From assembly GCA_020974905.1 (NCBI GenBank), contig CP087563.1, positions 5,766,001 to 5,830,000 of the forward strand: a DNA stretch of 64,000 nucleotides, given 5' to 3'. Below the pieces are notes generated by a model. That model was not told the origin of the DNA and made no database searches. It saw only the letters and a program-made list of their open reading frames with translations. Source of the stretch: Planctomycetes bacterium syqfu (lineage in GTDB: Bacteria > Planctomycetota > Phycisphaerae > Phycisphaerales > Phycisphaeraceae). Shown piece by piece: positions 1 to 64,000 of this stretch. Position 1 is the first letter of the stretch, and each line of letters starts with the position of its first letter. The translations under genes and the position numbers were made by a program.

Positions 1-2387
1 CTACCTCATGGAAAGACCATGCCTTCAAGATTGAATTGCTGGCAGACCCCAATGGCAAGTACAAAAAGCCCTCTGATTTTGATCCCAAAGTTCGGCTTGC
101 CTGGTGTGATAAAGGCTTGCTGGTGTATGTGACTGTTCAGGACGATCAGTTTGAAGAGGCTGAGAACAAACGCCGGATGTTTGAAGGTGACGCGATTGAG
201 TTATTCATTGGCACTAAGCGGGGCGAACACGATTATTACATGCTGGTTCTAGGTCCGGGGGTGACACCTCAATTCCCAGAGCTCCGTCACATATTCTTTG
301 ATGAGCGTGGGGGCGGTCCTGTCGTAGCTGAAATTCTTGATCCTTTGAAGCTTGAAGTAAAGCGTTCCAAGCTTGATAAGGGCTATGCCATTGAAGTATG
401 TCTGCCCTGGACGAATCTTCAGTTGCAACCTAAGTCTGATCTGAGTCTCGCGTTTCAAGTCTATGCCATGGACAAGGACCCGGGTGAGGATGTTTTCTGT
501 GCGACATGGTACCCAGCCAATGACACACATTTAAACCAAACCACATCCATGCATTTACTGAATCTGGCTGATCATGCCAGTTCCGATTCAAAGTCCGTGA
601 TTGCAGGTCGCTTTAATGAATTGAACATTGCTCTGGATGCCACATTGATTGGCAAAACGATCAAGGTGATCCGCGAGGGGGAAACGATCCATGAGGAAGC
701 CATCAAGCAAATCGATGGTCGTGGCAAGTTTACGGTGCGATTACCTATCCCACTCAACGGTGAAAAGATCGGCGATTTGAACGTCTACATTGATGGGCAA
801 TGGGTTGGATGCACCGAACGTGGCAAGCCAGAATCCATGCTCAAGTATGCAATGGACGAAGGGGAGTTGGATTTTTATCAATACGTTTTTAGTGGCGATC
901 AATTCCCCAAGGTCGAGTTTAAGCATCCGGATATTGTTCGCTCGCTTGTCGGTGAATATCAGGTTAAGCCTCATTTTTATGACAAGACTTTTAATGAAGT
1001 CACCGTTGCTGATCACCCAGGGAAATACGCTGCGGTCGTGGAGATTCAAACCCAGTTCGGTAGAACCACGCGACGATTTTTCAGTCTTTACCGCACAACG
1101 GATCAAGACAAAGTGCCCATGCTCAAATTGCCAGTTTGGTTGATGCCAAAAGTCAGCGAAATCGTTCTCCAGGATGGGCTGATGTTGGATTTGCCGGAAG
1201 TTGAGGGGGAGGCAGACCAGTACAGCGAGAATGATGCGGTCTTGCGCACCTATGCTCACGAACAACACAAGAAGCCAAGTGATACGGAACTGGACGATGC
1301 TCGTGTGGAGGACCAAGCATGGTGGGTTCACCAGAAGCGTGAAATTTACGGTCAATTCAGTGATCCCGTCCTGCCTTTACCCAAACGCTATGACACACAG
1401 GTTGGCAGAACCATCGAGCATGGTACACCAGAACAGGCGGGGATCAACCCGGATGCAATCAAACTCCTGGATGAAATCTGTGATCAGTGGGCCAAGTCCA
1501 ATGACGGGAAAGGGGCCACCATCTGTGTGGTCAGGCATGGCATCATTTTTTACTACAAGTCGCATGGCAAAACATTGGATGGCAAAGATATGAAGCCGGA
1601 GGTTCCTGGCCCGATGTACTCACTGACCAAGCTGATCACCGGCGTGATGTTGGGCATGTATGTCGATCAGGGACTAATCGATTTGGATGCTCCCATTGAC
1701 CGGACGATTCCCACGGTGCGCGGTATGGATGTCAATGTGCCTATGACCCATCGGATGTTGATGACGCATACCAGTGGATTGCAGGGGCACTATGGAGATG
1801 AATTCAGGGATCTGGAAGAGCGGATCGCCGAGGAATATGCCTATGACAAAGTGCCGGTTGACTTTAAATACTGTGGCTTGGGTTTTGCATTAACTGTCAA
1901 GGCTCTGGAACTGATTTCAGATGAGCCTTACCCGAACCTGTATCGGAAGCTGCTGTTCGATCCACTGGAGATAAATCACACCGTCTGCAAGAACTCACAC
2001 AATGGTGGGATCGGAATTGCCATCGACGTGGTCAAGGTTGGCCAGATGCTCCTGAATAAAGGGACCTATGGCCATTACCGTTTCATGTCTGAGCAAACGG
2101 TGAATGCGATCAAACCCAACCCACTGACACCCATTTTTGGTGATGAAACTGAAAAGATATGGGGGATTGGTTTTTGGGGACCGGGGTCACAACGAGCGTT
2201 TGAAGAAGGTGCGTATGGGCATGGTTCAGCCAACTCCTCATACATGCGTATTGATCCCAAACATGATTTGGTGATCGCAGTTTCAAGTTTGGAAAAACGA
2301 CAATATTTCAATGGGACACTTAGAAATAAATTTGTGGAAGCGATTCTGACCCACATCGTTGACGAAAGTGAGGTTGCGACCAAATAG
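1..2387 (+). CDS. Beta-lactamase-fold serine hydrolase with N-terminal carbohydrate-binding-like domain (5' end cut by window)
   Basis: The reading frame is open to the left edge, so the gene starts outside the window. The first ~160 visible residues resemble a CBM9/DOMON-like beta-sandwich (a stretch with LLVYVTVQDDQF and GDAIELFIG). The C-terminal ~320 residues are a class C beta-lactamase/esterase-type domain: SxxK as S-L-T-K in 'MYSLTKLI' (~1620), a downstream Tyr in 'FKYCGLG' and a C-terminal 'GHGSAN' in the KTG position. Such proteins are usually exported esterases or peptidases; the substrate cannot be told. The signal peptide, if present, is upstream. The middle ~350 residues match nothing I recognise. 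Domain calls are from motif recognition only. Confidence 0.75.
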   Translation, partial: TSWKDHAFKIELLADPNGKYKKPSDFDPKVRLAWCDKGLLVYVTVQDDQFEEAENKRRMFEGDAIELFIGTKRGEHDYYMLVLGPGVTPQFPELRHIFFDERGGGPVVAEILDPLKLEVKRSKLDKGYAIEVCLPWTNLQLQPKSDLSLAFQVYAMDKDPGEDVFCATWYPANDTHLNQTTSMHLLNLADHASSDSKSVIAGRFNELNIALDATLIGKTIKVIREGETIHEEAIKQIDGRGKFTVRLPIPLNGEKIGDLNVYIDGQWVGCTERGKPESMLKYAMDEGELDFYQYVFSGDQFPKVEFKHPDIVRSLVGEYQVKPHFYDKTFNEVTVADHPGKYAAVVEIQTQFGRTTRRFFSLYRTTDQDKVPMLKLPVWLMPKVSEIVLQDGLMLDLPEVEGEADQYSENDAVLRTYAHEQHKKPSDTELDDARVEDQAWWVHQKREIYGQFSDPVLPLPKRYDTQVGRTIEHGTPEQAGINPDAIKLLDEICDQWAKSNDGKGATICVVRHGIIFYYKSHGKTLDGKDMKPEVPGPMYSLTKLITGVMLGMYVDQGLIDLDAPIDRTIPTVRGMDVNVPMTHRMLMTHTSGLQGHYGDEFRDLEERIAEEYAYDKVPVDFKYCGLGFALTVKALELISDEPYPNLYRKLLFDPLEINHTVCKNSHNGGIGIAIDVVKVGQMLLNKGTYGHYRFMSEQTVNAIKPNPLTPIFGDETEKIWGIGFWGPGSQRAFEEGAYGHGSANSSYMRIDPKHDLVIAVSSLEKRQYFNGTLRNKFVEAILTHIVDESEVATK

Positions 2388-2446
2388 GATCACTTATTGT
2401 TTGAATGTACGAGTACGACCGGGACTTCCATTTTTAGGGGAAAACC

Positions 2447-4981
2447 ATGAAAACAAAACTGGCAACGTTTGGGCTGTGTGCAGCCATGTGCTTGGGTGGG
2501 CAAGTTTTTGCTGAAACCACATTGCGAATTTCGACTGCTGAAGGTAATGGAGCGGATACCACGATCAGTTCCGCATCACCAAGTGGTGACTTGGGCAAAG
2601 ATGAGAACCTCAGTCTTCAATATTCATTGCGGGATAACCAAAGTCAAAAAATCCTGCTGAAATTTGATACACGGCAATTAACGAATATGTCTGTCCAAAA
2701 GGCATTTTTGACTTTACAGCCGCTTTCGGGATACCACGGGACTTATGAGTTTAATGTCTTTGGTGTGCGCGAAAATTCAGGTCAAGAAAATGCTTTCAAT
2801 GAGCAGTGGACGGACAAAGGTAGCAAAGGCTTAACCTGGGAAACCGTCAGCGTTCACAACCCGCGACTTGGCGGTGGGTACTGGGAGACCAGGGAAGAGA
2901 AGAAGAAGGTGGAAGGTGGAGAGGTTGAGATTGAAACCATCATCGTCAATGCCGCAGGTGTCGACCCAGACCAAGTGACCTATCTGGGACGATTCAGCGT
3001 GCGGCCACGCAACAACCGTTGTCGGCTACTGGGTGACGATTTGGCCCGGTTTATCAATTCAGATAAAAACGGCTCTGTGACGCTGCTCATCACCCGCGCA
3101 ACGCCCAATCCTGCACCGATTACCTTTGCAAGCAGCGAAAACCCGTTCTTTGATCCGCCTCAGTTGCAGTTGACCGTGCAACCAAACTATGACGTCATGG
3201 CTCCGATTTCTTCACTTGTGACGTACCCGATCTCAATCAATGGTGCGGATACCACTATCGAACTTTTCCATATCAAGGCCAGTGTCAAAGCTTTCCGAAA
3301 TGGTTGGATTGATAGTTTGGAAGACATGGAGAAGATGGTTGCTTTCTTGAAGACCGATCAACCCGCTGACTCACAAGCAGCAGCAGCTCAAGCACTGGGC
3401 AATATGTTGTTGGCCGAGGCATCTTATTGTGCCATGGAATTGACAGATGAAGAGTGGCTTGATGTCATGAAAGAGTCGCTTCAGAACAATCCCAAACGTA
3501 GTGGTGATATTCTTTACGCGTTTATGATGCTGGCTTCATACCGTGTGGGACCTGACGTGACTCCTGAAAATCATCAGGTCAAACTCAAACCCTTTTTAGA
3601 ATTTGAACTCCCGGCAGCTGCTCGGAGTAATCTGATTGAATGGCTCGTTGACATCGAGGAACCTGCGAAATCCGGGAAGCCAGAAGATATGTTGGCACAT
3701 TACCGTCAGCATATTCCCAAAGCCTTTGGCATTCAGTCTGAACCTTACGTGTTGATTCAATATGTGGATGCACTTTCAAAGGTTGAAGGCGTCCCCGCAG
3801 CGACAGCGTTTCTGGATCAGTTGATGTCCATTCTCGCGGACGATTCCTTGGAACCGGCCGCAGCCTTGTTGCGAATCAGCAGCGAAGCTGAAACCTCTTC
3901 CAAGGATGCGTTGACCATCAAACTGGTTGAAGAGCAGCCCAACTCCAAGCTTGCCAGCGTGCTGATGCCGTACTATTTTGCTGCCAAGAATCGACAAGGC
4001 AAAATCAAAGAGGCATTTGATGCGGTAGGTGCCAGCAAGGCATTGGAGCAAGCCAAAACAGATGAACAGAAAGCTGATCTGGTTTATCAGACGATTGCAA
4101 AGATATCGGTATCCGAAAATCAATTGGAACGTTTTCCCCGTGAAAGTTTGGGGAATTTGAAACTTGGAGAAGTGATGACGCCGCTTGAAGCGTGCACAGC
4201 TTTGGCGGAATACCATTTTGATAAGGAAGAATACAAGCCTGCTGCGATTGCAGCTTTGTCTGCTGTCCGCAATATCCCCATCTCCATGCCGCGTCTGGAT
4301 GATTGGAACAAGAAGGTTACAGCGATCAGTGATTTTAAAGCAACTGACAACACGGATGAACTTAAGAGTGTTGCAGGCTTATTGATTGCACGTTGTTATG
4401 AAAAGATGGGCGAAGAACGTCAAAGTCGCAAGTGGTTACGTGTTGCCGAAAAAGCCGCGCCCGCGACGACTATCAAAGCCTATGTGCTTTATCAGCGTGC
4501 CAAGCAGGATGCAGAAGGTGGTCGTGTCTCACGCGTGGACAAATACCTTGATGAAGCTGCAACATTGTTCCCCAACAGTCCTGTGTTTGCCAAAATGGCT
4601 GATATTGCCAAGAAGACGGAGCCACAGGAATGGTCCGAGGTCGTGGTTGAGAAGAAGCTCCAGGAAGCTTTAAGCAAGGCCAAGAAGACCGAGGACGCCG
4701 CTGCCGCTGAAAAGGCATATCTTGAGGCCGCTGATCTGGCGGTTCGCATCGGTCATACCGAGGAAGCGATTTCAGCTTACCAGGCGCTGTGCGAGAAGAA
4801 CGAAAAGAGCGAACATGCACCAAGCTGCATGGCTAACTGTGTGTTCCTCTTGGAGCAGCAGAACCGTAAGGAAAGCACGAAACGTGCTGAGGCGATGCGC
4901 AAAACCATGGTTGAGAAGTTCGGCCAGGAAAAGGTTGATCAACTGATCGCCCAGGCATCCAAGATGTATTACGGTTCGTAA
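2447..4981 (+). CDS. Exported DNRLRE-like and TPR repeat protein
   Basis: 844 residues. A Sec signal peptide is clear (MKTKLATFGLCAAMCLGGQVFA, cleavage before ET). Residues ~25-245 look like a DNRLRE/CBM96-type beta-sandwich: 'KILLKFDTRQL' followed by 'FLTLQPLSG' is the usual pattern. From ~380 to the end the chain is alpha-helical with TPR-like helix pairs rich in Ala, Lys and Glu, ending in a predicted tetratricopeptide array. The ATG has a GGGGA ribosome site. It lies 60 bp after the hydrolase and 23 bp before another TPR protein, so these are probably co-transcribed. Likely a periplasmic scaffold or surface-binding protein; function unknown. Confidence 0.8.
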   Translation: MKTKLATFGLCAAMCLGGQVFAETTLRISTAEGNGADTTISSASPSGDLGKDENLSLQYSLRDNQSQKILLKFDTRQLTNMSVQKAFLTLQPLSGYHGTYEFNVFGVRENSGQENAFNEQWTDKGSKGLTWETVSVHNPRLGGGYWETREEKKKVEGGEVEIETIIVNAAGVDPDQVTYLGRFSVRPRNNRCRLLGDDLARFINSDKNGSVTLLITRATPNPAPITFASSENPFFDPPQLQLTVQPNYDVMAPISSLVTYPISINGADTTIELFHIKASVKAFRNGWIDSLEDMEKMVAFLKTDQPADSQAAAAQALGNMLLAEASYCAMELTDEEWLDVMKESLQNNPKRSGDILYAFMMLASYRVGPDVTPENHQVKLKPFLEFELPAAARSNLIEWLVDIEEPAKSGKPEDMLAHYRQHIPKAFGIQSEPYVLIQYVDALSKVEGVPAATAFLDQLMSILADDSLEPAAALLRISSEAETSSKDALTIKLVEEQPNSKLASVLMPYYFAAKNRQGKIKEAFDAVGASKALEQAKTDEQKADLVYQTIAKISVSENQLERFPRESLGNLKLGEVMTPLEACTALAEYHFDKEEYKPAAIAALSAVRNIPISMPRLDDWNKKVTAISDFKATDNTDELKSVAGLLIARCYEKMGEERQSRKWLRVAEKAAPATTIKAYVLYQRAKQDAEGGRVSRVDKYLDEAATLFPNSPVFAKMADIAKKTEPQEWSEVVVEKKLQEALSKAKKTEDAAAAEKAYLEAADLAVRIGHTEEAISAYQALCEKNEKSEHAPSCMANCVFLLEQQNRKESTKRAEAMRKTMVEKFGQEKVDQLIAQASKMYYGS

Positions 4982-5004
4982 ATGTCCATTAGAAGGTGTA
5001 CACC

Positions 5005-7398
5005 ATGATCGTTATTGAGCGATGTCAACGGTTGTTGTTGGTTTTTGTAGCTGTCATGCTCATGATGGTTTGTGGTGCGCACGCTGCCGATGAAGTGAAA
5101 GAGCAGAAGACACAGGAAATAATTGCTCAAGAAGCCAATCATAATGATCAGCCTAAAAGCGATCAGAAGGCTTCAAAGTCACCAGTCACCCCAATCGCTT
5201 CGGATTCTGCGCCTGAAAATGCGCAGGATCCGGAGCAGGTGACGGTTGACAAGCCTGGGTACAACGATGATTTCTGGAAAAGCTTTGACGAGAAGCAGAA
5301 GAACGCAAAAGACAAATCAAATAATTACACCTTCTGGAAAAATATAAAACCCCCATCCAAGCCAGCCGCCAAGCTCAGTGAGGATAAGACGACAGTCAGC
5401 AAGCCCCAACCAAAGGGCCAAGCAGGATTTTGGGATCAAATCCAAACTGCTAATCCGACAGAGGATGGTAAAGGAGATGGGGAGAAACAGGCAACCAATC
5501 TTCCGCCTGATGGCAAGAATGTTGTTGGGGCGAATCAGGATTTTTGGAAAACGATCAAGACTGATAATCAAAACAACCAGACAACGGTATCGAAGACGGG
5601 GGACACGCAAGAAGTCACTGAAAAGAAAGAAGGGGACTTCTGGAGCAAGATCAAACCCGCGCCTGTTGTTAAGGAAATAGCTGTCAAACCCAAGGACCCC
5701 GCGACGATTACAGAGTTGATGCTTGAGGCCCAGTCATTATTCGATAAGAAAAAATACATAGAAGCGGAAGCGCTGTTTGACAACATTCTAACGAAGCAAA
5801 CCGATCTGCCTAATCACGTTAAAAAAGTGATTTATCAGTGGCAGTTTTTGGCATTGTTCCGCCAAGACCCACTACCATTGGAAAAAGCGGATGTGTTGAT
5901 CGATAAGATCGCTGCTGAGGAATTGCTGTCCATCGGTTCGTTATGGAACCTGTCATTTCGTTTCCTGCTGCGTCAGGTTTACTTTGCGGACTATCAGAAA
6001 AAGCGTCTGGTTTTTGAGGATGGACTCAAACGACTTTTGCCATTTTCTGACGATATCCAGATTGACGGTGAAACCTTTGGTGAAATCGACACGTTTTTAG
6101 CCTCGTCGGATCGTGATCGTGGTGTCGATTCACTTGATGTATTAAATACGCTGCTGGTTCTGACACCTAATATGCGTTCGCTGCGACAAGTCAACCAGAA
6201 ACGCATTGATTATATTAAGAATCAGAAGCGCAATGACGAATTGCTCCTTGCTGCCAAATTGCAATTAGCTCTATCGGTGTTGGCAAAGGACGAATTTTTA
6301 ACGGCATTGGATCAGTACGAAAGTGAAGATAAACTTCGTGTTCAATCAACTGCGGTAGCTGGGATGCAATCTGATGGCATTGATTCATCATTGCGAGTGC
6401 TGTCCCAGAAATATCTAAAAAATGAACCTCAAGACATGACACGGCGACGCAACATGCTGATGTTACTGGCCGGACAGTTTGAGCAGGCAAGAGACTTGGC
6501 GATCATTCGTTTTATGCAGACGGATTCAAAATACTCTCAGGATTGCTATGTTTGCTGTGCAGCCGCTCAGTACCTCTATCAAGGTGACTTGGCGAAGACA
6601 ATCAACTATTTGGATAGCATTCTGCTTCGACTGTATAACTTGCAAACACCAAGCCAGTCGCAGGCTTCAATGGCTGTGACGGATGGCAATCATCCCGAAT
6701 CATCTACCAAGACAGGTTTCTCATCGTATCTCCCAATTCAGCAGAAACAGATTATCCGAACCCTTGCACAGGAAACCAGTGAAAACAGGGCCTTCCTGTC
6801 AACCAGCATGATCACAAGAAAACGAGATGCAGATGCGATTGAGATGGCAGCCAGTGTCTTGCGATTATCGCACGAGATTCTTCAATCCGATGAATACTTA
6901 GAAAACCTGATCTCGACATTGCGATCATTGGATGATCATGAACGTTCGGTTGGAATCGTTAATGCTGTTTTGGAAAGAATTGAGGCTGCACCGGTTACCA
7001 GCCGACTCAAGTTTGCCAAGGCCACATTCCTCTACCAACACGGCCAAATCGAACAAACCTTATCCACGATTGAGCAAATCGATGCGTCAACACTTGAAGA
7101 TTGGCGTTCCGTTGACCGCGTCGCGTTGGGGCTTATCAAGACTGTTGTGCTCATTAAGTTCAGACGGCTAGACGATGCTGACAAGCAATTAGTGGAATTG
7201 GAAAGAATCACCGATGCTGACCTGGAACAACTGGCTCAAGTGTCCTTTTTGCGGGGGTGGATATGCTTGAACAAGAACGATACGCTGGGGGCCATGACGT
7301 TTTTTAAGAAAATCGTTGATAAGTTTGCGGGTAGTTCATATGCCAGCAAGGCACGCCAATTGATCCAACGTTTGGAAATTGCCCGTTTGGCTGGATGA
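5005..7398 (+). CDS. Exported TPR protein with five FW-x-x-I-K repeats
   Basis: Start taken as ATG 5005, which has AGAAGG 7-12 bases upstream; an in-frame GTG at 4996 sits on that Shine-Dalgarno and is less likely. Residues 1-28 form a signal peptide ending GAHAA. Residues ~30-230 are low-complexity and charged, and carry five copies of an FW motif (FWKSF, FWKNI, FWDQI, FWKTI, FWSKI) spaced 25-50 residues apart. From ~235 to the end the chain is helical with TPR-like pairs. The repeated aromatic motif in a disordered segment suggests several docking sites for one partner. No enzyme motif is visible; it probably assembles with the neighbouring TPR protein in the periplasm. Confidence 0.8.
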   Translation: MIVIERCQRLLLVFVAVMLMMVCGAHAADEVKEQKTQEIIAQEANHNDQPKSDQKASKSPVTPIASDSAPENAQDPEQVTVDKPGYNDDFWKSFDEKQKNAKDKSNNYTFWKNIKPPSKPAAKLSEDKTTVSKPQPKGQAGFWDQIQTANPTEDGKGDGEKQATNLPPDGKNVVGANQDFWKTIKTDNQNNQTTVSKTGDTQEVTEKKEGDFWSKIKPAPVVKEIAVKPKDPATITELMLEAQSLFDKKKYIEAEALFDNILTKQTDLPNHVKKVIYQWQFLALFRQDPLPLEKADVLIDKIAAEELLSIGSLWNLSFRFLLRQVYFADYQKKRLVFEDGLKRLLPFSDDIQIDGETFGEIDTFLASSDRDRGVDSLDVLNTLLVLTPNMRSLRQVNQKRIDYIKNQKRNDELLLAAKLQLALSVLAKDEFLTALDQYESEDKLRVQSTAVAGMQSDGIDSSLRVLSQKYLKNEPQDMTRRRNMLMLLAGQFEQARDLAIIRFMQTDSKYSQDCYVCCAAAQYLYQGDLAKTINYLDSILLRLYNLQTPSQSQASMAVTDGNHPESSTKTGFSSYLPIQQKQIIRTLAQETSENRAFLSTSMITRKRDADAIEMAASVLRLSHEILQSDEYLENLISTLRSLDDHERSVGIVNAVLERIEAAPVTSRLKFAKATFLYQHGQIEQTLSTIEQIDASTLEDWRSVDRVALGLIKTVVLIKFRRLDDADKQLVELERITDADLEQLAQVSFLRGWICLNKNDTLGAMTFFKKIVDKFAGSSYASKARQLIQRLEIARLAG

Positions 7399-7411
7399 GT
7401 AAGGGGAGTAC

Positions 7412-8605
7412 ATGTTAAGCCATTACTTAAAATCACACCACATTCACAAGGCAGTTTGTCTCACTGTCTTGTTATTCCTGGGGCAGGTCGTTGCTGCGGA
7501 AGAACAAGACAATGATGCCAAACGGATGCTCTTTTCCGCTGCCGAATCTGTGCAGCACGTACTCTCAATCTATGACAAGGATATTGAGGTCTTCGCTGCC
7601 ATTGAAGCGTTGGATGCTTCAAAACAAAATGCGGATGAGAAACTTTCTGATCGGGTTGTAAAGGTGATTGCAGAGAATGGCTTGAAGGCAAAGATTGTCT
7701 CTGGCCTAACCATCACCAGCATCCGGCAATTGCATTTCCCAGTCATTCTGATGGTTCAGCCTGCGATTGAGGTACCCGAGAAAAACCATTTCGTGGTCCT
7801 CGAATCAGTTAAGAATGATGAGTTGACGATCTTTGCAGGCTCGGGCCAACGGATCAAGCTGCCATTGTTTAGCCTGTCGCAATTATGGAATGGTGATGCG
7901 ATTCTGCTTGCACCAGATGCCACCGGGATTCAGGTGCCAAGCTCCAATGCCAGTAACATCAGATTCTGGATATGGCTTGTTGTGATCCTTGGAATTGGGA
8001 TGCTAGTGATTGGCTTTATCAAAAAGGATCGATCATCTAACAAAACCACAAAGCGTTTACCTAAACTCGTGTTTCAATCAATTGCTGTGATTTTATTTGT
8101 CCTAGCTGCGGTGATACTCAATCATGTCATTTTTCACGATCAGTCTCTTGATGATGCTGTTGCACAAAGAGCCTATGCCAGCAATGTACTGGTTGACTTC
8201 CGCAACGAGCATGATTTGGTGAGTCCGATTGAAGTAACGGATCTTGAAGCAGAAGCATTGAAAAAGAAAATTGCTGACCACGAGGATTTGTTGTTCATCG
8301 ATGCCAGAACGGATGGCCAGTATGAAAAGAGCCACATTGAAGGCTCGATTCTGATGGATCACTTTGATGCTGCAACCGCACGACTCAAACTTGCTGGGAT
8401 ACCCAAAGACACCGCAATCGTTGTTTATTGTGCCAGCATCACCTGCGGACGAGGCAGGGCGTGTTCGGGTGTGTTAGCAAAATCAGGATTTACTCACGTG
8501 ATGCACTTTCCACCAGGTTGGGCCGAACTACAACATTGGAAAGAACTCAAGTGTGTTTATGACACAAAAGAACCTTTTGGGAACCGGAAGGTGGAACTCA
8601 AGTGA
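7412..8605 (+). CDS. Membrane protein: C39-peptidase-like domain (dead) plus rhodanese domain
   Basis: 397 residues. A signal peptide (ends VVAAE) is followed by a C39-like domain (~35-175): the helix 'AAESVQHVLSIYDKD' sits where C39 peptidases have the catalytic Cys, here replaced, while the His-containing strand 'NHFVVLES' is kept. Two membrane segments follow (~188-208 and ~222-245). The C-terminal ~130 residues are a rhodanese: 'LLFIDARTDGQYEKSHIEGS' and the active-site loop 'YCASITCGRG' with a candidate catalytic Cys. The last codon overlaps the next gene (MauE/DoxX) by 4 bases. The pairing with MauE/DoxX suggests thiol or sulfur redox chemistry at the envelope; this is inference. Confidence 0.75.
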   Translation: MLSHYLKSHHIHKAVCLTVLLFLGQVVAAEEQDNDAKRMLFSAAESVQHVLSIYDKDIEVFAAIEALDASKQNADEKLSDRVVKVIAENGLKAKIVSGLTITSIRQLHFPVILMVQPAIEVPEKNHFVVLESVKNDELTIFAGSGQRIKLPLFSLSQLWNGDAILLAPDATGIQVPSSNASNIRFWIWLVVILGIGMLVIGFIKKDRSSNKTTKRLPKLVFQSIAVILFVLAAVILNHVIFHDQSLDDAVAQRAYASNVLVDFRNEHDLVSPIEVTDLEAEALKKKIADHEDLLFIDARTDGQYEKSHIEGSILMDHFDAATARLKLAGIPKDTAIVVYCASITCGRGRACSGVLAKSGFTHVMHFPPGWAELQHWKELKCVYDTKEPFGNRKVELK

Positions 8606-9066
8606 AAATCATTGGACTACTTGCAAGACTGATTTTAGGTGTCGCGTTCTGCTGGAGCGCAGTTAGCAAGATTGCTGACCCCGGACATTTTTTTGCTAAT
8701 GTGATGGAATATGGTTTGGTGACGCCAAGCTTCGCCAAGATGATCGCAATCTCATTGCCATGGTTTGAACTTGTTTTAGGCTTACTGTTGCTGGGACGGA
8801 TTTGTCTGTTGGGTTCGTTTTTCCTGTCCACAGCCTTGTTGTTGATGTTCACGGTATTGCAGACCTATGCCATGTTGACCGGCTTGGAGATTTCCTGCGG
8901 ATGTTTCAGCGTGGGCGGTGATGCGGACGTGATCAGTGGATTGACCGTGGGACGAGCGGCGATTTTGGCCATCATTGCAATCATTGGTTTGGGGATTGAG
9001 ATGAAGGTCACGCGCCCCAAGCCGAGTGAAGAGCATACACAAACAGCTAATCCGATTCTGACGTGA
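8602..9066 (+). CDS. MauE/DoxX family integral membrane protein
   Basis: 154 residues with four predicted membrane helices, starting 'LLARLILGVAFCWSAVSKIADP', the usual opening of the MauE/DoxX fold. A 'CGCF' motif sits in the third loop (~103-106), as in MauE-like quinone- or thiol-redox membrane proteins. The start ATG overlaps the stop of the rhodanese gene (ATGA type), so the two are translationally coupled. Family members work in disulfide formation or as small electron-transfer subunits; which of these applies here cannot be decided from the sequence. Confidence 0.8.
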   Translation: MKIIGLLARLILGVAFCWSAVSKIADPGHFFANVMEYGLVTPSFAKMIAISLPWFELVLGLLLLGRICLLGSFFLSTALLLMFTVLQTYAMLTGLEISCGCFSVGGDADVISGLTVGRAAILAIIAIIGLGIEMKVTRPKPSEEHTQTANPILT

Positions 9067-9099
9067 TTGGGTTTTTATAAGTAAATCAATTTTTAATGA

Positions 9100-9128
9100 G
9101 TGTCTTCCGATTTTGCGCCTTATATAAT
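9100..9128 (+). promoter_or_regulatory. Candidate sigma-70-type promoter for the gene at 9151
   Basis: TATAAT at 9123-9128 lies 22 bases before the ATG of the next gene in an AT-rich gap. The -35 region is weak (around GTCTTCC, 9102-9108), so the call rests on the -10 element and position. Confidence 0.4.
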
Positions 9129-9150
9129 AGATGGTGAAATCAGGTGACTC

Positions 9151-9495
9151 ATGAAAAAATCTAACCGAATCCCCAAAGATGATCAGTTCTCTGAGGGCGA
9201 CATACGCCGCACATTAACCAACATATTTCATGTGTCCTGCGGAACGATTCCTCCTTTCCTGTGGGTTGCGGCTATTGAAAGATTCATTGACGAGGAGGGG
9301 ATCGAAAAGACAGCACGAGAGGCTGTGCGTTCATTTAATGAGGGCGTGGAATCAATTGGTCAGTTTGACGAAACAATCGATGAAGATGCATACGCACAAC
9401 GATTTATGGCCCAATCCTCAAACTCGTCTGGCGAATTAGCTGAAGCACTATTGAATGATCTTTTGCCGCGTGCCAAGAAATGGTCTGGCACTTAA
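9151..9495 (+). CDS. Hypothetical protein, 114 aa
   Basis: Soluble, acidic, helical protein with no signal peptide or membrane segment. The block 'GTIPPFLWVAAIERFIDEEG' suggests an all-helical fold. Good coding features: its own promoter-like element and a plausible AGGTG ribosome site. I do not recognise the family. It stands alone between the membrane-redox genes and a small basic protein near the prophage edge. Confidence 0.6.
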   Translation: MKKSNRIPKDDQFSEGDIRRTLTNIFHVSCGTIPPFLWVAAIERFIDEEGIEKTAREAVRSFNEGVESIGQFDETIDEDAYAQRFMAQSSNSSGELAEALLNDLLPRAKKWSGT

Positions 9496-9587
9496 TCCAA
9501 GGCAGAAGAACCATGATCGCATGCCATGGTTCAGCACTATCTGATCGCAAAAGGTAAAATGGCATCTTCAAGCAATGCCTGTGGATC

Positions 9588-9821
9588 GTGCCCATGCCCA
9601 AACCTAAGCGTAAACTCACAAAAGCCGAGAAAGCCCGACGTAAAAAACGTCGTGAAGAGACTATGATCATCTTCGTCAACGGCAAGCAGAAACGCGTTAA
9701 GCGACCGCCAACCATTGATGGGATGGATGCCGACGAATTTATCCGTCAAAATGCCGATCCGATGTGGCATCATCAGAACGAGATGTGGGAATGCATCGAT
9801 AAGGATAACGACGGGCTGTGA
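9588..9821 (+). CDS. Small basic hypothetical protein
   Basis: 77 codons from GTG 9588, or 75 from ATG 9594 (MPKPKRKLTKAEKARRKKRR). The N-terminus is strongly basic and looks nucleic-acid binding; the C-terminus is acidic with 'DEFIRQNADP'. No family recognised. It is the last host-like gene before the prophage; 9822-9964 holds no gene and no att repeat that I could match to the right end. Confidence 0.55.
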   Translation: MPMPKPKRKLTKAEKARRKKRREETMIIFVNGKQKRVKRPPTIDGMDADEFIRQNADPMWHHQNEMWECIDKDNDGL

Positions 9822-9964
9822 TTAACCACTGAATGATTTCATAAAAGCCAGGGTTGTATGTGCACTTATCAATTGACAGTGGAGTAACTCGAGTAAAACA
9901 TTGTAGTCAGACCATGGTATCAATTCCATAAGGGATCAGGCAATCGATCTTCAGGGAATGAATA

Positions 9965-10636
9965 TCAAATGCGCCATTTGCTATCGGGAATCGGTAGAAA
10001 ACCGACTTGCTTCCAGTGTTTGGCCAGCTTGTCCTGAGCCTGTTCATATGAACTTTGAAATTGGTCATACTGCATCTTCTGGCTCCAATCATCCTCCCAT
10101 TCTTTGGCTTGAGGATTCATCGGCGCTGGACAAGTAACCGTCAAGCCATCGGCAATATGATGGGCCTTTAGGAATTTACGCATGGCTTGAAGACCAATGC
10201 CCTTGCCACGAAATTCCGGCAGGATTTCGACCGAGTGAATGTACAGCATGTTCCGCATCAAAAAAGTATCTTTGACCCGTTCAGAAACCTTCAATTTAAA
10301 TTCGTCCAGCTCGGGATCAAAGAGCTCTTCATAAATCTCACATGCCTCTTGTGAATCGGCATCCAGCAAATCCCAAACTGATGTGCGGCCAGTGATGACG
10401 CTTTCCAACCAATACTGGATGGCTTTTATGCGTCCCACCTGAATACGCTCCACAACCTCACCTGAGTCATCATATTGGACACGTTCAAGACTGCCTTCAA
10501 TTTTGATGCGGTAGTCCAGCTCATCCGAGAACGATTGGACAGTCCGTGTGATCATTTCGTAATCGTAGTCATCATCTTGATCGTACATCAGTGAATTCCC
10601 CCTTGATGGACAGAACATGTAATTCAGGATTGTCAT
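9965..10636 (-). CDS. GNAT-family N-acetyltransferase-like protein
   Basis: Start set at ATG 10636, which overlaps the stop of the preceding gene in an ATGA arrangement; a longer frame to 10687 would overlap it further. The acetyl-CoA loop is seen in 'SVEILPEFRGKGIGLQAM' (R/Q-x-x-G-x-G/A), typical of GNAT enzymes. The N-terminal ~120 residues are acidic and unassigned. Substrate unknown. As the last gene of the late operon it may be a cargo gene or a modifier of phage or host proteins. Confidence 0.7.
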   Translation of the reverse strand: MTILNYMFCPSRGNSLMYDQDDDYDYEMITRTVQSFSDELDYRIKIEGSLERVQYDDSGEVVERIQVGRIKAIQYWLESVITGRTSVWDLLDADSQEACEIYEELFDPELDEFKLKVSERVKDTFLMRNMLYIHSVEILPEFRGKGIGLQAMRKFLKAHHIADGLTVTCPAPMNPQAKEWEDDWSQKMQYDQFQSSYEQAQDKLAKHWKQVGFLPIPDSKWRI

Positions 10637-10992
10637 AATACCTTCTTGATCGCCCATCGCCACCAGACGCGTGGCAAACCTCGCCAACCGGCGCGATTCA
10701 TCGTGGCCATGCGGGATTTACAGCTGGTGCATGGACGCACCATGCCAAGCGTGGTGACTTGGATGAACATGGAGACCCATGTACCAGGTGGAATGATGCG
10801 ACTGGGCTTGGGCACGGGGACATCGATCCACTTACCCAACGGACATTTGGACGCAGGCAAACTCGTGCGTGATTTGAGGTCAGCACCGTCGATGTCGCAG
10901 TTGCATTTGCGATCCGGATGGGACAAACAACTAACAGCGTGTTCGCATTGACGGCAGATGGATCGGCGTGTGGTGATGAAGTCGGTGGCCAT
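10633..10992 (-). CDS. Cysteine-rich small phage protein
   Basis: Start at ATG 10992 with AGGAGA placed inside the end of the upstream gene. The N-terminal half has C-x-x-C (CRQC) plus further cysteines (CLSH, CNCD, KCPLGKW), a likely zinc site; the C-terminal half has 'CTSCKSRMATMNRAGW'. I have the impression that similar 'CxxCKxRxxxMNxAGW' tails are common in planctomycete prophages, but cannot name a family. It overlaps the GNAT gene by 4 bases. Probably a tail-associated or regulatory zinc protein. Confidence 0.6.
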   Translation of the reverse strand: MATDFITTRRSICRQCEHAVSCLSHPDRKCNCDIDGADLKSRTSLPASKCPLGKWIDVPVPKPSRIIPPGTWVSMFIQVTTLGMVRPCTSCKSRMATMNRAGWRGLPRVWWRWAIKKVL

Positions 10993-11000
10993 GGGTTCTC

Positions 11001-11783
11001 CTAAATTCCTGGTGTGGGATCGCTGCAACTACCGTCACCATTGGAATCGCCGACGATGCAGTTGCCTTCTTCGTCCATACAACTCGTTTCGTCGAGGACT
11101 TCGATTTGCAGCTGGACACGGGCGGGGTTGTCGTAGACGTTCCATACGTTGGTACAGATGCTGTGATTGTGTAGTTCGTCGCTGAGGATTGATGCACTGC
11201 GGCAACTTCCGGGGTTTCCGGGGGCTGAGGGAATGCAGGCAGCGAAGATCCGTCCGCAGGTGTCGTCCGAATCTTCGTTGGCATAACCATCGATGGTGAC
11301 GTACCAACGCGTGGTGCCATCACCATCGCAACCTGCGAGTACCATGGCGTTGACATAACTGCTACAAGTCGCCCCCGGAAGTTCGATGCCATAACCTTGC
11401 CAGCGTGGGCCGCTGATGGTGTTGCTTTCGCAGTTGGGTTGGGGGTGGCCACCGATCATGCCGGAGTGGCCGCAGCCTGGGCAATATGGAGGGTTCCACG
11501 CGCCACAGTTAAATGGAATCTCGATGGTGTTACCCATGAAGGCCGGATCGGTACAGCAGCAACGATCCTGTTCATTGCCGTAGTCGATTAACTGCCAGGT
11601 GATGCGAATGCGGGATTGATTGGTGAAGCAACACGGGCCGCAGGCGCATGCGTTGGCTGGCACTGGTTCCTGGCCGCAGCATTTGCCGCAGATCATGAAC
11701 TCGCCCCCGGAAGTTAAGCCAAACCCACCTTCTCCTTCATTCCGGGGGCGCGGGTCGATGTCGAATTCGCCGTTACTCCCCAT
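11001..11783 (-). CDS. Very cysteine-rich late phage protein
   Basis: 260 residues from ATG 11783, which overlaps the end of the upstream gene by 11 bases. It has 23 cysteines (about 9%), including ICGKCC, ACACGPCC, CCC and CPGC. No signal peptide. The density suggests several metal sites or, in a virion, disulfide cross-links. It carries three copies of the dispersed GCCCCCGGAAGTT word (11204-11225, 11371-11383, 11703-11715), read as NPGS-like, ELPGA and TSGGE. Position after the tape measure suggests a distal tail protein. No family recognised. Confidence 0.65.
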   Translation of the reverse strand: MGSNGEFDIDPRPRNEGEGGFGLTSGGEFMICGKCCGQEPVPANACACGPCCFTNQSRIRITWQLIDYGNEQDRCCCTDPAFMGNTIEIPFNCGAWNPPYCPGCGHSGMIGGHPQPNCESNTISGPRWQGYGIELPGATCSSYVNAMVLAGCDGDGTTRWYVTIDGYANEDSDDTCGRIFAACIPSAPGNPGSCRSASILSDELHNHSICTNVWNVYDNPARVQLQIEVLDETSCMDEEGNCIVGDSNGDGSCSDPTPGI

Positions 11784-12669
11784 CGTCACATACCTCCACA
11801 GCCATGGTTTCGTTGGCGTCATACAGGATGAATTCGCGTAATCCGTCAGAGGGGTTGGTGACGTAATAACCAGTGCCGATGACGCCATCGCCGGTTGCTG
11901 GTGCGGTGACGAGTTTGCCTGCTGCGGGACGTTGTTTGAGGGGCGTCAGTTCCTCGCCGAGAATTGTGCCATCCTCCTCTTCGTCGTAAGCGTCGATGGT
12001 TTTGACGAAGTACGTGCGATCACATTGTGTTGTGGCATCGCCGTCGGTTGTGCCACCGTCCTGCCAGACTTTGCAGGGAATAAGTGTTGTGGTATCAACA
12101 AGACTCGGAACACCGAGTTTGACGATGGCCCAACATGGTTCGCCGATGGGGACTTCGGGTTGGCTCCAGAGAATCTGTGTACTGCCAGTAGCCGACGATG
12201 TCATGATCGCCGGAACGCCCACGGGTGCTTTGGCATATTGATGAGTTTCATCAGTAATGATGATTCGCACCTGACAAACGCCCTGGATCATCGCACGGCC
12301 AACCTGTCCTGCACGAATCGGTTCAAGCAGGATCGCGTGTTTGTCCATGGCGACATGCGTGTTCGATTCAGGGAACACACCGCTGAAGACGATCTGATCG
12401 ACGAAACTGCCTTCCAGATCCATGATCGTTTGCGGCTCATGTACCGAGTCTTCGATGCCAAGGATAAAGTAACGCCAACAATCCATGGGCGAATCATTCT
12501 TCACCCAGATCACCCCCGGAAGTTGAGAAGATGAGTTCTGGGATTGCTGGGCGGGTTTTTGGCGCGGCTTGATGCGCTCACGAAAATCCGTCGCCGCATC
12601 TATGAACGCGTTGTATGTGTTGGCCGGGATCACCAAGGGATCGCCGGTGCTGACTTTTTTCAATGTCAT
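11773..12669 (-). CDS. Late phage protein, probably distal tail
   Basis: 298 residues, no signal peptide or membrane segment, rich in beta-strand character. The opening 'GDPLVIPANTYNAFIDAATDF' resembles openings I associate with phage proteins encoded after the tape measure in planctomycete prophages, but I cannot name a domain. One copy of the dispersed word lies at 12512-12524 (reads QLPGV). Same strand and tight spacing as its neighbours, so part of the late operon. Confidence 0.6.
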   Translation of the reverse strand: MTLKKVSTGDPLVIPANTYNAFIDAATDFRERIKPRQKPAQQSQNSSSQLPGVIWVKNDSPMDCWRYFILGIEDSVHEPQTIMDLEGSFVDQIVFSGVFPESNTHVAMDKHAILLEPIRAGQVGRAMIQGVCQVRIIITDETHQYAKAPVGVPAIMTSSATGSTQILWSQPEVPIGEPCWAIVKLGVPSLVDTTTLIPCKVWQDGGTTDGDATTQCDRTYFVKTIDAYDEEEDGTILGEELTPLKQRPAAGKLVTAPATGDGVIGTGYYVTNPSDGLREFILYDANETMAVEVCDDGE

Positions 12670-12693
12670 GATTAAGGTTCCGGGGGCCGGGGG

Positions 12694-13563
12694 TTAAGAG
12701 CCAATGTCTAGCAAACTGAAATCGGCGGACTCATAAACCTGTTCGACGTAAGCTGCGACCGGGCGTTTGACCATGGCCATGGCATTCATGTCTTCGACGT
12801 CTGCGTAACGAACCCACAGGTATTCCCAACCCTTTTTGGCAATGCCGGTGATGCTGCCGATGGTGATGCCTGTTTTGTTGGGCGATGCAGCGAACCTGTA
12901 AGTGATCTCCCAATCCCCGCCCCCGGAAGTTCCGTCTGTAAATTCGGTGCCATGCAATGTCCCCGATGCACCGAGGAACAAACACTCACCCGCCGCCAGG
13001 CCACGGAACGCTGCGTTGTTCACCTTGCCGGTGAGTTGGAACAACGTGCCTTTGTATTCAGGCGTCACTTGTTCAACAGTGAGGTAATGGGTTTCGCTGA
13101 AGTTGTAGATAGGCACAGTAACATCGACGCCCTGGACTTCAGCATTACCATTGGTGTTGGACACACCGATCGCACCATGGAAGTCCGGCGCAGACGGAAT
13201 CGACGAATCGGCATACGAACCCACGGTGCCCAATGACTGGGTGATGTGTTGCGTGCCACCCATCGTGTCAAAGCTATACGTGTACTCATTGCTACCGGGA
13301 TCAGGCGTCCCCCCGGAACTTGAAGACGGTGAAGACGAGTCGGCGTAACGAACCGAAGCATCCCAAAACTCTTCACTGATCGGCTCGATCTGCACGGACT
13401 GCATAGGCAGACCGTCATAGGTTTCGGGAGCAAAGTTTTCGACAGCAGATTTGATGGCAAGATCATCATCACTGCCACTGGCAATGTACGTCAGCGTCAC
13501 CTGAGCGTTGGCACCCGTTGTGCTCTGACGACTGTCATATTTTTCCTCAACTGTGATGGGCAT
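12694..13563 (-). CDS. Late phage protein, probable tail protein
   Basis: 289 residues, beta-rich. 'YTYSFDTMGGTQHITQSL' and 'TVPIYNFSETHYLTVEQVTPEYKGTLFQLTGKVNNAAFRGLAAGECLFLG' look like a tail or baseplate beta-sandwich. A Ser/Gly-rich linker at ~75-92 (SSSPSSSSGGTPDPGS) is partly made by a copy of the dispersed word (13310-13321); another copy at 12919-12931 gives GTSGGG. It follows the tape measure gene by 17 bases. Function inferred from position. Confidence 0.65.
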   Translation of the reverse strand: MPITVEEKYDSRQSTTGANAQVTLTYIASGSDDDLAIKSAVENFAPETYDGLPMQSVQIEPISEEFWDASVRYADSSSPSSSSGGTPDPGSNEYTYSFDTMGGTQHITQSLGTVGSYADSSIPSAPDFHGAIGVSNTNGNAEVQGVDVTVPIYNFSETHYLTVEQVTPEYKGTLFQLTGKVNNAAFRGLAAGECLFLGASGTLHGTEFTDGTSGGGDWEITYRFAASPNKTGITIGSITGIAKKGWEYLWVRYADVEDMNAMAMVKRPVAAYVEQVYESADFSLLDIGS

Positions 13564-13580
13564 GAGTTACTCCGAGGGGA

Positions 13581-15953
13581 TCAAGAGAAGGAGAGTGATG
13601 AACTACCGCCAGGATTGTTCTGCACTTCATTGAACAATTTCTTGACATATCGGGCGGTGTCTTCGCTGGCAGCAGCCGTGCGTTGGGCAATAGATTGGTT
13701 CGTCATCAGGCCCTGCAAGGCAGCAGAATTGAACGTGCCACGCGATTGTTGATTGGGACTCAGCGTGCCAATCTGCCCACCGAGTTCAGCGAGTTTTTTC
13801 TTGAGGGTGTCGATCAAGTTGTCGGGCGATACAGGTTGATCACCAGCTTGGTCACCTTCCGGGGGTTTGTTTTGTGCGGCTTGTTGGAGAAGTTGTTGAT
13901 ACTCAGCACGGGTCTTTTCCAGATCGTCCAATGCCGTAGCCATCTGCTTTTCGTACTGGGTTTGGCGACTCTTGTTCCCCGCAGTTTGTTCCTGATCAAT
14001 GAGCTTTTGCTGGGTTTGGCGTTCATGATCGATGCGTGCTAGGTCCGTATCATGTTGTTGTTTGTTTTCAGCCAACGCTGCATTTTTCTGATTGGCAATC
14101 TGCTGCTTGTCCGCGTTGGCATTGGTGCGGGCAATGTTGATCGCCATATCGACGTTGTAGTCCTTGTCGAATAATCCAACCAGATGATGCATGCCTTCCT
14201 CAACCTTGAGTTGGGCAGATCGGAACGTCGACTGCAAACCCGCCGTCATCGTCGTCCATGCATCGGAGAGGAACGTTGTCGTTTGAACCCAGAGGATTCT
14301 CAGGCCATGCCAGGCATCCACGAGGACCTTGGTCACCTTATAGAAGGCTTGGCTGGCGACATTGACGATGGTGTACTTGAAGCTGTACCAAAGTGATTCG
14401 ACTTGGTAGATACCGCGTTGCCATTCGACTTTGAGTGCTTGCCAGAGGATTTTCGCAGCCATGCTTAAATCGCCAGATGCCAACGCATCACGGATTCCCT
14501 GCCAAGCTACAAGGGCACGATCTTTCAGATCATTGAAGCGATCACTAAGCCAGTTGAGTGTCTTGGACGCAATGTCCGTCATACTCAGGATGGCAATGCC
14601 GATGCCCGCCGCCGCGACGATCACCAAGCCCATGGGCGAGAGCAATGCACCCAACACCGTGAGCAAGGTGCCGATCACACCGACACTGCCAGTGATGATG
14701 CCCGACAAGCCACCGAAGATGAAGGCGATTGTCTGTGCGGCGATGCCGGTGGTCATCAGGATCACGCCGACAGCAGCGATGCCTGCAATCACCAGTGCAG
14801 CGGATCGCACCAGTGACTGGTTCTTGCTGAGCAGATCAATGACCATGCCTGCATACTTGGACACAATGGCAGCCGCCCTGGCGACGGGTTCGCTCAAGGC
14901 TTCGCCCATGATGCCAAGCACGATGATGCCAGCCTGTTTGATACGATTGAAGGCATGCGTCAATGTCTTGCTGAGTTTGGCATAAGCCTTGTCAGTCAAC
15001 CCCGCGCGGCTCTGCATCGCATCCAGGTCAGACTCAAAACCCTTGAGATTGTTCAGCGCGGGCACAATACCACGCAGAGCCGCCGAGTCGGGGAACAGTT
15101 TGGCCAGTACGTCGGGTGGCAGCTTGGCGAGTTTTTCCATGACGCCGTGCAACCCCTCGGTCTTGAGCGTCGTGGTGTTCATTTCAAAACCAAGCTCATG
15201 AGCCAACTTGGTTGCTTCAGCGCTGGGCTTGAGGAAACTCCGCAAAATGCCATTGACCGAGTCGATAGCCGTGGTGGTGCGCAGGCCATTTCGCGTGAGC
15301 GTGGCAATCATCGCACCCAGTTCATCCAAGGGCAGGCCCGCACTGGCAGCGGTCGATGCGACCATACCGATCTGCGGGGCCAGTTCGGCAAAGGTGGTCT
15401 TACCACGCTGCACAATGCCAAACAACCAATCGGAGACATCGCCAGCTTGTTCCGCAGCCAGGCCATAACTGTTGAGCACCGTGGTGATGGCATCGGCTGC
15501 AGTTTGCGTATCAGTGAGTCCCGCCTTGGCAGACTTGGCAGCAACGCCCAGTACATCCAGTGCCTTGGCCGGGGCAATCGAAGCTGAAAGAATGTCGTAC
15601 AAACCACCGGACAAGGCTTCGGTGGATTCCCCAAAACTCACCGCCATTTTGCGGATGCCCTTGATGAAACCGTCCATGTATTTTTCAGCATCAGAATCCG
15701 AGAGCATCGTGGCGACGGTGGCCATCTGCTGCTGAAAGTCCGCATAGATTTTCAGGCCAGAGAGCAGAGGCACCGCCGCCACAGCAGACACAGCAGTCAG
15801 TCGCTTGCCAATTTCACCGACAGACTTCCCGAAGGCTTTGACACGCTTTTGGGCTCTGTCGAGACCACGCACGAGCTTGCTGTCCTGCGTGGTCAGCTCA
15901 ATATACGCAGCCCCAGCACGAATATTCCGACTGTTGGCAATACCTGGCGACAT
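13581..15953 (-). CDS. Phage tail tape measure protein (TP901 type)
   Basis: 790 residues. The N-terminal ~330 residues show the TP901/TIGR01760 pattern ('AKSAKAGLTDTQTAADAITTVLNSYG' and 'QIGMVASTAASAGLPLDELGAMIA'). Residues ~340-470 hold several hydrophobic helices (e.g. 'LVIAGIAAVGVILMTTGIAAQ'), followed by a long coiled coil with many Gln and Lys (~620-720). The protein sets tail length and is threaded into the host at infection. It is preceded by a gap holding an inverted repeat and the lipoprotein gene. One copy of the dispersed word is at 13855-13866. Confidence 0.9.
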   Translation of the reverse strand: MSPGIANSRNIRAGAAYIELTTQDSKLVRGLDRAQKRVKAFGKSVGEIGKRLTAVSAVAAVPLLSGLKIYADFQQQMATVATMLSDSDAEKYMDGFIKGIRKMAVSFGESTEALSGGLYDILSASIAPAKALDVLGVAAKSAKAGLTDTQTAADAITTVLNSYGLAAEQAGDVSDWLFGIVQRGKTTFAELAPQIGMVASTAASAGLPLDELGAMIATLTRNGLRTTTAIDSVNGILRSFLKPSAEATKLAHELGFEMNTTTLKTEGLHGVMEKLAKLPPDVLAKLFPDSAALRGIVPALNNLKGFESDLDAMQSRAGLTDKAYAKLSKTLTHAFNRIKQAGIIVLGIMGEALSEPVARAAAIVSKYAGMVIDLLSKNQSLVRSAALVIAGIAAVGVILMTTGIAAQTIAFIFGGLSGIITGSVGVIGTLLTVLGALLSPMGLVIVAAAGIGIAILSMTDIASKTLNWLSDRFNDLKDRALVAWQGIRDALASGDLSMAAKILWQALKVEWQRGIYQVESLWYSFKYTIVNVASQAFYKVTKVLVDAWHGLRILWVQTTTFLSDAWTTMTAGLQSTFRSAQLKVEEGMHHLVGLFDKDYNVDMAINIARTNANADKQQIANQKNAALAENKQQHDTDLARIDHERQTQQKLIDQEQTAGNKSRQTQYEKQMATALDDLEKTRAEYQQLLQQAAQNKPPEGDQAGDQPVSPDNLIDTLKKKLAELGGQIGTLSPNQQSRGTFNSAALQGLMTNQSIAQRTAAASEDTARYVKKLFNEVQNNPGGSSSLSFS

Positions 15954-15972
15954 GCTAAACCTTTTTTATTCA

Positions 15973-16074
15973 CCGCCAAGACGCCAAGGACGCCAAGATC
16001 GGATGAGATGAAACATGATTGAATAAACAAATTGAAAAACTTGTCTGGCCTTGGCGCTCTTGGCGTCTTGGCGG
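15973..16074. repeat. Inverted repeat of CCGCCAAGACGCCAAG type
   Basis: Left arm 15973-15997 contains three GCCAAG units; right arm 16050-16074 is its inverse with small changes. The 52-base loop is AT-rich. This interspersed sequence type is seen in many bacterial genomes as a stand-alone palindromic element. It fills the gap between the lipoprotein and tape measure genes. Confidence 0.7.
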
Positions 16075-16083
16075 TTCAAACAA

Positions 16084-16545
16084 TTAGGTAAGCGCAGGCG
16101 TGGCAGTTGTAGTCTTTCTGCCTTCGTCCAGGCCCTTGTTGAAGGAGGCTTCTTTTTCCTTGCGGAGTTTGCCAGAACCGAGGAACAGGCCAAGTAAACC
16201 GGATGCAGCAGGTAGCATGGGACCGAGGACGGGAACGCCTGCGACCGTGGGACCGATTTCATCAAGTGCTGACAGCGACAACTGGTTGACCATGTTGCGG
16301 ATTTCGTTGGCATGCTCAATGTTGGATTTCCACTGGCTGCCAGCGGTTTGCATGTGTTGATACCAGAGTTGGTATTCGCTTTCGGCCTCGTTGAGTGAAA
16401 TGTTGCTGGCAAGGCCGGTTTGCTGCTGGATGGTGTTGGGTGTTTTGACGTGGATCATGTCGCCCATGTCACAGCCTGCAAAACTCAGCAGGCCCAGAAC
16501 GACGAAGGTGAGAATGAACAGGAAGATCAGATGGTTGGTTTTCAT
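16084..16545 (-). CDS. Phage-encoded lipoprotein
   Basis: 153 residues. The N-terminus is a lipoprotein signal: MKTNHLIF, a hydrophobic core, then lipobox 'LSFAGC' with Cys ~25. The mature part is helical with a Gly/Leu-rich hydrophobic stretch (~118-137, 'PMLPAASGLLGLFLGSG') that could span a membrane. Candidate roles are spanin-like lysis protein, holin partner or superinfection-exclusion lipoprotein. It overlaps the preceding gene by 4 bases, inside the tail module. Confidence 0.65.
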   Translation of the reverse strand: MKTNHLIFLFILTFVVLGLLSFAGCDMGDMIHVKTPNTIQQQTGLASNISLNEAESEYQLWYQHMQTAGSQWKSNIEHANEIRNMVNQLSLSALDEIGPTVAGVPVLGPMLPAASGLLGLFLGSGKLRKEKEASFNKGLDEGRKTTTATPALT

Positions 16546-16841
16546 AATGATGGTTTCCTTTTGCTTCCGGGGGAAGGGACAAATGTGCGTTTGAGAAGTG
16601 CCATGGCATCGTCTGTATCCAAGGGGATCACTTGCGATGACTGGCTTTGGGCAAACGGATCAAAGTCCGCTGCTTTGAACGTATGGGAACGATTGAAGGT
16701 CAGCAGATTGGCAAGCAGTGCCATCAGGTTGGATGTATGTTGCCAATCCTGTTTCTGGCGACTCTGGGCCATCTCGTAGAGTTCACGCAACGTGAACGGA
16801 TCGGGGTGAACGCCAAGGATGCCCGCTAATTGCCAGATCAT
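16542..16841 (-). CDS. Probable second tail assembly chaperone
   Basis: 99 residues; 'MIWQLAGILGVHPDPFTLRELYEMAQSR' is the pattern of gpGT/T-type tail chaperones encoded between tail tube and tape measure. Its ATG (16841) overlaps the stop of the upstream chaperone in an ATGA junction, so it is made by re-initiation; I see no slippery sequence for a frameshift. The C-terminus (VPSPGSKRKPSL) is partly written by a copy of the dispersed word at 16564-16573. Confidence 0.65.
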   Translation of the reverse strand: MIWQLAGILGVHPDPFTLRELYEMAQSRQKQDWQHTSNLMALLANLLTFNRSHTFKAADFDPFAQSQSSQVIPLDTDDAMALLKRTFVPSPGSKRKPSL

Positions 16842-17311
16842 GTCTTGGCAGGTTGCAGCAGGTGTTCGAGTTGCTGTTGGAGTTCCGGACTGTCCAGTTG
16901 GGCACTGGCGATTTCCAGGGCTTTTTCCTCGACCATGCGAAGCTTGCTTAGTGCTTTCTTGAGCACTTGCCGCTTCGCTGCGGGGAAAAAATCTGCCAAC
17001 TCCTGAAGCAGTGCTGTGGTGGCATGATCGATCACGTCACCAGCAAGTGCTTGGCCGAACTGCTCGTCGGTCACGTTGGCACTCTCAGCTTGATCCTTGC
17101 AAATCGCATAAAGCACATCACAGAGCAGGATCGGGTCAGTGGAGAGTTTTTCCAACAGGTGGGATTTACTATCCAAGACATCCAGCAGGTTGACGCCGAC
17201 GAGGGCCTGGACACGTTTGATGGTGGCGACCGTAATCTGCACCGTCCATACGATGTTGCCGGGGCTTGGACTTCCGGGGGCGGGACTTCCGGGGGTGGTG
17301 AAGGTATGCAT
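16838..17311 (-). CDS. Probable tail assembly chaperone (gpG-like)
   Basis: Start at ATG 17311, overlapping the tail tube stop. 157 residues, helical. The opening MHTFTTPGSPAPGSPSPGN is made by two tandem copies of the dispersed word (17270-17295), directly before the conserved part 'VWTVQITVATIKRVQALVGVNLLDVLD'. Position between tube protein and tape measure is the main reason for the call. The C-terminal half is Gln/Leu-rich and helical. Confidence 0.6.
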   Translation of the reverse strand: MHTFTTPGSPAPGSPSPGNIVWTVQITVATIKRVQALVGVNLLDVLDSKSHLLEKLSTDPILLCDVLYAICKDQAESANVTDEQFGQALAGDVIDHATTALLQELADFFPAAKRQVLKKALSKLRMVEEKALEIASAQLDSPELQQQLEHLLQPAKT

Positions 17312-17739
17312 TAGCTGCCACCTCCATCCACCCAAGTCGGGGCGCGGGTGACATAGGTTGGTTTGACCGTCACGTTGACCGTGATGGCTTCTTCGAGCGG
17401 TTCGTTGCGCGTGAAGTTGGTGACCGAGAAATCGGCATCAAGGCCACTACCACCTTCACCATCGAGCACAGCCATGGCGATGGGTGTGTTGTTGAAATAC
17501 GCATCCTTGATGGCAATAAAACCTTCGTCGGCAGCGTCCCAGTTCATACTGAACTCAACACTGCCATTCTTGAGCGTGGCGATGGTTGCACGCCAACCTT
17601 GGCTAGCGCGCGTCGTTACGTCTGCCTCGTTGGTTTCGAGGTTGAGCGTGACATCCTTGGTGTTTGTCAGCTCACTTGTTGCGGATGCTCCAGCTGCGCC
17701 GTAGTACAGCTTGGCCTGCATCCCTAAACGGATGGACAT
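17311..17739 (-). CDS. Phage major tail (tube) protein
   Basis: 142 residues, beta-rich: 'LTNTKDVTLNLETNEADVTTRASQGWRATIATLKNGSVEFSMNWDA' is typical of the tail tube family of long-tailed phages and related contractile tubes. It ends in WVDGGGS. It has its own GGAG ribosome site and lies between tail completion and chaperone genes. Makes the repeating ring of the tail tube. Confidence 0.8.
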   Translation of the reverse strand: MSIRLGMQAKLYYGAAGASATSELTNTKDVTLNLETNEADVTTRASQGWRATIATLKNGSVEFSMNWDAADEGFIAIKDAYFNNTPIAMAVLDGEGGSGLDADFSVTNFTRNEPLEEAITVNVTVKPTYVTRAPTWVDGGGS

Positions 17740-17774
17740 AGTTTTCTCCTATTTTGAAGGGTTATTTGTGTTTT

Positions 17775-18170
17775 TTATCGAATCGAGCCTGCCCAAAACC
17801 GGGGCAGACGCGGTAAGTTTTTATTCAGTGCTGGCCCCATGAACGGTCTCTTTCTATAGTTGCCACCACGGAAGCGACCGCCGAATTCATGAGCCATGGC
17901 CGAGGGGCCAACGTGGGCGAAACCGGGGCCGATTAACACTCGGTCGTTACCTTCGCGGGCATACACAATGGAACGCCGCAGTTGGCCGTGTCGTGTACGC
18001 GGTGGCGAACCAGGTGATGCGTAACGTTTACTCCGTCGAATACTCCGCCGTGCGGTCAACCGAATCGCTGCACCGGCATGGCCCAAGCTCTGAAAACTCG
18101 CCTGGTTCATTTTATGCCGGATCAGTTTTCGGTTCAGGCCGTCGTGGGGTTTAAAGTGAACTCTGAGCAT
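17775..18170 (-). CDS. Head-tail/tail completion protein, gp10-like
   Basis: 131 residues, strongly basic. 'SPPRTRHGQLRRSIVYAREGNDRVLIGPGFAHVGPSAMAHEFGGRFRG' matches the pattern of HK97 gp10-type and gpZ-type completion proteins (hydrophobic strand, GP motif, 'AHEFGG'). It lies between the tail terminator and tail tube genes, as expected. Call by motif and synteny. Confidence 0.65.
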   Translation of the reverse strand: MLRVHFKPHDGLNRKLIRHKMNQASFQSLGHAGAAIRLTARRSIRRSKRYASPGSPPRTRHGQLRRSIVYAREGNDRVLIGPGFAHVGPSAMAHEFGGRFRGGNYRKRPFMGPALNKNLPRLPRFWAGSIR

Positions 18171-18176
18171 GGTGGT

Positions 18177-18608
18177 TTACTTTGTGATGCGATACGTCAA
18201 CGTCAGCACCGACGTAAACACCCGTTGATTGGCCAGATGGTCCGGATCATAGATGGGTTCGTTCTCAACCTTGATCCAGATGGCATACGGCATGTCTGTT
18301 AATGGTTGGCGTTGCAGATAGTCGGCAAGCTGCTGCACCAATCCGCTCAAATCCTTAACGGCAGGATCGATTTCATTCTGTGGCACGGTGAGTTTTTGCT
18401 GCACGCCGATGTCCACCTGACAGTCGTACTGACTGAGTTTTCGGGTGATGCTTTGAACCTGTACACCACGTGGTACAACGCTAATCGTCAGTTCCCTTAG
18501 CTGTGACAGATCGTGGATTGGTAATACCATTCTTTTAGCATTCGTGACGATCTCCGACTGATTGAGTTGCGAAGTCACTGCATCAGCAAGATCAATGGTC
18601 ATTTGCAT
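18177..18608 (-). CDS. Probable tail terminator protein
   Basis: Start set at ATG 18608 just after the upstream stop. 143 residues: 'MTIDLADAVTSQLNQSE', 'VQSITRKLSQYDCQVDIGVQQKL' and C-terminal 'RVFTSVLTLTYRITK' fit the alpha/beta fold of phage tail terminators, which cap the finished tail at the head end. Supported by synteny with the completion protein. Confidence 0.55.
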   Translation of the reverse strand: MQMTIDLADAVTSQLNQSEIVTNAKRMVLPIHDLSQLRELTISVVPRGVQVQSITRKLSQYDCQVDIGVQQKLTVPQNEIDPAVKDLSGLVQQLADYLQRQPLTDMPYAIWIKVENEPIYDPDHLANQRVFTSVLTLTYRITK

Positions 18609-18610
18609 AG

Positions 18611-18841
18611 TTACCCCCGTAGTAAACTGAAAAGAATGTTCACCAAACTCGTCACACCTGCACCGGCAATCAGCCACATCCAACGAGCGTGACGAATTGC
18701 ATTTTGCTCCAAGCGATCCAGACGAATATTGATGCCCGGTTCGCCGTTGCCACGGATGGCATGATCAAGCCGGTCGAGTTTGTTATGCAGTTCATCAAAC
18801 TGCGAGCAACTATCATTTTCATTCTGTACACATTGATTCAT
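18611..18841 (-). CDS. Small coiled-coil membrane protein, XhlA-like
   Basis: Start at ATG 18841, overlapping the upstream stop (ATGA type). 76 residues: helical N-terminus with heptad spacing ('FDELHNKLDRLDHAIRG', 'INIRLDRLEQNAIRHAR') then a single membrane segment ('WMWLIAGAGVTSLVNILFSLL') at the very end. This is the shape of hemolysin XhlA-type phage proteins that act with holins in lysis. Assignment is by architecture only. Confidence 0.6.
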   Translation of the reverse strand: MNQCVQNENDSCSQFDELHNKLDRLDHAIRGNGEPGINIRLDRLEQNAIRHARWMWLIAGAGVTSLVNILFSLLRG

Positions 18842-19203
18842 GTACTTGTGTCTCCCAATAGTCGAGTGTGAATACGAAGCGTGGTGTGATACGGATCGCA
18901 ATACCTAAAACATCCGTCGTCACCAAAGTTGGTGATCTCGTATTGCTTGTCATCCATCGTCAGGACATCACCGGGTGTGGGTTCAAATTCTGCCGGGAAG
19001 TCATCAGCGTTAATCAAAAAATCCCACATACTCGACTCGGTGATCACACCACCGACTGTGGATTTTTCATACTTGCTGATGCCCGGCGAGGCATGGACGG
19101 TGTACGAGGAGTCGCCTTGTTTGTAGGCAACCTCCTGCGTACACCATCCTGCCCTCACCCTGGCGAGCCACTGCATGCCCTCTTTCATGTAGTCTCTGGC
19201 CAT
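18838..19203 (-). CDS. Head-tail connector-like protein
   Basis: 121 residues: 'TVHASPGISKYEKS', 'FLINADDFP' and 'PTPGDVLTMDDKQYEITNFGDDGCFRYCDPYHTTLRIHTRLLG' match the usual form of small joining proteins encoded after the cement protein (gpFII/ATP-binding-like fold). Beta-rich, no membrane segment. Called by synteny and pattern. Confidence 0.6.
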   Translation of the reverse strand: MARDYMKEGMQWLARVRAGWCTQEVAYKQGDSSYTVHASPGISKYEKSTVGGVITESSMWDFLINADDFPAEFEPTPGDVLTMDDKQYEITNFGDDGCFRYCDPYHTTLRIHTRLLGDTST

Positions 19204-19231
19204 TCTGTCTTTCTTTCCGGGGGCCGGAAGT

Positions 19232-19564
19232 TTAAGCGGTCAATTTCACGCGAACGGTGGCATCGTTGTCACCAGCATCAGCCACGGCTTTGCCCATGTA
19301 TTTGCCTTCGATTTCAGTGGGCGTTGCGTATTTGTTGGCCGAGTCCCAGTAGAGCTTGGTGCCCGTGGTCATGGCCATGCCCGGACCACCGATCTTGGGG
19401 ACATCGAAGATACCGGTTACCGACAGACTACCCAACGTGTTGGCAGCGATGTCGAGCTTGGCGATACCCACCAGGTCTTCCTGGACAACCACGTCACCTG
19501 CCGAGACATCAGCGGCTGGGGTGTAATCGATACTGTCACCTTTGCGAACGAATGTTGCGATCAT
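19232..19564 (-). CDS. DUF2190-like capsid cement protein
   Basis: 110 residues: 'KGDSIDYTPAADVSAGDVVVQEDLVGIAKLDI', 'LSVTGIFDVPK' and 'GTKLYWDSANKYAT' follow the DUF2190 pattern, a trimeric decoration protein that stabilises the capsid. It follows the fused protease-capsid gene. A copy of the CTTGTTTTTAAGGG motif lies ~40 bases upstream of its start (19604-19618). The dispersed word touches its stop (19215-19232). Confidence 0.8.
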   Translation of the reverse strand: MIATFVRKGDSIDYTPAADVSAGDVVVQEDLVGIAKLDIAANTLGSLSVTGIFDVPKIGGPGMAMTTGTKLYWDSANKYATPTEIEGKYMGKAVADAGDNDATVRVKLTA

Positions 19565-19677
19565 GTAAGAAATACTCCTGTGAGAAGAAAAAGATTAAAA
19601 ACGACTTGTTTTTAAGGGGAAAACAATGAATACTTTTCGAAGAACCTTCGAAAAAAACTTCCGGAGGTTTCGGGGGG

Positions 19678-21786
19678 TTAACTTTCGCCTTTGAATTTCA
19701 CCGCACCGCGATGGTCCTGTTCACGCACGCCAAAGTCGATAAAGCCGCGAAATTGTACCCCGAGTGTTGAAAAATCTGCGTCGGTTTTTTCGACTGTGGG
19801 ACGGTCCACGCCGTTGAGGAATGCCACCTCGATAGCCGACAAGCGATTGGGATCAGACAGCAGATACCACGCCTTGTTCGACGCATTGGCAAAACTGGTG
19901 TTGGAGAGATAGACACTGGACACCACGTCGAACTTACCGGCATGGGGATTCGTTGCAGGCTTGGCCTTGTTGGTCGTGGTGGTCTCGTTGAGTTGCAGGC
20001 TCTTCATGAGCATCTCAGCGGCCACCTTCAAGCCCGGTGGCACGAGCAGTAACGACGGCATGATGCCCAGCGGTTTGCCGTTGGGTTTGACCTGCTGAGC
20101 AAAGAGAACTTCCGCAGCAGTTAAACCGTCAATGGACAACGCGGTATCGGCACCTTCACTGTAGTTGTTGTGATCCGCATGGAAGAAGGCTTTGCCATCG
20201 GTCTGTGTGGGGTTGCGCAACCACAGACTCCAAACTGCCTCGGCAATCGACTCGGCAGCGCCCATACCGATCTGACGCGGGATATCGGTGAAGGCACCGA
20301 GGTCATCGTTGATGATCATCTGGCGGGTGAGTGCGAACATGATGCCATGCGTGTCGGCTTTCTGACCGAACTGCTGTTCATCAAGTTGGCCATGCTTGAT
20401 TTCGCCGTCGGGGCCCACTTGCTGGAACTTGAAGGAACCGGTCATGCGGTAACGTGTGTGTTCCTTGAAATCGTTGACGCTGGCAATCTTGGCAATACGT
20501 CGCCAAGCATCTTCGACATAGTTGTAACCTTCGAGCAGCATCTTGTTGGCAATGTTGCTCAAAACACCGGGCAAGGACGCACTGCTGAAGGCGGCTTGCA
20601 ACCAGCCTGTGGCATCACGACGAAAGCGCGGCAACTGCTGGCCACAAGCCATTTCGCAGAACTCCTGCACGCCAATGCCACGGAGTTTGTCGGCAGCTTC
20701 GAGGACGGGTTCGGCATACAGCGTCTGCACCCGATTGCTGGGAAGGCCACTTGCCATCAGTGCGACGGCTTCAAACACCTGCGGATTGCTGGGACGCGAC
20801 GATTGGCCGGTTCCATGGATGGCCACCGGTACCTGCGGACGCGACGCGCGAAGCACATGCAGTTCGGTCTTCGTGACGTCCCAACCTTCTTCGATGGCCT
20901 GAGCTTCAACCCCCGGAAGTTTGCCATCACAAATCGAACGGATGGCCTGGATGCGACGGGTTTCCTCAGCCATCTGCTTGCGCATCTGCATCATCGGGGC
21001 TTCCGGGGTCGGGGCATCCGAAACTTCCGGGGGTTGCGTTGCACGCGCGGCGAGGGCGGGAGGACTCGTGGGCGTCGGGGAATCCGAGGTCGGGGCTTGG
21101 GGCGGCGTGGTTTCGGTGGTCGGAGGTGTGGCCGGTTTGGGATCGACGGTGGTGGTTTGGTTGCCTTGGGTTCCGGGGTCGGGGGCGGGGGTGACTTGGG
21201 TTCCGGGGGTCATATGGGGTTGCTCCTTGCTGTTGGCTGCGATGCGGGCAGACGTAGACGAGTCTGCCCCGTTATCGACGAATGAAATTTCCTTGAGAGT
21301 TGCTTTACGGACGACGTGAATCGGGCCATCGAACGTTCGGCCATTGACGGTGACGTTCTGGCCGTTGGGAATGAACTGGGCATCGATGACGGCGGCACCG
21401 ATGCTGGCCTGCCAGGGGAAGCCGTTCTGCCCGCTGCGGATCACATCACGCGCCCAACTGGTATCGCGACTGACTAAACCCTCGGCAATGAGGGAACCAT
21501 TTTCGACAGCAACGCGCTGCGTGTGTCCGACGCCTTGGCGCGAACTGTGATCCAAGCGAACGGGAATGTCCTGGCGATCAATGGCCAGACCTTCAAGGTC
21601 CACCACGACTGGATGAGGAAAACCTTCGATCCGCATCAGGCCACCGGTGTAGGCAACCATCCGAAACTGAGGCACCCCGGAAGTGCCCCCGGAAGCAGAT
21701 TTATCCCCAGCAGCCTCGATAGTCAGCGGGCAGATGAACGAGAGTTGGTCAGGCAGTTGTTGGGTTGGCGACTGTGTCATCGTCAT
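19678..21786 (-). CDS. Prohead protease / scaffold / major capsid fusion protein
   Basis: 702 residues. Residues ~1-195 are an S78-like prohead protease: 'VAYTGGLMRIEGFPHPVVVDLEGL', 'VRLDHSSRQGVGH' (His) and 'FPWQASIGA' (Ser). Residues ~195-275 are a Pro/Thr linker, then a scaffold-like helical part (~275-330) and a capsid domain to the end ('KHGQLDEQQFGQKADTHGIMFALTRQMIINDDLGAFTDIPRQIG', 'PLGIMPSLLLVPP'). Such Mu-like fusions are cut by the protease during assembly. The start overlaps the portal gene by 38 bases. At least five copies of the dispersed word lie inside, including a tandem pair just before the protease core (21674-21695, reads SASGGTSG). Confidence 0.88.
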   Translation of the reverse strand: MTMTQSPTQQLPDQLSFICPLTIEAAGDKSASGGTSGVPQFRMVAYTGGLMRIEGFPHPVVVDLEGLAIDRQDIPVRLDHSSRQGVGHTQRVAVENGSLIAEGLVSRDTSWARDVIRSGQNGFPWQASIGAAVIDAQFIPNGQNVTVNGRTFDGPIHVVRKATLKEISFVDNGADSSTSARIAANSKEQPHMTPGTQVTPAPDPGTQGNQTTTVDPKPATPPTTETTPPQAPTSDSPTPTSPPALAARATQPPEVSDAPTPEAPMMQMRKQMAEETRRIQAIRSICDGKLPGVEAQAIEEGWDVTKTELHVLRASRPQVPVAIHGTGQSSRPSNPQVFEAVALMASGLPSNRVQTLYAEPVLEAADKLRGIGVQEFCEMACGQQLPRFRRDATGWLQAAFSSASLPGVLSNIANKMLLEGYNYVEDAWRRIAKIASVNDFKEHTRYRMTGSFKFQQVGPDGEIKHGQLDEQQFGQKADTHGIMFALTRQMIINDDLGAFTDIPRQIGMGAAESIAEAVWSLWLRNPTQTDGKAFFHADHNNYSEGADTALSIDGLTAAEVLFAQQVKPNGKPLGIMPSLLLVPPGLKVAAEMLMKSLQLNETTTTNKAKPATNPHAGKFDVVSSVYLSNTSFANASNKAWYLLSDPNRLSAIEVAFLNGVDRPTVEKTDADFSTLGVQFRGFIDFGVREQDHRGAVKFKGES

Positions 21787-23269
21787 GTACGTTGGTCTCC
21801 TGAGAATTTGAAGATGAAGAAGAAGGTTGAACAGGCTGACTCTCCGAAACGGTCAGCCCCAGTGTTTGCATGAGTCGGGTTTCTTTGGCGCGCTGGCGAA
21901 GTTCGGTTTCCCAATCCTTGCCCTGGCGGGCATATTCAGCGGCCAATGTGGTGGTGTGACTACCTAAGCGTTTGGCCTGAGCATTGGCTTCCTTGGCCGG
22001 GTCCACATGCTCCGTCCCATCAAAAAACCACCCCCGGAAGTTAAGCAGGCCAGCAGGACGCATCGAGCGGAGCATTGAGAACTCCGGCGTCAGCATGGCC
22101 TCGCGTATCCAGGCATTGAAGATTTGATCAAGCACGATTTCTGCAAGGTGTGCTTGTTCCACGCGAATGGATTTGTAATAGGTCTGGTGGTCGAGTCGAC
22201 CAGAGGCATAGTTGTAGCCCGAAGAGTTGCAGGCTGCGATGTTGTAGGGAAGGTTTAAACAGCGTGCGATCTCGTTGAGAATCTCGCGTTTGAATTCAGC
22301 GTATGTGGTCGCCGGTTGCTGTGAATCGATCTGCCCAAGTCGCCAACCATCAGGTAAAACCGTAGCCATGCGTTTTTCCAGATTGACGATGTCCATCGGA
22401 TCGAGCGGTTGGGCTTCACCATTGGCAGGCGAATCGGTGTACAGCACCGCAGCAAAGTCGGCGGCGGTTTCGGCGGCGGCAATCACAGCCAAGGTGTAGC
22501 GACGTAGTTGAGCAAACAAAGGAAGTGCAGGAGTAATCTCCGGAATGCCGCGATGTTGTTCGGGGCGATCTGCACGATACCAGTGGATCACCGAACTGGC
22601 TGGCACTTCGTCATATTCCGACATCCATGTGCTGTAGTTGCCCAACCCGCCAGGATGCTGACGGAGAATGGAATAGAACTGCGGGTTGCCGAACGAGTCG
22701 AGGATTATACCGTCGACATCATTGCGTGTCGGCAACATCACCGACGATGGCGACGCGATGCGGTCAGCCTCAATGAGTTGAAGATCAAGAGCAACGGGCG
22801 AATCAACATTAGGATTGAAATTTAAAACACCGAACGCTTCACCGTCCGTGCTCTTAGCCATACGCATGGTACGGAGCTTGGACGCCAGGCTGACTGCTTT
22901 GCTCCACTGAGCAAAGGCATCTTCAATCTGTCGGTTAAGTTCATCATGCTTGGTGAGCAGCTGAAGGCGTGGCCCCGTGCCGATGCAATCGTTAGCCAGC
23001 GTCAGTACCATGCCCTTGGCATAACTGTTGTTGGCCACTTCGTACCGAGCACGTTCCCGCAGCTTTTTACGGATGTCTGCTGACGCAGCGCAATCTGCTG
23101 ACATCGCGTCAGCCATAGCCCAATGACGGGCATTCTCTGCCGTGGTCTGCGCGGCGTCGTAACGCGCCCGCACCACGTTGGCCACCGGCAAACTGCGTGT
23201 CGGCTGCTTGGGTTGGGATTGTTTCCGGAAAAACTTCCGGGGCTTCCGGGGGTTGAGGAATTGCATCAA
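21749..23269 (-). CDS. Phage portal protein, lambda (gpB) family
   Basis: 506 residues. 'ADIRKKLRERARYEVANNSYAKGMVLTLANDCIGTGPRLQ' and 'VIHWYRADRPEQHRGIPEITPALP' are strong lambda-type portal patterns; 'NIAACNSSGYNYASGRLDHQTYYKSI' and 'HVDPAKEANAQAKRL' follow. It forms the DNA channel at the capsid vertex. Copies of the dispersed word at 23232-23253 make the basic N-terminus NPRKPRKFF, and one at 22030-22042 gives NFRGW. The start overlaps the upstream gene by 4 bases. Confidence 0.9.
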   Translation of the reverse strand: MMQFLNPRKPRKFFRKQSQPKQPTRSLPVANVVRARYDAAQTTAENARHWAMADAMSADCAASADIRKKLRERARYEVANNSYAKGMVLTLANDCIGTGPRLQLLTKHDELNRQIEDAFAQWSKAVSLASKLRTMRMAKSTDGEAFGVLNFNPNVDSPVALDLQLIEADRIASPSSVMLPTRNDVDGIILDSFGNPQFYSILRQHPGGLGNYSTWMSEYDEVPASSVIHWYRADRPEQHRGIPEITPALPLFAQLRRYTLAVIAAAETAADFAAVLYTDSPANGEAQPLDPMDIVNLEKRMATVLPDGWRLGQIDSQQPATTYAEFKREILNEIARCLNLPYNIAACNSSGYNYASGRLDHQTYYKSIRVEQAHLAEIVLDQIFNAWIREAMLTPEFSMLRSMRPAGLLNFRGWFFDGTEHVDPAKEANAQAKRLGSHTTTLAAEYARQGKDWETELRQRAKETRLMQTLGLTVSESQPVQPSSSSSNSQETNVHDDDTVANPTTA

Positions 23270-23463
23270 ACCGTGCCTCCGGGATTGATCTTGAAAATCT
23301 TGATACCTAAACCCTTGGATTGGGCAGCCTTCTTCGATGCCAGGTAGCGGTCTACGGCAATCTGATCTTTCAGCGAATGCTGCTTGACGTGCTGGCCGTC
23401 GACCGACACTTCAGCCGGTGCAGCAGCGTTTTCTTCGATGTTGTTTTCAAGTGAGTCTGTCAT
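23266..23463 (-). CDS. Small phage protein between terminase and portal
   Basis: 65 residues: acidic N-terminus then 'QHSLKDQIAVDRYLASKKAAQSKGLGIKIFKINPGGTV'. Similar short proteins are usual just upstream of lambda-type portals and are thought to be head-joining (gpW-like) factors; I cannot confirm the domain. Overlaps the portal by 4 bases. Confidence 0.65.
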   Translation of the reverse strand: MTDSLENNIEENAAAPAEVSVDGQHVKQHSLKDQIAVDRYLASKKAAQSKGLGIKIFKINPGGTV

Positions 23464-23499
23464 TGTTCTGCGACTTCGATGCTGTCATTCGCATCGCCT

Positions 23500-23523
23500 C
23501 CATAACAGTTATTTGCCGCAGAG
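23500..23523 (-). promoter_or_regulatory. 24-base repeat upstream of head operon (copy 1)
   Basis: The same sequence, with one central mismatch, occurs at 37780-37803. It contains the palindrome ATAACAGTTAT/ATAACTGTTAT next to TTGCCGCAGAG. It ends 37 bases before the connector start; the other copy is 44 bases before the early operon start. Likely a phage promoter or operator. Confidence 0.5.
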
Positions 23524-23582
23524 CGTTATTTTTGGACAGTCCTTACAGGAGAAAATGAAGTTCGTTCCAATACTGGAACAAT

Positions 23583-23756
23583 TTAATTTTCGATACGTTC
23601 ACGCGTCAGAATTTCGTGGTTGCAATGCCTGCAAATCCTTTTGCGCAAGATGTAATTGATCTTGGCGCGGGTGTAGTAAGCCCGTAAATCACGACAGCCA
23701 CACTTGGGGCAGGATAGGCCGGTTTGGCGTTCGGTAGTTTTAACGACAGTGTTCAT
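23583..23756 (-). CDS. 57-aa zinc-ribbon protein
   Basis: A short gene read from ATG 23756 to TAA 23583. Its start overlaps the TerL stop (an in-frame ATG three bases upstream is equally possible), with AAAGAGG as ribosome site. The protein has 'SCPKCGCRDLR' and 'CRHCNHEILTRER', a four-cysteine zinc ribbon, with a basic linker. The pattern resembles small Ogr/Delta-like or nucleic-acid-binding ribbons found beside terminases. Likely a late-gene regulator or packaging accessory. Confidence 0.7.
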   Translation of the reverse strand: MNTVVKTTERQTGLSCPKCGCRDLRAYYTRAKINYILRKRICRHCNHEILTRERIEN

Positions 23757-26521
23757 CATCGACCTCTTTGAATTTCTGAAAGTTTCATACGCGGGCGGGA
23801 TTGGGTGGTACGTGATTCAAGACCTGGTAGTGAGACGCCTTGAATCGATGCAGCTACTGCACAACCGACGAGACAGTCCAGCCAATGATTGTCCGGGCGC
23901 GTGGCACGGAGTTTCCACTCATCAACGGTACGACCTTGGGCTTGAGATTTAACGCGGTACTCTGCTGTCAGATGATCAGCGATGAGCCGATGTGATTTTT
24001 CATCGTGCCCGAACAGAGATAAGCAACCGGGATCACCCATCGATACTGATAGACGTGCATGCACAAAGGTCTTCCAGTAATTAGTATCAATCAAGGCATG
24101 ACGCACCTGGCGGCTGCCTACGGTGTTAGGGATGCGCCAATGTAGACCGACGCGATCTCCACGTTTGCGTTTGTATTCACTAAAGGGGATGCTCGATGCA
24201 CCGACATAACGACCATGACTGGGAAGTAACAAACCTGCATACTGGCTCTGACGACAGAACTGATACACCACGTCAGTGGACTGTCCCCAGTTGGCATCAA
24301 TCAAACATCGGTCGATGCGCATCTCGGCACCATCGTCACGTCGGTAGGGGAGTGACAGCTTTTCGGCAGTTAGTTTGTCCAACCCGGCATAGATTTGCCC
24401 CTCAAGTCCAGCACCCGGTGCAGCACGGCTGATCGTGGATCGAATGTCACGCAGTGTGTAATAAGCGCGTTTCTGCTCTGGCCATGTGCCATAATCGATG
24501 ATGTAGCCGGTAAAATTCTCTTCCCAGCCGCAGAGCATCCAGAACAGAACCTTTTGCTGTACGTCGATGAACATCGTTAGGTGGTTGCACGCTTGGGGGA
24601 TCACATTCCGAAGGTGGCCATTGGTTTTGGCGGCAATGGCATCGGCCCCTAGCATCTCCTCGCCAATGGTTTCGACAATAGGTTCGTTCTGATATTCTGC
24701 AAAGAACGCAGCTTCGTCACGCAACCGTAAGTTCATCGCATGTTGCAAGGCTGATAGTTCGTCTTCATTGAAACGCTCTGGCCATGAGACAATGCTGCCA
24801 GTGTCCATGGCTTCACGATTGTGTCTGTAAAACTCTGTCGCCAGCGAACCATCACCATCGTTGCGCAGACTGTCAGCACGAATCTCTGAATATTTCGCCC
24901 AGAGCTTGTCAGTTTCCGGGGCTGGAAACGCATACACCATCTTGGTCCGTTCGCCTTGCCATTCCGGATGTTTATCCCGATCCAGGATGTTGTCAGCCAT
25001 GTCACCTGGCCGGATCACTGTGCAGGCCATGAGTCCAGCGATCTTTTTGCCGGGGCCAGCCATGCCCAATACGTCACCAGCCAGGATCGCTTCGCGTCGT
25101 TGACTCTGCGAGGGTGACCATGCGGACTCGGTGGTTTGTGGGTCGTCGACCAACACCAGTTGCGGGCGCACGACCTGCCCATCGGCGCGGGCATAGTTTT
25201 GGCCACGGATGTCGCTGCCCTTCATGCCGCTACTTGAGATGACGATACCCGACGACAGACTACCTTCAATCACCGGCAATACCACACGATCCGACGACCA
25301 GTCGATGCGCGTTGGTTCGCCCTGGTACTTCTGTCCCTTCTGTCGATTGGTGATCCGTTCCAGACAGCGGATTGGATACGTCACTTCCGGAAAATCCTCA
25401 TGCAGCAGCGGATTCGTCTCAAGCCAGATTTTGATATTTTCCAACAGATCCCGGGCACGTTCGGCACTGGCAGCAACCAAGCAGATAAAGGGGGACGCAC
25501 CGATCAGAGCCGCCCATAACACAGCTGTTTGGCACAGGACTGTGTTGTGCGTGGGTACCATTTTGCGCCCGGCCAAGTACAGATGCGACGGTGAGTCCAC
25601 CTGGATACATCGAACCGGGACCGACTCGGTTGGCGTGATCGACACGATATATCGCTCGGCAGTCAAGGCTTTCAGATCAAACTGAAGATTCTCATCGCAA
25701 CCTTGCAACGGATTGACGCGCGGCACGCGATAACGTTTATTGGATATGTGCACCCGATTGGCCATGTATTCGGTGGTAAGTGTCAGTGGATTTTTTCGAC
25801 TATACCGATCCTCCACCGTCCAAAGGTGATCGGCATCACAAACGATTTCCTCACCATCGCTGAACCTGACGCGATAACACGGATGGTCATGCATCACCTC
25901 GGTGGCATGGATCACACGGCACATCCGGCCACGCTCGTCGAACAAGGTGTCACCGACTTTGACATCACCTATCGTTGTCCAGCCACTAGGTGTAGCCAAC
26001 GGTGTATCTAGTGCCAGGGCTTTACCTGATCCGCGAGGCATGGCCATTGCAAACAAACCGCCGGTGCGCACAGCTTTTTCGATCTTCTCAATTACACGAA
26101 GGTGGTCGTCGGACCACTGTAAATAGAACACCTCAGCAAAATACGTTTCACAGAACCCTCGAAAAGATGCGATTGCTTGAGCTTTTCGATCTGGATTTAC
26201 GACTGCTGGAATTTCACCGATGTCTTGGGCTGATCGTACGGCTTCTGCTGCACGTTCAGCTTTGCGGGCTTTCTGCTCTTCATAACTCAATGGACCCGAC
26301 TTGGGCTTGGCATATTCCAACGTCAGCCAGGCTGCATATCGAAACAGATCAACCGACTGCGGATTGGATGGATCGCTGATGCTGTAACCCGCGCGATTGC
26401 GGTGCCGACGCAATTGAAATTCCGTCAGCGAATCGGCATTGGGAATGTCAATGGCATTGACGATCCGCAACAAATCCGCAGGTCGAAGCTGGCGTGGGTT
26501 GAAGGATTTTTTACTCATCAT
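23756..26521 (-). CDS. Terminase large subunit, interrupted by a mini-intein
   Basis: 921 residues as translated; about 762 after removal of the 159-residue intein (residues 168-326). Extein parts: ATPase with Walker A 'PRGSGK|T' split by the intein, Walker B 'PQLVLVDDPQT', and a C-terminal RNaseH-like nuclease with Asp residues in 'MFIDVQQKVLFWMLCGWEE', 'RCLIDANWGQSTDVVYQF' and 'NHWLDCLVG'. It cuts and pumps DNA into the procapsid. The start overlaps a 73-aa gene by 11 bases. Activity requires splicing, since the insertion breaks the P-loop. Confidence 0.9.
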   Translation of the reverse strand: MMSKKSFNPRQLRPADLLRIVNAIDIPNADSLTEFQLRRHRNRAGYSISDPSNPQSVDLFRYAAWLTLEYAKPKSGPLSYEEQKARKAERAAEAVRSAQDIGEIPAVVNPDRKAQAIASFRGFCETYFAEVFYLQWSDDHLRVIEKIEKAVRTGGLFAMAMPRGSGKALALDTPLATPSGWTTIGDVKVGDTLFDERGRMCRVIHATEVMHDHPCYRVRFSDGEEIVCDADHLWTVEDRYSRKNPLTLTTEYMANRVHISNKRYRVPRVNPLQGCDENLQFDLKALTAERYIVSITPTESVPVRCIQVDSPSHLYLAGRKMVPTHNTVLCQTAVLWAALIGASPFICLVAASAERARDLLENIKIWLETNPLLHEDFPEVTYPIRCLERITNRQKGQKYQGEPTRIDWSSDRVVLPVIEGSLSSGIVISSSGMKGSDIRGQNYARADGQVVRPQLVLVDDPQTTESAWSPSQSQRREAILAGDVLGMAGPGKKIAGLMACTVIRPGDMADNILDRDKHPEWQGERTKMVYAFPAPETDKLWAKYSEIRADSLRNDGDGSLATEFYRHNREAMDTGSIVSWPERFNEDELSALQHAMNLRLRDEAAFFAEYQNEPIVETIGEEMLGADAIAAKTNGHLRNVIPQACNHLTMFIDVQQKVLFWMLCGWEENFTGYIIDYGTWPEQKRAYYTLRDIRSTISRAAPGAGLEGQIYAGLDKLTAEKLSLPYRRDDGAEMRIDRCLIDANWGQSTDVVYQFCRQSQYAGLLLPSHGRYVGASSIPFSEYKRKRGDRVGLHWRIPNTVGSRQVRHALIDTNYWKTFVHARLSVSMGDPGCLSLFGHDEKSHRLIADHLTAEYRVKSQAQGRTVDEWKLRATRPDNHWLDCLVGCAVAASIQGVSLPGLESRTTQSRPRMKLSEIQRGR
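25544..26020 (-). other. Ala1 mini-intein in TerL (in-frame)
   Basis: Begins 'ALALDTPLATPSGWTTIGDVKVGD' shape (block A, with Ala at position 1 instead of Cys or Ser), has block B-like 'EEIVCDADHLWTV', block F-like 'PVRCIQVDSPSHLYLAG' and ends 'MVPTHN' followed by Thr (+1) of the P-loop. At 159 residues there is no room for a homing endonuclease. Ala1 inteins splice without the usual N-terminal thioester step. Junctions were read from the DNA at 26018-26020 and 25541-25546. Confidence 0.9.
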
Positions 26522-26732
26522 CGGCCTCCAATTCCGGTCGGGCCAGATACGCGACGTAGTCGATCAGGCTGAAGGTGCCATCGGCGCGGAGCAACTGGCC
26601 GTCGTCGACCACCTGCTGAATCTGCTGTTCATCGACTCGGCGATTGAATGCCTTGGACAGAATCTGCGATGCCTGTGGCACGGTCATTGCCGTGATTCTC
26701 AATGTTTTTGGACGATCTGTAGGTTGTCTCAT
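26511..26732 (-). CDS. Small protein upstream of TerL
   Basis: 73 residues, 'ITAMTVPQASQILSKAFNRRVDEQQIQQVVDDGQLLRADGTFSLIDYVAYLARPE'. It looks like a small DNA-binding helical protein. Its place before TerL suggests a small-terminase-like role, but it is short for that family. AAGGA ribosome site. It shares the CCTTAAAAATAAG leader motif (26748-26761) with other prophage genes. Confidence 0.6.
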   Translation of the reverse strand: MRQPTDRPKTLRITAMTVPQASQILSKAFNRRVDEQQIQQVVDDGQLLRADGTFSLIDYVAYLARPELEADDE

Positions 26733-26833
26733 CAGAATTCAAAAAATCCTTAAAAATAAGTGTAAAACGCATGAATGTTGCTGGATTAATGTCTGCTTTG
26801 ATGGCTCAATGTGTCTATAGAAAGGCCAACAAC

Positions 26834-27028
26834 ATGAACGCCAAAACCACCAAACGTAAACAGGCATACAAGGACACAACGGTCAACGAAATCGCTCAAC
26901 GCATTCTGCGCATCGACACCTTGGAAACGCGCAAGAGTGATTCACTCGACTTTCATGACTGCGCGGTTTGGAACATCAAGGAGGCGTTGGAAGCTGCCTT
27001 TGAGGCCGGACGCAAAGCAGATCATTAA
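26834..27028 (+). CDS. DUF6900-like small protein
   Basis: 64 residues from ATG 26834 with AGAAAGG upstream. 'VNEIAQRILRIDTLETRKSDSLDFHDCAVWNIKEALEAAFEAGRKA' strongly resembles a short conserved family I remember as DUF6900, common on phages and plasmids. First gene of a five-gene forward cassette that runs against the rest of the prophage. Function unknown. Confidence 0.65.
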   Translation: MNAKTTKRKQAYKDTTVNEIAQRILRIDTLETRKSDSLDFHDCAVWNIKEALEAAFEAGRKADH

Positions 27029-27050
27029 CCCTTCGCAACAGGAGAAACAC

Positions 27051-27311
27051 ATGCGAATCACACGTATTGAATTTGCAGGACAAACAGGCATCTTCGCCAT
27101 CGCCAAACGCCCCCATGAAGCCAAGCAGATCGAAGTAGAAATCCTGCAACCCAATAAGGAAGGCATCCATTGGGTGAAGGCTGATGACGAAGATGAACTG
27201 TTCTCGATGGCAGCTTTTCTGCAACAAGTACTTGATGGCTACGAAGACACCATGGAAGAAGCAGCCTGTTACTACAACGTATTGATGTCCATCAGCGATA
27301 TCGGAATTTGA
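27051..27311 (+). CDS. Hypothetical phage protein, 86 aa
   Basis: Start at ATG 27051 after a strong AGGAGA site. Soluble, acidic, 'MRITRIEFAGQTGIFAIAKRPHEAKQIEVEIL' at the N-terminus suggests a beta-hairpin fold and the C-terminal half is helical. I do not recognise the family. Second gene of the forward cassette. Confidence 0.6.
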   Translation: MRITRIEFAGQTGIFAIAKRPHEAKQIEVEILQPNKEGIHWVKADDEDELFSMAAFLQQVLDGYEDTMEEAACYYNVLMSISDIGI

Positions 27312-27323
27312 GGAACCATCACA

Positions 27324-27566
27324 ATGGCAACGAAAAAACAAACTGCCCAAGATGCCTACGCCCAACACAGAAAAGACATCACAAGTCTGATGCTCTGGCT
27401 GGAACTCGAATTGGAAAAGCACCGCATTAACGCCAAGGGGCAGCCTAATAACTGGGGATTCATAGGAGATATTGAGACAACTCGAAATCAATTGATAGAA
27501 ACACTCGCCTCGCTCTCCCACAGCGAACAACATGAAATCGAAGCACTGCTCAGCGAAAGTCGCTGA
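27324..27566 (+). CDS. Hypothetical phage protein, 80 aa
   Basis: Helical, with 'TSLMLWLELELEKHRINAKGQPNNWGFIGDIETTRNQLIETLASLS'. No known domain seen. GAGGAA ribosome site; 12 bases after the preceding stop, so it belongs to the same transcript. Confidence 0.6.
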   Translation: MATKKQTAQDAYAQHRKDITSLMLWLELELEKHRINAKGQPNNWGFIGDIETTRNQLIETLASLSHSEQHEIEALLSESR

Positions 27567-27605
27567 GCATTTTTGTTTACACATTTTCATAAGGATAAAA
27601 TCACC

Positions 27606-28160
27606 ATGAAACCAGAAGACATTCAACTCGGCGTCACATACCTCGTCGGCCTCGCAGGCAAACAGGTTCCGGTGCAGATCACCGAAACCCATCCCTCTGG
27701 CACCGGCTGGCTGGGCAAGACGATCAAGACGGGCAAGCAGATCACAATCCGCTCTGTCCAACGGATTCACAAAAAGGCCAGCGACGATAAACAGGTGGGC
27801 AACACGGCCAACACCAAGGCCAAGCAAACCAAGGCGACAACAGATATCAAGGCCACCCCGAAACGCGACACGTCCAACCCCCGAAAGAGTGACGCCACGG
27901 GAGAGGAGCAGGACACCAAGTCTATGAGTCTGATCGACGCGGCAGCCCACATCTTGGCCCAAGACAACCAGGAACCATTGCGATGCAAGGACATCGTTGA
28001 ACAAGCCATTGAGAAAAAGCTCTGGCAACCAGGCAAGGGACTGACCCCAGCCAATACACTTCATGCAGCCATCACCCGGGAGATTAAAACCAAGGGCAAG
28101 GACAGCCGATTCGTCAAGGCTGAACGTGGCCAATACACCACGAATGTGAAGGGAGCATGA
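27606..28160 (+). CDS. HARE-HTH domain protein
   Basis: 184 residues from ATG 27606 (AAGGA site). N-terminal ~58 residues form a small basic beta domain, then a Lys/Thr/Ser-rich linker, then a C-terminal ~75-residue HARE-HTH pattern: 'SLIDAAAHILAQDNQEPLRCKDIVEQAIEKKLWQPGKGLTPANTLHAAITREI' followed by 'RFVKAERGQYTT'. HARE-HTH domains bind DNA and may read modified bases. A link to the nearby methyltransferase is possible but not shown. Confidence 0.75.
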   Translation: MKPEDIQLGVTYLVGLAGKQVPVQITETHPSGTGWLGKTIKTGKQITIRSVQRIHKKASDDKQVGNTANTKAKQTKATTDIKATPKRDTSNPRKSDATGEEQDTKSMSLIDAAAHILAQDNQEPLRCKDIVEQAIEKKLWQPGKGLTPANTLHAAITREIKTKGKDSRFVKAERGQYTTNVKGA

Positions 28161-28163
28161 TCC

Positions 28164-28520
28164 ATGCCACGGCCCAAGCGACAGCGTGATGTGACCTTCT
28201 GCGTGCAGGACGATTATCTGGAGATGCGTGTCACCTTCCAACATCAACCTGATCGCAACTATGTCCACCGATGCACTCGCGACGTTTTCCGAGAAGTCGC
28301 CTACGTCATCGAAGACCATGCCGCAGGCGGCACCACACTTGAGCAAATCGTCCATGCCACCAACGCCCCGTACACACAGGTCAACGTGGCGCTGGCATTC
28401 ATGAAGGAGCGTGGTTGTGTTGAAATCCGACACAGCCGAACCTTCCCTGCATCGGACATTGTGTACGAAGATGCCATGATCGAGTTCATGTATCTGGCTC
28501 AGTGCGCAGAAAATCGCTGA
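28164..28520 (+). CDS. Winged-helix-like phage protein
   Basis: 118 residues. 'HAAGGTTLEQIVHATNAPYTQVNVALAFMKERGCVEIRHSRTFPAS' has the helix-turn-helix plus wing pattern; the N-terminal part is a basic beta domain. Likely a DNA-binding regulator. Last gene of the forward cassette, followed by a strong terminator. Confidence 0.6.
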   Translation: MPRPKRQRDVTFCVQDDYLEMRVTFQHQPDRNYVHRCTRDVFREVAYVIEDHAAGGTTLEQIVHATNAPYTQVNVALAFMKERGCVEIRHSRTFPASDIVYEDAMIEFMYLAQCAENR

Positions 28521-28544
28521 CTGCATATCAACACCACTTTCTAG

Positions 28545-28568
28545 CCCCGACATGCGTCGGGGTTTTTT
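28545..28568 (+). terminator. Rho-independent terminator of the forward cassette
   Basis: Perfect 7-bp stem CCCCGAC/GTCGGGG with ATGC loop, then six T. It lies between the forward cassette and the convergent methyltransferase gene. Confidence 0.85.
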
Positions 28569-28668
28569 CGTGAACTTTTTGTGAATCGGTATTGGAGGTT
28601 GGCAACACGCCGATATAATGAGTAGATCATCAATGGAGTATTGATACGTTTGATCGCTGATTGGGTTG

Positions 28669-30039
28669 TCAGGCTTTGGAGTCGGGCGAAGGTTTGGCGG
28701 CAATTCGTTTGGCTTTCTTGCCGCTAAACTCCTCCCACCGTTTGACAATGACATCTGCGTATAACGGATCGATTTCCATCAGGTAGGCGTGACGTCCGGT
28801 CTGCTCACAACCCATGAGAGTAGAACCGCTGCCACCGAACAGATCGAGGACGTTGTCGCCGGGTTTGGACGAATATTGGATGCAGCGAACAGCTAATTCG
28901 ACGGGTTTCTCCGTCAAATGCACCATGGCCTGTGGGTTCACCTTTTTTACATGCCACAAGTCTGTAGCATTGTTAGGACCATAAAACTGATGGCCCGCGC
29001 CCTCCTTCCATCCATAAAAACAAATCTCGAAAGCACCCATAAAGTCTTTGCGTGTAAGGACTGGATGCTGTTTGTCCCATATAATTCCCTGGGAAAAATA
29101 CAAACCTGCAGCTTTGATGGGGGCGGGATAGTTACCGAGATTGGCATAGCCTCCCCAGATAAAAAATGAGCCGCCGGGCTTGAGTACGCGCGACGCATTG
29201 GCAAACCACGCCAAGAGCATCTTGTCGAAATCTTCGTCACTGACGAAGTCGTTAGCCAAGGGGCGATCCTTGGCCCGCATTTTTTGCTTGGCTTTTTTGC
29301 CGTCGGTAGCGCCACGTGCTTTGTCAAAACTCTGGTGATGAAGGTGGGCTTTTTTGTCACCGAATGAGCTGTTGCCAGCTGCGATGGCGGTGCTGCTGCG
29401 TGGCTCAACCCGGACATTATATGGAGGATCCATACTAACTAAATCAATGGTTTGGCCATCCAATAAACGGTCCAAATCTTCCGGCGAACTGCTGTCGCCA
29501 CACATGAGTCGATGGTTACCAAGTATCCAGATATCACCGGGTTGAGTAGTCGCAGCATCGGGCGGTTCAGGGATGGAATCAGGATCAGTCAAGCCTTCCG
29601 TTACCCCCTGGGCTTCGGTCATGAGCTTGCCCAATTCTTCTTCGTCGAAGGCCAAAATGTCCATGTCGAATCCACCTTCGCGCAGTTCATTGAGTTCGAT
29701 GGGCAGGATCGACAAGTCCCATTCAGCCAACTCGCCAGTCCGGTTGTCAGCCAGGCGATACGCACGAACTTGCTCCGGCGTCAGATCAGTGGCCACATGC
29801 ACCGGCACCTTGGCAAGGCCGAGTTTTTTCGCAGCTTTCCAGCGCGTGTGCCCGGCGATGATCACACCGTCCTCGTCCACGACGATGGGTTGGCGAAAGC
29901 CAAACTCCGACAGCGATGCGGCCACGGCGGCCACAGCCTTGTCATTCAAGCGCGGGTTGCGCTCGTAGGGTTTGACGTCTTCGATCTTGCGAAGCTCGAC
30001 TTTGAAATTGGAAGTGACGATGTCCTGAGTCGTGGTCAT
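28669..30039 (-). CDS. ParB-domain DNA methyltransferase (DPPY type)
   Basis: 456 residues. Residues ~10-115 are a ParB/Srx nuclease-like domain ('GFRQPIVVDEDGVIIAGHTRWKAAKKLG'). The rest is an amino methyltransferase: catalytic 'DLVSMDPPYNV' and SAM-binding 'NVLDLFGGSGSTLMGCEQTGR' near the C-terminus, so a beta-class order (DPPY before FxGxG). It methylates A-N6 or C-N4. Such fusions are common on phages and protect their DNA. No partner restriction enzyme is seen nearby. Confidence 0.88.
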   Translation of the reverse strand: MTTTQDIVTSNFKVELRKIEDVKPYERNPRLNDKAVAAVAASLSEFGFRQPIVVDEDGVIIAGHTRWKAAKKLGLAKVPVHVATDLTPEQVRAYRLADNRTGELAEWDLSILPIELNELREGGFDMDILAFDEEELGKLMTEAQGVTEGLTDPDSIPEPPDAATTQPGDIWILGNHRLMCGDSSSPEDLDRLLDGQTIDLVSMDPPYNVRVEPRSSTAIAAGNSSFGDKKAHLHHQSFDKARGATDGKKAKQKMRAKDRPLANDFVSDEDFDKMLLAWFANASRVLKPGGSFFIWGGYANLGNYPAPIKAAGLYFSQGIIWDKQHPVLTRKDFMGAFEICFYGWKEGAGHQFYGPNNATDLWHVKKVNPQAMVHLTEKPVELAVRCIQYSSKPGDNVLDLFGGSGSTLMGCEQTGRHAYLMEIDPLYADVIVKRWEEFSGKKAKRIAAKPSPDSKA

Positions 30040-30315
30040 AAAAATCCTTTAAAAATAGTGTTTTTTGCTTAAAAATTTTGCGGCGCGTATTTCGGCAAGT
30101 CTGTCTAATAACGTGGCTGGTTCCCGCGACATCACAAAGGCTGATTCCCGCCAAGTACCTATTCAGATTGGCTCTGTTTGGCCCCTGTGGCCGCCTGCCG
30201 CTACAGGCCGCACCGCGCCGCCTCCTGGTCTCGAACGCCACAGACGCCAACGTGTAGCGATGTGTGGCAAACGTGATTTAAATATATTTTCATTGTGCGG
30301 TACTTGACGTGAGGC

Positions 30316-30399
30316 ACTGTTCTATCTGCGATAGAAACGCAGATAGAACAGTTGGTAATTACCTCATCGCATGGCTATCTGCGCCATTGGCGCAGATAG
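30316..30399. repeat. Two hairpins sharing CTATCTGCG
   Basis: Hairpin 1: perfect 15-bp stem ACTGTTCTATCTGCG (30316-30330) with its inverse at 30338-30352, 7-base loop. Hairpin 2: perfect 11-bp stem CTATCTGCGCC (30375-30385) with 30389-30399. The gap 30040-30414 holds no convincing gene; this pair is its main feature. Confidence 0.7.
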
Positions 30400-30414
30400 A
30401 CGAAGTTAAATGGT

Positions 30415-30675
30415 TTAATAGAGAGGGCCAGCCATGGGCTTTCTATGTGGACCACATCTGTGGAAACTACACCAATCAGAGGAAACCACGATAGGCCAAG
30501 AGGCATCCCGATATAATTTGTCATCCTTGCGCGTGGGGCAAGGTGCAGGTGGATAATATCGACAGATACCTGGAATAGCATGCTTTGTCAGGTTCTGATC
30601 CCGTTGCATTTCCTCGTCATGCTCCTGTCGAACAGGTACAAAACAGACACAATTAAAACAGCACGGTTCACTCAT
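30415..30675 (-). CDS. Small cysteine protein (CxxC...CR.PP...WC type)
   Basis: 86 residues; 'CCFNCVCF', 'GICRYYPP', 'WPIVVSSDWCSFH' give the common phage pattern CxxCxF, GxCRxxPP, WPxVxxxDWC, probably a metal-binding protein of unknown role. AAAGGA ribosome site 10 bases before the ATG. Located between the primase and methyltransferase genes. Confidence 0.65.
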   Translation of the reverse strand: MSEPCCFNCVCFVPVRQEHDEEMQRDQNLTKHAIPGICRYYPPAPCPTRKDDKLYRDASWPIVVSSDWCSFHRCGPHRKPMAGPLY

Positions 30676-30752
30676 AAAAAATCCTTTACATAGATTGATT
30701 CATATCCCAACGAGGGACGACAAGGGGTGTTAATGGATCATGACATTTTTGC

Positions 30753-31002
30753 CAAGTGGTTTGAAAGAAGGTCAAAGAAGTGAAAAAAGGTATGTATATA
30801 AATAATAAAAATATATATACTTACATTCTTCCTGACCCTTTTTTCTTTTTTCCAACCCTATTGCGATCTGCACTTTTCCTTTCTGGGTCTCTAACAGGGA
30901 TTGAAAAAAGAAAAAAGGGTCGGCACGTTTGTAAACTATCTTTTTGCATCATGTTAAATAGAAAACCTTTTTTCATACGTTGACCTTCTTTCAAAGCACT
31001 TG
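30753..31002. repeat. Nested inverted repeats in AT-rich gap
   Basis: Outer arms 30753-30775 and 30980-31002 match over 22 of 23 bases (core TTTGAAAGAAGGTCAA). Inner arms 30834-30852 and 30903-30921 match over 19 of 19 (GACCCTTTTTTCTTTTTTC). The gap 30676-31005 holds no supported gene; its short ORF is low-complexity. Possible replication origin or bidirectional terminator. Confidence 0.65.
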
Positions 31003-31005
31003 ACA

Positions 31006-33288
31006 CTAAATGGCTTCATACTCAGTACGGGGTCGACCACGCGTTTCAACGGGCTTGCAACGGATCAAGCCGGTTAACCGCAGGTTCTCTAAAATTTCGT
31101 TGCGATCCTTGGGTGTTAAGTACTGCGTCCGATGACATAAATCACCCTGTGAGATCGTGCCAGCCTCACGGATCGCGCGTAACACCTTCTTCTGCTTGGC
31201 ATCAAAAAGGCCTTCAGCGATCCATTGGCTGGCAATGAAAACGGTGCGTTGTGTGGTGTACTCGGAGACGCGGCATGCCCATTGCGCGGCGTCTGCATCA
31301 ATGACAGGATTTTCCTTGCAGCAACTACATGCATAGATCAATGCCAGGCGACATGCTTTTTCCTCAGCACGTCCCCAGATTGGTGCATAGCTTTCATCAT
31401 GGGCCATCTGCACATCGGACCGCTGAGCCAAGTCGTCAAAAATTGCATCGGCATCATCGGTGCTTTCGATGATCCGTGGCTTGGGGTAGACGGATTCAAT
31501 ATTGCCACCAGTCGGTGAAAAATGTTTCCACCAACGTGCGGTTTCAATCAGGCGTTCCGGAGGATCAGTGGCTTTACGACGTTCACGCGATGGCCGCGTC
31601 AGGGTTTCAAAAAAGAGCAGGCGTCCGACAAAGCCATCTTCGATACCTTCCTTCGTCAGGCTTTCATACATGGCACGTGGTGTACTGGTGCCATAGATAC
31701 AGGCGCAGGGTTGGACAATACTTTTATTGCGTTTGGCATCGGCATAACCTTTGCCACGGTAGGTGCGATTCGCATTGGTGAACAATCGCATGAAGGTGGT
31801 GATGGCACTATAGATATTGGGCGATGTGCGTGGATCACCCATGGTCCGCAGGTAACGTCCAAACTCGTCGAACTGAAACAGAATCGCCGGACGTGTTTCC
31901 AGCGCGGTGAGTATTGCAGCATCGCTGGTCACTTCTTCGTTACCCAACAGGTCTACGTCAGCCTGTTCGAGAATGGTGTCGTTGACTTCACGTGGTTTAT
32001 CCTTACCAGCACTGGAGAGCGCAATGCCGATGATGTAAAGATTGGTGCGATTGCCACGTTCATCGCGCACTTTGCGTGCAGCCAAGACTGCCTGAAGCAT
32101 AATGGCGCCAGCCAGTGCTAGAACGGGTTGATAGCGATGAGCGTTCTGCAAGGTGTAATCCACCACATCACCGACGAATCCAGGCACGGTGAGCAGATCT
32201 TCAGGAAACGGGCCAGGGTCAATGATCTTTTGACGCAAAGAAGTATCCTCATCATCGTCGCGATCATGTTTGCCTTGGCAGACAATGCCTGAGATATCGA
32301 CATCGGCATTGCTCTGTCCGTCACTACCAAAGCCAAGTTCGCTTAGTGCCCGTGCCGCAGCGGAGAAATCACCGCTATGTTCCAGGAGCGTGTAGACATG
32401 GAATGGTGAATAATATTTCTGAGCTTCAAACGGATGCGCGTTGGTTGAGAAGACGGAAAACACGCCGTTTTTAAGTGTCGCCGAATGGTTGACGGATTTA
32501 CCGGGCCGACGCCAACGCTCGTTTTCACCGGGTTGATCCAACACCCAATCGTGCTTCAGCAACCATTCACGCACATCACCACGCTTGTTGAAATCATCAC
32601 CCGGTCTATCGGTTCTCCATGTCGTATTGTGCGAATGGTCCGACGCACATTGGCCATTGTGCGAAGACAATTCGTACATGTCTGAATTGTTCGCCGATGT
32701 GCGACTGACATTCGCACCTGTGGTAGCTGCTTCGGACACATACTCGTTGAGTTGCCAAGCTGCTTCCAGTAGTACGTCACGCTCAGTCTCCGTGAGAATA
32801 GGCAGATTGGCGATATCACCTTGCGTAAGTTCATAGGCATGCGTCGGGGCACACAGGAACAGCCCACCTTCACCACGGGTCTCAATCAAGGTTTGAACTT
32901 TATCAATCGTCTTTCGCTGCGCGAGTTTAAGATTGCCACTGACCGGAACATCACATTGATAGATCACATGACTACCACCCGAGGGTGTAGATTCAATGAC
33001 CAGTCTGTCGCGTATTTCGTCGGGGATTGCCTTCAACCATGCGGGCAGCAATTCACCACCACCGTCAAAATCGATGATCTCCAGGTTGCCGGAGACTTTG
33101 CCGCAAATGATGCACAGCCCATCGTTCCATGACCAGGAAGACAATTCGGCAGACGTGGGAATACGCTGCTGGAACTGCTTCCACTTACCGATGCCCGGAC
33201 GTTTTTCCGCACGGATCGCCGGTAGGACACACAGACCGGCGTCCAAATAGGCTTGCGCAGCTTTTAATTGGGATTTAGATTCAGTCAT
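31006..33288 (-). CDS. Prim-Pol primase with DUF3987-like helicase domain
   Basis: Start at ATG 33288 (MTESKSQLK), 9 bases after the helicase stop; upstream codons overlap that gene. About 760 residues. Residues ~1-185: bifunctional primase-polymerase fold with 'NLEIIDFDGGGE' (metal-binding acidic residues), 'STPSGGSHVIY' and 'ETRGEGGLFLCAP'. Residues ~360-740: DUF3987-type ATPase-like part with a P-loop-like 'ALSSAGKDKPRE'. A polar linker (~190-280) contains iteron-like repeats at the DNA level. Makes primers at the phage origin. Confidence 0.85.
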   Translation of the reverse strand: MTESKSQLKAAQAYLDAGLCVLPAIRAEKRPGIGKWKQFQQRIPTSAELSSWSWNDGLCIICGKVSGNLEIIDFDGGGELLPAWLKAIPDEIRDRLVIESTPSGGSHVIYQCDVPVSGNLKLAQRKTIDKVQTLIETRGEGGLFLCAPTHAYELTQGDIANLPILTETERDVLLEAAWQLNEYVSEAATTGANVSRTSANNSDMYELSSHNGQCASDHSHNTTWRTDRPGDDFNKRGDVREWLLKHDWVLDQPGENERWRRPGKSVNHSATLKNGVFSVFSTNAHPFEAQKYYSPFHVYTLLEHSGDFSAAARALSELGFGSDGQSNADVDISGIVCQGKHDRDDDEDTSLRQKIIDPGPFPEDLLTVPGFVGDVVDYTLQNAHRYQPVLALAGAIMLQAVLAARKVRDERGNRTNLYIIGIALSSAGKDKPREVNDTILEQADVDLLGNEEVTSDAAILTALETRPAILFQFDEFGRYLRTMGDPRTSPNIYSAITTFMRLFTNANRTYRGKGYADAKRNKSIVQPCACIYGTSTPRAMYESLTKEGIEDGFVGRLLFFETLTRPSRERRKATDPPERLIETARWWKHFSPTGGNIESVYPKPRIIESTDDADAIFDDLAQRSDVQMAHDESYAPIWGRAEEKACRLALIYACSCCKENPVIDADAAQWACRVSEYTTQRTVFIASQWIAEGLFDAKQKKVLRAIREAGTISQGDLCHRTQYLTPKDRNEILENLRLTGLIRCKPVETRGRPRTEYEAI
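32626..32720. repeat. Iteron-like GTGCGAA repeats inside the primase gene
   Basis: ATTGTGCGAA at 32626-32635 and 32656-32665 are identical, 30 bases apart. Degenerate copies lie at 32686-32695 and 32696-32705 and inverse copies at 32643-32652 and about 32709-32718. They encode the polar linker between the two enzyme domains. Confidence 0.45.
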
Positions 33289-33296
33289 ATAAACGA

Positions 33297-35042
33297 TCAA
33301 AAAGGGATTTCGTCGTCGGGCCATTCAGTCCAGGGCTGATCGGGCAATGTGGTACTGGCCACCGGTTCACGTTCATCGCTGCCATCCACACGAGGTGGAA
33401 TAGAGCCAAGTTCATAGTTGATGATGCGGTCGAATTTTTCACCGGTGACCGAACGTACTGTGATGGACAACGGTTGGGCTAATGCGCCAGCTTCAGCCAA
33501 CTCGACTGCCTGCTCCACGGTGTTGGGCATCGGTTCATTGGATCGGGCCTGCCACCATGTGCTGGCTTTTTGCCAGGCGTAGCTGCCTTTGGGGTGCGCC
33601 ACGCAGATCCATTCACTGTGGTATTCGTTGAACCCGCAGCGGTAATCAACACGTAGCGTCTTGGGATGATCCGGCGGTGCGCCACGTTTAGTGTGGATGC
33701 TGTAATAAACGAACGACACATCGTAATCGGTTTCGGTGACTTGGCCGCTCAACACACCAGCAGTTGACGCACTGCCGTCATGTTTTTCCCGCTCAGGTGG
33801 TGGGAATTCATGGCCACAATCCGGACACACGCTGTAGGATGCATGGATCAATGCCTGGCAGTTGGGACACTCCTTGGCCGGCGCTTCACTGTTGCCTTTG
33901 CGATCAGACTTATCTTTGATCTGCAACGCATCCACCGGACCATGCCGCAGGATATTGCCGCCAAAGTCCAGCACCAAGCAGTTGGTTTTGGTCGGATGCA
34001 GTCGGAATCCCCGACCCAGCATCTGGTAGTAAAGCCCCGGTGAGTTGGTAGGGCGGAGCAGTGCAACACAATCGATGTTGGGGGCGTCGAAGCCGGTGGT
34101 CAATACATTGACATTGACCAGATACTTGAGATCACCATCCTTGAAACGCCGCAGAATGTCATCACGGAAGATGCCGGAACTGTCTCCGCAGACAAATCCA
34201 CACTCGTGTCCCATGTCGGCCAGGACGCGCTGCACGTGCTGGGCATGCTGCACGCTGGCAGCAAAGATCAGGACGGAATTGCGATCACGTGTTTGCTCAA
34301 CGATCTCCCGGCAGGCCGAGTGAACCAAGGCGTCGTCATCCATCAGTGCTTCGACTTCACCGGCGATAAATTCGCCAGCACGTATATGCAGACCGGATGT
34401 ATCCGCCTTGCGTCGGCCAGCCTTGGTCTTGAGTGGGCACAGGTAGCCTTGGGCAATGAGCTCACGCACACCCACCTCGTAGCAAACATGATTAAGTAGG
34501 TGGTCTGGCCCACAAATCGTGCCGCTGGTCATGCGGTAGGGTGTGGCGGTCAACCCGATCAATCTGACATTAGGATTGATTGCCTTGGCATCCTGTAAGA
34601 ACTGCTGATACATGCCTTCGCCGTTGGGCGGCAGCATATGAGCTTCGTCGATCAGAATCAGATCGAACGAGTCCAACTCAGCAGCTTTACGATAGACCGA
34701 CTGAATGCCTGCCACGATGATGGCATGGTCTGTGTCCCGGCTCTTAAGCCCCGCCGAGTAGCACCCAATTTGATGCCATAAGTCAGGGGCCATGGCGTGA
34801 AGTTTGTCCACGGCCTGTTCAATCAATTCCTTGACATGAGCCAGGATCAAAACGCGACCATCCCACTGTGTGACCGCATCACGGCAGATCGTTGCCATCA
34901 GGGGCGTCTTGCCCCCAGCTGTCGGGATGACAACACAAGGATTGTCATCCCGACAGCGCAGATGCTCATACACGGCGTCCACCGCTTCAGCCTGATACGG
35001 GCGCAGGGTGATGGTGTTGGGTTGTTCACAAACAACTGACAT
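33297..35042 (-). CDS. DEAD/DEAH-box superfamily 2 helicase
   Basis: 581 residues. Motif I 'VIPTAGGKTPLMATI', motif II 'LILIDEAHMLP', motif III-like 'IGLTATPYR', and C-terminal domain 'VNVLTTGFDAPNIDCVALLRPTNSPGLYYQMLGRGFRLHPTKTNCLVLDFGGN' (motifs V and VI). A zinc ribbon 'CPNCQALIHASYSVCPDCGHEFPPPE' (~395-420) follows, then a ~140-residue tail with 'YHSEWICVAHPKGSYAWQKASTWW'. This is the SSL2-like replication helicase typical of phages. The start overlaps rusA. Confidence 0.88.
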   Translation of the reverse strand: MSVVCEQPNTITLRPYQAEAVDAVYEHLRCRDDNPCVVIPTAGGKTPLMATICRDAVTQWDGRVLILAHVKELIEQAVDKLHAMAPDLWHQIGCYSAGLKSRDTDHAIIVAGIQSVYRKAAELDSFDLILIDEAHMLPPNGEGMYQQFLQDAKAINPNVRLIGLTATPYRMTSGTICGPDHLLNHVCYEVGVRELIAQGYLCPLKTKAGRRKADTSGLHIRAGEFIAGEVEALMDDDALVHSACREIVEQTRDRNSVLIFAASVQHAQHVQRVLADMGHECGFVCGDSSGIFRDDILRRFKDGDLKYLVNVNVLTTGFDAPNIDCVALLRPTNSPGLYYQMLGRGFRLHPTKTNCLVLDFGGNILRHGPVDALQIKDKSDRKGNSEAPAKECPNCQALIHASYSVCPDCGHEFPPPEREKHDGSASTAGVLSGQVTETDYDVSFVYYSIHTKRGAPPDHPKTLRVDYRCGFNEYHSEWICVAHPKGSYAWQKASTWWQARSNEPMPNTVEQAVELAEAGALAQPLSITVRSVTGEKFDRIINYELGSIPPRVDGSDEREPVASTTLPDQPWTEWPDDEIPF

Positions 35043-35443
35043 CAGTTGGAAAATTCCTCAGTTAATGGGCGTTTACAAAGTGGGCATACATGCAAAGGCA
35101 CGTCGCGGATTTCAACCGCCAGATGGCCATGCGGTTTGTCAGGCTGACGTCGTCGCGTGATCAACAAATCGATCTGTGAATCATCCAGATAGACACCGGC
35201 ATGCTGCATCGCATCGAGCACCGGCTTCTGTATGTTGTCCAGATCACGTCGACGACGATCCGGTGGGAAGGCGTCCATCGCCAGAGCAAGGCGACCGTCC
35301 CTTGGGGGTTGGCCGCCCATGCCCTGGCACTGTGTCATCACTTGCTGGCGATACGCGCGACCGCCACGACTAATGAGTGTTCGCCCCCGGAAGTGTCGCC
35401 AGTAGTGATTGACGGATGGTGGGTAAGGTAAGACTAATTCCAT
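35042..35443 (-). CDS. rusA: RusA-type Holliday junction resolvase
   Basis: 133 residues. 'LPYPPSVNHYWRHFRGRTLISRGGRAY' and 'DRRRRDLDNIQKPVLDAMQHAGVYLDDSQIDLLITRR' carry the conserved Asp residues of RusA nucleases. It resolves branched DNA during replication and packaging. A CxxC pair (CPLCKRPLTEEFSN) is added at the C-terminus, unusual for a short RusA. A copy of the dispersed word at 35383-35394 encodes HFRGR. Confidence 0.9.
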   Translation of the reverse strand: MELVLPYPPSVNHYWRHFRGRTLISRGGRAYRQQVMTQCQGMGGQPPRDGRLALAMDAFPPDRRRRDLDNIQKPVLDAMQHAGVYLDDSQIDLLITRRRQPDKPHGHLAVEIRDVPLHVCPLCKRPLTEEFSN

Positions 35444-35454
35444 GTGCCACCCCC

Positions 35455-35937
35455 TTAGCGTTTCCAGGGCGGCGTGCTGCCCGAAGTCTGTTGCGATTGG
35501 GTATTGGTTGTGTCGCTTGAACTGTTATTGACATTGCCTGTCTGTTTGGGGGCGTAACCTCGAATTTCATTCGAAAGCTCATCGGAATCCGAACGTTTTT
35601 TGAGTTTGACGCTGATCACCAGTGGCAAGTTATGCAGGTCGACACTGTCATTGGGTTTCATGACATTGACTGCGCGGCAGATGGCTGACAGGTCGCCCTG
35701 TGCGATTTTCACGGCAGTGGCATTGGGGTTTTCCAGGTTCAAACGCGACCAGAGTTGCCTGCCCTTGTAATCGCCTTCCAGAATGCTGAAGGTGAGTTCA
35801 AGGTAGCTGCCGTTCCCGGATTTCGTTTGTTTCGTTTCTGATGCAGTGATGGCAGCCAGGTACTTGCCCGCGGGGATCGGTTCGAAGGTGGTGTTGGGTT
35901 CGACGTCATGTGCGTTAAAGCCATTGAGATTAGCCAT
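35455..35937 (-). CDS. DUF669 single-strand-DNA-binding-like protein
   Basis: 160 residues: 'FEPIPAGKYLAAITASETKQTKSGNGSYLELTFSILEGDYKGRQLWSRLNLENPNATAVKIAQGDLSAICRAV' is the DUF669 pattern, a phage OB-fold-like ssDNA-binding family. The C-terminal tail is Ser/Thr/Gln-rich and disordered, as in SSB proteins. Set between an ATPase and RusA in the recombination-replication module. Confidence 0.85.
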   Translation of the reverse strand: MANLNGFNAHDVEPNTTFEPIPAGKYLAAITASETKQTKSGNGSYLELTFSILEGDYKGRQLWSRLNLENPNATAVKIAQGDLSAICRAVNVMKPNDSVDLHNLPLVISVKLKKRSDSDELSNEIRGYAPKQTGNVNNSSSDTTNTQSQQTSGSTPPWKR

Positions 35938-35996
35938 AGAGATATTGCTCCATTAGTTGGGAAATGGTGGTCGACAAAAAAGCTTGTTTTTAAGGG

Positions 35997-36800
35997 TTAA
36001 TGTTTGAGTTTGAGATTGGTTGTTTGATTGGACGTGGGGGCGTCGGTCTGTGTCATGGCTTCCATCAAGGCATACCACGACAGCGGCAGTTCGGTCGGTA
36101 GTCCGTATCGGTTCTTGGCCACGCACGCCGGGCTACCAACACAACGCATCACGCGCTCGCCACCATCCTTGCCTAAACCGGAAGCCAAGGTGCGGTTGCG
36201 ATTGAAACCGGCGTCCTCGGTTTTGGTGATGATCTTTCGCGTGGCAAACAGCACGGCATCGGCCCACTCTGTGATCACTGCGTTGGCATGCTTATGTAGG
36301 CGTGGGGAAAAACGGTCATACGCACCGACTTCAGGATCAGAGAACGTTTCGACCTTGGAATGGGCCAACAGGATCACGCACATGCCGCGCTTGGTGCGCA
36401 GGGTGTCCAAGCCGGAAAGTAACATGCGCCACAGTGTCAACGCATGCGTGTAACCTCGCGCATAACCGCCATCGACCTTCTCGATGCTGTTGACGCCGTA
36501 ATCCTTGCAGAGTCGATCCCAGATCAAGCGTTCAAGCCAGTCGAGGGAATCGATGACAACACTTTGATATTCGTGTTCGTCTTTGATCAGCGAATCGATG
36601 GCGTTGATGACAACATCAAACGTAACAGCCAGCGGAAAACTCGCACAATCGATTTGATCCAGGCCGTCTTCGGTTTGAATGAAAATGGGATTCGGTGCTT
36701 GCGATGCGGTGGTGGATTTGCCGATCCCTTCGGTGCCGTAGAGCACGATGCGCGGTGGGGATTGACGTTTGCCGGTGTGAATCTGTTGCAGTAGGGACAT
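35997..36800 (-). CDS. AAA-type ATPase of phage recombination module
   Basis: 267 residues. Walker A 'YGTEGIGKSTTA', Walker B 'YQSVVIDSLDWL', sensor-like 'GMCVILLAHSKVETFSDPEVGAYDRFSPRLHK'. The AAA_24/Sak4-like pattern is that of phage single-strand annealing ATPases and RecA-like NTP-binding proteins. With DUF669 and an exonuclease-like gene it forms a recombination set. Confidence 0.85.
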   Translation of the reverse strand: MSLLQQIHTGKRQSPPRIVLYGTEGIGKSTTASQAPNPIFIQTEDGLDQIDCASFPLAVTFDVVINAIDSLIKDEHEYQSVVIDSLDWLERLIWDRLCKDYGVNSIEKVDGGYARGYTHALTLWRMLLSGLDTLRTKRGMCVILLAHSKVETFSDPEVGAYDRFSPRLHKHANAVITEWADAVLFATRKIITKTEDAGFNRNRTLASGLGKDGGERVMRCVGSPACVAKNRYGLPTELPLSWYALMEAMTQTDAPTSNQTTNLKLKH

Positions 36801-36842
36801 GAATCAAATTCCTGTATATGATGGGTGTGACCAATACAAACA

Positions 36843-36898
36843 GTCGCCTGCTCCGAACTCCCCGCCCCTGTACACTCCAAGGGGCGGGGAGAGGCGAC
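36843..36898 (-). promoter_or_regulatory. Strong two-part hairpin between nuclease and ATPase genes
   Basis: Outer stem GTCGCCT (36843-36849) with AGGCGAC (36892-36898); inner perfect stem CTCCCCGCCCC (36859-36869) with 36881-36891. No T-run follows, so not a simple terminator. It lies inside the early operon and may tune downstream expression or protect RNA. Confidence 0.6.
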
Positions 36899-36914
36899 AA
36901 CTTCCGTGGGTGGG

Positions 36915-37736
36915 TTAGGCAGCACTGAGTAGACGGATGTCTTCGTAGCCGGTGGGCCAGTGATCGAGTGCCTGGCAGGTTTTTAACCGATGGATCGCGG
37001 CTTCGTTCTCGTTGGCTGCGTCGTCCAATGAATCTTCACTGACACGCCAGACGCCGCAGCGATAAGGTTCCTTCTTCTCCACAGCCACGATGTACACCGG
37101 CACCAGTTCTCCGATCTGTTCGCACAACACCGATTGATAAAAGGCAAGCTGATTGATGTAGCGATACTTGCGGGCATCCCACTCAAACGTCGACAAATCC
37201 TTGCACGTTTTTAAATCCACAATGCCGCGATGCGGATGTAGCCAGTCGATTCGAATCTGACAATCGACATCCCAGCGATTCACACGAACCACGCCTTCAG
37301 CACGGCCATAGAGCAGCAAGTCCACAGCTTCACTGTTCATACTCACGCCACTGGCCAGGTTCTCAATCTTGTCGATGTCGTCGAAGTGGATGCCGGGTTT
37401 GCCTTGTGCCTGAACCCAATTCTGGAAGGCTTGAGATTCTTTGCCGAAGGGCTTTTTCGTTTTGGGATTGATCGGACCACCCAATGCGAATTGGGATTCA
37501 TACGCATCACGGCCTTCCAGAATTCGGCAGTGTGCAGCACGACCAAGCAGATAAGCTTCGGATTCCTTGGCTTGTATCAATGCCAATTGTTTCTTGCGGT
37601 AAAACCATGGGCAGGTCATGAAGTCGATCAGTTGATGACTCGACAAATATTGCTTTGCTTTGGCGTGGTATTCGTCAGCTGGTTCCGTACCCAGCAGGCT
37701 TAGGTCAATGTTCAACTCATCGAATATTTTCGTCAT
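36915..37736 (-). CDS. PD-(D/E)XK nuclease, RecE-like
   Basis: 273 residues. 'YLLGRAAHCRILEG' (conserved His helix), 'DCQIRIDWLHPHRGIVDLKTCKDLSTFEWDARKYRYINQLAFYQSVL' with catalytic D...D-x-K and the C-terminal Gln/Tyr motif. This is the DUF3799/RecE type exonuclease domain. First gene of the early operon. Provides 3' overhangs for annealing with the neighbouring ATPase and DUF669 protein. Confidence 0.85.
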   Translation of the reverse strand: MTKIFDELNIDLSLLGTEPADEYHAKAKQYLSSHQLIDFMTCPWFYRKKQLALIQAKESEAYLLGRAAHCRILEGRDAYESQFALGGPINPKTKKPFGKESQAFQNWVQAQGKPGIHFDDIDKIENLASGVSMNSEAVDLLLYGRAEGVVRVNRWDVDCQIRIDWLHPHRGIVDLKTCKDLSTFEWDARKYRYINQLAFYQSVLCEQIGELVPVYIVAVEKKEPYRCGVWRVSEDSLDDAANENEAAIHRLKTCQALDHWPTGYEDIRLLSAA

Positions 37737-37779
37737 ATCAGTCTCCTCGTGTTGCAGTCGTGCGGCACACCACGTCCGC

Positions 37780-37803
37780 CCATAACTGTTATTTGCCGCA
37801 GAG
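37780..37803 (-). promoter_or_regulatory. 24-base repeat upstream of early operon (copy 2)
   Basis: Matches 23500-23523 at 23 of 24 bases. Located 44 bases before the nuclease start. Contains ATAACTGTTAT and TTTGCCGCAGAG. Confidence 0.5.
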
Positions 37804-37813
37804 GGGCGATTTT

Positions 37814-37945
37814 GGGATGCAGGGACATGAAATCACCTTCCTGACAGGTTTAGTGACATGTCCCTGCAAGCCCTGACAGGCTTAGTGACAGGTTGTCTGA
37901 CATATGTCTGTTCGCTGACAGGTCCATCTCTACAGACATGTCCCC
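37814..37945. repeat. Repeat-rich control region before the integration module
   Basis: Holds GATGCAGGGACATG (37816-37829), ACATGTCCCTGCAAG (37856-37870), three CTGACAGG copies (two followed by T/CTTAGTGACA) and ACAGACATGTCCC. The gap 37737-38026 contains no gene. It separates the divergent early (minus) and integration (plus) genes, so promoters for both are expected here. Confidence 0.6.
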
Positions 37946-38026
37946 GGTGGTGCCACGATCATGAAAAACAGATGGCCCAGAGCGTCTGGGCAAATGCGAA
38001 AAGCCTGTTTTTCAAGAGGAAAAGGC

Positions 38027-38569
38027 ATGACAGAGGAAAAGTTGTTGGCGTTGTACGAAGGGGTTTTTGAACCATGGAAAATGCGATTGGCCTTGAGCCG
38101 AATCAAAGCGATGCGGTTTCCTAAACGCGATTGGGAGGACATGATGCAGGAAGCTGCCATGGTGATTTGGTCTTTTGAGTTTGTCCCTGCAAAGGCCAAT
38201 GGGGCGACGGAGTTGACGGTTCTCTATGCCGTCATCAACCAACATTTGCTGGACTTGATGCGGAAGCGATGTCGTTACCGCAAACGATATGAAAAGGTGC
38301 TACGTCAACTGGGTGTGCATGAGGATGGCACGTTCCATGGCGAAGAGCCATCTTGCGAAATGATCATGCCTGTGATGATGGATGTGCAGACCGCAACAGC
38401 CAGGTTGTCGGACTTCGATCAGGACGTCGCGTTCCTGTTGTCCCAAGGCTACAACTGCAACGAAATTGCCCGGATGTATGAATGCGAATGGAAAACCATC
38501 AACAGGGCGATGCAACGAATCAAGGCATGTTTTGATGCGGTGGATGTAAATGGGGAGTTGTTGAAATGA
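38027..38569 (+). CDS. ECF-like sigma factor / region 2-4 transcription factor
   Basis: 180 residues from ATG 38027 (AAGAGGA site). Region 2-like 'DWEDMMQEAAMVIWSFEF... VINQHLLDLMRKRCRYRKR' and region 4 HTH 'DFDQDVAFLLSQGYNCNEIARMYECEWKTINRAMQRIKACF'. Such short sigma-like proteins on phages drive late or integration genes. It may recognise the 24-base repeat before two phage operons; this is speculation. Confidence 0.7.
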   Translation: MTEEKLLALYEGVFEPWKMRLALSRIKAMRFPKRDWEDMMQEAAMVIWSFEFVPAKANGATELTVLYAVINQHLLDLMRKRCRYRKRYEKVLRQLGVHEDGTFHGEEPSCEMIMPVMMDVQTATARLSDFDQDVAFLLSQGYNCNEIARMYECEWKTINRAMQRIKACFDAVDVNGELLK

Positions 38570-38906
38570 ATCAGGTTGTGCAGCATTCCCCAAAGCCGGT
38601 TCAAAGATTTACCCCACATTCGCCAGAACCGACTGGACATTCTTTGAACCTTGAGGCTCAATGTGACACCCCCGGAACCCCCGCCCCCGGAAGTTTACGT
38701 TCCGAAAAGTCCAGAGATCTTTCGGGGCTTCCGGGGGCGATGGAAACTCGGTGGATGACGGAAGGATTGATTGCTCGAACGCAGGACGCGTGGGGCAACT
38801 ACCTTGGCAGAGAAGTTGATCGAGAGGAAGCCATGGAGATCTTGTTTAACGTCCAGCAGATTGCATTGGCGTTCTATCTGGCCGGCACGGAAGGAGATTC
38901 TGACGA

Positions 38907-38910
<4 letters not shown>
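38566..38910 (+). CDS. Small protein upstream of recombinase
   Basis: 114 residues, overlapping the sigma-like gene and the recombinase by 4 bases each. The N-terminal half is low complexity; residues ~34-60 are largely written by three copies of the dispersed word (38668-38738, giving PGTPAPGS and GLPGA). The C-terminal 50 residues 'DAWGNYLGREVDREEAMEILFNVQQIALAFY' are conserved-looking and typical of proteins encoded just before such recombinases. Confidence 0.65.
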
Positions 38911-40462
<1,552 letters not shown>

Positions 40463-40615
40463 ATATTGTGCGTTGATTGTACAAGGCAAACGGGTAGATT
40501 CCAATTGACTTGTGTGATTCTGACTTTGTGAGTCAACTCACTTGATCTACCCATGTTCCCGATCCCGCAATGTCAAGCTTCCGGGGGAAACTTCCGGGGG
40601 CGGGGGTGAGGGGAA

Positions 40616-40698
40616 AGGCCGCGGTGGGATTCGAACCCACGATAGCTTACGCTAGCTGATTTGCAATCAGCCCCATTAGTCCACTCTGGCACACGGCC
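40616..40698 (-). tRNA. tRNA-Cys (GCA) with long variable arm (class II)
   Basis: Acceptor GGCCGTG/CGCGGCC, anticodon stem GCTGA/TCAGC with loop TTGCAAA (anticodon GCA), a 14-base variable arm with stem TAGC/GCTA, T-arm GTGGG TTCGAAT CCCAC. Discriminator U73 fits CysRS; tRNA-Ser would have G73. Ordinary bacterial tRNA-Cys has a short variable loop. No encoded CCA. Confidence 0.85.
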
Positions 40699-40789
40699 GA
40701 ATTTTTCGTCAGCAGCACATTTAACCAGATATGCTCTCACAGGTCAAATGTCTGTTCTCATTCATTTCAAACATGCTCTCACGCGTACT

Positions 40790-41308
40790 TTATTCCGAGA
40801 ATTCCTCGAGCATCCGCTGGATATACCGCAGGGCATTAAGTTGCTCGGTGGCTTTGTTAAGCGGTTGGCTACGGTCGGAGGCTGGCAACGCCATAGCGGT
40901 GTTCAGCGCCTCAGCTATGGCTTGTATGTACTCCTTCTCCTGCTCATCAGCCCATTGTTTGAGCCGGTCGAGTTCCGCCTGATTTTGGCTCGCCTGGGCG
41001 TCCTCAAGTGCTTCGCGGATTTCCATCATCTCCATGAGCAGGTTCGGGGGCAGCTGCTTGCTATCTGCTATCGGGGTGTCCGCCAGCAAAGCGATCATAG
41101 CTGACGCCCGGTCAAACGGATTTTTTAGTGTCAGATACGCCTTGTTGATTGCAGCAGAGCGATCTGCCGCATCCGCCTGATCCAACGGGTCCACAAAGCG
41201 ATCGGGGTGATTGGCCGCCGACTGCGCGACGAATGCCCGATGCAATGCCTTGGCATCGACATCAAACTTCATGGGGACATTCAACAATTCAAATGGGTTG
41301 GGTTGCAT
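40790..41308 (-). CDS. hscB: HscB-like Fe-S co-chaperone (J protein)
   Basis: 172 residues. J domain with HPD in 'FVAQSAANHPDRFVDP', preceded by 'NPFELLNVPMKFDVDAKALHRAF', typical HscB. C-terminal three-helix domain for the scaffold IscU ('LMEMMEIREALEDAQASQNQAELDRLK'). It delivers IscU to HscA in iron-sulfur assembly. Stand-alone here; no iscU or hscA in the window. Confidence 0.85.
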   Translation of the reverse strand: MQPNPFELLNVPMKFDVDAKALHRAFVAQSAANHPDRFVDPLDQADAADRSAAINKAYLTLKNPFDRASAMIALLADTPIADSKQLPPNLLMEMMEIREALEDAQASQNQAELDRLKQWADEQEKEYIQAIAEALNTAMALPASDRSQPLNKATEQLNALRYIQRMLEEFSE

Positions 41309-41372
41309 GGGGATATTTTAGATCACCAAGTTTGTCATGCAAGAAATGACGCTCCATGGTTTGTGCTTAATA

Positions 41373-41828
41373 TCAACGATAGACCGGTGGTGGGTTGGTG
41401 GTTCCCAAGTCGATTGTCACTGGATGCTCGTGAGGGATTTTTACAGTCAGTTGATGCTCCTGCCAATCCAGATAGCCGCTGCGAACTTCCCGCATGGGGG
41501 CGAAGCACTTTTGTGAACATGGGATTTTTAGATGGTAAACAAGTTGACTGTGTTCCCCGTTTGGTGCAAGACGGTATACACTCAAATCGTAATATCCACC
41601 TAGGGCTTCCCAGCCTTGGGTGCCCAAATGCGCGCTGAATTGTTTGTCTAGACTTTCCTCATGCTGGCCGCCGAATCCTGGTCCCCAAATCACACACGGT
41701 CCGAGTATCAAGCAGAATATTACTAACAGAGTCCAGATCGACAATGAGCGAAACTTGGCATAACACCCTTTGGGCGGTGAGGCCGGTGTTTCTGATGATT
41801 GGTCTGTTCCCGGATGATCCTGTGTCAT
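41373..41828 (-). CDS. Hypothetical single-pass membrane protein
   Basis: 151 residues; Pro/Ser-rich N-terminus, a membrane segment at ~30-50 ('IWTLLVIFCLILGPCVIW') and a soluble ~95-residue domain, probably outside. No known family. Confidence 0.55.
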   Translation of the reverse strand: MTQDHPGTDQSSETPASPPKGCYAKFRSLSIWTLLVIFCLILGPCVIWGPGFGGQHEESLDKQFSAHLGTQGWEALGGYYDLSVYRLAPNGEHSQLVYHLKIPCSQKCFAPMREVRSGYLDWQEHQLTVKIPHEHPVTIDLGTTNPPPVYR

Positions 41829-42050
41829 AATTGCCAGTATCCTGAATTGTTCTTGGTGTGATTAGTTTTGATACGAACAATTGGCATCGAATGTTTGCTG
41901 GTTACCGTTAATAGCACATATTTTCCGTCTGTAACGCCATCGCGTCTGATAACCGCCTTGTTTCATCGAAAAACTTGTTCCATTTTTATGGATGCAACCA
42001 ATGTGTTTCGTATGATTAACCGAAAAGGGGGGAGTCAGGAGTCATTTTTT

Positions 42051-42461
42051 ATGGCAAGTTCTCCCATCATTCTCGTAGCTGACGACGATCCAGTCTCACT
42101 TCGACAATATGAACTGGTGCTCAAACCGTTTCTCGGTCAGGTGGAATACTACACCGCGACCAACGGCATTGATGCAGTGCGGATGGCGGCGGTCCAGCGT
42201 CCACACCTTGTCCTCATGGACTATGCCATGCCGTCGATGGATGGGCTCAAAGCCTGTGAGCAGATGCGGCGTCTTGAAATCGAGCACGACATGGACATCT
42301 GGATCATTAGCGGCTACTCCGACGATCTGGACAAGTCTCTGGTCACCCAAGCCGGGGCCACCTGCCTGATCAGCAAACCCATCCGCGTTTTGCCGTTCCG
42401 CGAGATGATCGCTAACCAATTGAATCTGGCGTTTGAGTTGCCGTTGAACAAGGCAGCGTGA
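42051..42461 (+). CDS. Single-domain response regulator (CheY-like)
   Basis: Start at ATG 42051 after a GGAG site; upstream in-frame codons lack coding character. 'IILVADDDPVSLRQYE' (acidic pocket), 'PHLVLMDYAMPSMDG' (phospho-acceptor Asp), 'IWIISGYSDD' (Thr/Ser switch) and 'CLISKPIRVLPF' (Lys). No output domain, so a phospho-signalling intermediate. No kinase nearby. Confidence 0.88.
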   Translation: MASSPIILVADDDPVSLRQYELVLKPFLGQVEYYTATNGIDAVRMAAVQRPHLVLMDYAMPSMDGLKACEQMRRLEIEHDMDIWIISGYSDDLDKSLVTQAGATCLISKPIRVLPFREMIANQLNLAFELPLNKAA

Positions 42462-42552
42462 TCAGGTTGAACCACTTCATACCAAACGTGTATGACGGCT
42501 TGTTTTAATTCAAGACATCTCCTCTTGATTACAGTTTGGTCATTCCCACGAT

Positions 42553-43041
42553 TCAATGTTCGTGACGTTCGTTCTGTTCATCTGTCGGATGATTGCTGCG
42601 GTTGAGTACGTCATAAATCAATCTCAAGACAACAAGGATGGGGGCGGCGATGACGACGAACACCACAATCAAGAAGATGGCTGAAAATGCTTGGAAACCA
42701 CCAGCTAAAAACATGATCAGGCAAAAGATTCCAATCAATGGTGCGAACAGCCAACTGGCGCCCCAGAAGTGTAAGAGAAATTTGCGACTGGGTAACGCTG
42801 TGTCTTCATCTGACTGCATCTGGGCAGTATGCAAGTCGTGACCGCACTCCGGGCATTGGTCTTGTGCATATCCAAACAATAAGCAACCACAGTGATCGCA
42901 CAATGCTTGATCCTGATTGTCGAATATGGTTTTGAATGCTGGATCAATCTCACCCTCCCGACTGCAACCACACTGCCAGCAGGATTCGAGTTGAGCATCG
43001 ACCTGTTCATCACAGTTGGGGCATTGCCAGTGAGTTTGCAT
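42553..43041 (-). CDS. Double zinc-ribbon membrane protein
   Basis: 162 residues. Two ribbon pairs, 'CPNCDEQVDAQLESCWQCG' and 'CDHCGCLLFGYAQDQCPECG', then two membrane helices (~95-115 and ~120-145). No named family. Possibly a membrane-anchored regulator. Confidence 0.65.
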   Translation of the reverse strand: MQTHWQCPNCDEQVDAQLESCWQCGCSREGEIDPAFKTIFDNQDQALCDHCGCLLFGYAQDQCPECGHDLHTAQMQSDEDTALPSRKFLLHFWGASWLFAPLIGIFCLIMFLAGGFQAFSAIFLIVVFVVIAAPILVVLRLIYDVLNRSNHPTDEQNERHEH

Positions 43042-43251
43042 GATCGTTTTGATCCGACAGCTATTGGGTGGTGAGAAGCGATTTTAGAGCGTTTACGGAT
43101 TCACTGCAGCAAAAAGTGGCTGCGGTGTTTCTGCTTTGTGTCGTTCTCCAGCTAAGCGTTGATGGATGAATAAGAACAGATGAATAAGGACAATAGCTGC
43201 GTTGCGACGCAACGCTGTATCACGAAGTGATAAATCTCAATCGATAACGAT

Positions 43252-44100
43252 CTAGTCTTTGTCTTGGGGTTCATCTTCAATTTGGATAATGGTCTTTTGG
43301 TTAGGAGCGGCAAATTTCAGATAGGTGGTTTGTCGTGCGTTAATACGGAAATCAAATCGGGCACGTGCGGGGTTGATCTGGGCGAAGTAGATTTGGTAAT
43401 CACCCGGTGCCATGAGAATCGGCCCGTCACGTTTGGATGGATTCAGCGGGTAGGGACCTGCAGTGATATCGTTGATGGTGACAACCCCGAGCATGAACTC
43501 CGTGCAACGGACTGAGGATCGTTTTCGCAGTTGGACGCGGAGTTGGCCATACAAATTGGGGGGACACGGTGAGAGAACAATATCCTGCCCCCGGAGGATG
43601 CCACGTTTGGGGACATCGATCCAGATGACCTTGGTACCCGATGCAGGATGTCCGACCGTCAGTGGATCTTGAAAGTGACCTTTGCCTAATTCGCGTCGGT
43701 GTGTGCCATTGATATGTTCCATGAGGATAAACTCACCACTTTTTGCCCTGTAGTATTGACCACCACCGCCATCGTAGTGTCTTGTGAGTTCTTTGAGTTT
43801 GGTTGCGTCAAGCATGACGGGTTGATCAGGTGTGGGCTGTTCCTGGCTGACACGAAGCAGGGTGTAGATGTGTTTCTCGTTGTTTCGTTGTCCCTTGACA
43901 ATTTGAACAGCCCGATGCCAGGCGCGGTCACCTGATTGGGGCTCAAAGACATGGATATAGGGGTGATCCTGCTCAGCTGCCTGGGCTTCCTGGGCCGTGA
44001 TACTGCCAATCTCAGCCCTGAGTAAATGGGGGCGAGCCAGGAGGATTACCAGTAAGCAGACAACTGATAATGCGACATGGTTGAAAGTGGGTTGGGTCAT
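43252..44100 (-). CDS. Hypothetical exported protein
   Basis: Start at ATG 44100 (MTQPTFN). Signal peptide ending LLRAE. 282 residues with a C-terminal beta-rich part containing 'VTINDITAGPYPLNPSKRDGPILMAPGDYQIYFAQINPARARFDFRINARQTTYLKF', which resembles a carboxypeptidase-regulatory or PEGA-like beta-sandwich. No enzyme motif. Preceding gap has no gene. Confidence 0.6.
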   Translation of the reverse strand: MTQPTFNHVALSVVCLLVILLARPHLLRAEIGSITAQEAQAAEQDHPYIHVFEPQSGDRAWHRAVQIVKGQRNNEKHIYTLLRVSQEQPTPDQPVMLDATKLKELTRHYDGGGGQYYRAKSGEFILMEHINGTHRRELGKGHFQDPLTVGHPASGTKVIWIDVPKRGILRGQDIVLSPCPPNLYGQLRVQLRKRSSVRCTEFMLGVVTINDITAGPYPLNPSKRDGPILMAPGDYQIYFAQINPARARFDFRINARQTTYLKFAAPNQKTIIQIEDEPQDKD

Positions 44101-44251
44101 CCGTTTTTCCCCGTATTGGTGCGATGAGCGGTTCAAGTCCTGCATTCCAATTAACCAACGCAGTATGTCCGGCGAATCGTTGAATATTCAACAGTTTCGT
44201 CATGTAGGCGGTTAGACTGTTTTGGCGGGAAACGATGGTTAACCGTTTATG

Positions 44252-44704
44252 TTACTTGTACACCGCCAGATCCAACTGGCAATTGAACGGCTGGTTTTCG
44301 GTGCACTCGACCCAGAGGTAATACGTCCCGGCATTGAGGTTCTGATCCGTGATGCAATGGTCACCCTGGCAGTCTTTTTTGAGCAGGAAGTTGATCTCAT
44401 CGGGATTGCCTTGCCCGCTGTCGACGAGGTTTTTGAGCTTTTTAAAATCACCTTCTGTGAGCAGGGCAAGGTAGTAGGCCCGGTTTTCTGCTTTGGTTAT
44501 GTCTAGTTTGACTTTACTTTCTTTTTTGAGCGTGAAGTAAAAGTTAAAGCTCTGGTCAGCAGCAATTTGCACCTGTTCGGTTGCTGCATGGCGGTAGTGG
44601 GGGACACGGTTCCAGACTTTCAGGCCGACCAGACCACACACCACGATGACGCCGATGATTGCTTTGATTCCTGTGCTACTTGATGAGCCATTGTCATCAG
44701 ACAT
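44252..44704 (-). CDS. Membrane-anchored pre-peptidase-C-like domain protein
   Basis: Start at ATG 44704. 150 residues: membrane segment ~12-30, then a domain reading 'QVQIAADQSFNFYFTLKKESKVKLDITKAENRAYYLALLTEGD' and 'ITDQNLNAGTYYLWVECTENQPFNCQLDLAVYK', the PPC/GTYYL-type beta-sandwich. Small extracytoplasmic binding domain. Role unknown. Confidence 0.6.
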   Translation of the reverse strand: MSDDNGSSSSTGIKAIIGVIVVCGLVGLKVWNRVPHYRHAATEQVQIAADQSFNFYFTLKKESKVKLDITKAENRAYYLALLTEGDFKKLKNLVDSGQGNPDEINFLLKKDCQGDHCITDQNLNAGTYYLWVECTENQPFNCQLDLAVYK

Positions 44705-44947
44705 GCTGTTTCTCCAGTTTTCGTTGGGTTTTACGGGAGAAACACGATGTGACTCCCCGGATACATGCATTTTGCCAGCATGTCGGGAGCAGGTCAATCT
44801 TTTATGGGTTGGCGGGAAGAATATCCGGTAAAAAAACTGGTGCATTGACACGCCATGCCGGTTTATCGTATGATTCCGTCTTACAGTCGGTGCCTATTGA
44901 TACTGGCAGGCTGGTCAAGTCCGCCAGGTTGTGCTATACTTGACGAC

Positions 44948-44975
44948 TTGACATTAGCAGTAGCTTTGGGATAAT
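44948..44975 (+). promoter_or_regulatory. Candidate promoter of tuf
   Basis: TTGACA (44948-44953), 16-base spacer, GATAAT (44970-44975), about 170 bases before the tuf ATG. The long leader may be regulatory. Confidence 0.55.
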
Positions 44976-45145
44976 CCCAAGGCTCTTTTTAATTAGGAAC
45001 ATTGGCATCTTGGGCGTGTGCTCGGAGCCAGGAAAACAAACGGCTATGACGAAAGTCAGGCCACTACTAGAGAACATTGGGTTCAGGCTGAAATTAAGGT
45101 GCCGGTACCCGCATTCAAGAACTTTGTTCGGAGGAATGGTTAGCG

Positions 45146-46348
45146 ATGGCAAAAGATGTCTTCAATCGTACAAAACCGCACGTGAACGTGGGCACCATTG
45201 GTCACATCGACCACGGCAAGACCACCACCACGGCTGCAATCACCGCTGTTCAGGGCGCAAAAGGTCTGGCTAAATTCACCAGCTATGACGATGTGGCCAA
45301 GGCTTCGGAATCAGAAGGTCGTCGTGACTCGACCAAGATCGTCACGATCGCCACGTCCCACGTGGAATATGAAACCGAAAACCGTCACTATGCTCACGTC
45401 GACTGCCCCGGCCACGCCGACTTCGTCAAGAACATGATCACCGGTGCCGCCCAGATGGACGGCGCCATCCTCGTGGTCGCTGCTGACGACGGCCCGATGC
45501 CCCAGACCCGTGAGCACGTGCTGCTCGCCCGTCAGGTGAACGTGCCCAAGCTCGTCGTCTTCCTCAACAAGGTTGACCTTGTCGAAGACGAAGAACTTCT
45601 CGAACTCATCGAAATGGAAGTCCAGGAACTTCTGACCAAGTATGACTTCGAAGAAGATACCCCCATCGTCCGCGGTGCTGCTTTCCCCGCATTGCAGAAC
45701 CCCAGCGATGAAGCCGCCAACAAGTGCATCGGCGACCTCATGGACGCCATTGACACCTGGATTCCCGAACCCCAGCGCGAAACCGACAAGCCCTTCCTGA
45801 TGTCCATCGAAGACGTCTTCTCGATTAAGGGCCGTGGTACCGTGGGTACCGGTCGTATCGAACGTGGTGTGGTCAAGGTTGGCGACGAAGTCGAAATCGT
45901 CGGTCTCCGTGACACCCGCAAGACCACCATCACCGGTGTTGAAATGTTCAACAAGACCATGGACTCCGGCCAGGCCGGTGACAACTGCGGTTGTCTGCTT
46001 CGTGGTGTTGAAAAGGACGAACTGGAACGCGGTCAGGTCCTGGCCAAGCCCGGCACCATCACCCCGCATCACCAGTTCGAAGCTGAAGTCTACGTGCTGA
46101 CCAAGGAAGAAGGCGGTCGTCACAGCCCGTTCTTCTCCGGCTACAAGCCGCAGTTCTACTTCCGCACGACCGACGTGACCGGTTCGATCAAGCTTCTGGG
46201 CGGTGCCGAAATGTGTATGCCCGGCGACAACATCGCTGTCGAAGTCGAACTCGGCAAGCCGATCGCTATGGAAGAACAGAGCCGCTTTGCTGTCCGTGAA
46301 GGCGGTCGTACCGTGGGTTCTGGTGTTGTCACCAAGATCCTTGCCTAA
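45146..46348 (+). CDS. tuf: Elongation factor Tu
   Basis: 400 residues. G-domain motifs '[10 protein letters not shown]' (G1), '[12 protein letters not shown]' (G3), '[10 protein letters not shown]' (G4) and 'GAAFPAL' (G5; slightly divergent). Domains 2 and 3 follow ('[19 protein letters not shown]', '[10 protein letters not shown]'). Strong GGAGG site. Higher-GC codon choice than neighbours (many CTC, CCC, GTC), as expected of a highly expressed gene. Delivers aminoacyl-tRNA to the ribosome. Confidence 0.98.
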
Positions 46349-46364
46349 TTTTGTATTTCAAGTC

Positions 46365-46439
46365 CCAGTCAGCGGTCAGGTTGGTGGGCAGGTTGCCTGA
46401 CAATCTGCACAACTGACCGCCGACTGGCGACTGTTTTTT
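46365..46439 (+). terminator. Terminator/attenuator after tuf
   Basis: 15-bp arms with one mismatch, CCAGTCAGCGGTCAG (46365-46379) and its inverse (46413-46427), followed closely by TGTTTTTT (46432-46439). May separate tuf from rpmG or reduce read-through. Confidence 0.7.
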
Positions 46440-46474
46440 GAACGCTTGATCAAGCGTGAATTGGAGATGAAGCG

Positions 46475-46657
46475 ATGGCCAAGAAAAAAGGCGACGCCGT
46501 CGAATACGTCTGGCTGCAATGCACCGAATGTGGTGATTTGAATTACCGCACCCCGGTCAATGTCAAGGGTGGTATCGCAGACAAGCTTAAAGCCGGTCTG
46601 AAAAAGTACTCCCCACGCCTGCGTAAGCACACGCTGCACAAAATCAAGCGCAAGTAA
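46475..46657 (+). CDS. rpmG: Ribosomal protein bL33
   Basis: 60 residues; '[19 protein letters not shown]' keeps the first CxxC but the second zinc pair is lost, so a partly Cys-minus form. Basic C-terminus '[16 protein letters not shown]'. In the tuf-secE-nusG block as usual. Confidence 0.93.
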
Positions 46658-46663
46658 ACCATG

Positions 46664-46730
46664 GACGCTCACCTTGATGGTGGGCGTCTGGTCAGTTGTC
46701 GTTTCCATTGACGACATCCGACCAGACGCC
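46664..46730 (+). promoter_or_regulatory. Mutually exclusive hairpins between rpmG and tRNA-Trp
   Basis: Hairpin A: 46664-46673 with 46679-46688 (GACGCTCACC, one G-T-type mismatch). Hairpin B: GGCGTCTGGTC (46683-46693) with 46720-46730. They share GGCGTC, so only one forms. No T-run. Possible processing or attenuation switch. Confidence 0.5.
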
Positions 46731-46763
46731 TGCACCGCAGGTGACTTGCGAACTTGATACGTT

Positions 46764-46836
46764 ACGCCAGTAGCTCAATTGGCAGAGCAGTTGATTCCAA
46801 ATCAACAGGTTAGGGGTTCAAGTCCTCTCTGGCGTG
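46764..46836 (+). tRNA. tRNA-Trp (CCA)
   Basis: Acceptor ACGCCAG/CTGGCGT, D-stem GCTC/GAGC, anticodon stem GTTGA/TCAAC with loop TTCCAAA (CCA), T-loop TTCAAGT, discriminator G73. tRNA-Trp next to secE is a widely conserved bacterial order. No encoded CCA. Confidence 0.95.
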
Positions 46837-46976
46837 TTTTGAAACTGTGCAGCTGATGTGGGATCAGCCAGGCATGTCACTTCTTGCTTTTCCCGCGCCA
46901 CCAAGGCTGATACAGTCAAATAGCTGCGACACCACGTGTCGCTGGCAGGCTCACGAGAAGACGGGAAGCAATCATC

Positions 46977-47387
46977 ATGGCATTGACCATCAAAAAACCC
47001 GGGCAGGGATACTGGACACGTATGCTCAGCGCGATCGGCGCAGGCATCATGCTCTTGGCTTGCCTGGCCTGGCTGTGGGGTGAACTCTCATCCGCTTTCA
47101 CTGAAGATTCAACCCGCACAACCGTGCAGGCCGTTGTCGCCTGTCTCATCGTGCTGGGGGGTGGGGGTATCTGCTACTGGGTGATGAACAAAGACAAAGT
47201 CGTCGACTTCTTCATCGCCACCGAGTCCGAAATGCGTAAAGTCAACTGGCCGACCAGGAAAGAACTTGTCGGGTCCACCTGGGTGGTCATTCTGGGAACG
47301 CTGTTTCTGGCGGTCATTCTTGTGCTAATTAACCTGGCTTTTGCGTGGTTTTTCGGCGAAATCGGGATTCTGCATACCGGTGCTTGA
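46977..47387 (+). CDS. secE: Preprotein translocase subunit SecE
   Basis: 136 residues. Two extra N-terminal membrane helices (~18-38, ~52-70) precede the conserved core 'VDFFIATESEMRKVNWPTRKELVGSTWVVILGTLFLAVILVLINLAF'. The core helix clamps SecY. Extended forms like this are usual outside the single-TM types. Confidence 0.92.
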   Translation: MALTIKKPGQGYWTRMLSAIGAGIMLLACLAWLWGELSSAFTEDSTRTTVQAVVACLIVLGGGGICYWVMNKDKVVDFFIATESEMRKVNWPTRKELVGSTWVVILGTLFLAVILVLINLAFAWFFGEIGILHTGA

Positions 47388-47463
47388 TCCGGCTATGGCA
47401 AAAACGCACCCGACACTTAAACAACACCGACGCATCAAACGCACATTGCATTGAGGATCAAAC

Positions 47464-48141
47464 ATGACCGAAGATCAGGATAATCTCCAGCAAGAAGAAA
47501 CCGAAACCCAGGACCAGGCTCCGGAATCAACCGAAGCCCCCGAATCACAGGCGCCGGCTTCACCTGAAGAAGAACCCATGATCACGCCCGGCATGAACTG
47601 GTTTGTGCTCCGCGTTGCATCCAACAAAGAAGACTCCGTCAAGGAAACCCTTCTCCGCAAAATCAAAATCGAAGGCCTTGTCCACCTGGTCAACCGCATC
47701 CTCGTTCCCACCGAAAAGCAAAAGACCATCAAGGCTGGTAAGCAGAAGATTCTCGAAAAGAAACTTTACCCCGGCTACGTCTTTGTCGAAATGCGCCTCG
47801 AAGATGACGGCCGCATCCCCCAGGACGTCTTCTTCCTGATCAAGGAAACCACCGGCGTCGGTGACTTCATCGGCACCGCCGGTCGTCCTGCTCCGATGTC
47901 CGTCCCTGAAATCGAAAAGATGCTTCAGGCTTCCAAGCCGGCTGAACAGCAGCCTGAAGTCAAGATGGAATTCCAGAAGGGCGATCAGATCAAGATCAAG
48001 GAAGGTCCTTTCGAAAACATGGAAGGCACCGTCGACAAGATCCTCCCCGATCAGGGCAAGGTCCGCGTGATCGTCATGATCTTCGGCCGCGCCACCCCCG
48101 TCGAACTCGAATACTGGCTCATCGAAAAAGTCGAAGAGTAA
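47464..48141 (+). CDS. nusG: Transcription elongation/antitermination factor NusG
   Basis: 225 residues. An acidic Glu/Gln/Pro-rich N-terminal extension (~1-40) precedes NGN ('NWFVLRVASNKEDSVKETL', 'LYPGYVFVEM', 'TTGVGDFIG') and KOW ('FQKGDQIKIKEGPFENMEGTVDKI') domains. Tight to secE. No rplK follows, contrary to the common secE-nusG-rplK order. The stop runs into a C-rich tract with a copy of the dispersed word (48146-48157). Confidence 0.95.
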   Translation: MTEDQDNLQQEETETQDQAPESTEAPESQAPASPEEEPMITPGMNWFVLRVASNKEDSVKETLLRKIKIEGLVHLVNRILVPTEKQKTIKAGKQKILEKKLYPGYVFVEMRLEDDGRIPQDVFFLIKETTGVGDFIGTAGRPAPMSVPEIEKMLQASKPAEQQPEVKMEFQKGDQIKIKEGPFENMEGTVDKILPDQGKVRVIVMIFGRATPVELEYWLIEKVEE

Positions 48142-48228
48142 CCCCCCCCCCGGAAGCTTCCCCCGAGAATATCGCAAGTTTCCTGAACAACACGAACTCG
48201 CGACAAATCCTCGGGCTTGGAACTAAAG

Positions 48229-48251
48229 CCCCGGGACTTCAGTCCCAGGGG
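48229..48251. repeat. REP-like hairpin (CCCCGGGAC...GTCCCAGGGG)
   Basis: Nine paired bases with one bulged A around a TTCA loop, preceded by AACTAAAG. The AACTAAAGCCCCGG...TTCAG form is widespread as REP/IS200-IS605-type end sequence. No transposase here. Confidence 0.6.
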
Positions 48252-48283
48252 ATGCCTCGAAAAACAAAACAAACACACAAAGA

Positions 48284-48308
48284 CTCAGACTTGCCCGTCT
48301 GGGTTTTT
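48284..48308 (+). terminator. Terminator of the tuf-nusG block
   Basis: Stem CAGAC/GTCTG (48286-48290, 48297-48301) followed by GGTTTTTTA. Short but well placed, 140 bases after nusG. Confidence 0.6.
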
Positions 48309-48399
48309 TATTGAGAATAGCCGAACGTCTGAGATGCATATCTCTTGAGATAGATATCTCTCCGCACCGTCTCTGTCTATCCATTCATCGGGGGGAACC

Positions 48400-48801
48400 A
48401 TGCCGATTGTCATTGTCTGTCTATCGAGTTTCTTCGCTGCCAAGTACATCCGTCGTCGCGCCTTTGATGCGTTGACCTATGATCAGGCCATGTATGTCGT
48501 CGACGAATATGCACAACTGCGAAAATGGGTCCGACCATTGGTTGTTCTGTATCTGCTTTCGTTTTTCGCATTGATGTTTTCGAGTCTTTCATTTTCAGGT
48601 CAGACGATTGTTCACTTCACGATCTGGTCACTCGTTGCCATTGTTTTCATTCTCATCCATGCAGTGAAAATGACCAAGCTCGAAATGCCCACCAACTTCG
48701 TGAACCTGTTTCTACTCTCAAGATTCATCTCGCTGGTCGGCACGGCCTTCGCGACCTACCTGTTACTGATGATGGCCCTCAAGGTAGAGTCCGCAGGTTG
48801 A
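48400..48801 (+). CDS. Hypothetical membrane protein
   Basis: 133 residues with about four hydrophobic helices ('IVIVCLSSFFAA', 'LVVLYLLSFFALMF', 'IWSLVAIVFILIHA', 'SLVGTAFATYLLLMMAL'). GGGGGGAA ribosome site. No family recognised. Confidence 0.6.
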   Translation: MPIVIVCLSSFFAAKYIRRRAFDALTYDQAMYVVDEYAQLRKWVRPLVVLYLLSFFALMFSSLSFSGQTIVHFTIWSLVAIVFILIHAVKMTKLEMPTNFVNLFLLSRFISLVGTAFATYLLLMMALKVESAG

Positions 48802-48849
48802 GAACGAGCAGTTGTGAATCCGAAATTGGAATGAAAGTTTTTTGAGATT

Positions 48850-49392
48850 TCAAGCTCCGCTTGATGAATAGATCAAGCTCTTCATCCAGCAATAAGCCAG
48901 CAGTATGGCTGCTTTGTGGACTTCAAACTCCGGTTTGAGATATGCGACAAATCCATCGTCATGAAGCTTTGCGTAAACATGGTCTTCAACAAGATCACGA
49001 AATTTCTCAGTATCTGTCTGATGTGTGTTATGCAATGGATAAGGCTGATTGTCACCCAAATACAGATACCTGGGGCTATTGCCAAAACATGAATGAAATG
49101 GATGATCGATATAAAAAAGACGTTGGCCAGTCGAATCCAAGAAGTTGATCGTCCATGCGAGAGCAAACCATTTTGGACGACCGATGGTTTCGAATGTCGC
49201 GATGACGTTCTGGTGCTGATCTAGAAGTTCACAGGTAAACTTTCTTAAATCAATCATGGCTACGAATCTCTGATCACGCCCCATGATGTCCAATTGATAT
49301 TGGCACTTGAATAAACCAATTTCTTTCTCTGCAACCACACCTTCCAACAGGCACTTACCTGCGAAGTTTTGGACTGGTGGGATGTGTGGCAT
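48850..49392 (-). CDS. Hypothetical protein, LURP/scramblase-like
   Basis: Start at ATG 49392, 28 bases after the upstream stop. 180 residues. 'GLFKCQYQLDIMGRDQRFVAMIDLRKFTCELLDQHQNVIATFE' shows alternating strands like LURP-one/Tubby barrel proteins, but the match is weak. No signal peptide. Confidence 0.5.
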   Translation of the reverse strand: MPHIPPVQNFAGKCLLEGVVAEKEIGLFKCQYQLDIMGRDQRFVAMIDLRKFTCELLDQHQNVIATFETIGRPKWFALAWTINFLDSTGQRLFYIDHPFHSCFGNSPRYLYLGDNQPYPLHNTHQTDTEKFRDLVEDHVYAKLHDDGFVAYLKPEFEVHKAAILLAYCWMKSLIYSSSGA

Positions 49393-49420
49393 GACTTTGG
49401 TCACGATTCGATCCCCGGAT

Positions 49421-51205
49421 TTACTTCCCAAACAATTTCCCAATCCCTTCCTTGACCTGATCGACCTTGTCGGCATTTTCTTCGCCGAGTTTGTCTTTGA
49501 GTTTGTCGGTGGCTTTGTCCATCATTGCACCGGCGCCCGCGTCGACCATGGCTTTCTGCAAGGCTTTGCTGTCGACGGTGATGGCTGGGTTGTCGATCGG
49601 GCCTTTGAGTCCGATGGGTAAACTCAGTTGGCTGACCGGCTGAGACTTGCCTGCGATATTCAGTGTCGCGTTATGTAACGTCACATTCAACGGGCAGTCC
49701 AGTGATGCGGTGCCTGAGTCGTTGGTGAGTTTGCCGTCGAGATTCACGTCAAAGGTCCCGCCGGAGAGTGGGGCGTTGCCACCGATTTTCAGGTCGCTGG
49801 CAATCTTGTCGGTTTCAAAACCTTTACCCACAAACTTGAGTGTGCCCGGCTCGGTGGACTGGTTGGGCATGGCAACGTTAAACACCAGATTTCCGGTGCT
49901 CGATGTGATGTCGATGGTGGTGGGGCTATCGAGTAGATGGCCATGCGTTGAGAGATTGGTTGCGTTGATGTCGATGGTCTGATCAGGGAGCTGAGCGACT
50001 TTGACCTTGCCAGCGGTGAGTTGGGTGATGGTCAATGTCGGGCTGTCGGTGATCAGGTGCGATGCGGTGACACGGGCATAACCCAGTTGCTGGATTTGCT
50101 GCTCCAGTCGGTCTTCGAGCGTTTGTTTTTCGGATGCTTCACCACTTTGTGGCTTGGAGACTTTTTCGAGCCACTCGCGGACTTGTGACAGGCGATCCTT
50201 CCATTTTTGGGCAGTTGCGATGTAGTCTTCAATCGTCTTGGTATCTTCCTGATCGATCACGGGTGGCTGGGAGGGTTCGACTTTCCTGCCGACCAGGGCG
50301 CCTTTGACTGCACGTTTTTCGCCACTGGATGCATCGACGAAGGTGACGTTGTCCATGGTGATGCGTTTGCGCAACAGGTCCTTGCCGGAGATATTGATGT
50401 TGACGGTTTGGGCGCGTAGCAGGTCGGTCTCCAAGGCGTTGGGGTCCGCCATGGCGAGTTTCTCGATGGTCATCCGTCCCTCGGTCAAGTCGACCTGTGC
50501 ATTGGCGACATCCACCGTCGCGCCGTTGGCACGTTCCAATGCGCTGATCATATAGTTGGTGACAATCTGGTCGGTGAAGAACATGCGCACGATGATTGCC
50601 AACACGACGAACAGCACAACGCCAATCACGCCAACCCAACGGATGGCTTTGACGCCCTTGGTTTGAAGCATCTCCTGATAGGTTTTCTTTGAACCTTTAC
50701 CCATGAGAACCCACGTGAGGAACTTGACCGAGCCCTTGGAAGACCACTTCTGATAGGCTTCGGAACTCTCTTCGAGGTTGGCCATCTTCAAGCGATAGGA
50801 TTTAATCGACTTGACCAGCAGCAATCCCAGCACGATCCCGAGAATCAGGCCTGTGAGTAAACCGCCGGTGACCACGTAGTATTCAAAACCCAGCAATGCG
50901 GTGACTGGTGCGTTGATCAGGGACTTGAATAGACCGGTCGTCGGACCATCAAGTAACGCACGTCCAATCGCAAACGTCACTGGCATCAGTGGGATGGAAA
51001 TTGCCTTGGCAAACAAACCTGTTAAACCCGTGATCCAGATGTTGGCGTTGAAGATTGCAAGCAGCAGTAGCAGCATGATGATCATCCCTGCAGCTTGCGT
51101 CCAGCCGGGCATAAAGCCAAGCATACTTCCCAGACAGGTTGCGAGCATGATCTGGGCGGGTGTGGTGTTGCCGCGAAGTATTTTGCCGATCTTGCGAGTA
51201 ATCAT
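49421..51205 (-). CDS. Fused TIGR03546 / TIGR03545-like membrane protein
   Basis: 594 residues. N-terminal ~165: TIGR03546-like, 'RGNTTPAQIMLATCLGSMLGFMPGWTQAAGMIIML', with several membrane helices (~20-60, ~95-150). A further helix at ~200-225 leads to a large AsmA-like periplasmic part with 'IVTNYMISALERANGATVDVANAQVDLTEGRMTIEKLAMADPNALETDLLRAQTVNINISGKDLL'. In many gamma-proteobacteria these two parts are adjacent genes; here one chain. Probably envelope lipid transport. Confidence 0.75.
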   Translation of the reverse strand: MITRKIGKILRGNTTPAQIMLATCLGSMLGFMPGWTQAAGMIIMLLLLLAIFNANIWITGLTGLFAKAISIPLMPVTFAIGRALLDGPTTGLFKSLINAPVTALLGFEYYVVTGGLLTGLILGIVLGLLLVKSIKSYRLKMANLEESSEAYQKWSSKGSVKFLTWVLMGKGSKKTYQEMLQTKGVKAIRWVGVIGVVLFVVLAIIVRMFFTDQIVTNYMISALERANGATVDVANAQVDLTEGRMTIEKLAMADPNALETDLLRAQTVNINISGKDLLRKRITMDNVTFVDASSGEKRAVKGALVGRKVEPSQPPVIDQEDTKTIEDYIATAQKWKDRLSQVREWLEKVSKPQSGEASEKQTLEDRLEQQIQQLGYARVTASHLITDSPTLTITQLTAGKVKVAQLPDQTIDINATNLSTHGHLLDSPTTIDITSSTGNLVFNVAMPNQSTEPGTLKFVGKGFETDKIASDLKIGGNAPLSGGTFDVNLDGKLTNDSGTASLDCPLNVTLHNATLNIAGKSQPVSQLSLPIGLKGPIDNPAITVDSKALQKAMVDAGAGAMMDKATDKLKDKLGEENADKVDQVKEGIGKLFGK

Positions 51206-51496
51206 GATGTTCCTTTGGTGTTTGGGTATCCCGGAGGTTTCATGGGGTGTGGGGGAGTGTTTTTCTTACTATCAATCTCACTGAGTCATCGTTGTTTGTC
51301 AACTGCTTAACCAACATTCAATAATATGTCTTGATTCATTTTGGTGAGTTGAACGCATGCGTGGCATTGAACCATGACGGTTATTGTCAGTTGCTGAGTT
51401 TTTGCTTTGAATCCCGATGTTTCGCTGATTTGTCTGTTTTGTTCAGGTCAGCAGCTATACTGATACCGACGAAACAATTGATCCAAGGAGATACAA

Positions 51497-52243
51497 ATGA
51501 CTCGCACGCGTAATTTATTGTCCCTGATGTTGGTGATTCTTTTTACTGGTTCGGTCCAGGCTCAGATCATTGCAACGGATGATTTTGAAGCCACAACCAT
51601 CACCGACAGTAAGATGTCCGGCGGCAGTGGTTTTGACGGAGACTGGACGCTGCGTGGTACGGCCAAGACGGACTTTAGCATCGTCGATCAATCACTGCGA
51701 TATGAAAACGGTGACATCAAAGTCGAGGGTGGCAAGAAAGCTTTGCAGTACGTGGCAAGCGATAAGGGCATTGCGTTGATGGCGGTTCGCAACCTGCCAA
51801 CGCAGACCGAAACCGTTTATGTGAGTTTTCTTATTGAAGCAAGCAATAGCCAGGATACCAATGACTTTTTCCAGATCGGGTTTGATGCAGGCAAGTCCTC
51901 GGCACCCAATCTCAGTGTGCTGCTTCAAAGCAAGTTCTACCCGCGAAGCAATACCACCCCCGGCGGCGCACCATCGTTGATGGCAGTCAAGCAGGGCGAA
52001 ACCTTCCTGTTGGTCATGAAGGTAGAACGCGTCGAGAACACCACCCATTACGATCAGGTGACACTCTTTGTCAATCCGTCGAGTCTGGATGAATCGGCGA
52101 ACAAGTCCGTGCTCCAGAAAAGAAACTCCGGCATCAGTCAGATCAAACGCCTTCTGATTCGCAAGGCATTCACCGAAGCGGGCGATACATTCACCGTCGA
52201 TCAGATCCGCATCGGCAAGACCTTTGAGAGTGTGCTCAAATAA
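51497..52243 (+). CDS. Exported LamG-like hypothetical protein
   Basis: 248 residues. Signal peptide ends SVQAQ. 'TDDFEATTITDSKMSGGSGFDGDWTLRG' is typical of concanavalin-like (LamG/3-keto-glucoside hydrolase-type) beta-jelly-roll proteins in planctomycetes. AGGAG site. May bind or cleave polysaccharide. Confidence 0.65.
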   Translation: MTRTRNLLSLMLVILFTGSVQAQIIATDDFEATTITDSKMSGGSGFDGDWTLRGTAKTDFSIVDQSLRYENGDIKVEGGKKALQYVASDKGIALMAVRNLPTQTETVYVSFLIEASNSQDTNDFFQIGFDAGKSSAPNLSVLLQSKFYPRSNTTPGGAPSLMAVKQGETFLLVMKVERVENTTHYDQVTLFVNPSSLDESANKSVLQKRNSGISQIKRLLIRKAFTEAGDTFTVDQIRIGKTFESVLK

Positions 52244-52369
52244 ATCCAGATAGCAACTGTAACTCACCCAACTGATCACCTGATGTAAGTCAATCCGGTT
52301 CGCGGGAGATTGACGGTGACGTTTGATCCATTTAAAATAATGATTTCTCGTGACATCAAAGGCTTTTTT

Positions 52370-54079
52370 ATGGGTCGAATGATCTTGCTCAGTCTCCTGT
52401 TGTGGGTTTGTCAGTCAATAGCTGTTGAAGCTGCAAGTCCCGTTATGCCCCAGTCGTTTAAGCAGTGGACGGTGTTTGCGCCGGTGGAGATGTCGAAGGT
52501 GACGCTGGGTGATCATGACGTCATACCGCAAAGCCTGCCTGGTGTGGATGGACAATCTGTCAGAGGTAAACACGTGAAAATCTCAGAAGGGCATACGCTG
52601 GATATCGCGCGCATGATGGGGCTTTCGGTCCGCGTTAAACGTGCAGCGGTGTTGATGACGCAGATTCATGTCGACAAGCCCATGACGATCAAAGTCGGAG
52701 CTGCAGCAGATTGGTGGATGCATTGGTACGTCAACGGCAAGCTCGCGTTCACCACCGGTGAGCGGGGTAACGTCTATGGTGCGCGGTCGATTCGTGAGCA
52801 TGTCTTCCACCTGCCGTTGCAGGCCGGGCCCAACCTTGTTAGCGTTGTAGTTCAATCCGGGTCAGGTGGATGGAAATTTCTGGCCGGCTCGGACCAGTCC
52901 ATAGCAGATCTGGAGGCTGATGTGGCCAAGAACCTGGATGATTATCTCGACAAGCCGTTTGAGTATATTGTTTCACCTGAGAAAGTTCGGCAATACACGC
53001 TGCCAGCGCTGATGACCACAGACGATGGCAAGCCGGTGACCAATGTTGAACAATGGGAAAACCGCCGACGTCTGAAGTTGCTTGATGCGTTTAAGCATCA
53101 TGTCTACGGTGCCATTCCCATGCAACTCGATGACCTGTCGTTTGAGGTGGTCAGCCATGATCCGCAGGCGTTGGCTGGCAAAGCAGACTTCCGCATCATC
53201 CAGATCAAGATGAAACGCAAAAACAAAAGGCATGCATTTGATCTGGAACTCTATACCCCCAAGACGGGCAAGCCTGCTCCGACATTTTTGCTGATCAATA
53301 ACCGCCGTCAGACACCCGAGCCCACCGATCCGGATTCAAGCTTCTTCCCTGCACGCAAGTTGATCGAAGCAGGCTTTGCAGCAGGGGAGTTCAACAACAA
53401 GGAACTGGCTGCGGATAACAATGAGCATTTTCATGAAGGTGTCCTGCAGCTTTATCCTGAGTTGCTGGAGAAACCCGATGGCCCGCGCACCATCAGTGCC
53501 TGGGCATTGGGTGTGATTCGCTGCGTGGATTATCTCGTGCAGGACGATGCGATCGATGCCAACCGCATCAGCGTGGTCGGTCATTCACGTGGAGGGAAGA
53601 CAGCGTTATGGGCTGCGGTCAACGACCCGCGCATCGCCATGACCTGCCCCAACAACTCAGGGTGTACCGGCACCGCCATCGCGCGACGTCAGTTTGGTGA
53701 AACCATCGCGGACATCAACAAGCAATTCCCGTATTGGTTTAACGATGTCTACAAGCAGTATGACAACCGTGAAGACGATTTGCCGGTGGATCAGCACATG
53801 CTCGTTGCCTTGATGGCGCCGCGTCCGGTCTGTGTCGGCAGTGCCATCGAAGACCTCTGGGCGGACCCCGAAGGTGAGTACCTGTCGCTGGTGCATGCTT
53901 CGCCGGTGTACAAGCTTTACGGTCTGGAAGGCCTGCCACCATCTTTGCCGGTGTCCATTGAAAAGCAGGTGTTGGGGCAGAATCTGTCTTACCACATCCG
54001 ACATGGTGGTCATGGTCTCAGAGAATACGATTGGCAATGTTACATGAATGCCGCCCGTGTCTTTCTTAAAATCCAATGA
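52370..54079 (+). CDS. CE15-like (glucuronoyl esterase) alpha/beta hydrolase
   Basis: Start at ATG 52370 (AAAGG upstream; the frame is open earlier but lacks a good site), giving a signal peptide MGRMILLSLLLWVCQSIAVEAA. Nucleophile 'VVGHSRGGK' and His 'YHIRHGGHGLREYDW', with 'PNNSGCTGTA' and 'WFNDVY' as in CE15 enzymes. An N-terminal ~190-residue beta domain is extra. Glucuronoyl esterases cut lignin-glucuronoxylan bonds. Confidence 0.8.
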   Translation: MGRMILLSLLLWVCQSIAVEAASPVMPQSFKQWTVFAPVEMSKVTLGDHDVIPQSLPGVDGQSVRGKHVKISEGHTLDIARMMGLSVRVKRAAVLMTQIHVDKPMTIKVGAAADWWMHWYVNGKLAFTTGERGNVYGARSIREHVFHLPLQAGPNLVSVVVQSGSGGWKFLAGSDQSIADLEADVAKNLDDYLDKPFEYIVSPEKVRQYTLPALMTTDDGKPVTNVEQWENRRRLKLLDAFKHHVYGAIPMQLDDLSFEVVSHDPQALAGKADFRIIQIKMKRKNKRHAFDLELYTPKTGKPAPTFLLINNRRQTPEPTDPDSSFFPARKLIEAGFAAGEFNNKELAADNNEHFHEGVLQLYPELLEKPDGPRTISAWALGVIRCVDYLVQDDAIDANRISVVGHSRGGKTALWAAVNDPRIAMTCPNNSGCTGTAIARRQFGETIADINKQFPYWFNDVYKQYDNREDDLPVDQHMLVALMAPRPVCVGSAIEDLWADPEGEYLSLVHASPVYKLYGLEGLPPSLPVSIEKQVLGQNLSYHIRHGGHGLREYDWQCYMNAARVFLKIQ

Positions 54080-54161
54080 TGGATTACCTGTGACGCGGTC
54101 CCATGATTTTTGCTTACAATAGGCTTTTGTCGTTCCACGGAACATGGCGGAGTCACGTTGT

Positions 54162-54896
54162 ATGCAGCTGTTAATCAGTCCGACAAATCTCAGCGAAGCG
54201 AAGATGGTTGCTGACGCCGGTTGCCCGATTGTCGATATCAAAAATGTCGATGAGGGTTCGCTGGGCGCTCAGCCTGTTTCGGTGATCCGGCAGGTGATTG
54301 CTGCGGTCAACTCAAGCGATGCCAAGGTCAGTGTTGCCATCGGTGATTTGCCCTGTTTGCCCGGGACCGTGAGTCTTGCTGCCCATGGTGCTGCGACCCT
54401 CGGCCCGGACTTTATCAAGGCAGGCTTGCGGGGGGCGACCGGTGTGGCTGATGCCCGTGCGATGATTCAAGCGATGGTCCAAAGCGTGCATGATGTGGAC
54501 AGGAACATCATCACCGTCGCCTCAAGCTATGCCGATTTTCAACGTTTTGACGGACTGCATTGGCAGGACCTGCTTGAAGCTGCAAGCCAGACTGCCGTCA
54601 ATGTGGTGATGCTTGATACGCTGATCAAAGATGGGCAAACGCTCTTTGATGCGATGTCCATGGCAGACCTGCATCGCTTGACTGACATGGCACACGATGC
54701 AGGCTTTAAGGTCGCGTTGGCAGGTTCCATCAACATGAACCATCTTGACCAACTCCGCGAGATCAATCCCGACATCATCGGTATGCGTGGCGGGGTTTGT
54801 CATCAGTCCGATCGCAAGCAAGGCATCTGCTTGCAACGCTTGACCCAACTCATCAACACGCTTGATTCTCAGGCGACTGTGCACACCGGAGTATGA
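54162..54896 (+). CDS. mfnB: (5-formylfuran-3-yl)methyl phosphate synthase (MfnB, DUF556)
   Basis: Start at ATG 54162 with GGAG 10 bases upstream. TIM-barrel with 'LLISPTNLSEAKMVADAGCPIVDIKNVDEGSLGAQ', the DUF556/MfnB opening with its Schiff-base Lys. Makes the furan ring of methanofuran from glyceraldehyde-3-phosphate. Overlaps mfnE by 4 bases. In bacteria this goes with H4MPT/methanofuran-linked C1 metabolism. Confidence 0.85.
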   Translation: MQLLISPTNLSEAKMVADAGCPIVDIKNVDEGSLGAQPVSVIRQVIAAVNSSDAKVSVAIGDLPCLPGTVSLAAHGAATLGPDFIKAGLRGATGVADARAMIQAMVQSVHDVDRNIITVASSYADFQRFDGLHWQDLLEAASQTAVNVVMLDTLIKDGQTLFDAMSMADLHRLTDMAHDAGFKVALAGSINMNHLDQLREINPDIIGMRGGVCHQSDRKQGICLQRLTQLINTLDSQATVHTGV

Positions 54897-55687
54897 ATTT
54901 GACCAATTGGCATCTGATTAAACTCGGTGGCTCGGTCATCACGCACCCGGATCACGCGGACAAGTTTTATGCGACCAATGTCCAGCGAATTGCCCGGGAA
55001 ATAGCTGCTGCTTCCAAGCCCTGCATCCTCGTTCATGGTACGGGGCATGTCGGTAAACCACCTGCCATTGAGCATGGCTACGCCGATACAGGCATCATCC
55101 CTGCCAGCAACACACTGCTTGCCGTGCAGGTCCGACTGGAACTGCGTCGTCTGCATCAGCATGTATTGCGTGCGTTGTTGGATGCTGGCATGCGAGCCTT
55201 GCCGATGGACACTGCGACTTGTTTTAATGATGAGGGTTCGGATTTCAGGCAGTCGGATTTAAAGGACAGTCTGAAGCAGGCTGTCGAGGCCGGATGCGTG
55301 CCGGTGTTTCATGGTGATATGGTGCAGTTGCCGGACCATCGTTTTGCGGTGGTCTCCAGTGATGCAATCATGTCGGTGCTTGCAAGATATCTCAAGCCGC
55401 ACACCACGCTGCTTCTTACGGATGTCGATGGTGTTTACGCAGACGCTGTTGATCAAGATCGTCAGGTCATCGACACGTTAACGCCAGCCAATCTCCAGCA
55501 GATGCAGCAACTGGCTTCGGACCTGCATGATGTCAGTGGCGGGATGACGGGAAAAGTGAAACATGCCATGAAAATGGCGGCACATTGCCAACGATGCATC
55601 ATTGCAAACGGATTGGTTGAGGGCGTGGTCTCACGAATACTCGCAGGTGAAACCGGTTTGGGGACGCGCGTTTTGTCTGAAAATTAA
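54893..55687 (+). CDS. mfnE: Amino acid kinase family protein, MfnE-like
   Basis: 264 residues. 'LIKLGGSVITHPDHADKFY', 'ILVHGTGHVGKPPAIEHGY', 'VPVFHGDMVQL' and 'LLLTDVDGVYAD' are the isopentenyl-phosphate-kinase/MfnE pattern. Coupled to mfnB, so the likely step is phosphorylation of [5-(aminomethyl)furan-3-yl]methyl phosphate. Stop shares bases with the convergent GntR stop (TTAA). Confidence 0.8.
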   Translation: MNLTNWHLIKLGGSVITHPDHADKFYATNVQRIAREIAAASKPCILVHGTGHVGKPPAIEHGYADTGIIPASNTLLAVQVRLELRRLHQHVLRALLDAGMRALPMDTATCFNDEGSDFRQSDLKDSLKQAVEAGCVPVFHGDMVQLPDHRFAVVSSDAIMSVLARYLKPHTTLLLTDVDGVYADAVDQDRQVIDTLTPANLQQMQQLASDLHDVSGGMTGKVKHAMKMAAHCQRCIIANGLVEGVVSRILAGETGLGTRVLSEN

Positions 55688-56391
55688 GCCTTTTTTGACT
55701 TGGCTTGCGAAAGTGCATCACGCATGGAGGCCTTGATCAGCCGATTCATGCAACGACGCGCAAGTGCTGCGTCCTGTCTCTGAATCGCTCTGGCCAGTTG
55801 AGCATGCTTGAGCCACAACCATGCCAGGTGATGCAGATTCCGGTGATGGCTTTGATGGCCGAAGATAAACTGCTTGACATGTCCCTGCATGATGATGGAT
55901 TGAGCGAAAGCATTATCCGCAGCTTCCAGAATCAACTGGTGGAACTGCTCGTCGGCTGCATGGTATTGAGCCAGCTCTTTACCCTGCATCACCGGCTTTT
56001 GAGACTTGCGGAAGCTGTGGATCGCACGACGCATTCTGGCAACACAGCTCAGCAATTGCTTTGCACATTTCTCGCTTCGCTTTTTCGCAGCATTGCTCGC
56101 TGCCATTGTCTCCACTGCCAGTCGGACTTCGTAGATGTCCTTGATCTCACGGAGTTGTGGCTGGAGGATGTACGTCCCACTGGAGGGGCGCTGCACCAGC
56201 AACCCCTCGCGCGCCAGACGCTGAATCGCCTCACGCACCGGTGTCCGGCTGTATCCCAGTTCCTTACCCAGCTTGGTTTCTGAGATACGCTTATCTCTTG
56301 GCAGGGCGCCATCAAGCACCATCTGTCGAACCTGCTCATAAGCGCGCTGACTTAATACCGGACTGGATTCAGGGCCGCGACTGGGGGACAT
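55684..56391 (-). CDS. GntR/FadR-type transcription regulator
   Basis: Start at ATG 56391. 235 residues. N-terminal winged helix 'YEQVRQMVLDGALPRDKRISETKLGKELGYSRTPVREAIQRLAREGLLVQRPSSGTYI' and C-terminal FCD helices ('EIKDIYEVRLAVETMAA', 'EQFHQLILEAADN', 'HHRNLHHL'). Divergent from the sugar cluster; likely controls it through paired sites in the gap. Ligand probably a sugar acid or fatty-type acid. Confidence 0.88.
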   Translation of the reverse strand: MSPSRGPESSPVLSQRAYEQVRQMVLDGALPRDKRISETKLGKELGYSRTPVREAIQRLAREGLLVQRPSSGTYILQPQLREIKDIYEVRLAVETMAASNAAKKRSEKCAKQLLSCVARMRRAIHSFRKSQKPVMQGKELAQYHAADEQFHQLILEAADNAFAQSIIMQGHVKQFIFGHQSHHRNLHHLAWLWLKHAQLARAIQRQDAALARRCMNRLIKASMRDALSQAKSKKA

Positions 56392-56428
56392 TGACACCTC
56401 GTTAGTGGAAAAGCAGAAAAAGTTCACT

Positions 56429-56494
56429 AAAACCGGTATGCCGGATTGACCTTGGCCAAGGCACGCCTAAACTGTAAACCTGTATACCGGTTTT
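56429..56494. promoter_or_regulatory. Paired inverted sites for the GntR regulator
   Basis: AAAACCGGTATGCCGG (56429-56444) and CCTGTATACCGGTTTT (56479-56494) match as inverses at 14 of 16 bases. Both contain GTATNCC-like cores expected of FadR-type operators, in the divergent promoter region. Confidence 0.6.
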
Positions 56495-56545
56495 TGCAAG
56501 ACCGATCTGAAAAAGCCATTCCCCACACTTCACGGTAAGTGAGTC

Positions 56546-57727
56546 ATGAACACACAAAGCATCAACGATCCAGCCATGTTGGCCCCCAATGTTTACATCC
56601 GCCAGTTTCCCGACACCTTAAAACCAAGGCAATTTCAGGGCATCCCCGGCATTGCCTGCACATCCGATCAGACCCTCTGGGCGACCTGGTACGGCGGTGG
56701 CAACAACGAAGGCCCGGACAATTACATCATGCTCGCCAACCGTCCCAGGGATGGCCAATGGTCAGAACCCTGGTTGATTGTCCGCCACACGCATCCCAAA
56801 GTCCGCGCATTTGATCCGACTTTGTGGGTCGATCCCGAGGGCTGTTTGTGGCTCTTTTGGGCGCAGACTGAGGTGGGGCGAAAGTTGGGCGACTCTCAAA
56901 ACGACGGTGACGGTGCACCCAATACCAATAGCATCTGGGACGGTCGCGCCGGCGTCTGGGGTATCTGCTGTGAAAACCCAACTGAGCAACCTGAAGTCTG
57001 GCAGGAACCCCACCGATTCTGTCATGGCATCATGATGAACAAGCCCACCGTCGATGAGACAGGCAACTGGCTGATGCCCGCGTCGATCTGGAATCTCAAG
57101 CCCTTCGACCCGGCGATTGATGAATTACAACGCGGTCCGACGGTGACGATCTGTGATGGCAAAACACTGGATGCACAGATGCAGGCAACCCCGAGTCATG
57201 TGCCCGATCTGATCTTTGACGAACATCACGTTGTCCCGCTGCAGGACGGACGCTGGGCCATGTGGATTCGTACGCTCAGTCCAACGAGGCATGCTGCGGT
57301 GAGTTACTCATCGGATCGTGGTAAGTCATGGTCTGACGCAGAACTCTGCAGCATTCCCTGTCCCAACAGTCGTTTTTATGTCGGCCGACTTCAGTCCGGC
57401 GCACTGCTGCTGATCTCGCATCGCATCAGTGACAATGTCCGCCAAAGTGAAAACCGTTGGCCTGCCCGTTCGCACTTGACCGCCTGGGTCTCCGACGATG
57501 ACGGGCAGACATGGGTTGGCGATTTACTCATTGATGAACGTGAACAGGTTTCCTACCCGGACGTTGACATCGCTGATGACGGGACCATTCACGTGATCTA
57601 CGATTACCAACGCTACAAGGATCGCCAGATTCTTCACGTCGCCCTCACTGAAGAACAGATCCGCCAAGGCAACGCGCCCGTTACGATCAATGTCGTGAAT
57701 CAAGCGACCTGCCCGTTGGATGACTAA
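56546..57727 (+). CDS. Sialidase-fold (BNR/Asp-box) protein
   Basis: 393 residues, no signal peptide. Asp boxes 'SYSSDRGKSWSD' and 'WVSDDDGQTWVG'; propeller blades such as 'LWATWYGGGNNEGPDNYIML'. Exo-sialidase-like domains also cover other glycosidases or lyases. First gene of the cluster, 8 bases before the next gene region. Confidence 0.8.
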   Translation: MNTQSINDPAMLAPNVYIRQFPDTLKPRQFQGIPGIACTSDQTLWATWYGGGNNEGPDNYIMLANRPRDGQWSEPWLIVRHTHPKVRAFDPTLWVDPEGCLWLFWAQTEVGRKLGDSQNDGDGAPNTNSIWDGRAGVWGICCENPTEQPEVWQEPHRFCHGIMMNKPTVDETGNWLMPASIWNLKPFDPAIDELQRGPTVTICDGKTLDAQMQATPSHVPDLIFDEHHVVPLQDGRWAMWIRTLSPTRHAAVSYSSDRGKSWSDAELCSIPCPNSRFYVGRLQSGALLLISHRISDNVRQSENRWPARSHLTAWVSDDDGQTWVGDLLIDEREQVSYPDVDIADDGTIHVIYDYQRYKDRQILHVALTEEQIRQGNAPVTINVVNQATCPLDD

Positions 57728-57743
57728 GGCAAAGGCAGCAGCC

Positions 57744-59372
57744 ATGCGATCGATTTTTCTCAATCAGGATGACGCCCATTTTTATTCCTGTCATCCCACA
57801 TCCGACATGACCGTCGCCGGACTTGAACGTCTGGTTGATTTTTATGTCACCGACACACAGGTTGCGGGCCTGCTGTTTTGCACCAATCTCCAGAAGGCGC
57901 TTTTCGACAGCAAAGTCTGGGAGCCACTCTATGCAGACTATGATCCGGAAGGTGGTCCCGATCAACCGTGTTTAGCCAAACTCAAGCCGGAGATTCGCGA
58001 AATTGTCCCCGGCGATCACGGGCGCAATTGGGTGCATAATCTCTGGGTGCTTAACCGCAAACATGGCATCAATCATCATCAGGTTTGGATCGACCGTTGC
58101 CGCCATCATGGCATCGAAGGTTGGCTGACCATGCGCATGAATGACAGCCACGGTCTTAAAGAGTTTGAACGTGATGCGCAGGGCCTTGCATCCTGTGGCG
58201 AATGGGTGATGCTCTGTCCCTCCAAACATTGGCAGGAAAACCCGCAACTCCGGCGTGCACCCTGGCGATCCGAACGCAGTTGGGAGGGTTCGTACAACTA
58301 TGCGTTCCCCCAAGTGCGCGAGCATCATATGGCATTGGTTGATGAACTCTGCACCACGTTCGACTTTGATGGTTTGGAACTGGATTGGATGCGATGGGGC
58401 CTGATGTTCGCTCCCGGAGATGAAGCAGCAGGCCGTGCGATACTCAGTGACTTTGTCCAGCAGGTTCGCAGCAAATTGGATCAAGCAGAAAAGCGCGTGG
58501 GGCATCCCATTCGTCTTGGCGTACGTGTGCCCTCCGAACCCCAGGAGGCGTTGGCCAACGGCTATGACGTCCCGCGTTGGGTGCGCAGCGGTTGGGTGGA
58601 CCAGGTGGTCATGTCTTCCTTTTTCGGTCATGTCAATCTCGATATCCCCGTGGAACTCTGGCGTTTGGTTCTCGGTGATGATGTGCGCTTGATCGCGCAT
58701 GCTTCAGGTGTTGCATCGCCGTATCCCGATGCTGACGTGACCGTCGGTCATCTGGATCATCAGTATGGCAGCGCGTCATCTGCCTTGTATCGTGGTGCGG
58801 ACGGCATTTACCTGTTTAACGAGTGTTACACGGAAAGCTCCAATCCGATCGAACTCAAAATCATGCTCGCGCATCAGGGCTCATTGGAGACGTTGGATCA
58901 AGTGATCCGTCGTTACCCGGTGACCTTTGCCTGTCATCGTGCGCCCGGTGATGTGCAGCGGACTTTGCTTCCCATCCCGATTTCGCCGCCGTCAATCGGT
59001 CGCGATATGGGACGCATGGAACACAACATTACGCTGCGGATTCACATCGGGCGAAAACCTGCCACAGGACGGGCGACGTTGCTATTGGGATTAAGCCCCG
59101 ACACACCGCCGCTCAACACCGAAAAACTCCAGTCAAGACTCAATGGTCAGATCATCAAGCCGCTGGTCGATCGCCCGACATCTGCGTTTGAAAATAACAC
59201 AATCGACATTGGTCATGATCCACTCAAGACGATCAACCAATGGATCGGTTTTGATTTGCCGTTAGCGATGTTGCACGATGACACGAATGTGATTGAGTTT
59301 TTACCTGCCGAGTCGTTTGATGATGTTGCAGGTGAATTGCGATGGGCCGAGATAGTCGTTGAACCTTCATAG
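57744..59372 (+). CDS. TIM-barrel glycosidase-like protein
   Basis: Start at ATG 57744 (AAGGCAG site); the frame is open from 57720, overlapping the upstream gene. 542 residues. Barrel with 'WIDRCRHHGIEGWLTMRMND', 'DFDGLELDWMRWG' (acidic pair) and 'YRGADGIYLFNECYTES', close to glycosyl-hydrolase-like GHL10 proteins. A C-terminal ~120-residue beta domain follows. Cytoplasmic. Substrate unknown. Confidence 0.7.
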   Translation: MRSIFLNQDDAHFYSCHPTSDMTVAGLERLVDFYVTDTQVAGLLFCTNLQKALFDSKVWEPLYADYDPEGGPDQPCLAKLKPEIREIVPGDHGRNWVHNLWVLNRKHGINHHQVWIDRCRHHGIEGWLTMRMNDSHGLKEFERDAQGLASCGEWVMLCPSKHWQENPQLRRAPWRSERSWEGSYNYAFPQVREHHMALVDELCTTFDFDGLELDWMRWGLMFAPGDEAAGRAILSDFVQQVRSKLDQAEKRVGHPIRLGVRVPSEPQEALANGYDVPRWVRSGWVDQVVMSSFFGHVNLDIPVELWRLVLGDDVRLIAHASGVASPYPDADVTVGHLDHQYGSASSALYRGADGIYLFNECYTESSNPIELKIMLAHQGSLETLDQVIRRYPVTFACHRAPGDVQRTLLPIPISPPSIGRDMGRMEHNITLRIHIGRKPATGRATLLLGLSPDTPPLNTEKLQSRLNGQIIKPLVDRPTSAFENNTIDIGHDPLKTINQWIGFDLPLAMLHDDTNVIEFLPAESFDDVAGELRWAEIVVEPS

Positions 59373-59387
59373 AGATTGAGATGGATC

Positions 59388-60965
59388 ATGTCAGAGACTT
59401 TGTATAACGGGATCGTTTTGCCGGACGTTTGGCCTCCTGCCGGTTTTGATAATCGAGCGACCTCGCCACAGGTTGTTCCCTATCTGGACAATCGGCCTGA
59501 GGTGATTGATGTCAGTGTGGGGAGGCAATTGTTTGTCGATGACTTTCTGATCGAGTCTAACGGTAACACGATGACGCGCGTGTATCACAAGCCGGATAAG
59601 TACACCAACAATCCGGTTCTCACGCCGCAATCTCGGGAAGAAACCTGCCCGGACTTCCCGTCGTGCGCGATTGCCAAGAGTGGCGGGGTTTGGTTTGATG
59701 ATCTGGATAACAAGTTCAAGATGTGGTACATGACCGGGTATCTCGGCTATGCCGCGTTGGCTGTCAGTGACGATGGTGTGCATTGGGAACGGCCGGCGTT
59801 TGATGTTGTGCCGGGGACGAATCTGATCCTGCCCAGGGACATCCATCCAGACTCGGGGAGTGTGATCATTGACCACTTCACCGACGACCCCTCGCAGCGA
59901 TACAAGATGCTGCTTCGTGAACCCAACCCGCCGACAAGTGCCTGTTTCCCGGGACTTTTGCTCACTTCCGCTGACGGTATCCATTGGAAGCAGGTCGCCA
60001 AGACCGGCGATATGGATGACCGGAGCACCATGTTCTACAACCCATTCCGACATCAATGGGTTCAGAGTGTCCGCCTGTTTAATCAGCCCAATGGTCGGAT
60101 TCGTGCTTACAACGAACATCCGGATTTTGTGCAAAGTGGTGTCTGGGATAAAGCCGAACTCAACGCATGGCTTCGTGCAGATAATCAGGATGTTGGCAAG
60201 TTCATGCGCGCTGAACTCTACAACTTTGATGCCTTTGCTTATGAGTCGGTCATGATCGGTTTCCATCAAATTTTGCATGGTCCACCAAACTACGTGGGTG
60301 AAAAGACGGGCTTACCTAAACTCACCGAGTTGTACCTGAGTACCAGTCGTGATGGCTATCACTATCACCGCCCGGACCGCACGCCCTTTATTGGTGCGCG
60401 TCGCGAGTATGGCTCATGGGAGTATGGGTACGTCGAATCCAGCGCGGGGATGTGTCACATCGTTGGTGATGAACTGTGGTTCTACTACTCGGCTTTGGCA
60501 GGCAATCCCGATCGCATCACCGCAGACTGGCGCGTCAACGGAACCTATGCCAACGGCAGTGTCGGGCTGGCCAAACTCCGCCGAGATGGCTTTGCTTCCA
60601 TGCGCGCGATGTATGAAGGGGGGACCATTCTCACCCGCAGGCTCAAGTTCGCTGGCAAGCAGCTGTTCGTCAACGCACACACCGTCGGTTCCCTGTTGAC
60701 CGTTGCGGTACTTGATGATCAGAACAAATCCATCACCGGCTTGTCTCACGATGATTGCGTTGGCTTTATGGGTAACAGCACCTGCACGCCGATCCGCTGG
60801 AAGACGCGTGACCTTGCAGGCTTGGGTGATCAGAAAGTCCGTCTTGAGTTTAAATTCCGTCGCGGTAATCTCTACGCCTTCTGGATCACCGACGATGAGC
60901 AAGGCAAGAGTGGTGGCTTTATTGCAGCAGGGGGTCCGGGGCTCAAGGGTGCTAGAGATATTTAA
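59388..60965 (+). CDS. GH32/GH43-like beta-propeller protein
   Basis: Start at ATG 59388. About 525 residues. 'VGRQLFVDDFLIESNGNTMTRVYHKPDKYTNNPVL' and repeated blades 'FKMWYMTGYLGYAALAVSDDGVHWERP', 'YLSTSRDGYHYHRP' fit five-bladed glycosidase-like proteins common in planctomycetes. No signal peptide. Probably acts on an internalised oligosaccharide. Confidence 0.75.
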   Translation: MSETLYNGIVLPDVWPPAGFDNRATSPQVVPYLDNRPEVIDVSVGRQLFVDDFLIESNGNTMTRVYHKPDKYTNNPVLTPQSREETCPDFPSCAIAKSGGVWFDDLDNKFKMWYMTGYLGYAALAVSDDGVHWERPAFDVVPGTNLILPRDIHPDSGSVIIDHFTDDPSQRYKMLLREPNPPTSACFPGLLLTSADGIHWKQVAKTGDMDDRSTMFYNPFRHQWVQSVRLFNQPNGRIRAYNEHPDFVQSGVWDKAELNAWLRADNQDVGKFMRAELYNFDAFAYESVMIGFHQILHGPPNYVGEKTGLPKLTELYLSTSRDGYHYHRPDRTPFIGARREYGSWEYGYVESSAGMCHIVGDELWFYYSALAGNPDRITADWRVNGTYANGSVGLAKLRRDGFASMRAMYEGGTILTRRLKFAGKQLFVNAHTVGSLLTVAVLDDQNKSITGLSHDDCVGFMGNSTCTPIRWKTRDLAGLGDQKVRLEFKFRRGNLYAFWITDDEQGKSGGFIAAGGPGLKGARDI

Positions 60966-61020
60966 ACTCGACGCAGATTTAGTTGTACTAGGTATTTCTC
61001 GTGATGTGTATTATGTATTC

Positions 61021-61103
61021 GTCACTCCCGCGCAGGCGGGAGTCCAGTGGCACTTGCAAGCGTCAACAGAATGCCACTGTATTCCCGCCTGCGCGGGAAT
61101 GAC
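61021..61103. repeat. MITE-like palindromic repeat, 83 bp
   Basis: Arms 61021-61052 and 61072-61103, starting GTCACTCCCGCGCAGGCGGG and ending in CCTGCGCGGGAATGAC. The interior is 19 bases. This 'GTCATTCCCGCG...' type is a widespread interspersed repeat. It sits in the gap 60966-61297, which otherwise holds only the LacI promoter. Confidence 0.8.
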
Positions 61104-61204
61104 AAAAATCAAGGGTCGCATCAACCTCCGCTCCTCGCGTTGTATCCCTTTGCGTTGACTTCGTATCACGATCCGAGAATAACCAAAGATCAAATGGGTC
61201 ATCA

Positions 61205-61230
61205 TTGACATGCGGACTTATACGTATAAT
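61205..61230 (+). promoter_or_regulatory. Promoter with overlapping palindromic operator
   Basis: TTGACA (61205-61210) and TATAAT (61225-61230) are both consensus, but the spacer is only 14. The perfect palindrome TTATACGTATAA (61218-61229) overlaps the -10. Fits autoregulation by the LacI-family gene that follows. Confidence 0.55.
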
Positions 61231-61297
61231 ATCCGTTGATTCAGTTGTTCTTTGAGGTGTCATGACTGCATGATGCCTGGTGAATGGATCGGCAGTG

Positions 61298-62350
61298 ATG
61301 GCCAAGTCCAAAGCAAAAACCAAACCGGTCACCTCGCGTGATGTGGCCAAACGTGCTGGTGTCTCTCAGGCGACGGTGTCCCTTGCCATGCGCGGGTCGG
61401 ATCAGGTCAGCCAGAAACGCATTGACGAGATACGCGAGCTTGCCCGTGAGATGGGCTACTTCCCGCGTGCTGCAGGTCAGATGTTGCGCAATCGCAAGAC
61501 CGGTTACGTTGGGTTGATCATGGCTGCCAAAGACCCGGAGATGGCTGTTTCCAGTGGCTTCATGGGGCCGGTGATGGCGCAGGTGGTGCGCACGTTCTCT
61601 GAAAATCAGACGCCGTATTTGGTCGAATTTCACCATCACGATACGGCCCAGCAGCACCTGCCCCGACAAGTCGCTTCGGGCATGGTCGATGGGATTCTGG
61701 TTGTCGGTGACGTTGGCAAAGAAGTCACCGATGCTCTGAACCAGAAGTCGGACTTCCCGTGGGTGAGTATTGGTGAACCCTCGGATTACTGTGTCCTGAA
61801 TGATGCCACGCATGCCGTCGATCAAGCGGTTGAGAAACTTTACAACTTAGGACATCGCAGAATCGCCTACGCCGGTGGGCCGAACATGTATCAGGAGCAT
61901 CGTGAATCACGCGCGGGCTTTGAAAAATGTGTCAAGCCATACAAGCTTAAACAGATGGCCAAGGATTGGGTGCGATCGTTTGATGAAGAAGATCGTTCGC
62001 AGGATTTTGCCAACCATGTTTATCAATGGTGTCGCACTATTCTGGGACGCAAGCATCGACCGACTGCCATGCTCTGTCGCAGTGATGCCATTGCGCGGAC
62101 AGCCACATTTGCTGCTGCGGGGATGGAACTCGCGTTGCCCCGGGATTTAAGTGTGATCAGTTGGGGCGGTGCAACGCGTGTTGCACAGAGTTACCCCTGC
62201 ATGGACTCAATGGTTTTTGACACCGAGGCGCTTGTCAGCTCTGCCATTGATCTACTCTCCAAACGAATGAAACACACTGCGACAAAGCCACAAACCATCC
62301 GCATCCCCATGCAGATGTCAGAGGGTATGACCGTTGGGCCTTGCCCGTGA
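61298..62350 (+). CDS. LacI-family transcription regulator
   Basis: Start at ATG 61298 (MAKSKAK). 350 residues. HTH 'VTSRDVAKRAGVSQATVSLAMRGSDQVSQKRIDEIRELAREMGYFPRAAGQMLR' then periplasmic-binding-like domain ('VGLIMAAKDPEM', 'DGILVVGD', 'LGHRRIAYAGGP', 'PTAMLCRSDAIARTATFAAAG'). Likely senses a sugar and controls the flanking glycosidases. Confidence 0.9.
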   Translation: MAKSKAKTKPVTSRDVAKRAGVSQATVSLAMRGSDQVSQKRIDEIRELAREMGYFPRAAGQMLRNRKTGYVGLIMAAKDPEMAVSSGFMGPVMAQVVRTFSENQTPYLVEFHHHDTAQQHLPRQVASGMVDGILVVGDVGKEVTDALNQKSDFPWVSIGEPSDYCVLNDATHAVDQAVEKLYNLGHRRIAYAGGPNMYQEHRESRAGFEKCVKPYKLKQMAKDWVRSFDEEDRSQDFANHVYQWCRTILGRKHRPTAMLCRSDAIARTATFAAAGMELALPRDLSVISWGGATRVAQSYPCMDSMVFDTEALVSSAIDLLSKRMKHTATKPQTIRIPMQMSEGMTVGPCP

Positions 62351-62414
62351 TGTCATGCTCGTAACCGTAAACTGAGACTCCCCAAGATAGACGCACACAG
62401 ACAACAGTCATTCC

Positions 62415-64000
62415 ATGAACAACAACACAACGCAATTGACCTCACAAGCAACCGTCCTTAAAGCAGGGCGTCTGACATTAACCTTTGATCAGCAAGCGTG
62501 GACACTTCACGATCAGGTCCATGACTGCATGCTGCTGCGTTCGCCAACATTGGCATGGTTCTCACCTGATCTTGCCGGTGTAGCGATGACATCATTGACT
62601 TACGCTCTCACGGACACCCGTGATGATCAGGTGGTCTTGCAATCCAATAAGCAGGATTGGGGGCAGGTGACGGTGAGCGTCAAAGCCATTGCTGATGCCG
62701 ATGCATTTGATATCAGTATGCAAATGGATGTCACCCGTGATGTTCGCCTTGCATCATTGCAGTGTCTGCCGCCCCAGACCGCGTTGAACTTTTTCAAACT
62801 CATCAACTACCGCAATCGGCATCACTGTGATCAGGCCTGGCCGGAGTTACTGCTGGGTGGGGCAGGATGTCAGACGGACACCGCATCCGGAGATTGGCAA
62901 TTTGCACCGCATCCGACATTGATGTTTTTACAACGCAATGATGCGTATCTTTCTCTGGGTGCCATCGACCTGCCACGCGACAGTTTCGGCATGCATTTTC
63001 AGGCTCGCAACTATCTGCTTGATCATTGGCTGGTGGATTATGGTGGTGATGAAGATGGTTTGTCTCTGGCTGAGGGGCAGACTTTTACCATGCCGACCTT
63101 TCGACTGCGATACAGTGAACAACCCGATGCTTATGCAGCATACGCGGACTTTGGGTGGCAGTTGGTCAAGGCTGGCAAATGCCCGGACCCCGCAGCGCGT
63201 GTGACTTCACAGCAACAGTGGTGGCTTGATCCGTTGTATTGCACATGGGTTGATCAATGCATGCTTGCCAGCTACCAGCCCGCTGTCGAATTGCAGACGC
63301 AGGCTAATAATTGTGATCATCCCACCCGATCATCGCTCAGCCAGGAGATGGTTCGCAAGGCGGTCAAGACGATCCGTGAGTATGATCTGCCGTTTAAGAC
63401 CATCCTGCTTGATGAAGGTTGGCATCAGTCTCGTGGGGATTGGCATCCACACCCGGATCGTTTCCCCGAGATGCGCAAGCTGGTGGATGAACTGCATGAT
63501 CAGGGATTCAAGGTCGTCATCTGGTGGGCTTGGCCGGAGATTGAAAAAGCAGCGGAGTCTTCCATTGACCCGTCACTACTCATGGGTGCTGGCAAGCGTA
63601 ATCGCCATGGTTGTCAGATGTATGACTTTTCCAATCCGGTGGTGCAGGAGAACTATTTCAAACCGCTGTTCACCATGCTCTTTTCCGATGCGCCAGGCTG
63701 CTGCAATTTCGACGGTATCAAGACGGACTTCCAGGCAGACAAGATTCACACGGACATGCCTCTGGCAGACCCATCATGGCGGGGTGAGGAAAATTATCTC
63801 TACCAAATGCACAAACTCTTTTACACCACGCTCAAAAGTATCAAGCCTGATGCAGTGCATATCGGTTGTGCAGGGCATTACTGGTTGGCACCTTACATCG
63901 ACATCAACCGCACGTATGACGTGCATGGCAGTAATGTCCAGGAACATGTCTGCCGAGCGAAAATGCTTCAATCCACGACGTTTGATGCGCCGGTGGCTTT
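62415..64000 (+). CDS. GH36/GH31-like alpha-glycosidase (3' end cut by window)
   Basis: Open from ATG 62415 to the right edge (528 codons visible). N-terminal beta-sandwich (~1-260), then a TIM barrel: 'YDLPFKTILLDEGWHQSRGDWHPHPDRFPEM', 'HDQGFKVVIWWAWPEI', 'CNFDGIKTDFQ' (K-x-D, candidate nucleophile Asp) and 'DAVHIGCAGHYWLAPYID'. Melibiase-like alpha-galactosidase pattern. No signal peptide, so cytoplasmic. Follows the LacI gene by 64 bases. Confidence 0.8.
   Translation, partial: MNNNTTQLTSQATVLKAGRLTLTFDQQAWTLHDQVHDCMLLRSPTLAWFSPDLAGVAMTSLTYALTDTRDDQVVLQSNKQDWGQVTVSVKAIADADAFDISMQMDVTRDVRLASLQCLPPQTALNFFKLINYRNRHHCDQAWPELLLGGAGCQTDTASGDWQFAPHPTLMFLQRNDAYLSLGAIDLPRDSFGMHFQARNYLLDHWLVDYGGDEDGLSLAEGQTFTMPTFRLRYSEQPDAYAAYADFGWQLVKAGKCPDPAARVTSQQQWWLDPLYCTWVDQCMLASYQPAVELQTQANNCDHPTRSSLSQEMVRKAVKTIREYDLPFKTILLDEGWHQSRGDWHPHPDRFPEMRKLVDELHDQGFKVVIWWAWPEIEKAAESSIDPSLLMGAGKRNRHGCQMYDFSNPVVQENYFKPLFTMLFSDAPGCCNFDGIKTDFQADKIHTDMPLADPSWRGEENYLYQMHKLFYTTLKSIKPDAVHIGCAGHYWLAPYIDINRTYDVHGSNVQEHVCRAKMLQSTTFDAPVA

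Follow-up and report, generated by a model that had tools for sequence, protein, structure and literature searches.

The window, that is, the whole 64,000-nucleotide stretch of DNA analysed here, carries on its minus strand a gene called as tRNA-Cys(gca) by ARAGORN and matched by the Rfam model RF00005 at 54.4 bits (E 6e-9), a covariance-model fit in line with what the earlier note had read from the letters alone. The features of this gene and of its upstream neighbour are as follows.

40616..40698, minus strand: tRNA-Cys(GCA), 83 nt, 7/5 cloverleaf with a long variable arm (ARAGORN, RF00005, fold)
40662..40664, minus strand: anticodon GCA (ARAGORN; position counted by hand)
40641..40654, minus strand: variable region TAGCGTAAGCTATC, bases 44 to 48 (parsed gene; position counted by hand)
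40616..40616, minus strand: discriminator U73 (T in the DNA), one of the main Cys identity bases (parsed gene; role from the available part of PMC9976931)
40790..41308, minus strand: hscB-like co-chaperone gene, lying just upstream of tRNA-Cys and on the same strand (PF07743, 54.8 bits)

The hscB-like gene is a neighbour, and no part in tRNA function is implied for it. The window also holds a phage-like block (33297-40406) that finishes with a serine recombinase of 499 aa (PF00239, PF07508), the end of which overlaps a tRNA-Pro(TGG) gene (40387-40462). Neighbours in this phage-like block include DUF3799, AAA_24, DUF669, and a helicase. The 3' end of the tRNA-Pro gene has a single copy in the window, so the other border of the block was not found there. 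ARAGORN calls this tRNA-Pro gene, and RF00005 at its gathering threshold does not, either in the window or in the whole genome.

Parsing of the tRNA-Cys gene yields an acceptor stem of 7 bp, a T stem of 5 bp with the loop TTGCAAA, and a variable region of 14 nt, which places it in class II as defined here (a variable region of at least 10 nt with a stem). The arm consists of the stem AGC/GCT, a GTAA loop, and an optional U44-A pair. The TAGC/GCTA stem of the earlier note therefore stands if U44 is counted as paired; in the minimum-energy fold, however, base 44 pairs with base 26 and A-U-C is left on the 3' side. That fold contains the cloverleaf plus the variable hairpin AGC-GUAA-GCU, with a z of -2.72 relative to shuffled sequences and 2 of 200 shuffles folding equally well. 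In this fold, the anticodon loop is also reduced to only three bases, with two extra pairs in the D loop, and both features are taken as folding artefacts. The two marks on which the gene had originally been named, GCA within the cloverleaf and U73, are both present, and the marks of tRNA-Ser (G73 and a Ser anticodon) are absent. Reassignment to Ser, an outcome that would have overturned the original identification, did not happen. Rather, the body (the 69 positions outside the variable region, the same positions in all 131 genes compared below) differs at 3/69 positions from the nearest class I tRNA-Cys of a relative (L071). The window gene is confirmed as a genuine tRNA-Cys with a class II arm.

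Structure of the arm across relatives

Our comparison set comprises 131 distinct tRNA-Cys genes (82 long and 49 short) from the Phycisphaerales lineage, left after 7 of 138 parsed tRNA rows were dropped as shifted alternative parses (base 8 not T, or a misfit of length or D loop). U73 and C48 are invariant in all 131 genes of both classes, while the variable region has 12-16 nt and forms a stem in the long genes vs 5-6 nt in the short ones. Scored over three pairs, 98.6% of cells are paired in the set of 23 distinct 14-nt arms, where 10 Watson-Crick types occur, and 89.3% in the set of 14 distinct 16-nt arms; neither share was reached by any of 2000 shuffles, which ignore relatedness. For the 5 distinct 12-nt arms, the pairing was not significant (203/2000 shuffles as high). 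The arm loops are mostly GNRA-like, with GTAA, GCAA, or GAAA in 51 of the 82 long genes. Because the stem of this arm covaries among the relatives, the window arm is more than a chance pairing, in keeping with its original description as class II, and we take it to be a real base-paired RNA hairpin.

In the genome that holds the window (G000), two unpaired bases lie between the arm and C48 in both tRNA-Cys and tRNA-Tyr, unlike in tRNA-Ser, where the arm stem abuts C48 (all read by hand). The accessible part of PMC13206607 likewise gives the number of unpaired bases after the arm in bacteria as two for Tyr, one for Leu, and zero for Ser. The class II tRNA-Tyr of G000 further resembles the window tRNA-Cys in its nine-base D loop (read by hand).

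We also compared core bases between the two classes. GGA at positions 9/13/22 occurs in 74/82 distinct long-arm vs 20/49 short-arm genes (Fisher 2.4e-9, uncorrected for relatedness), and a tree-aware test of positions 9/13, which had core bases for all but 13 of the 58 tree genomes, had only 5 supported pairs, too few for significance. A core change to G9 and G13 was not established as a condition for the arm, since 8/82 long-arm genes do not have GGA and A9/A13 is found in many of the long-armed tRNA-Tyr of these genomes.

A single tRNA-Cys gene and its predicted charging

The G000 genome consists of one contig of 7,376,598 bases (7.38 Mb) and is 95.78% complete. RF00005 has 49 matches in it, 47 of which are named by ARAGORN, and the window gene is the only Cys among these. 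As this search is not exhaustive, the window's tRNA-Pro having escaped it but not ARAGORN, two further searches for tRNA-Cys were added, one with the window tRNA itself as query and one with a pattern that admits tRNA-Cys of either class, and each gave 1 match in G000. To the question of whether this is the only tRNA-Cys or a second one, the ARAGORN, RF00005, own-sequence, and pattern searches thus give the former answer: one was found in the genome, and it is not a minor second gene. It is possible that a second tRNA-Cys was missed at 95.8% completeness, despite the one-contig genome. Elsewhere in G000, L047 (G000:C1:1616177-1616289) is a 113-nt tRNA-like match of 46.6 bits whose variable region is very long and which has no ARAGORN call, and L044 (G000:C1:5254920-5255005) is a tRNA-Leu with the anticodon AAG, which is unusual in bacteria; tRNA-Leu(GAG) is absent among the named tRNAs.

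One full-length CysRS gene (cysS) is present in G000. Its 500-aa product scores 393 bits against TIGR00435 (cut-off 340) and covers positions 2-465 of the 466 of the model; we infer that the weaker PF01406 matches are other class I synthetases. The SepRS (sepS) and SepCysS models remained below their curated cut-offs in G000 (25.9 of 380.65 bits and 37.3 of 365.25 bits, respectively), such that the indirect SepRS/SepCysS route was not detected there. The single match to RF01852 (tRNA-Sec) above cut-off in G000 sits at a tRNA-Ser(tga) gene. All five EF-Tu cysteines of G000 are encoded by TGC or TGT, including the one in HVDCPGHA, which we take to be the conserved Cys87. The solved CysRS structures matched include 1li5, 1li7, and 1u0b, presumably all of E. 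coli CysRS, with 1u0b as the tRNA complex. According to the available part of PMC9976931, U73 and GCA are the main CysRS determinants in E. coli and yeast, and E. coli CysRS uses an atypical G15-G48 tRNA pair. This pair is absent from the 131 distinct tRNA-Cys genes, in all of which base 48 is C. Since U73 and GCA stay constant among genes whose variable regions differ, tolerance of the arm by CysRS is the simplest interpretation. The window tRNA is best read as a housekeeping tRNA-Cys with predicted charging by CysRS. It has the anticodon, U73, and 7/5 cloverleaf of the ordinary bacterial class I tRNA-Cys(GCA). Class I genes of the same order have bodies close or identical to those of the long-arm genes, and at some loci the two classes have neighbours in common. 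The ordinary form differs in its short variable region, which does not have the arm stem of the long genes.

The long arm would also be compatible with charging by SerRS or TyrRS, in which case the tRNA would carry serine or some other class II amino acid, with mischarging or ambiguous Cys codons as the result. Bacterial tRNA-Tyr carries the anticodon GUA and A73, unlike the window tRNA-Cys, although GCA has G34 and A36 in common with GUA, two bases that matter to TyrRS identity. The arm offset is likewise equal to the bacterial tRNA-Tyr value in the part of PMC13206607 available. However, U73 is invariant, the tRNA is the sole one found for UGC/UGU, codons that are used for the EF-Tu cysteines, and its arm offset is unlike that of the tRNA-Ser of this genome. 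SerRS in particular, which the earlier note had entertained as a charging enzyme, is disfavoured by the contrast between U73, invariant in the lineage, and G73, a Ser mark in the accessible text of PMC7609411, as well as by the offset of two unpaired bases vs the zero given for Ser in the section of PMC13206607 at hand. We consider either form of charging very unlikely. The long-arm Cys tRNAs that the earlier note mentioned from some bacteria are probably the selC* tRNA-Cys species (Mukai et al. 2017, per the available part of PMC7609411), which have a long arm, the anticodon GCA, and U73 in common with the window gene. They differ from this gene: their stems are 8/4 with a bulged 51a and they sometimes occur with CysRS*, whereas the window gene is 7/5 with a standard CysRS. 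The same text reports them in Firmicutes, Thermodesulfobacteria, Nitrospirae, and Proteobacteria, whereas the window is from Planctomycetota, and its term "isoacceptors" suggests that a normal tRNA-Cys always accompanies them, whereas no additional isoacceptor was found in G000. Membership of the window tRNA in a selC* tRNA-Cys system, or in another recoding system with a special CysRS* or SelB*, fails on structure. Together with the one CysRS, a near full-length family match, and the sole tRNA-Cys found, this makes such membership extremely improbable. The arm could also be imagined as an intron-like insert that is removed from the mature tRNA. Its stem covaries, however, its loops are mostly GNRA-like, and most genera with more than one sampled genome keep to a single form, long or short. 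Variable-region splicing of this kind is not known in bacteria. Introns in the variable region are possible in archaeal tRNAs (PMC4810241, as far as its text was available), but for the window gene we regard an insert of this sort as highly improbable.

Distribution and alternation of the two classes

A DNA search of 61 genomes recovered tRNA-Cys in two sizes, 81-85 nt in many of the genomes and 74 nt in others. A pattern that spans the anticodon loop to the T arm, and can match 3'-half fragments too, matched 44/51 genomes of the window's family f1 (34 long and 10 short, counted by hand) and 134/140 genomes of the sister family f2 (68 long, 65 short, and one with both). Among the matches listed, the genomes of family f3 are short, G342 excepted; the only genome of f4, G039, is long. 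Across the phylum, 179 of 294 genomes were matched, the other 115 being without a match and hence not scorable for class, and among the matches listed the long forms all belong to f1 and f2, which are of the same order. Odd long pattern matches in G192 and G487 are not tRNAs, and a third, in G383, was set aside on inspection by eye.

A stricter long-arm pattern, which needs exact letters and can miss long-arm genes such as L058 (G006), found 118 stretches in genome_contigs (84,980 species), 110 of which have a full tRNA-Cys of at least 80 nt by ARAGORN. The records of these 110 are labelled Phycisphaerae, Phycisphaerales, Phycisphaeraceae, Phycisphaera, or Algisphaera, or only Planctomycetota, Planctomycetaceae, or bacterium, with one Leptolyngbya. 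We take this last record (Leptolyngbya sp. PLA1, L218) as mislabelled because Phycisphaerales SJ502 (L179) has an identical tRNA-Cys. The remaining eight stretches have no such full gene: L167, L202, and L206 are tRNA-Cys 3' halves, L226 is a long-arm tRNA-Cys cut by the contig end, L180 (Halpernia) is near a tRNA-Ser, and in L203, L238, and L257 no tRNA was found. Positions 2205-2251 of L180 (Halpernia humi) resemble the 3' part of a tRNA, with TTGCAAATCC and a variable region that is long; this fragment, about 0.9 kb from a tRNA-Ser(GGA), is perhaps an attachment-site remnant. No convincing class II tRNA-Cys was found outside Phycisphaerales, either among the matches listed for the phylum sample or with the exact-letter pattern in genome_contigs. 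Within Phycisphaerales, long-armed tRNA-Cys is common.

Seven pairs of class I and class II genes are identical at 69/69 body positions, among them G375 (L297, short) and G050 (L067, long), which belong to one genus. The genera g20, g34, g274, and g281 are of mixed class and g315 holds the genome with both forms, the constancy of form in most other genera sampled more than once having been judged by hand. Gene neighbourhoods also extend across the classes, as one upstream-ORF cluster brings together 74 long loci and 2 short ones (L340 and L336) and the short locus L337 has a downstream ORF cluster in common with 10 long loci; these clusters were built by single linkage, which can chain, and some genomes were entered twice. 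By tblastn, hscB lies upstream of tRNA-Cys not only in the window but also in L050/L158 (G003), L051/L219 (G001), and L061 (G019), and this neighbour is common only to long-arm relatives.

We mapped class onto a quick LG+G4 tree of CysRS from 58 genomes (33 long and 25 short), a sample enriched for mixed genera and drawn from a set of 60 after L116 (G060, no ORF past the motif filter) and L136 (G036, tRNA class unassigned) were left out. Class requires 16 changes on this tree, at least 8 of which are forced by well-supported branches, and the short G387 and the long G377 are sisters with a support of 100. Shuffled labels required a mean of 18.9 changes, with 57/500 shuffles as low as the observed 16, indicating that class is hardly clustered; part of the 16 changes may stem from tree error or CysRS gene transfer. 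Of 578 CysRS column-residue combinations ranked against class, the 12 strongest were tree-tested with low power, and no column reached 0.05 among the results listed, the pairs being too few for significance. What is supported is repeated class switching in Phycisphaerales rather than any exact number of changes. Because the rest of the sampled phylum shows class I, class I is likely the ancestral state of tRNA-Cys here.

Possible routes of arm change and their meaning

Several loci carry partial or second copies of tRNA-Cys. At L346, a 16.5-kb stretch (1588-18150) is bounded by an intact class II tRNA-Cys on one side and by a copy of that gene's 3' half on the other, and a tyrosine integrase gene (PF00589, 55.3 bits) overlaps the tRNA-Cys 3' end, making the stretch a putative integrative element. 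Class II arms are likewise carried by the 3'-half fragments in L167, L202, and L347. In G482 (L168/L329), a full class II and a class I tRNA-Cys lie about 260 bp apart (L168, about 1640-1995), and this genome with both classes could be an intermediate of a class change. The class I tRNA-Cys of L168 has an A-C mismatch adjoining the anticodon loop (read by hand). Because the copied 3' half includes the arm, an exchange of arms by such elements is conceivable in principle. Integration of elements whose attachment site is the tRNA-Cys 3' half, from the anticodon loop to the 3' end, would then replace the variable region and could switch the class, while the function stays that of a plain tRNA-Cys. 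Such an exchange would fit the L346 element, the further fragments, the two-class genome, and the unchanged bodies of the seven pairs. An indel within the loop accounts equally well for the identical bodies, however, and in all four genomes showing both a fragment and an intact gene the two carry the same arm, with no class mismatch. We therefore consider cassette exchange unlikely; if true, it would amount to a mobile-element-driven change of tRNA class. The same-genome tRNA-Tyr was rejected as an arm donor: across 22 genomes, Cys arms resembled the Tyr arms of their own genome no more than those of other genomes, the observed similarity (0.683) being below the shuffled mean (0.709) and 1954/2000 shuffles being as high as or higher than observed.

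The literature, as far as the text of each source was available, describes tRNA-Cys as class I (PMC4810241), or as long-armed only in the 8/4 selC* form. A sole-gene 7/5 long-arm tRNA-Cys did not appear in the titles and abstract openings returned by open-access literature searches, and a term search found no variable-arm terms in PMC8762117 and PMC5424206. Nematode long-arm tRNAs with class I anticodons similarly place a long arm on normally class I isotypes, but the available part of PMC4810241 describes them as seemingly nonfunctional, whereas the window tRNA is the sole one found for its codons. In the corresponding part of PMC9976931, arm losses are named for tRNA-Tyr (twice) and for the Leu and Ser tRNAs of animal mitochondria, and the model in PMC13206607, from the portion available, derives a 5-nt loop from a 14-nt arm via a 9-nt deletion.

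We consider it highly probable that the window gene is the sole, long-arm housekeeping tRNA-Cys of its genome, charged by CysRS, with an arm that has arisen in the order and has been repeatedly gained or lost. The tRNA would read UGC/UGU and carry cysteine, one standard CysRS would recognise U73 and GCA and tolerate the variable region, and the two unpaired bases before C48 would set the variable hairpin at a tRNA-Tyr-like angle. The arm would have arisen within Phycisphaerales, with repeated gain and/or loss through changes of the variable region, sometimes with nothing else altered; we infer the direction of each. According to the parts of the literature available, a long arm otherwise marks Ser, Leu, Sec, and bacterial Tyr tRNAs. 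An essential tRNA, single-copy as found in G000, thus appears to have repeatedly changed class in one order. The 14-nt and 5-nt forms exist side by side in living relatives, as do other arm lengths, and the natural pairs with the variable region as their sole difference make the cost of the arm, synthetase discrimination, and the origin of tRNA classes directly testable.
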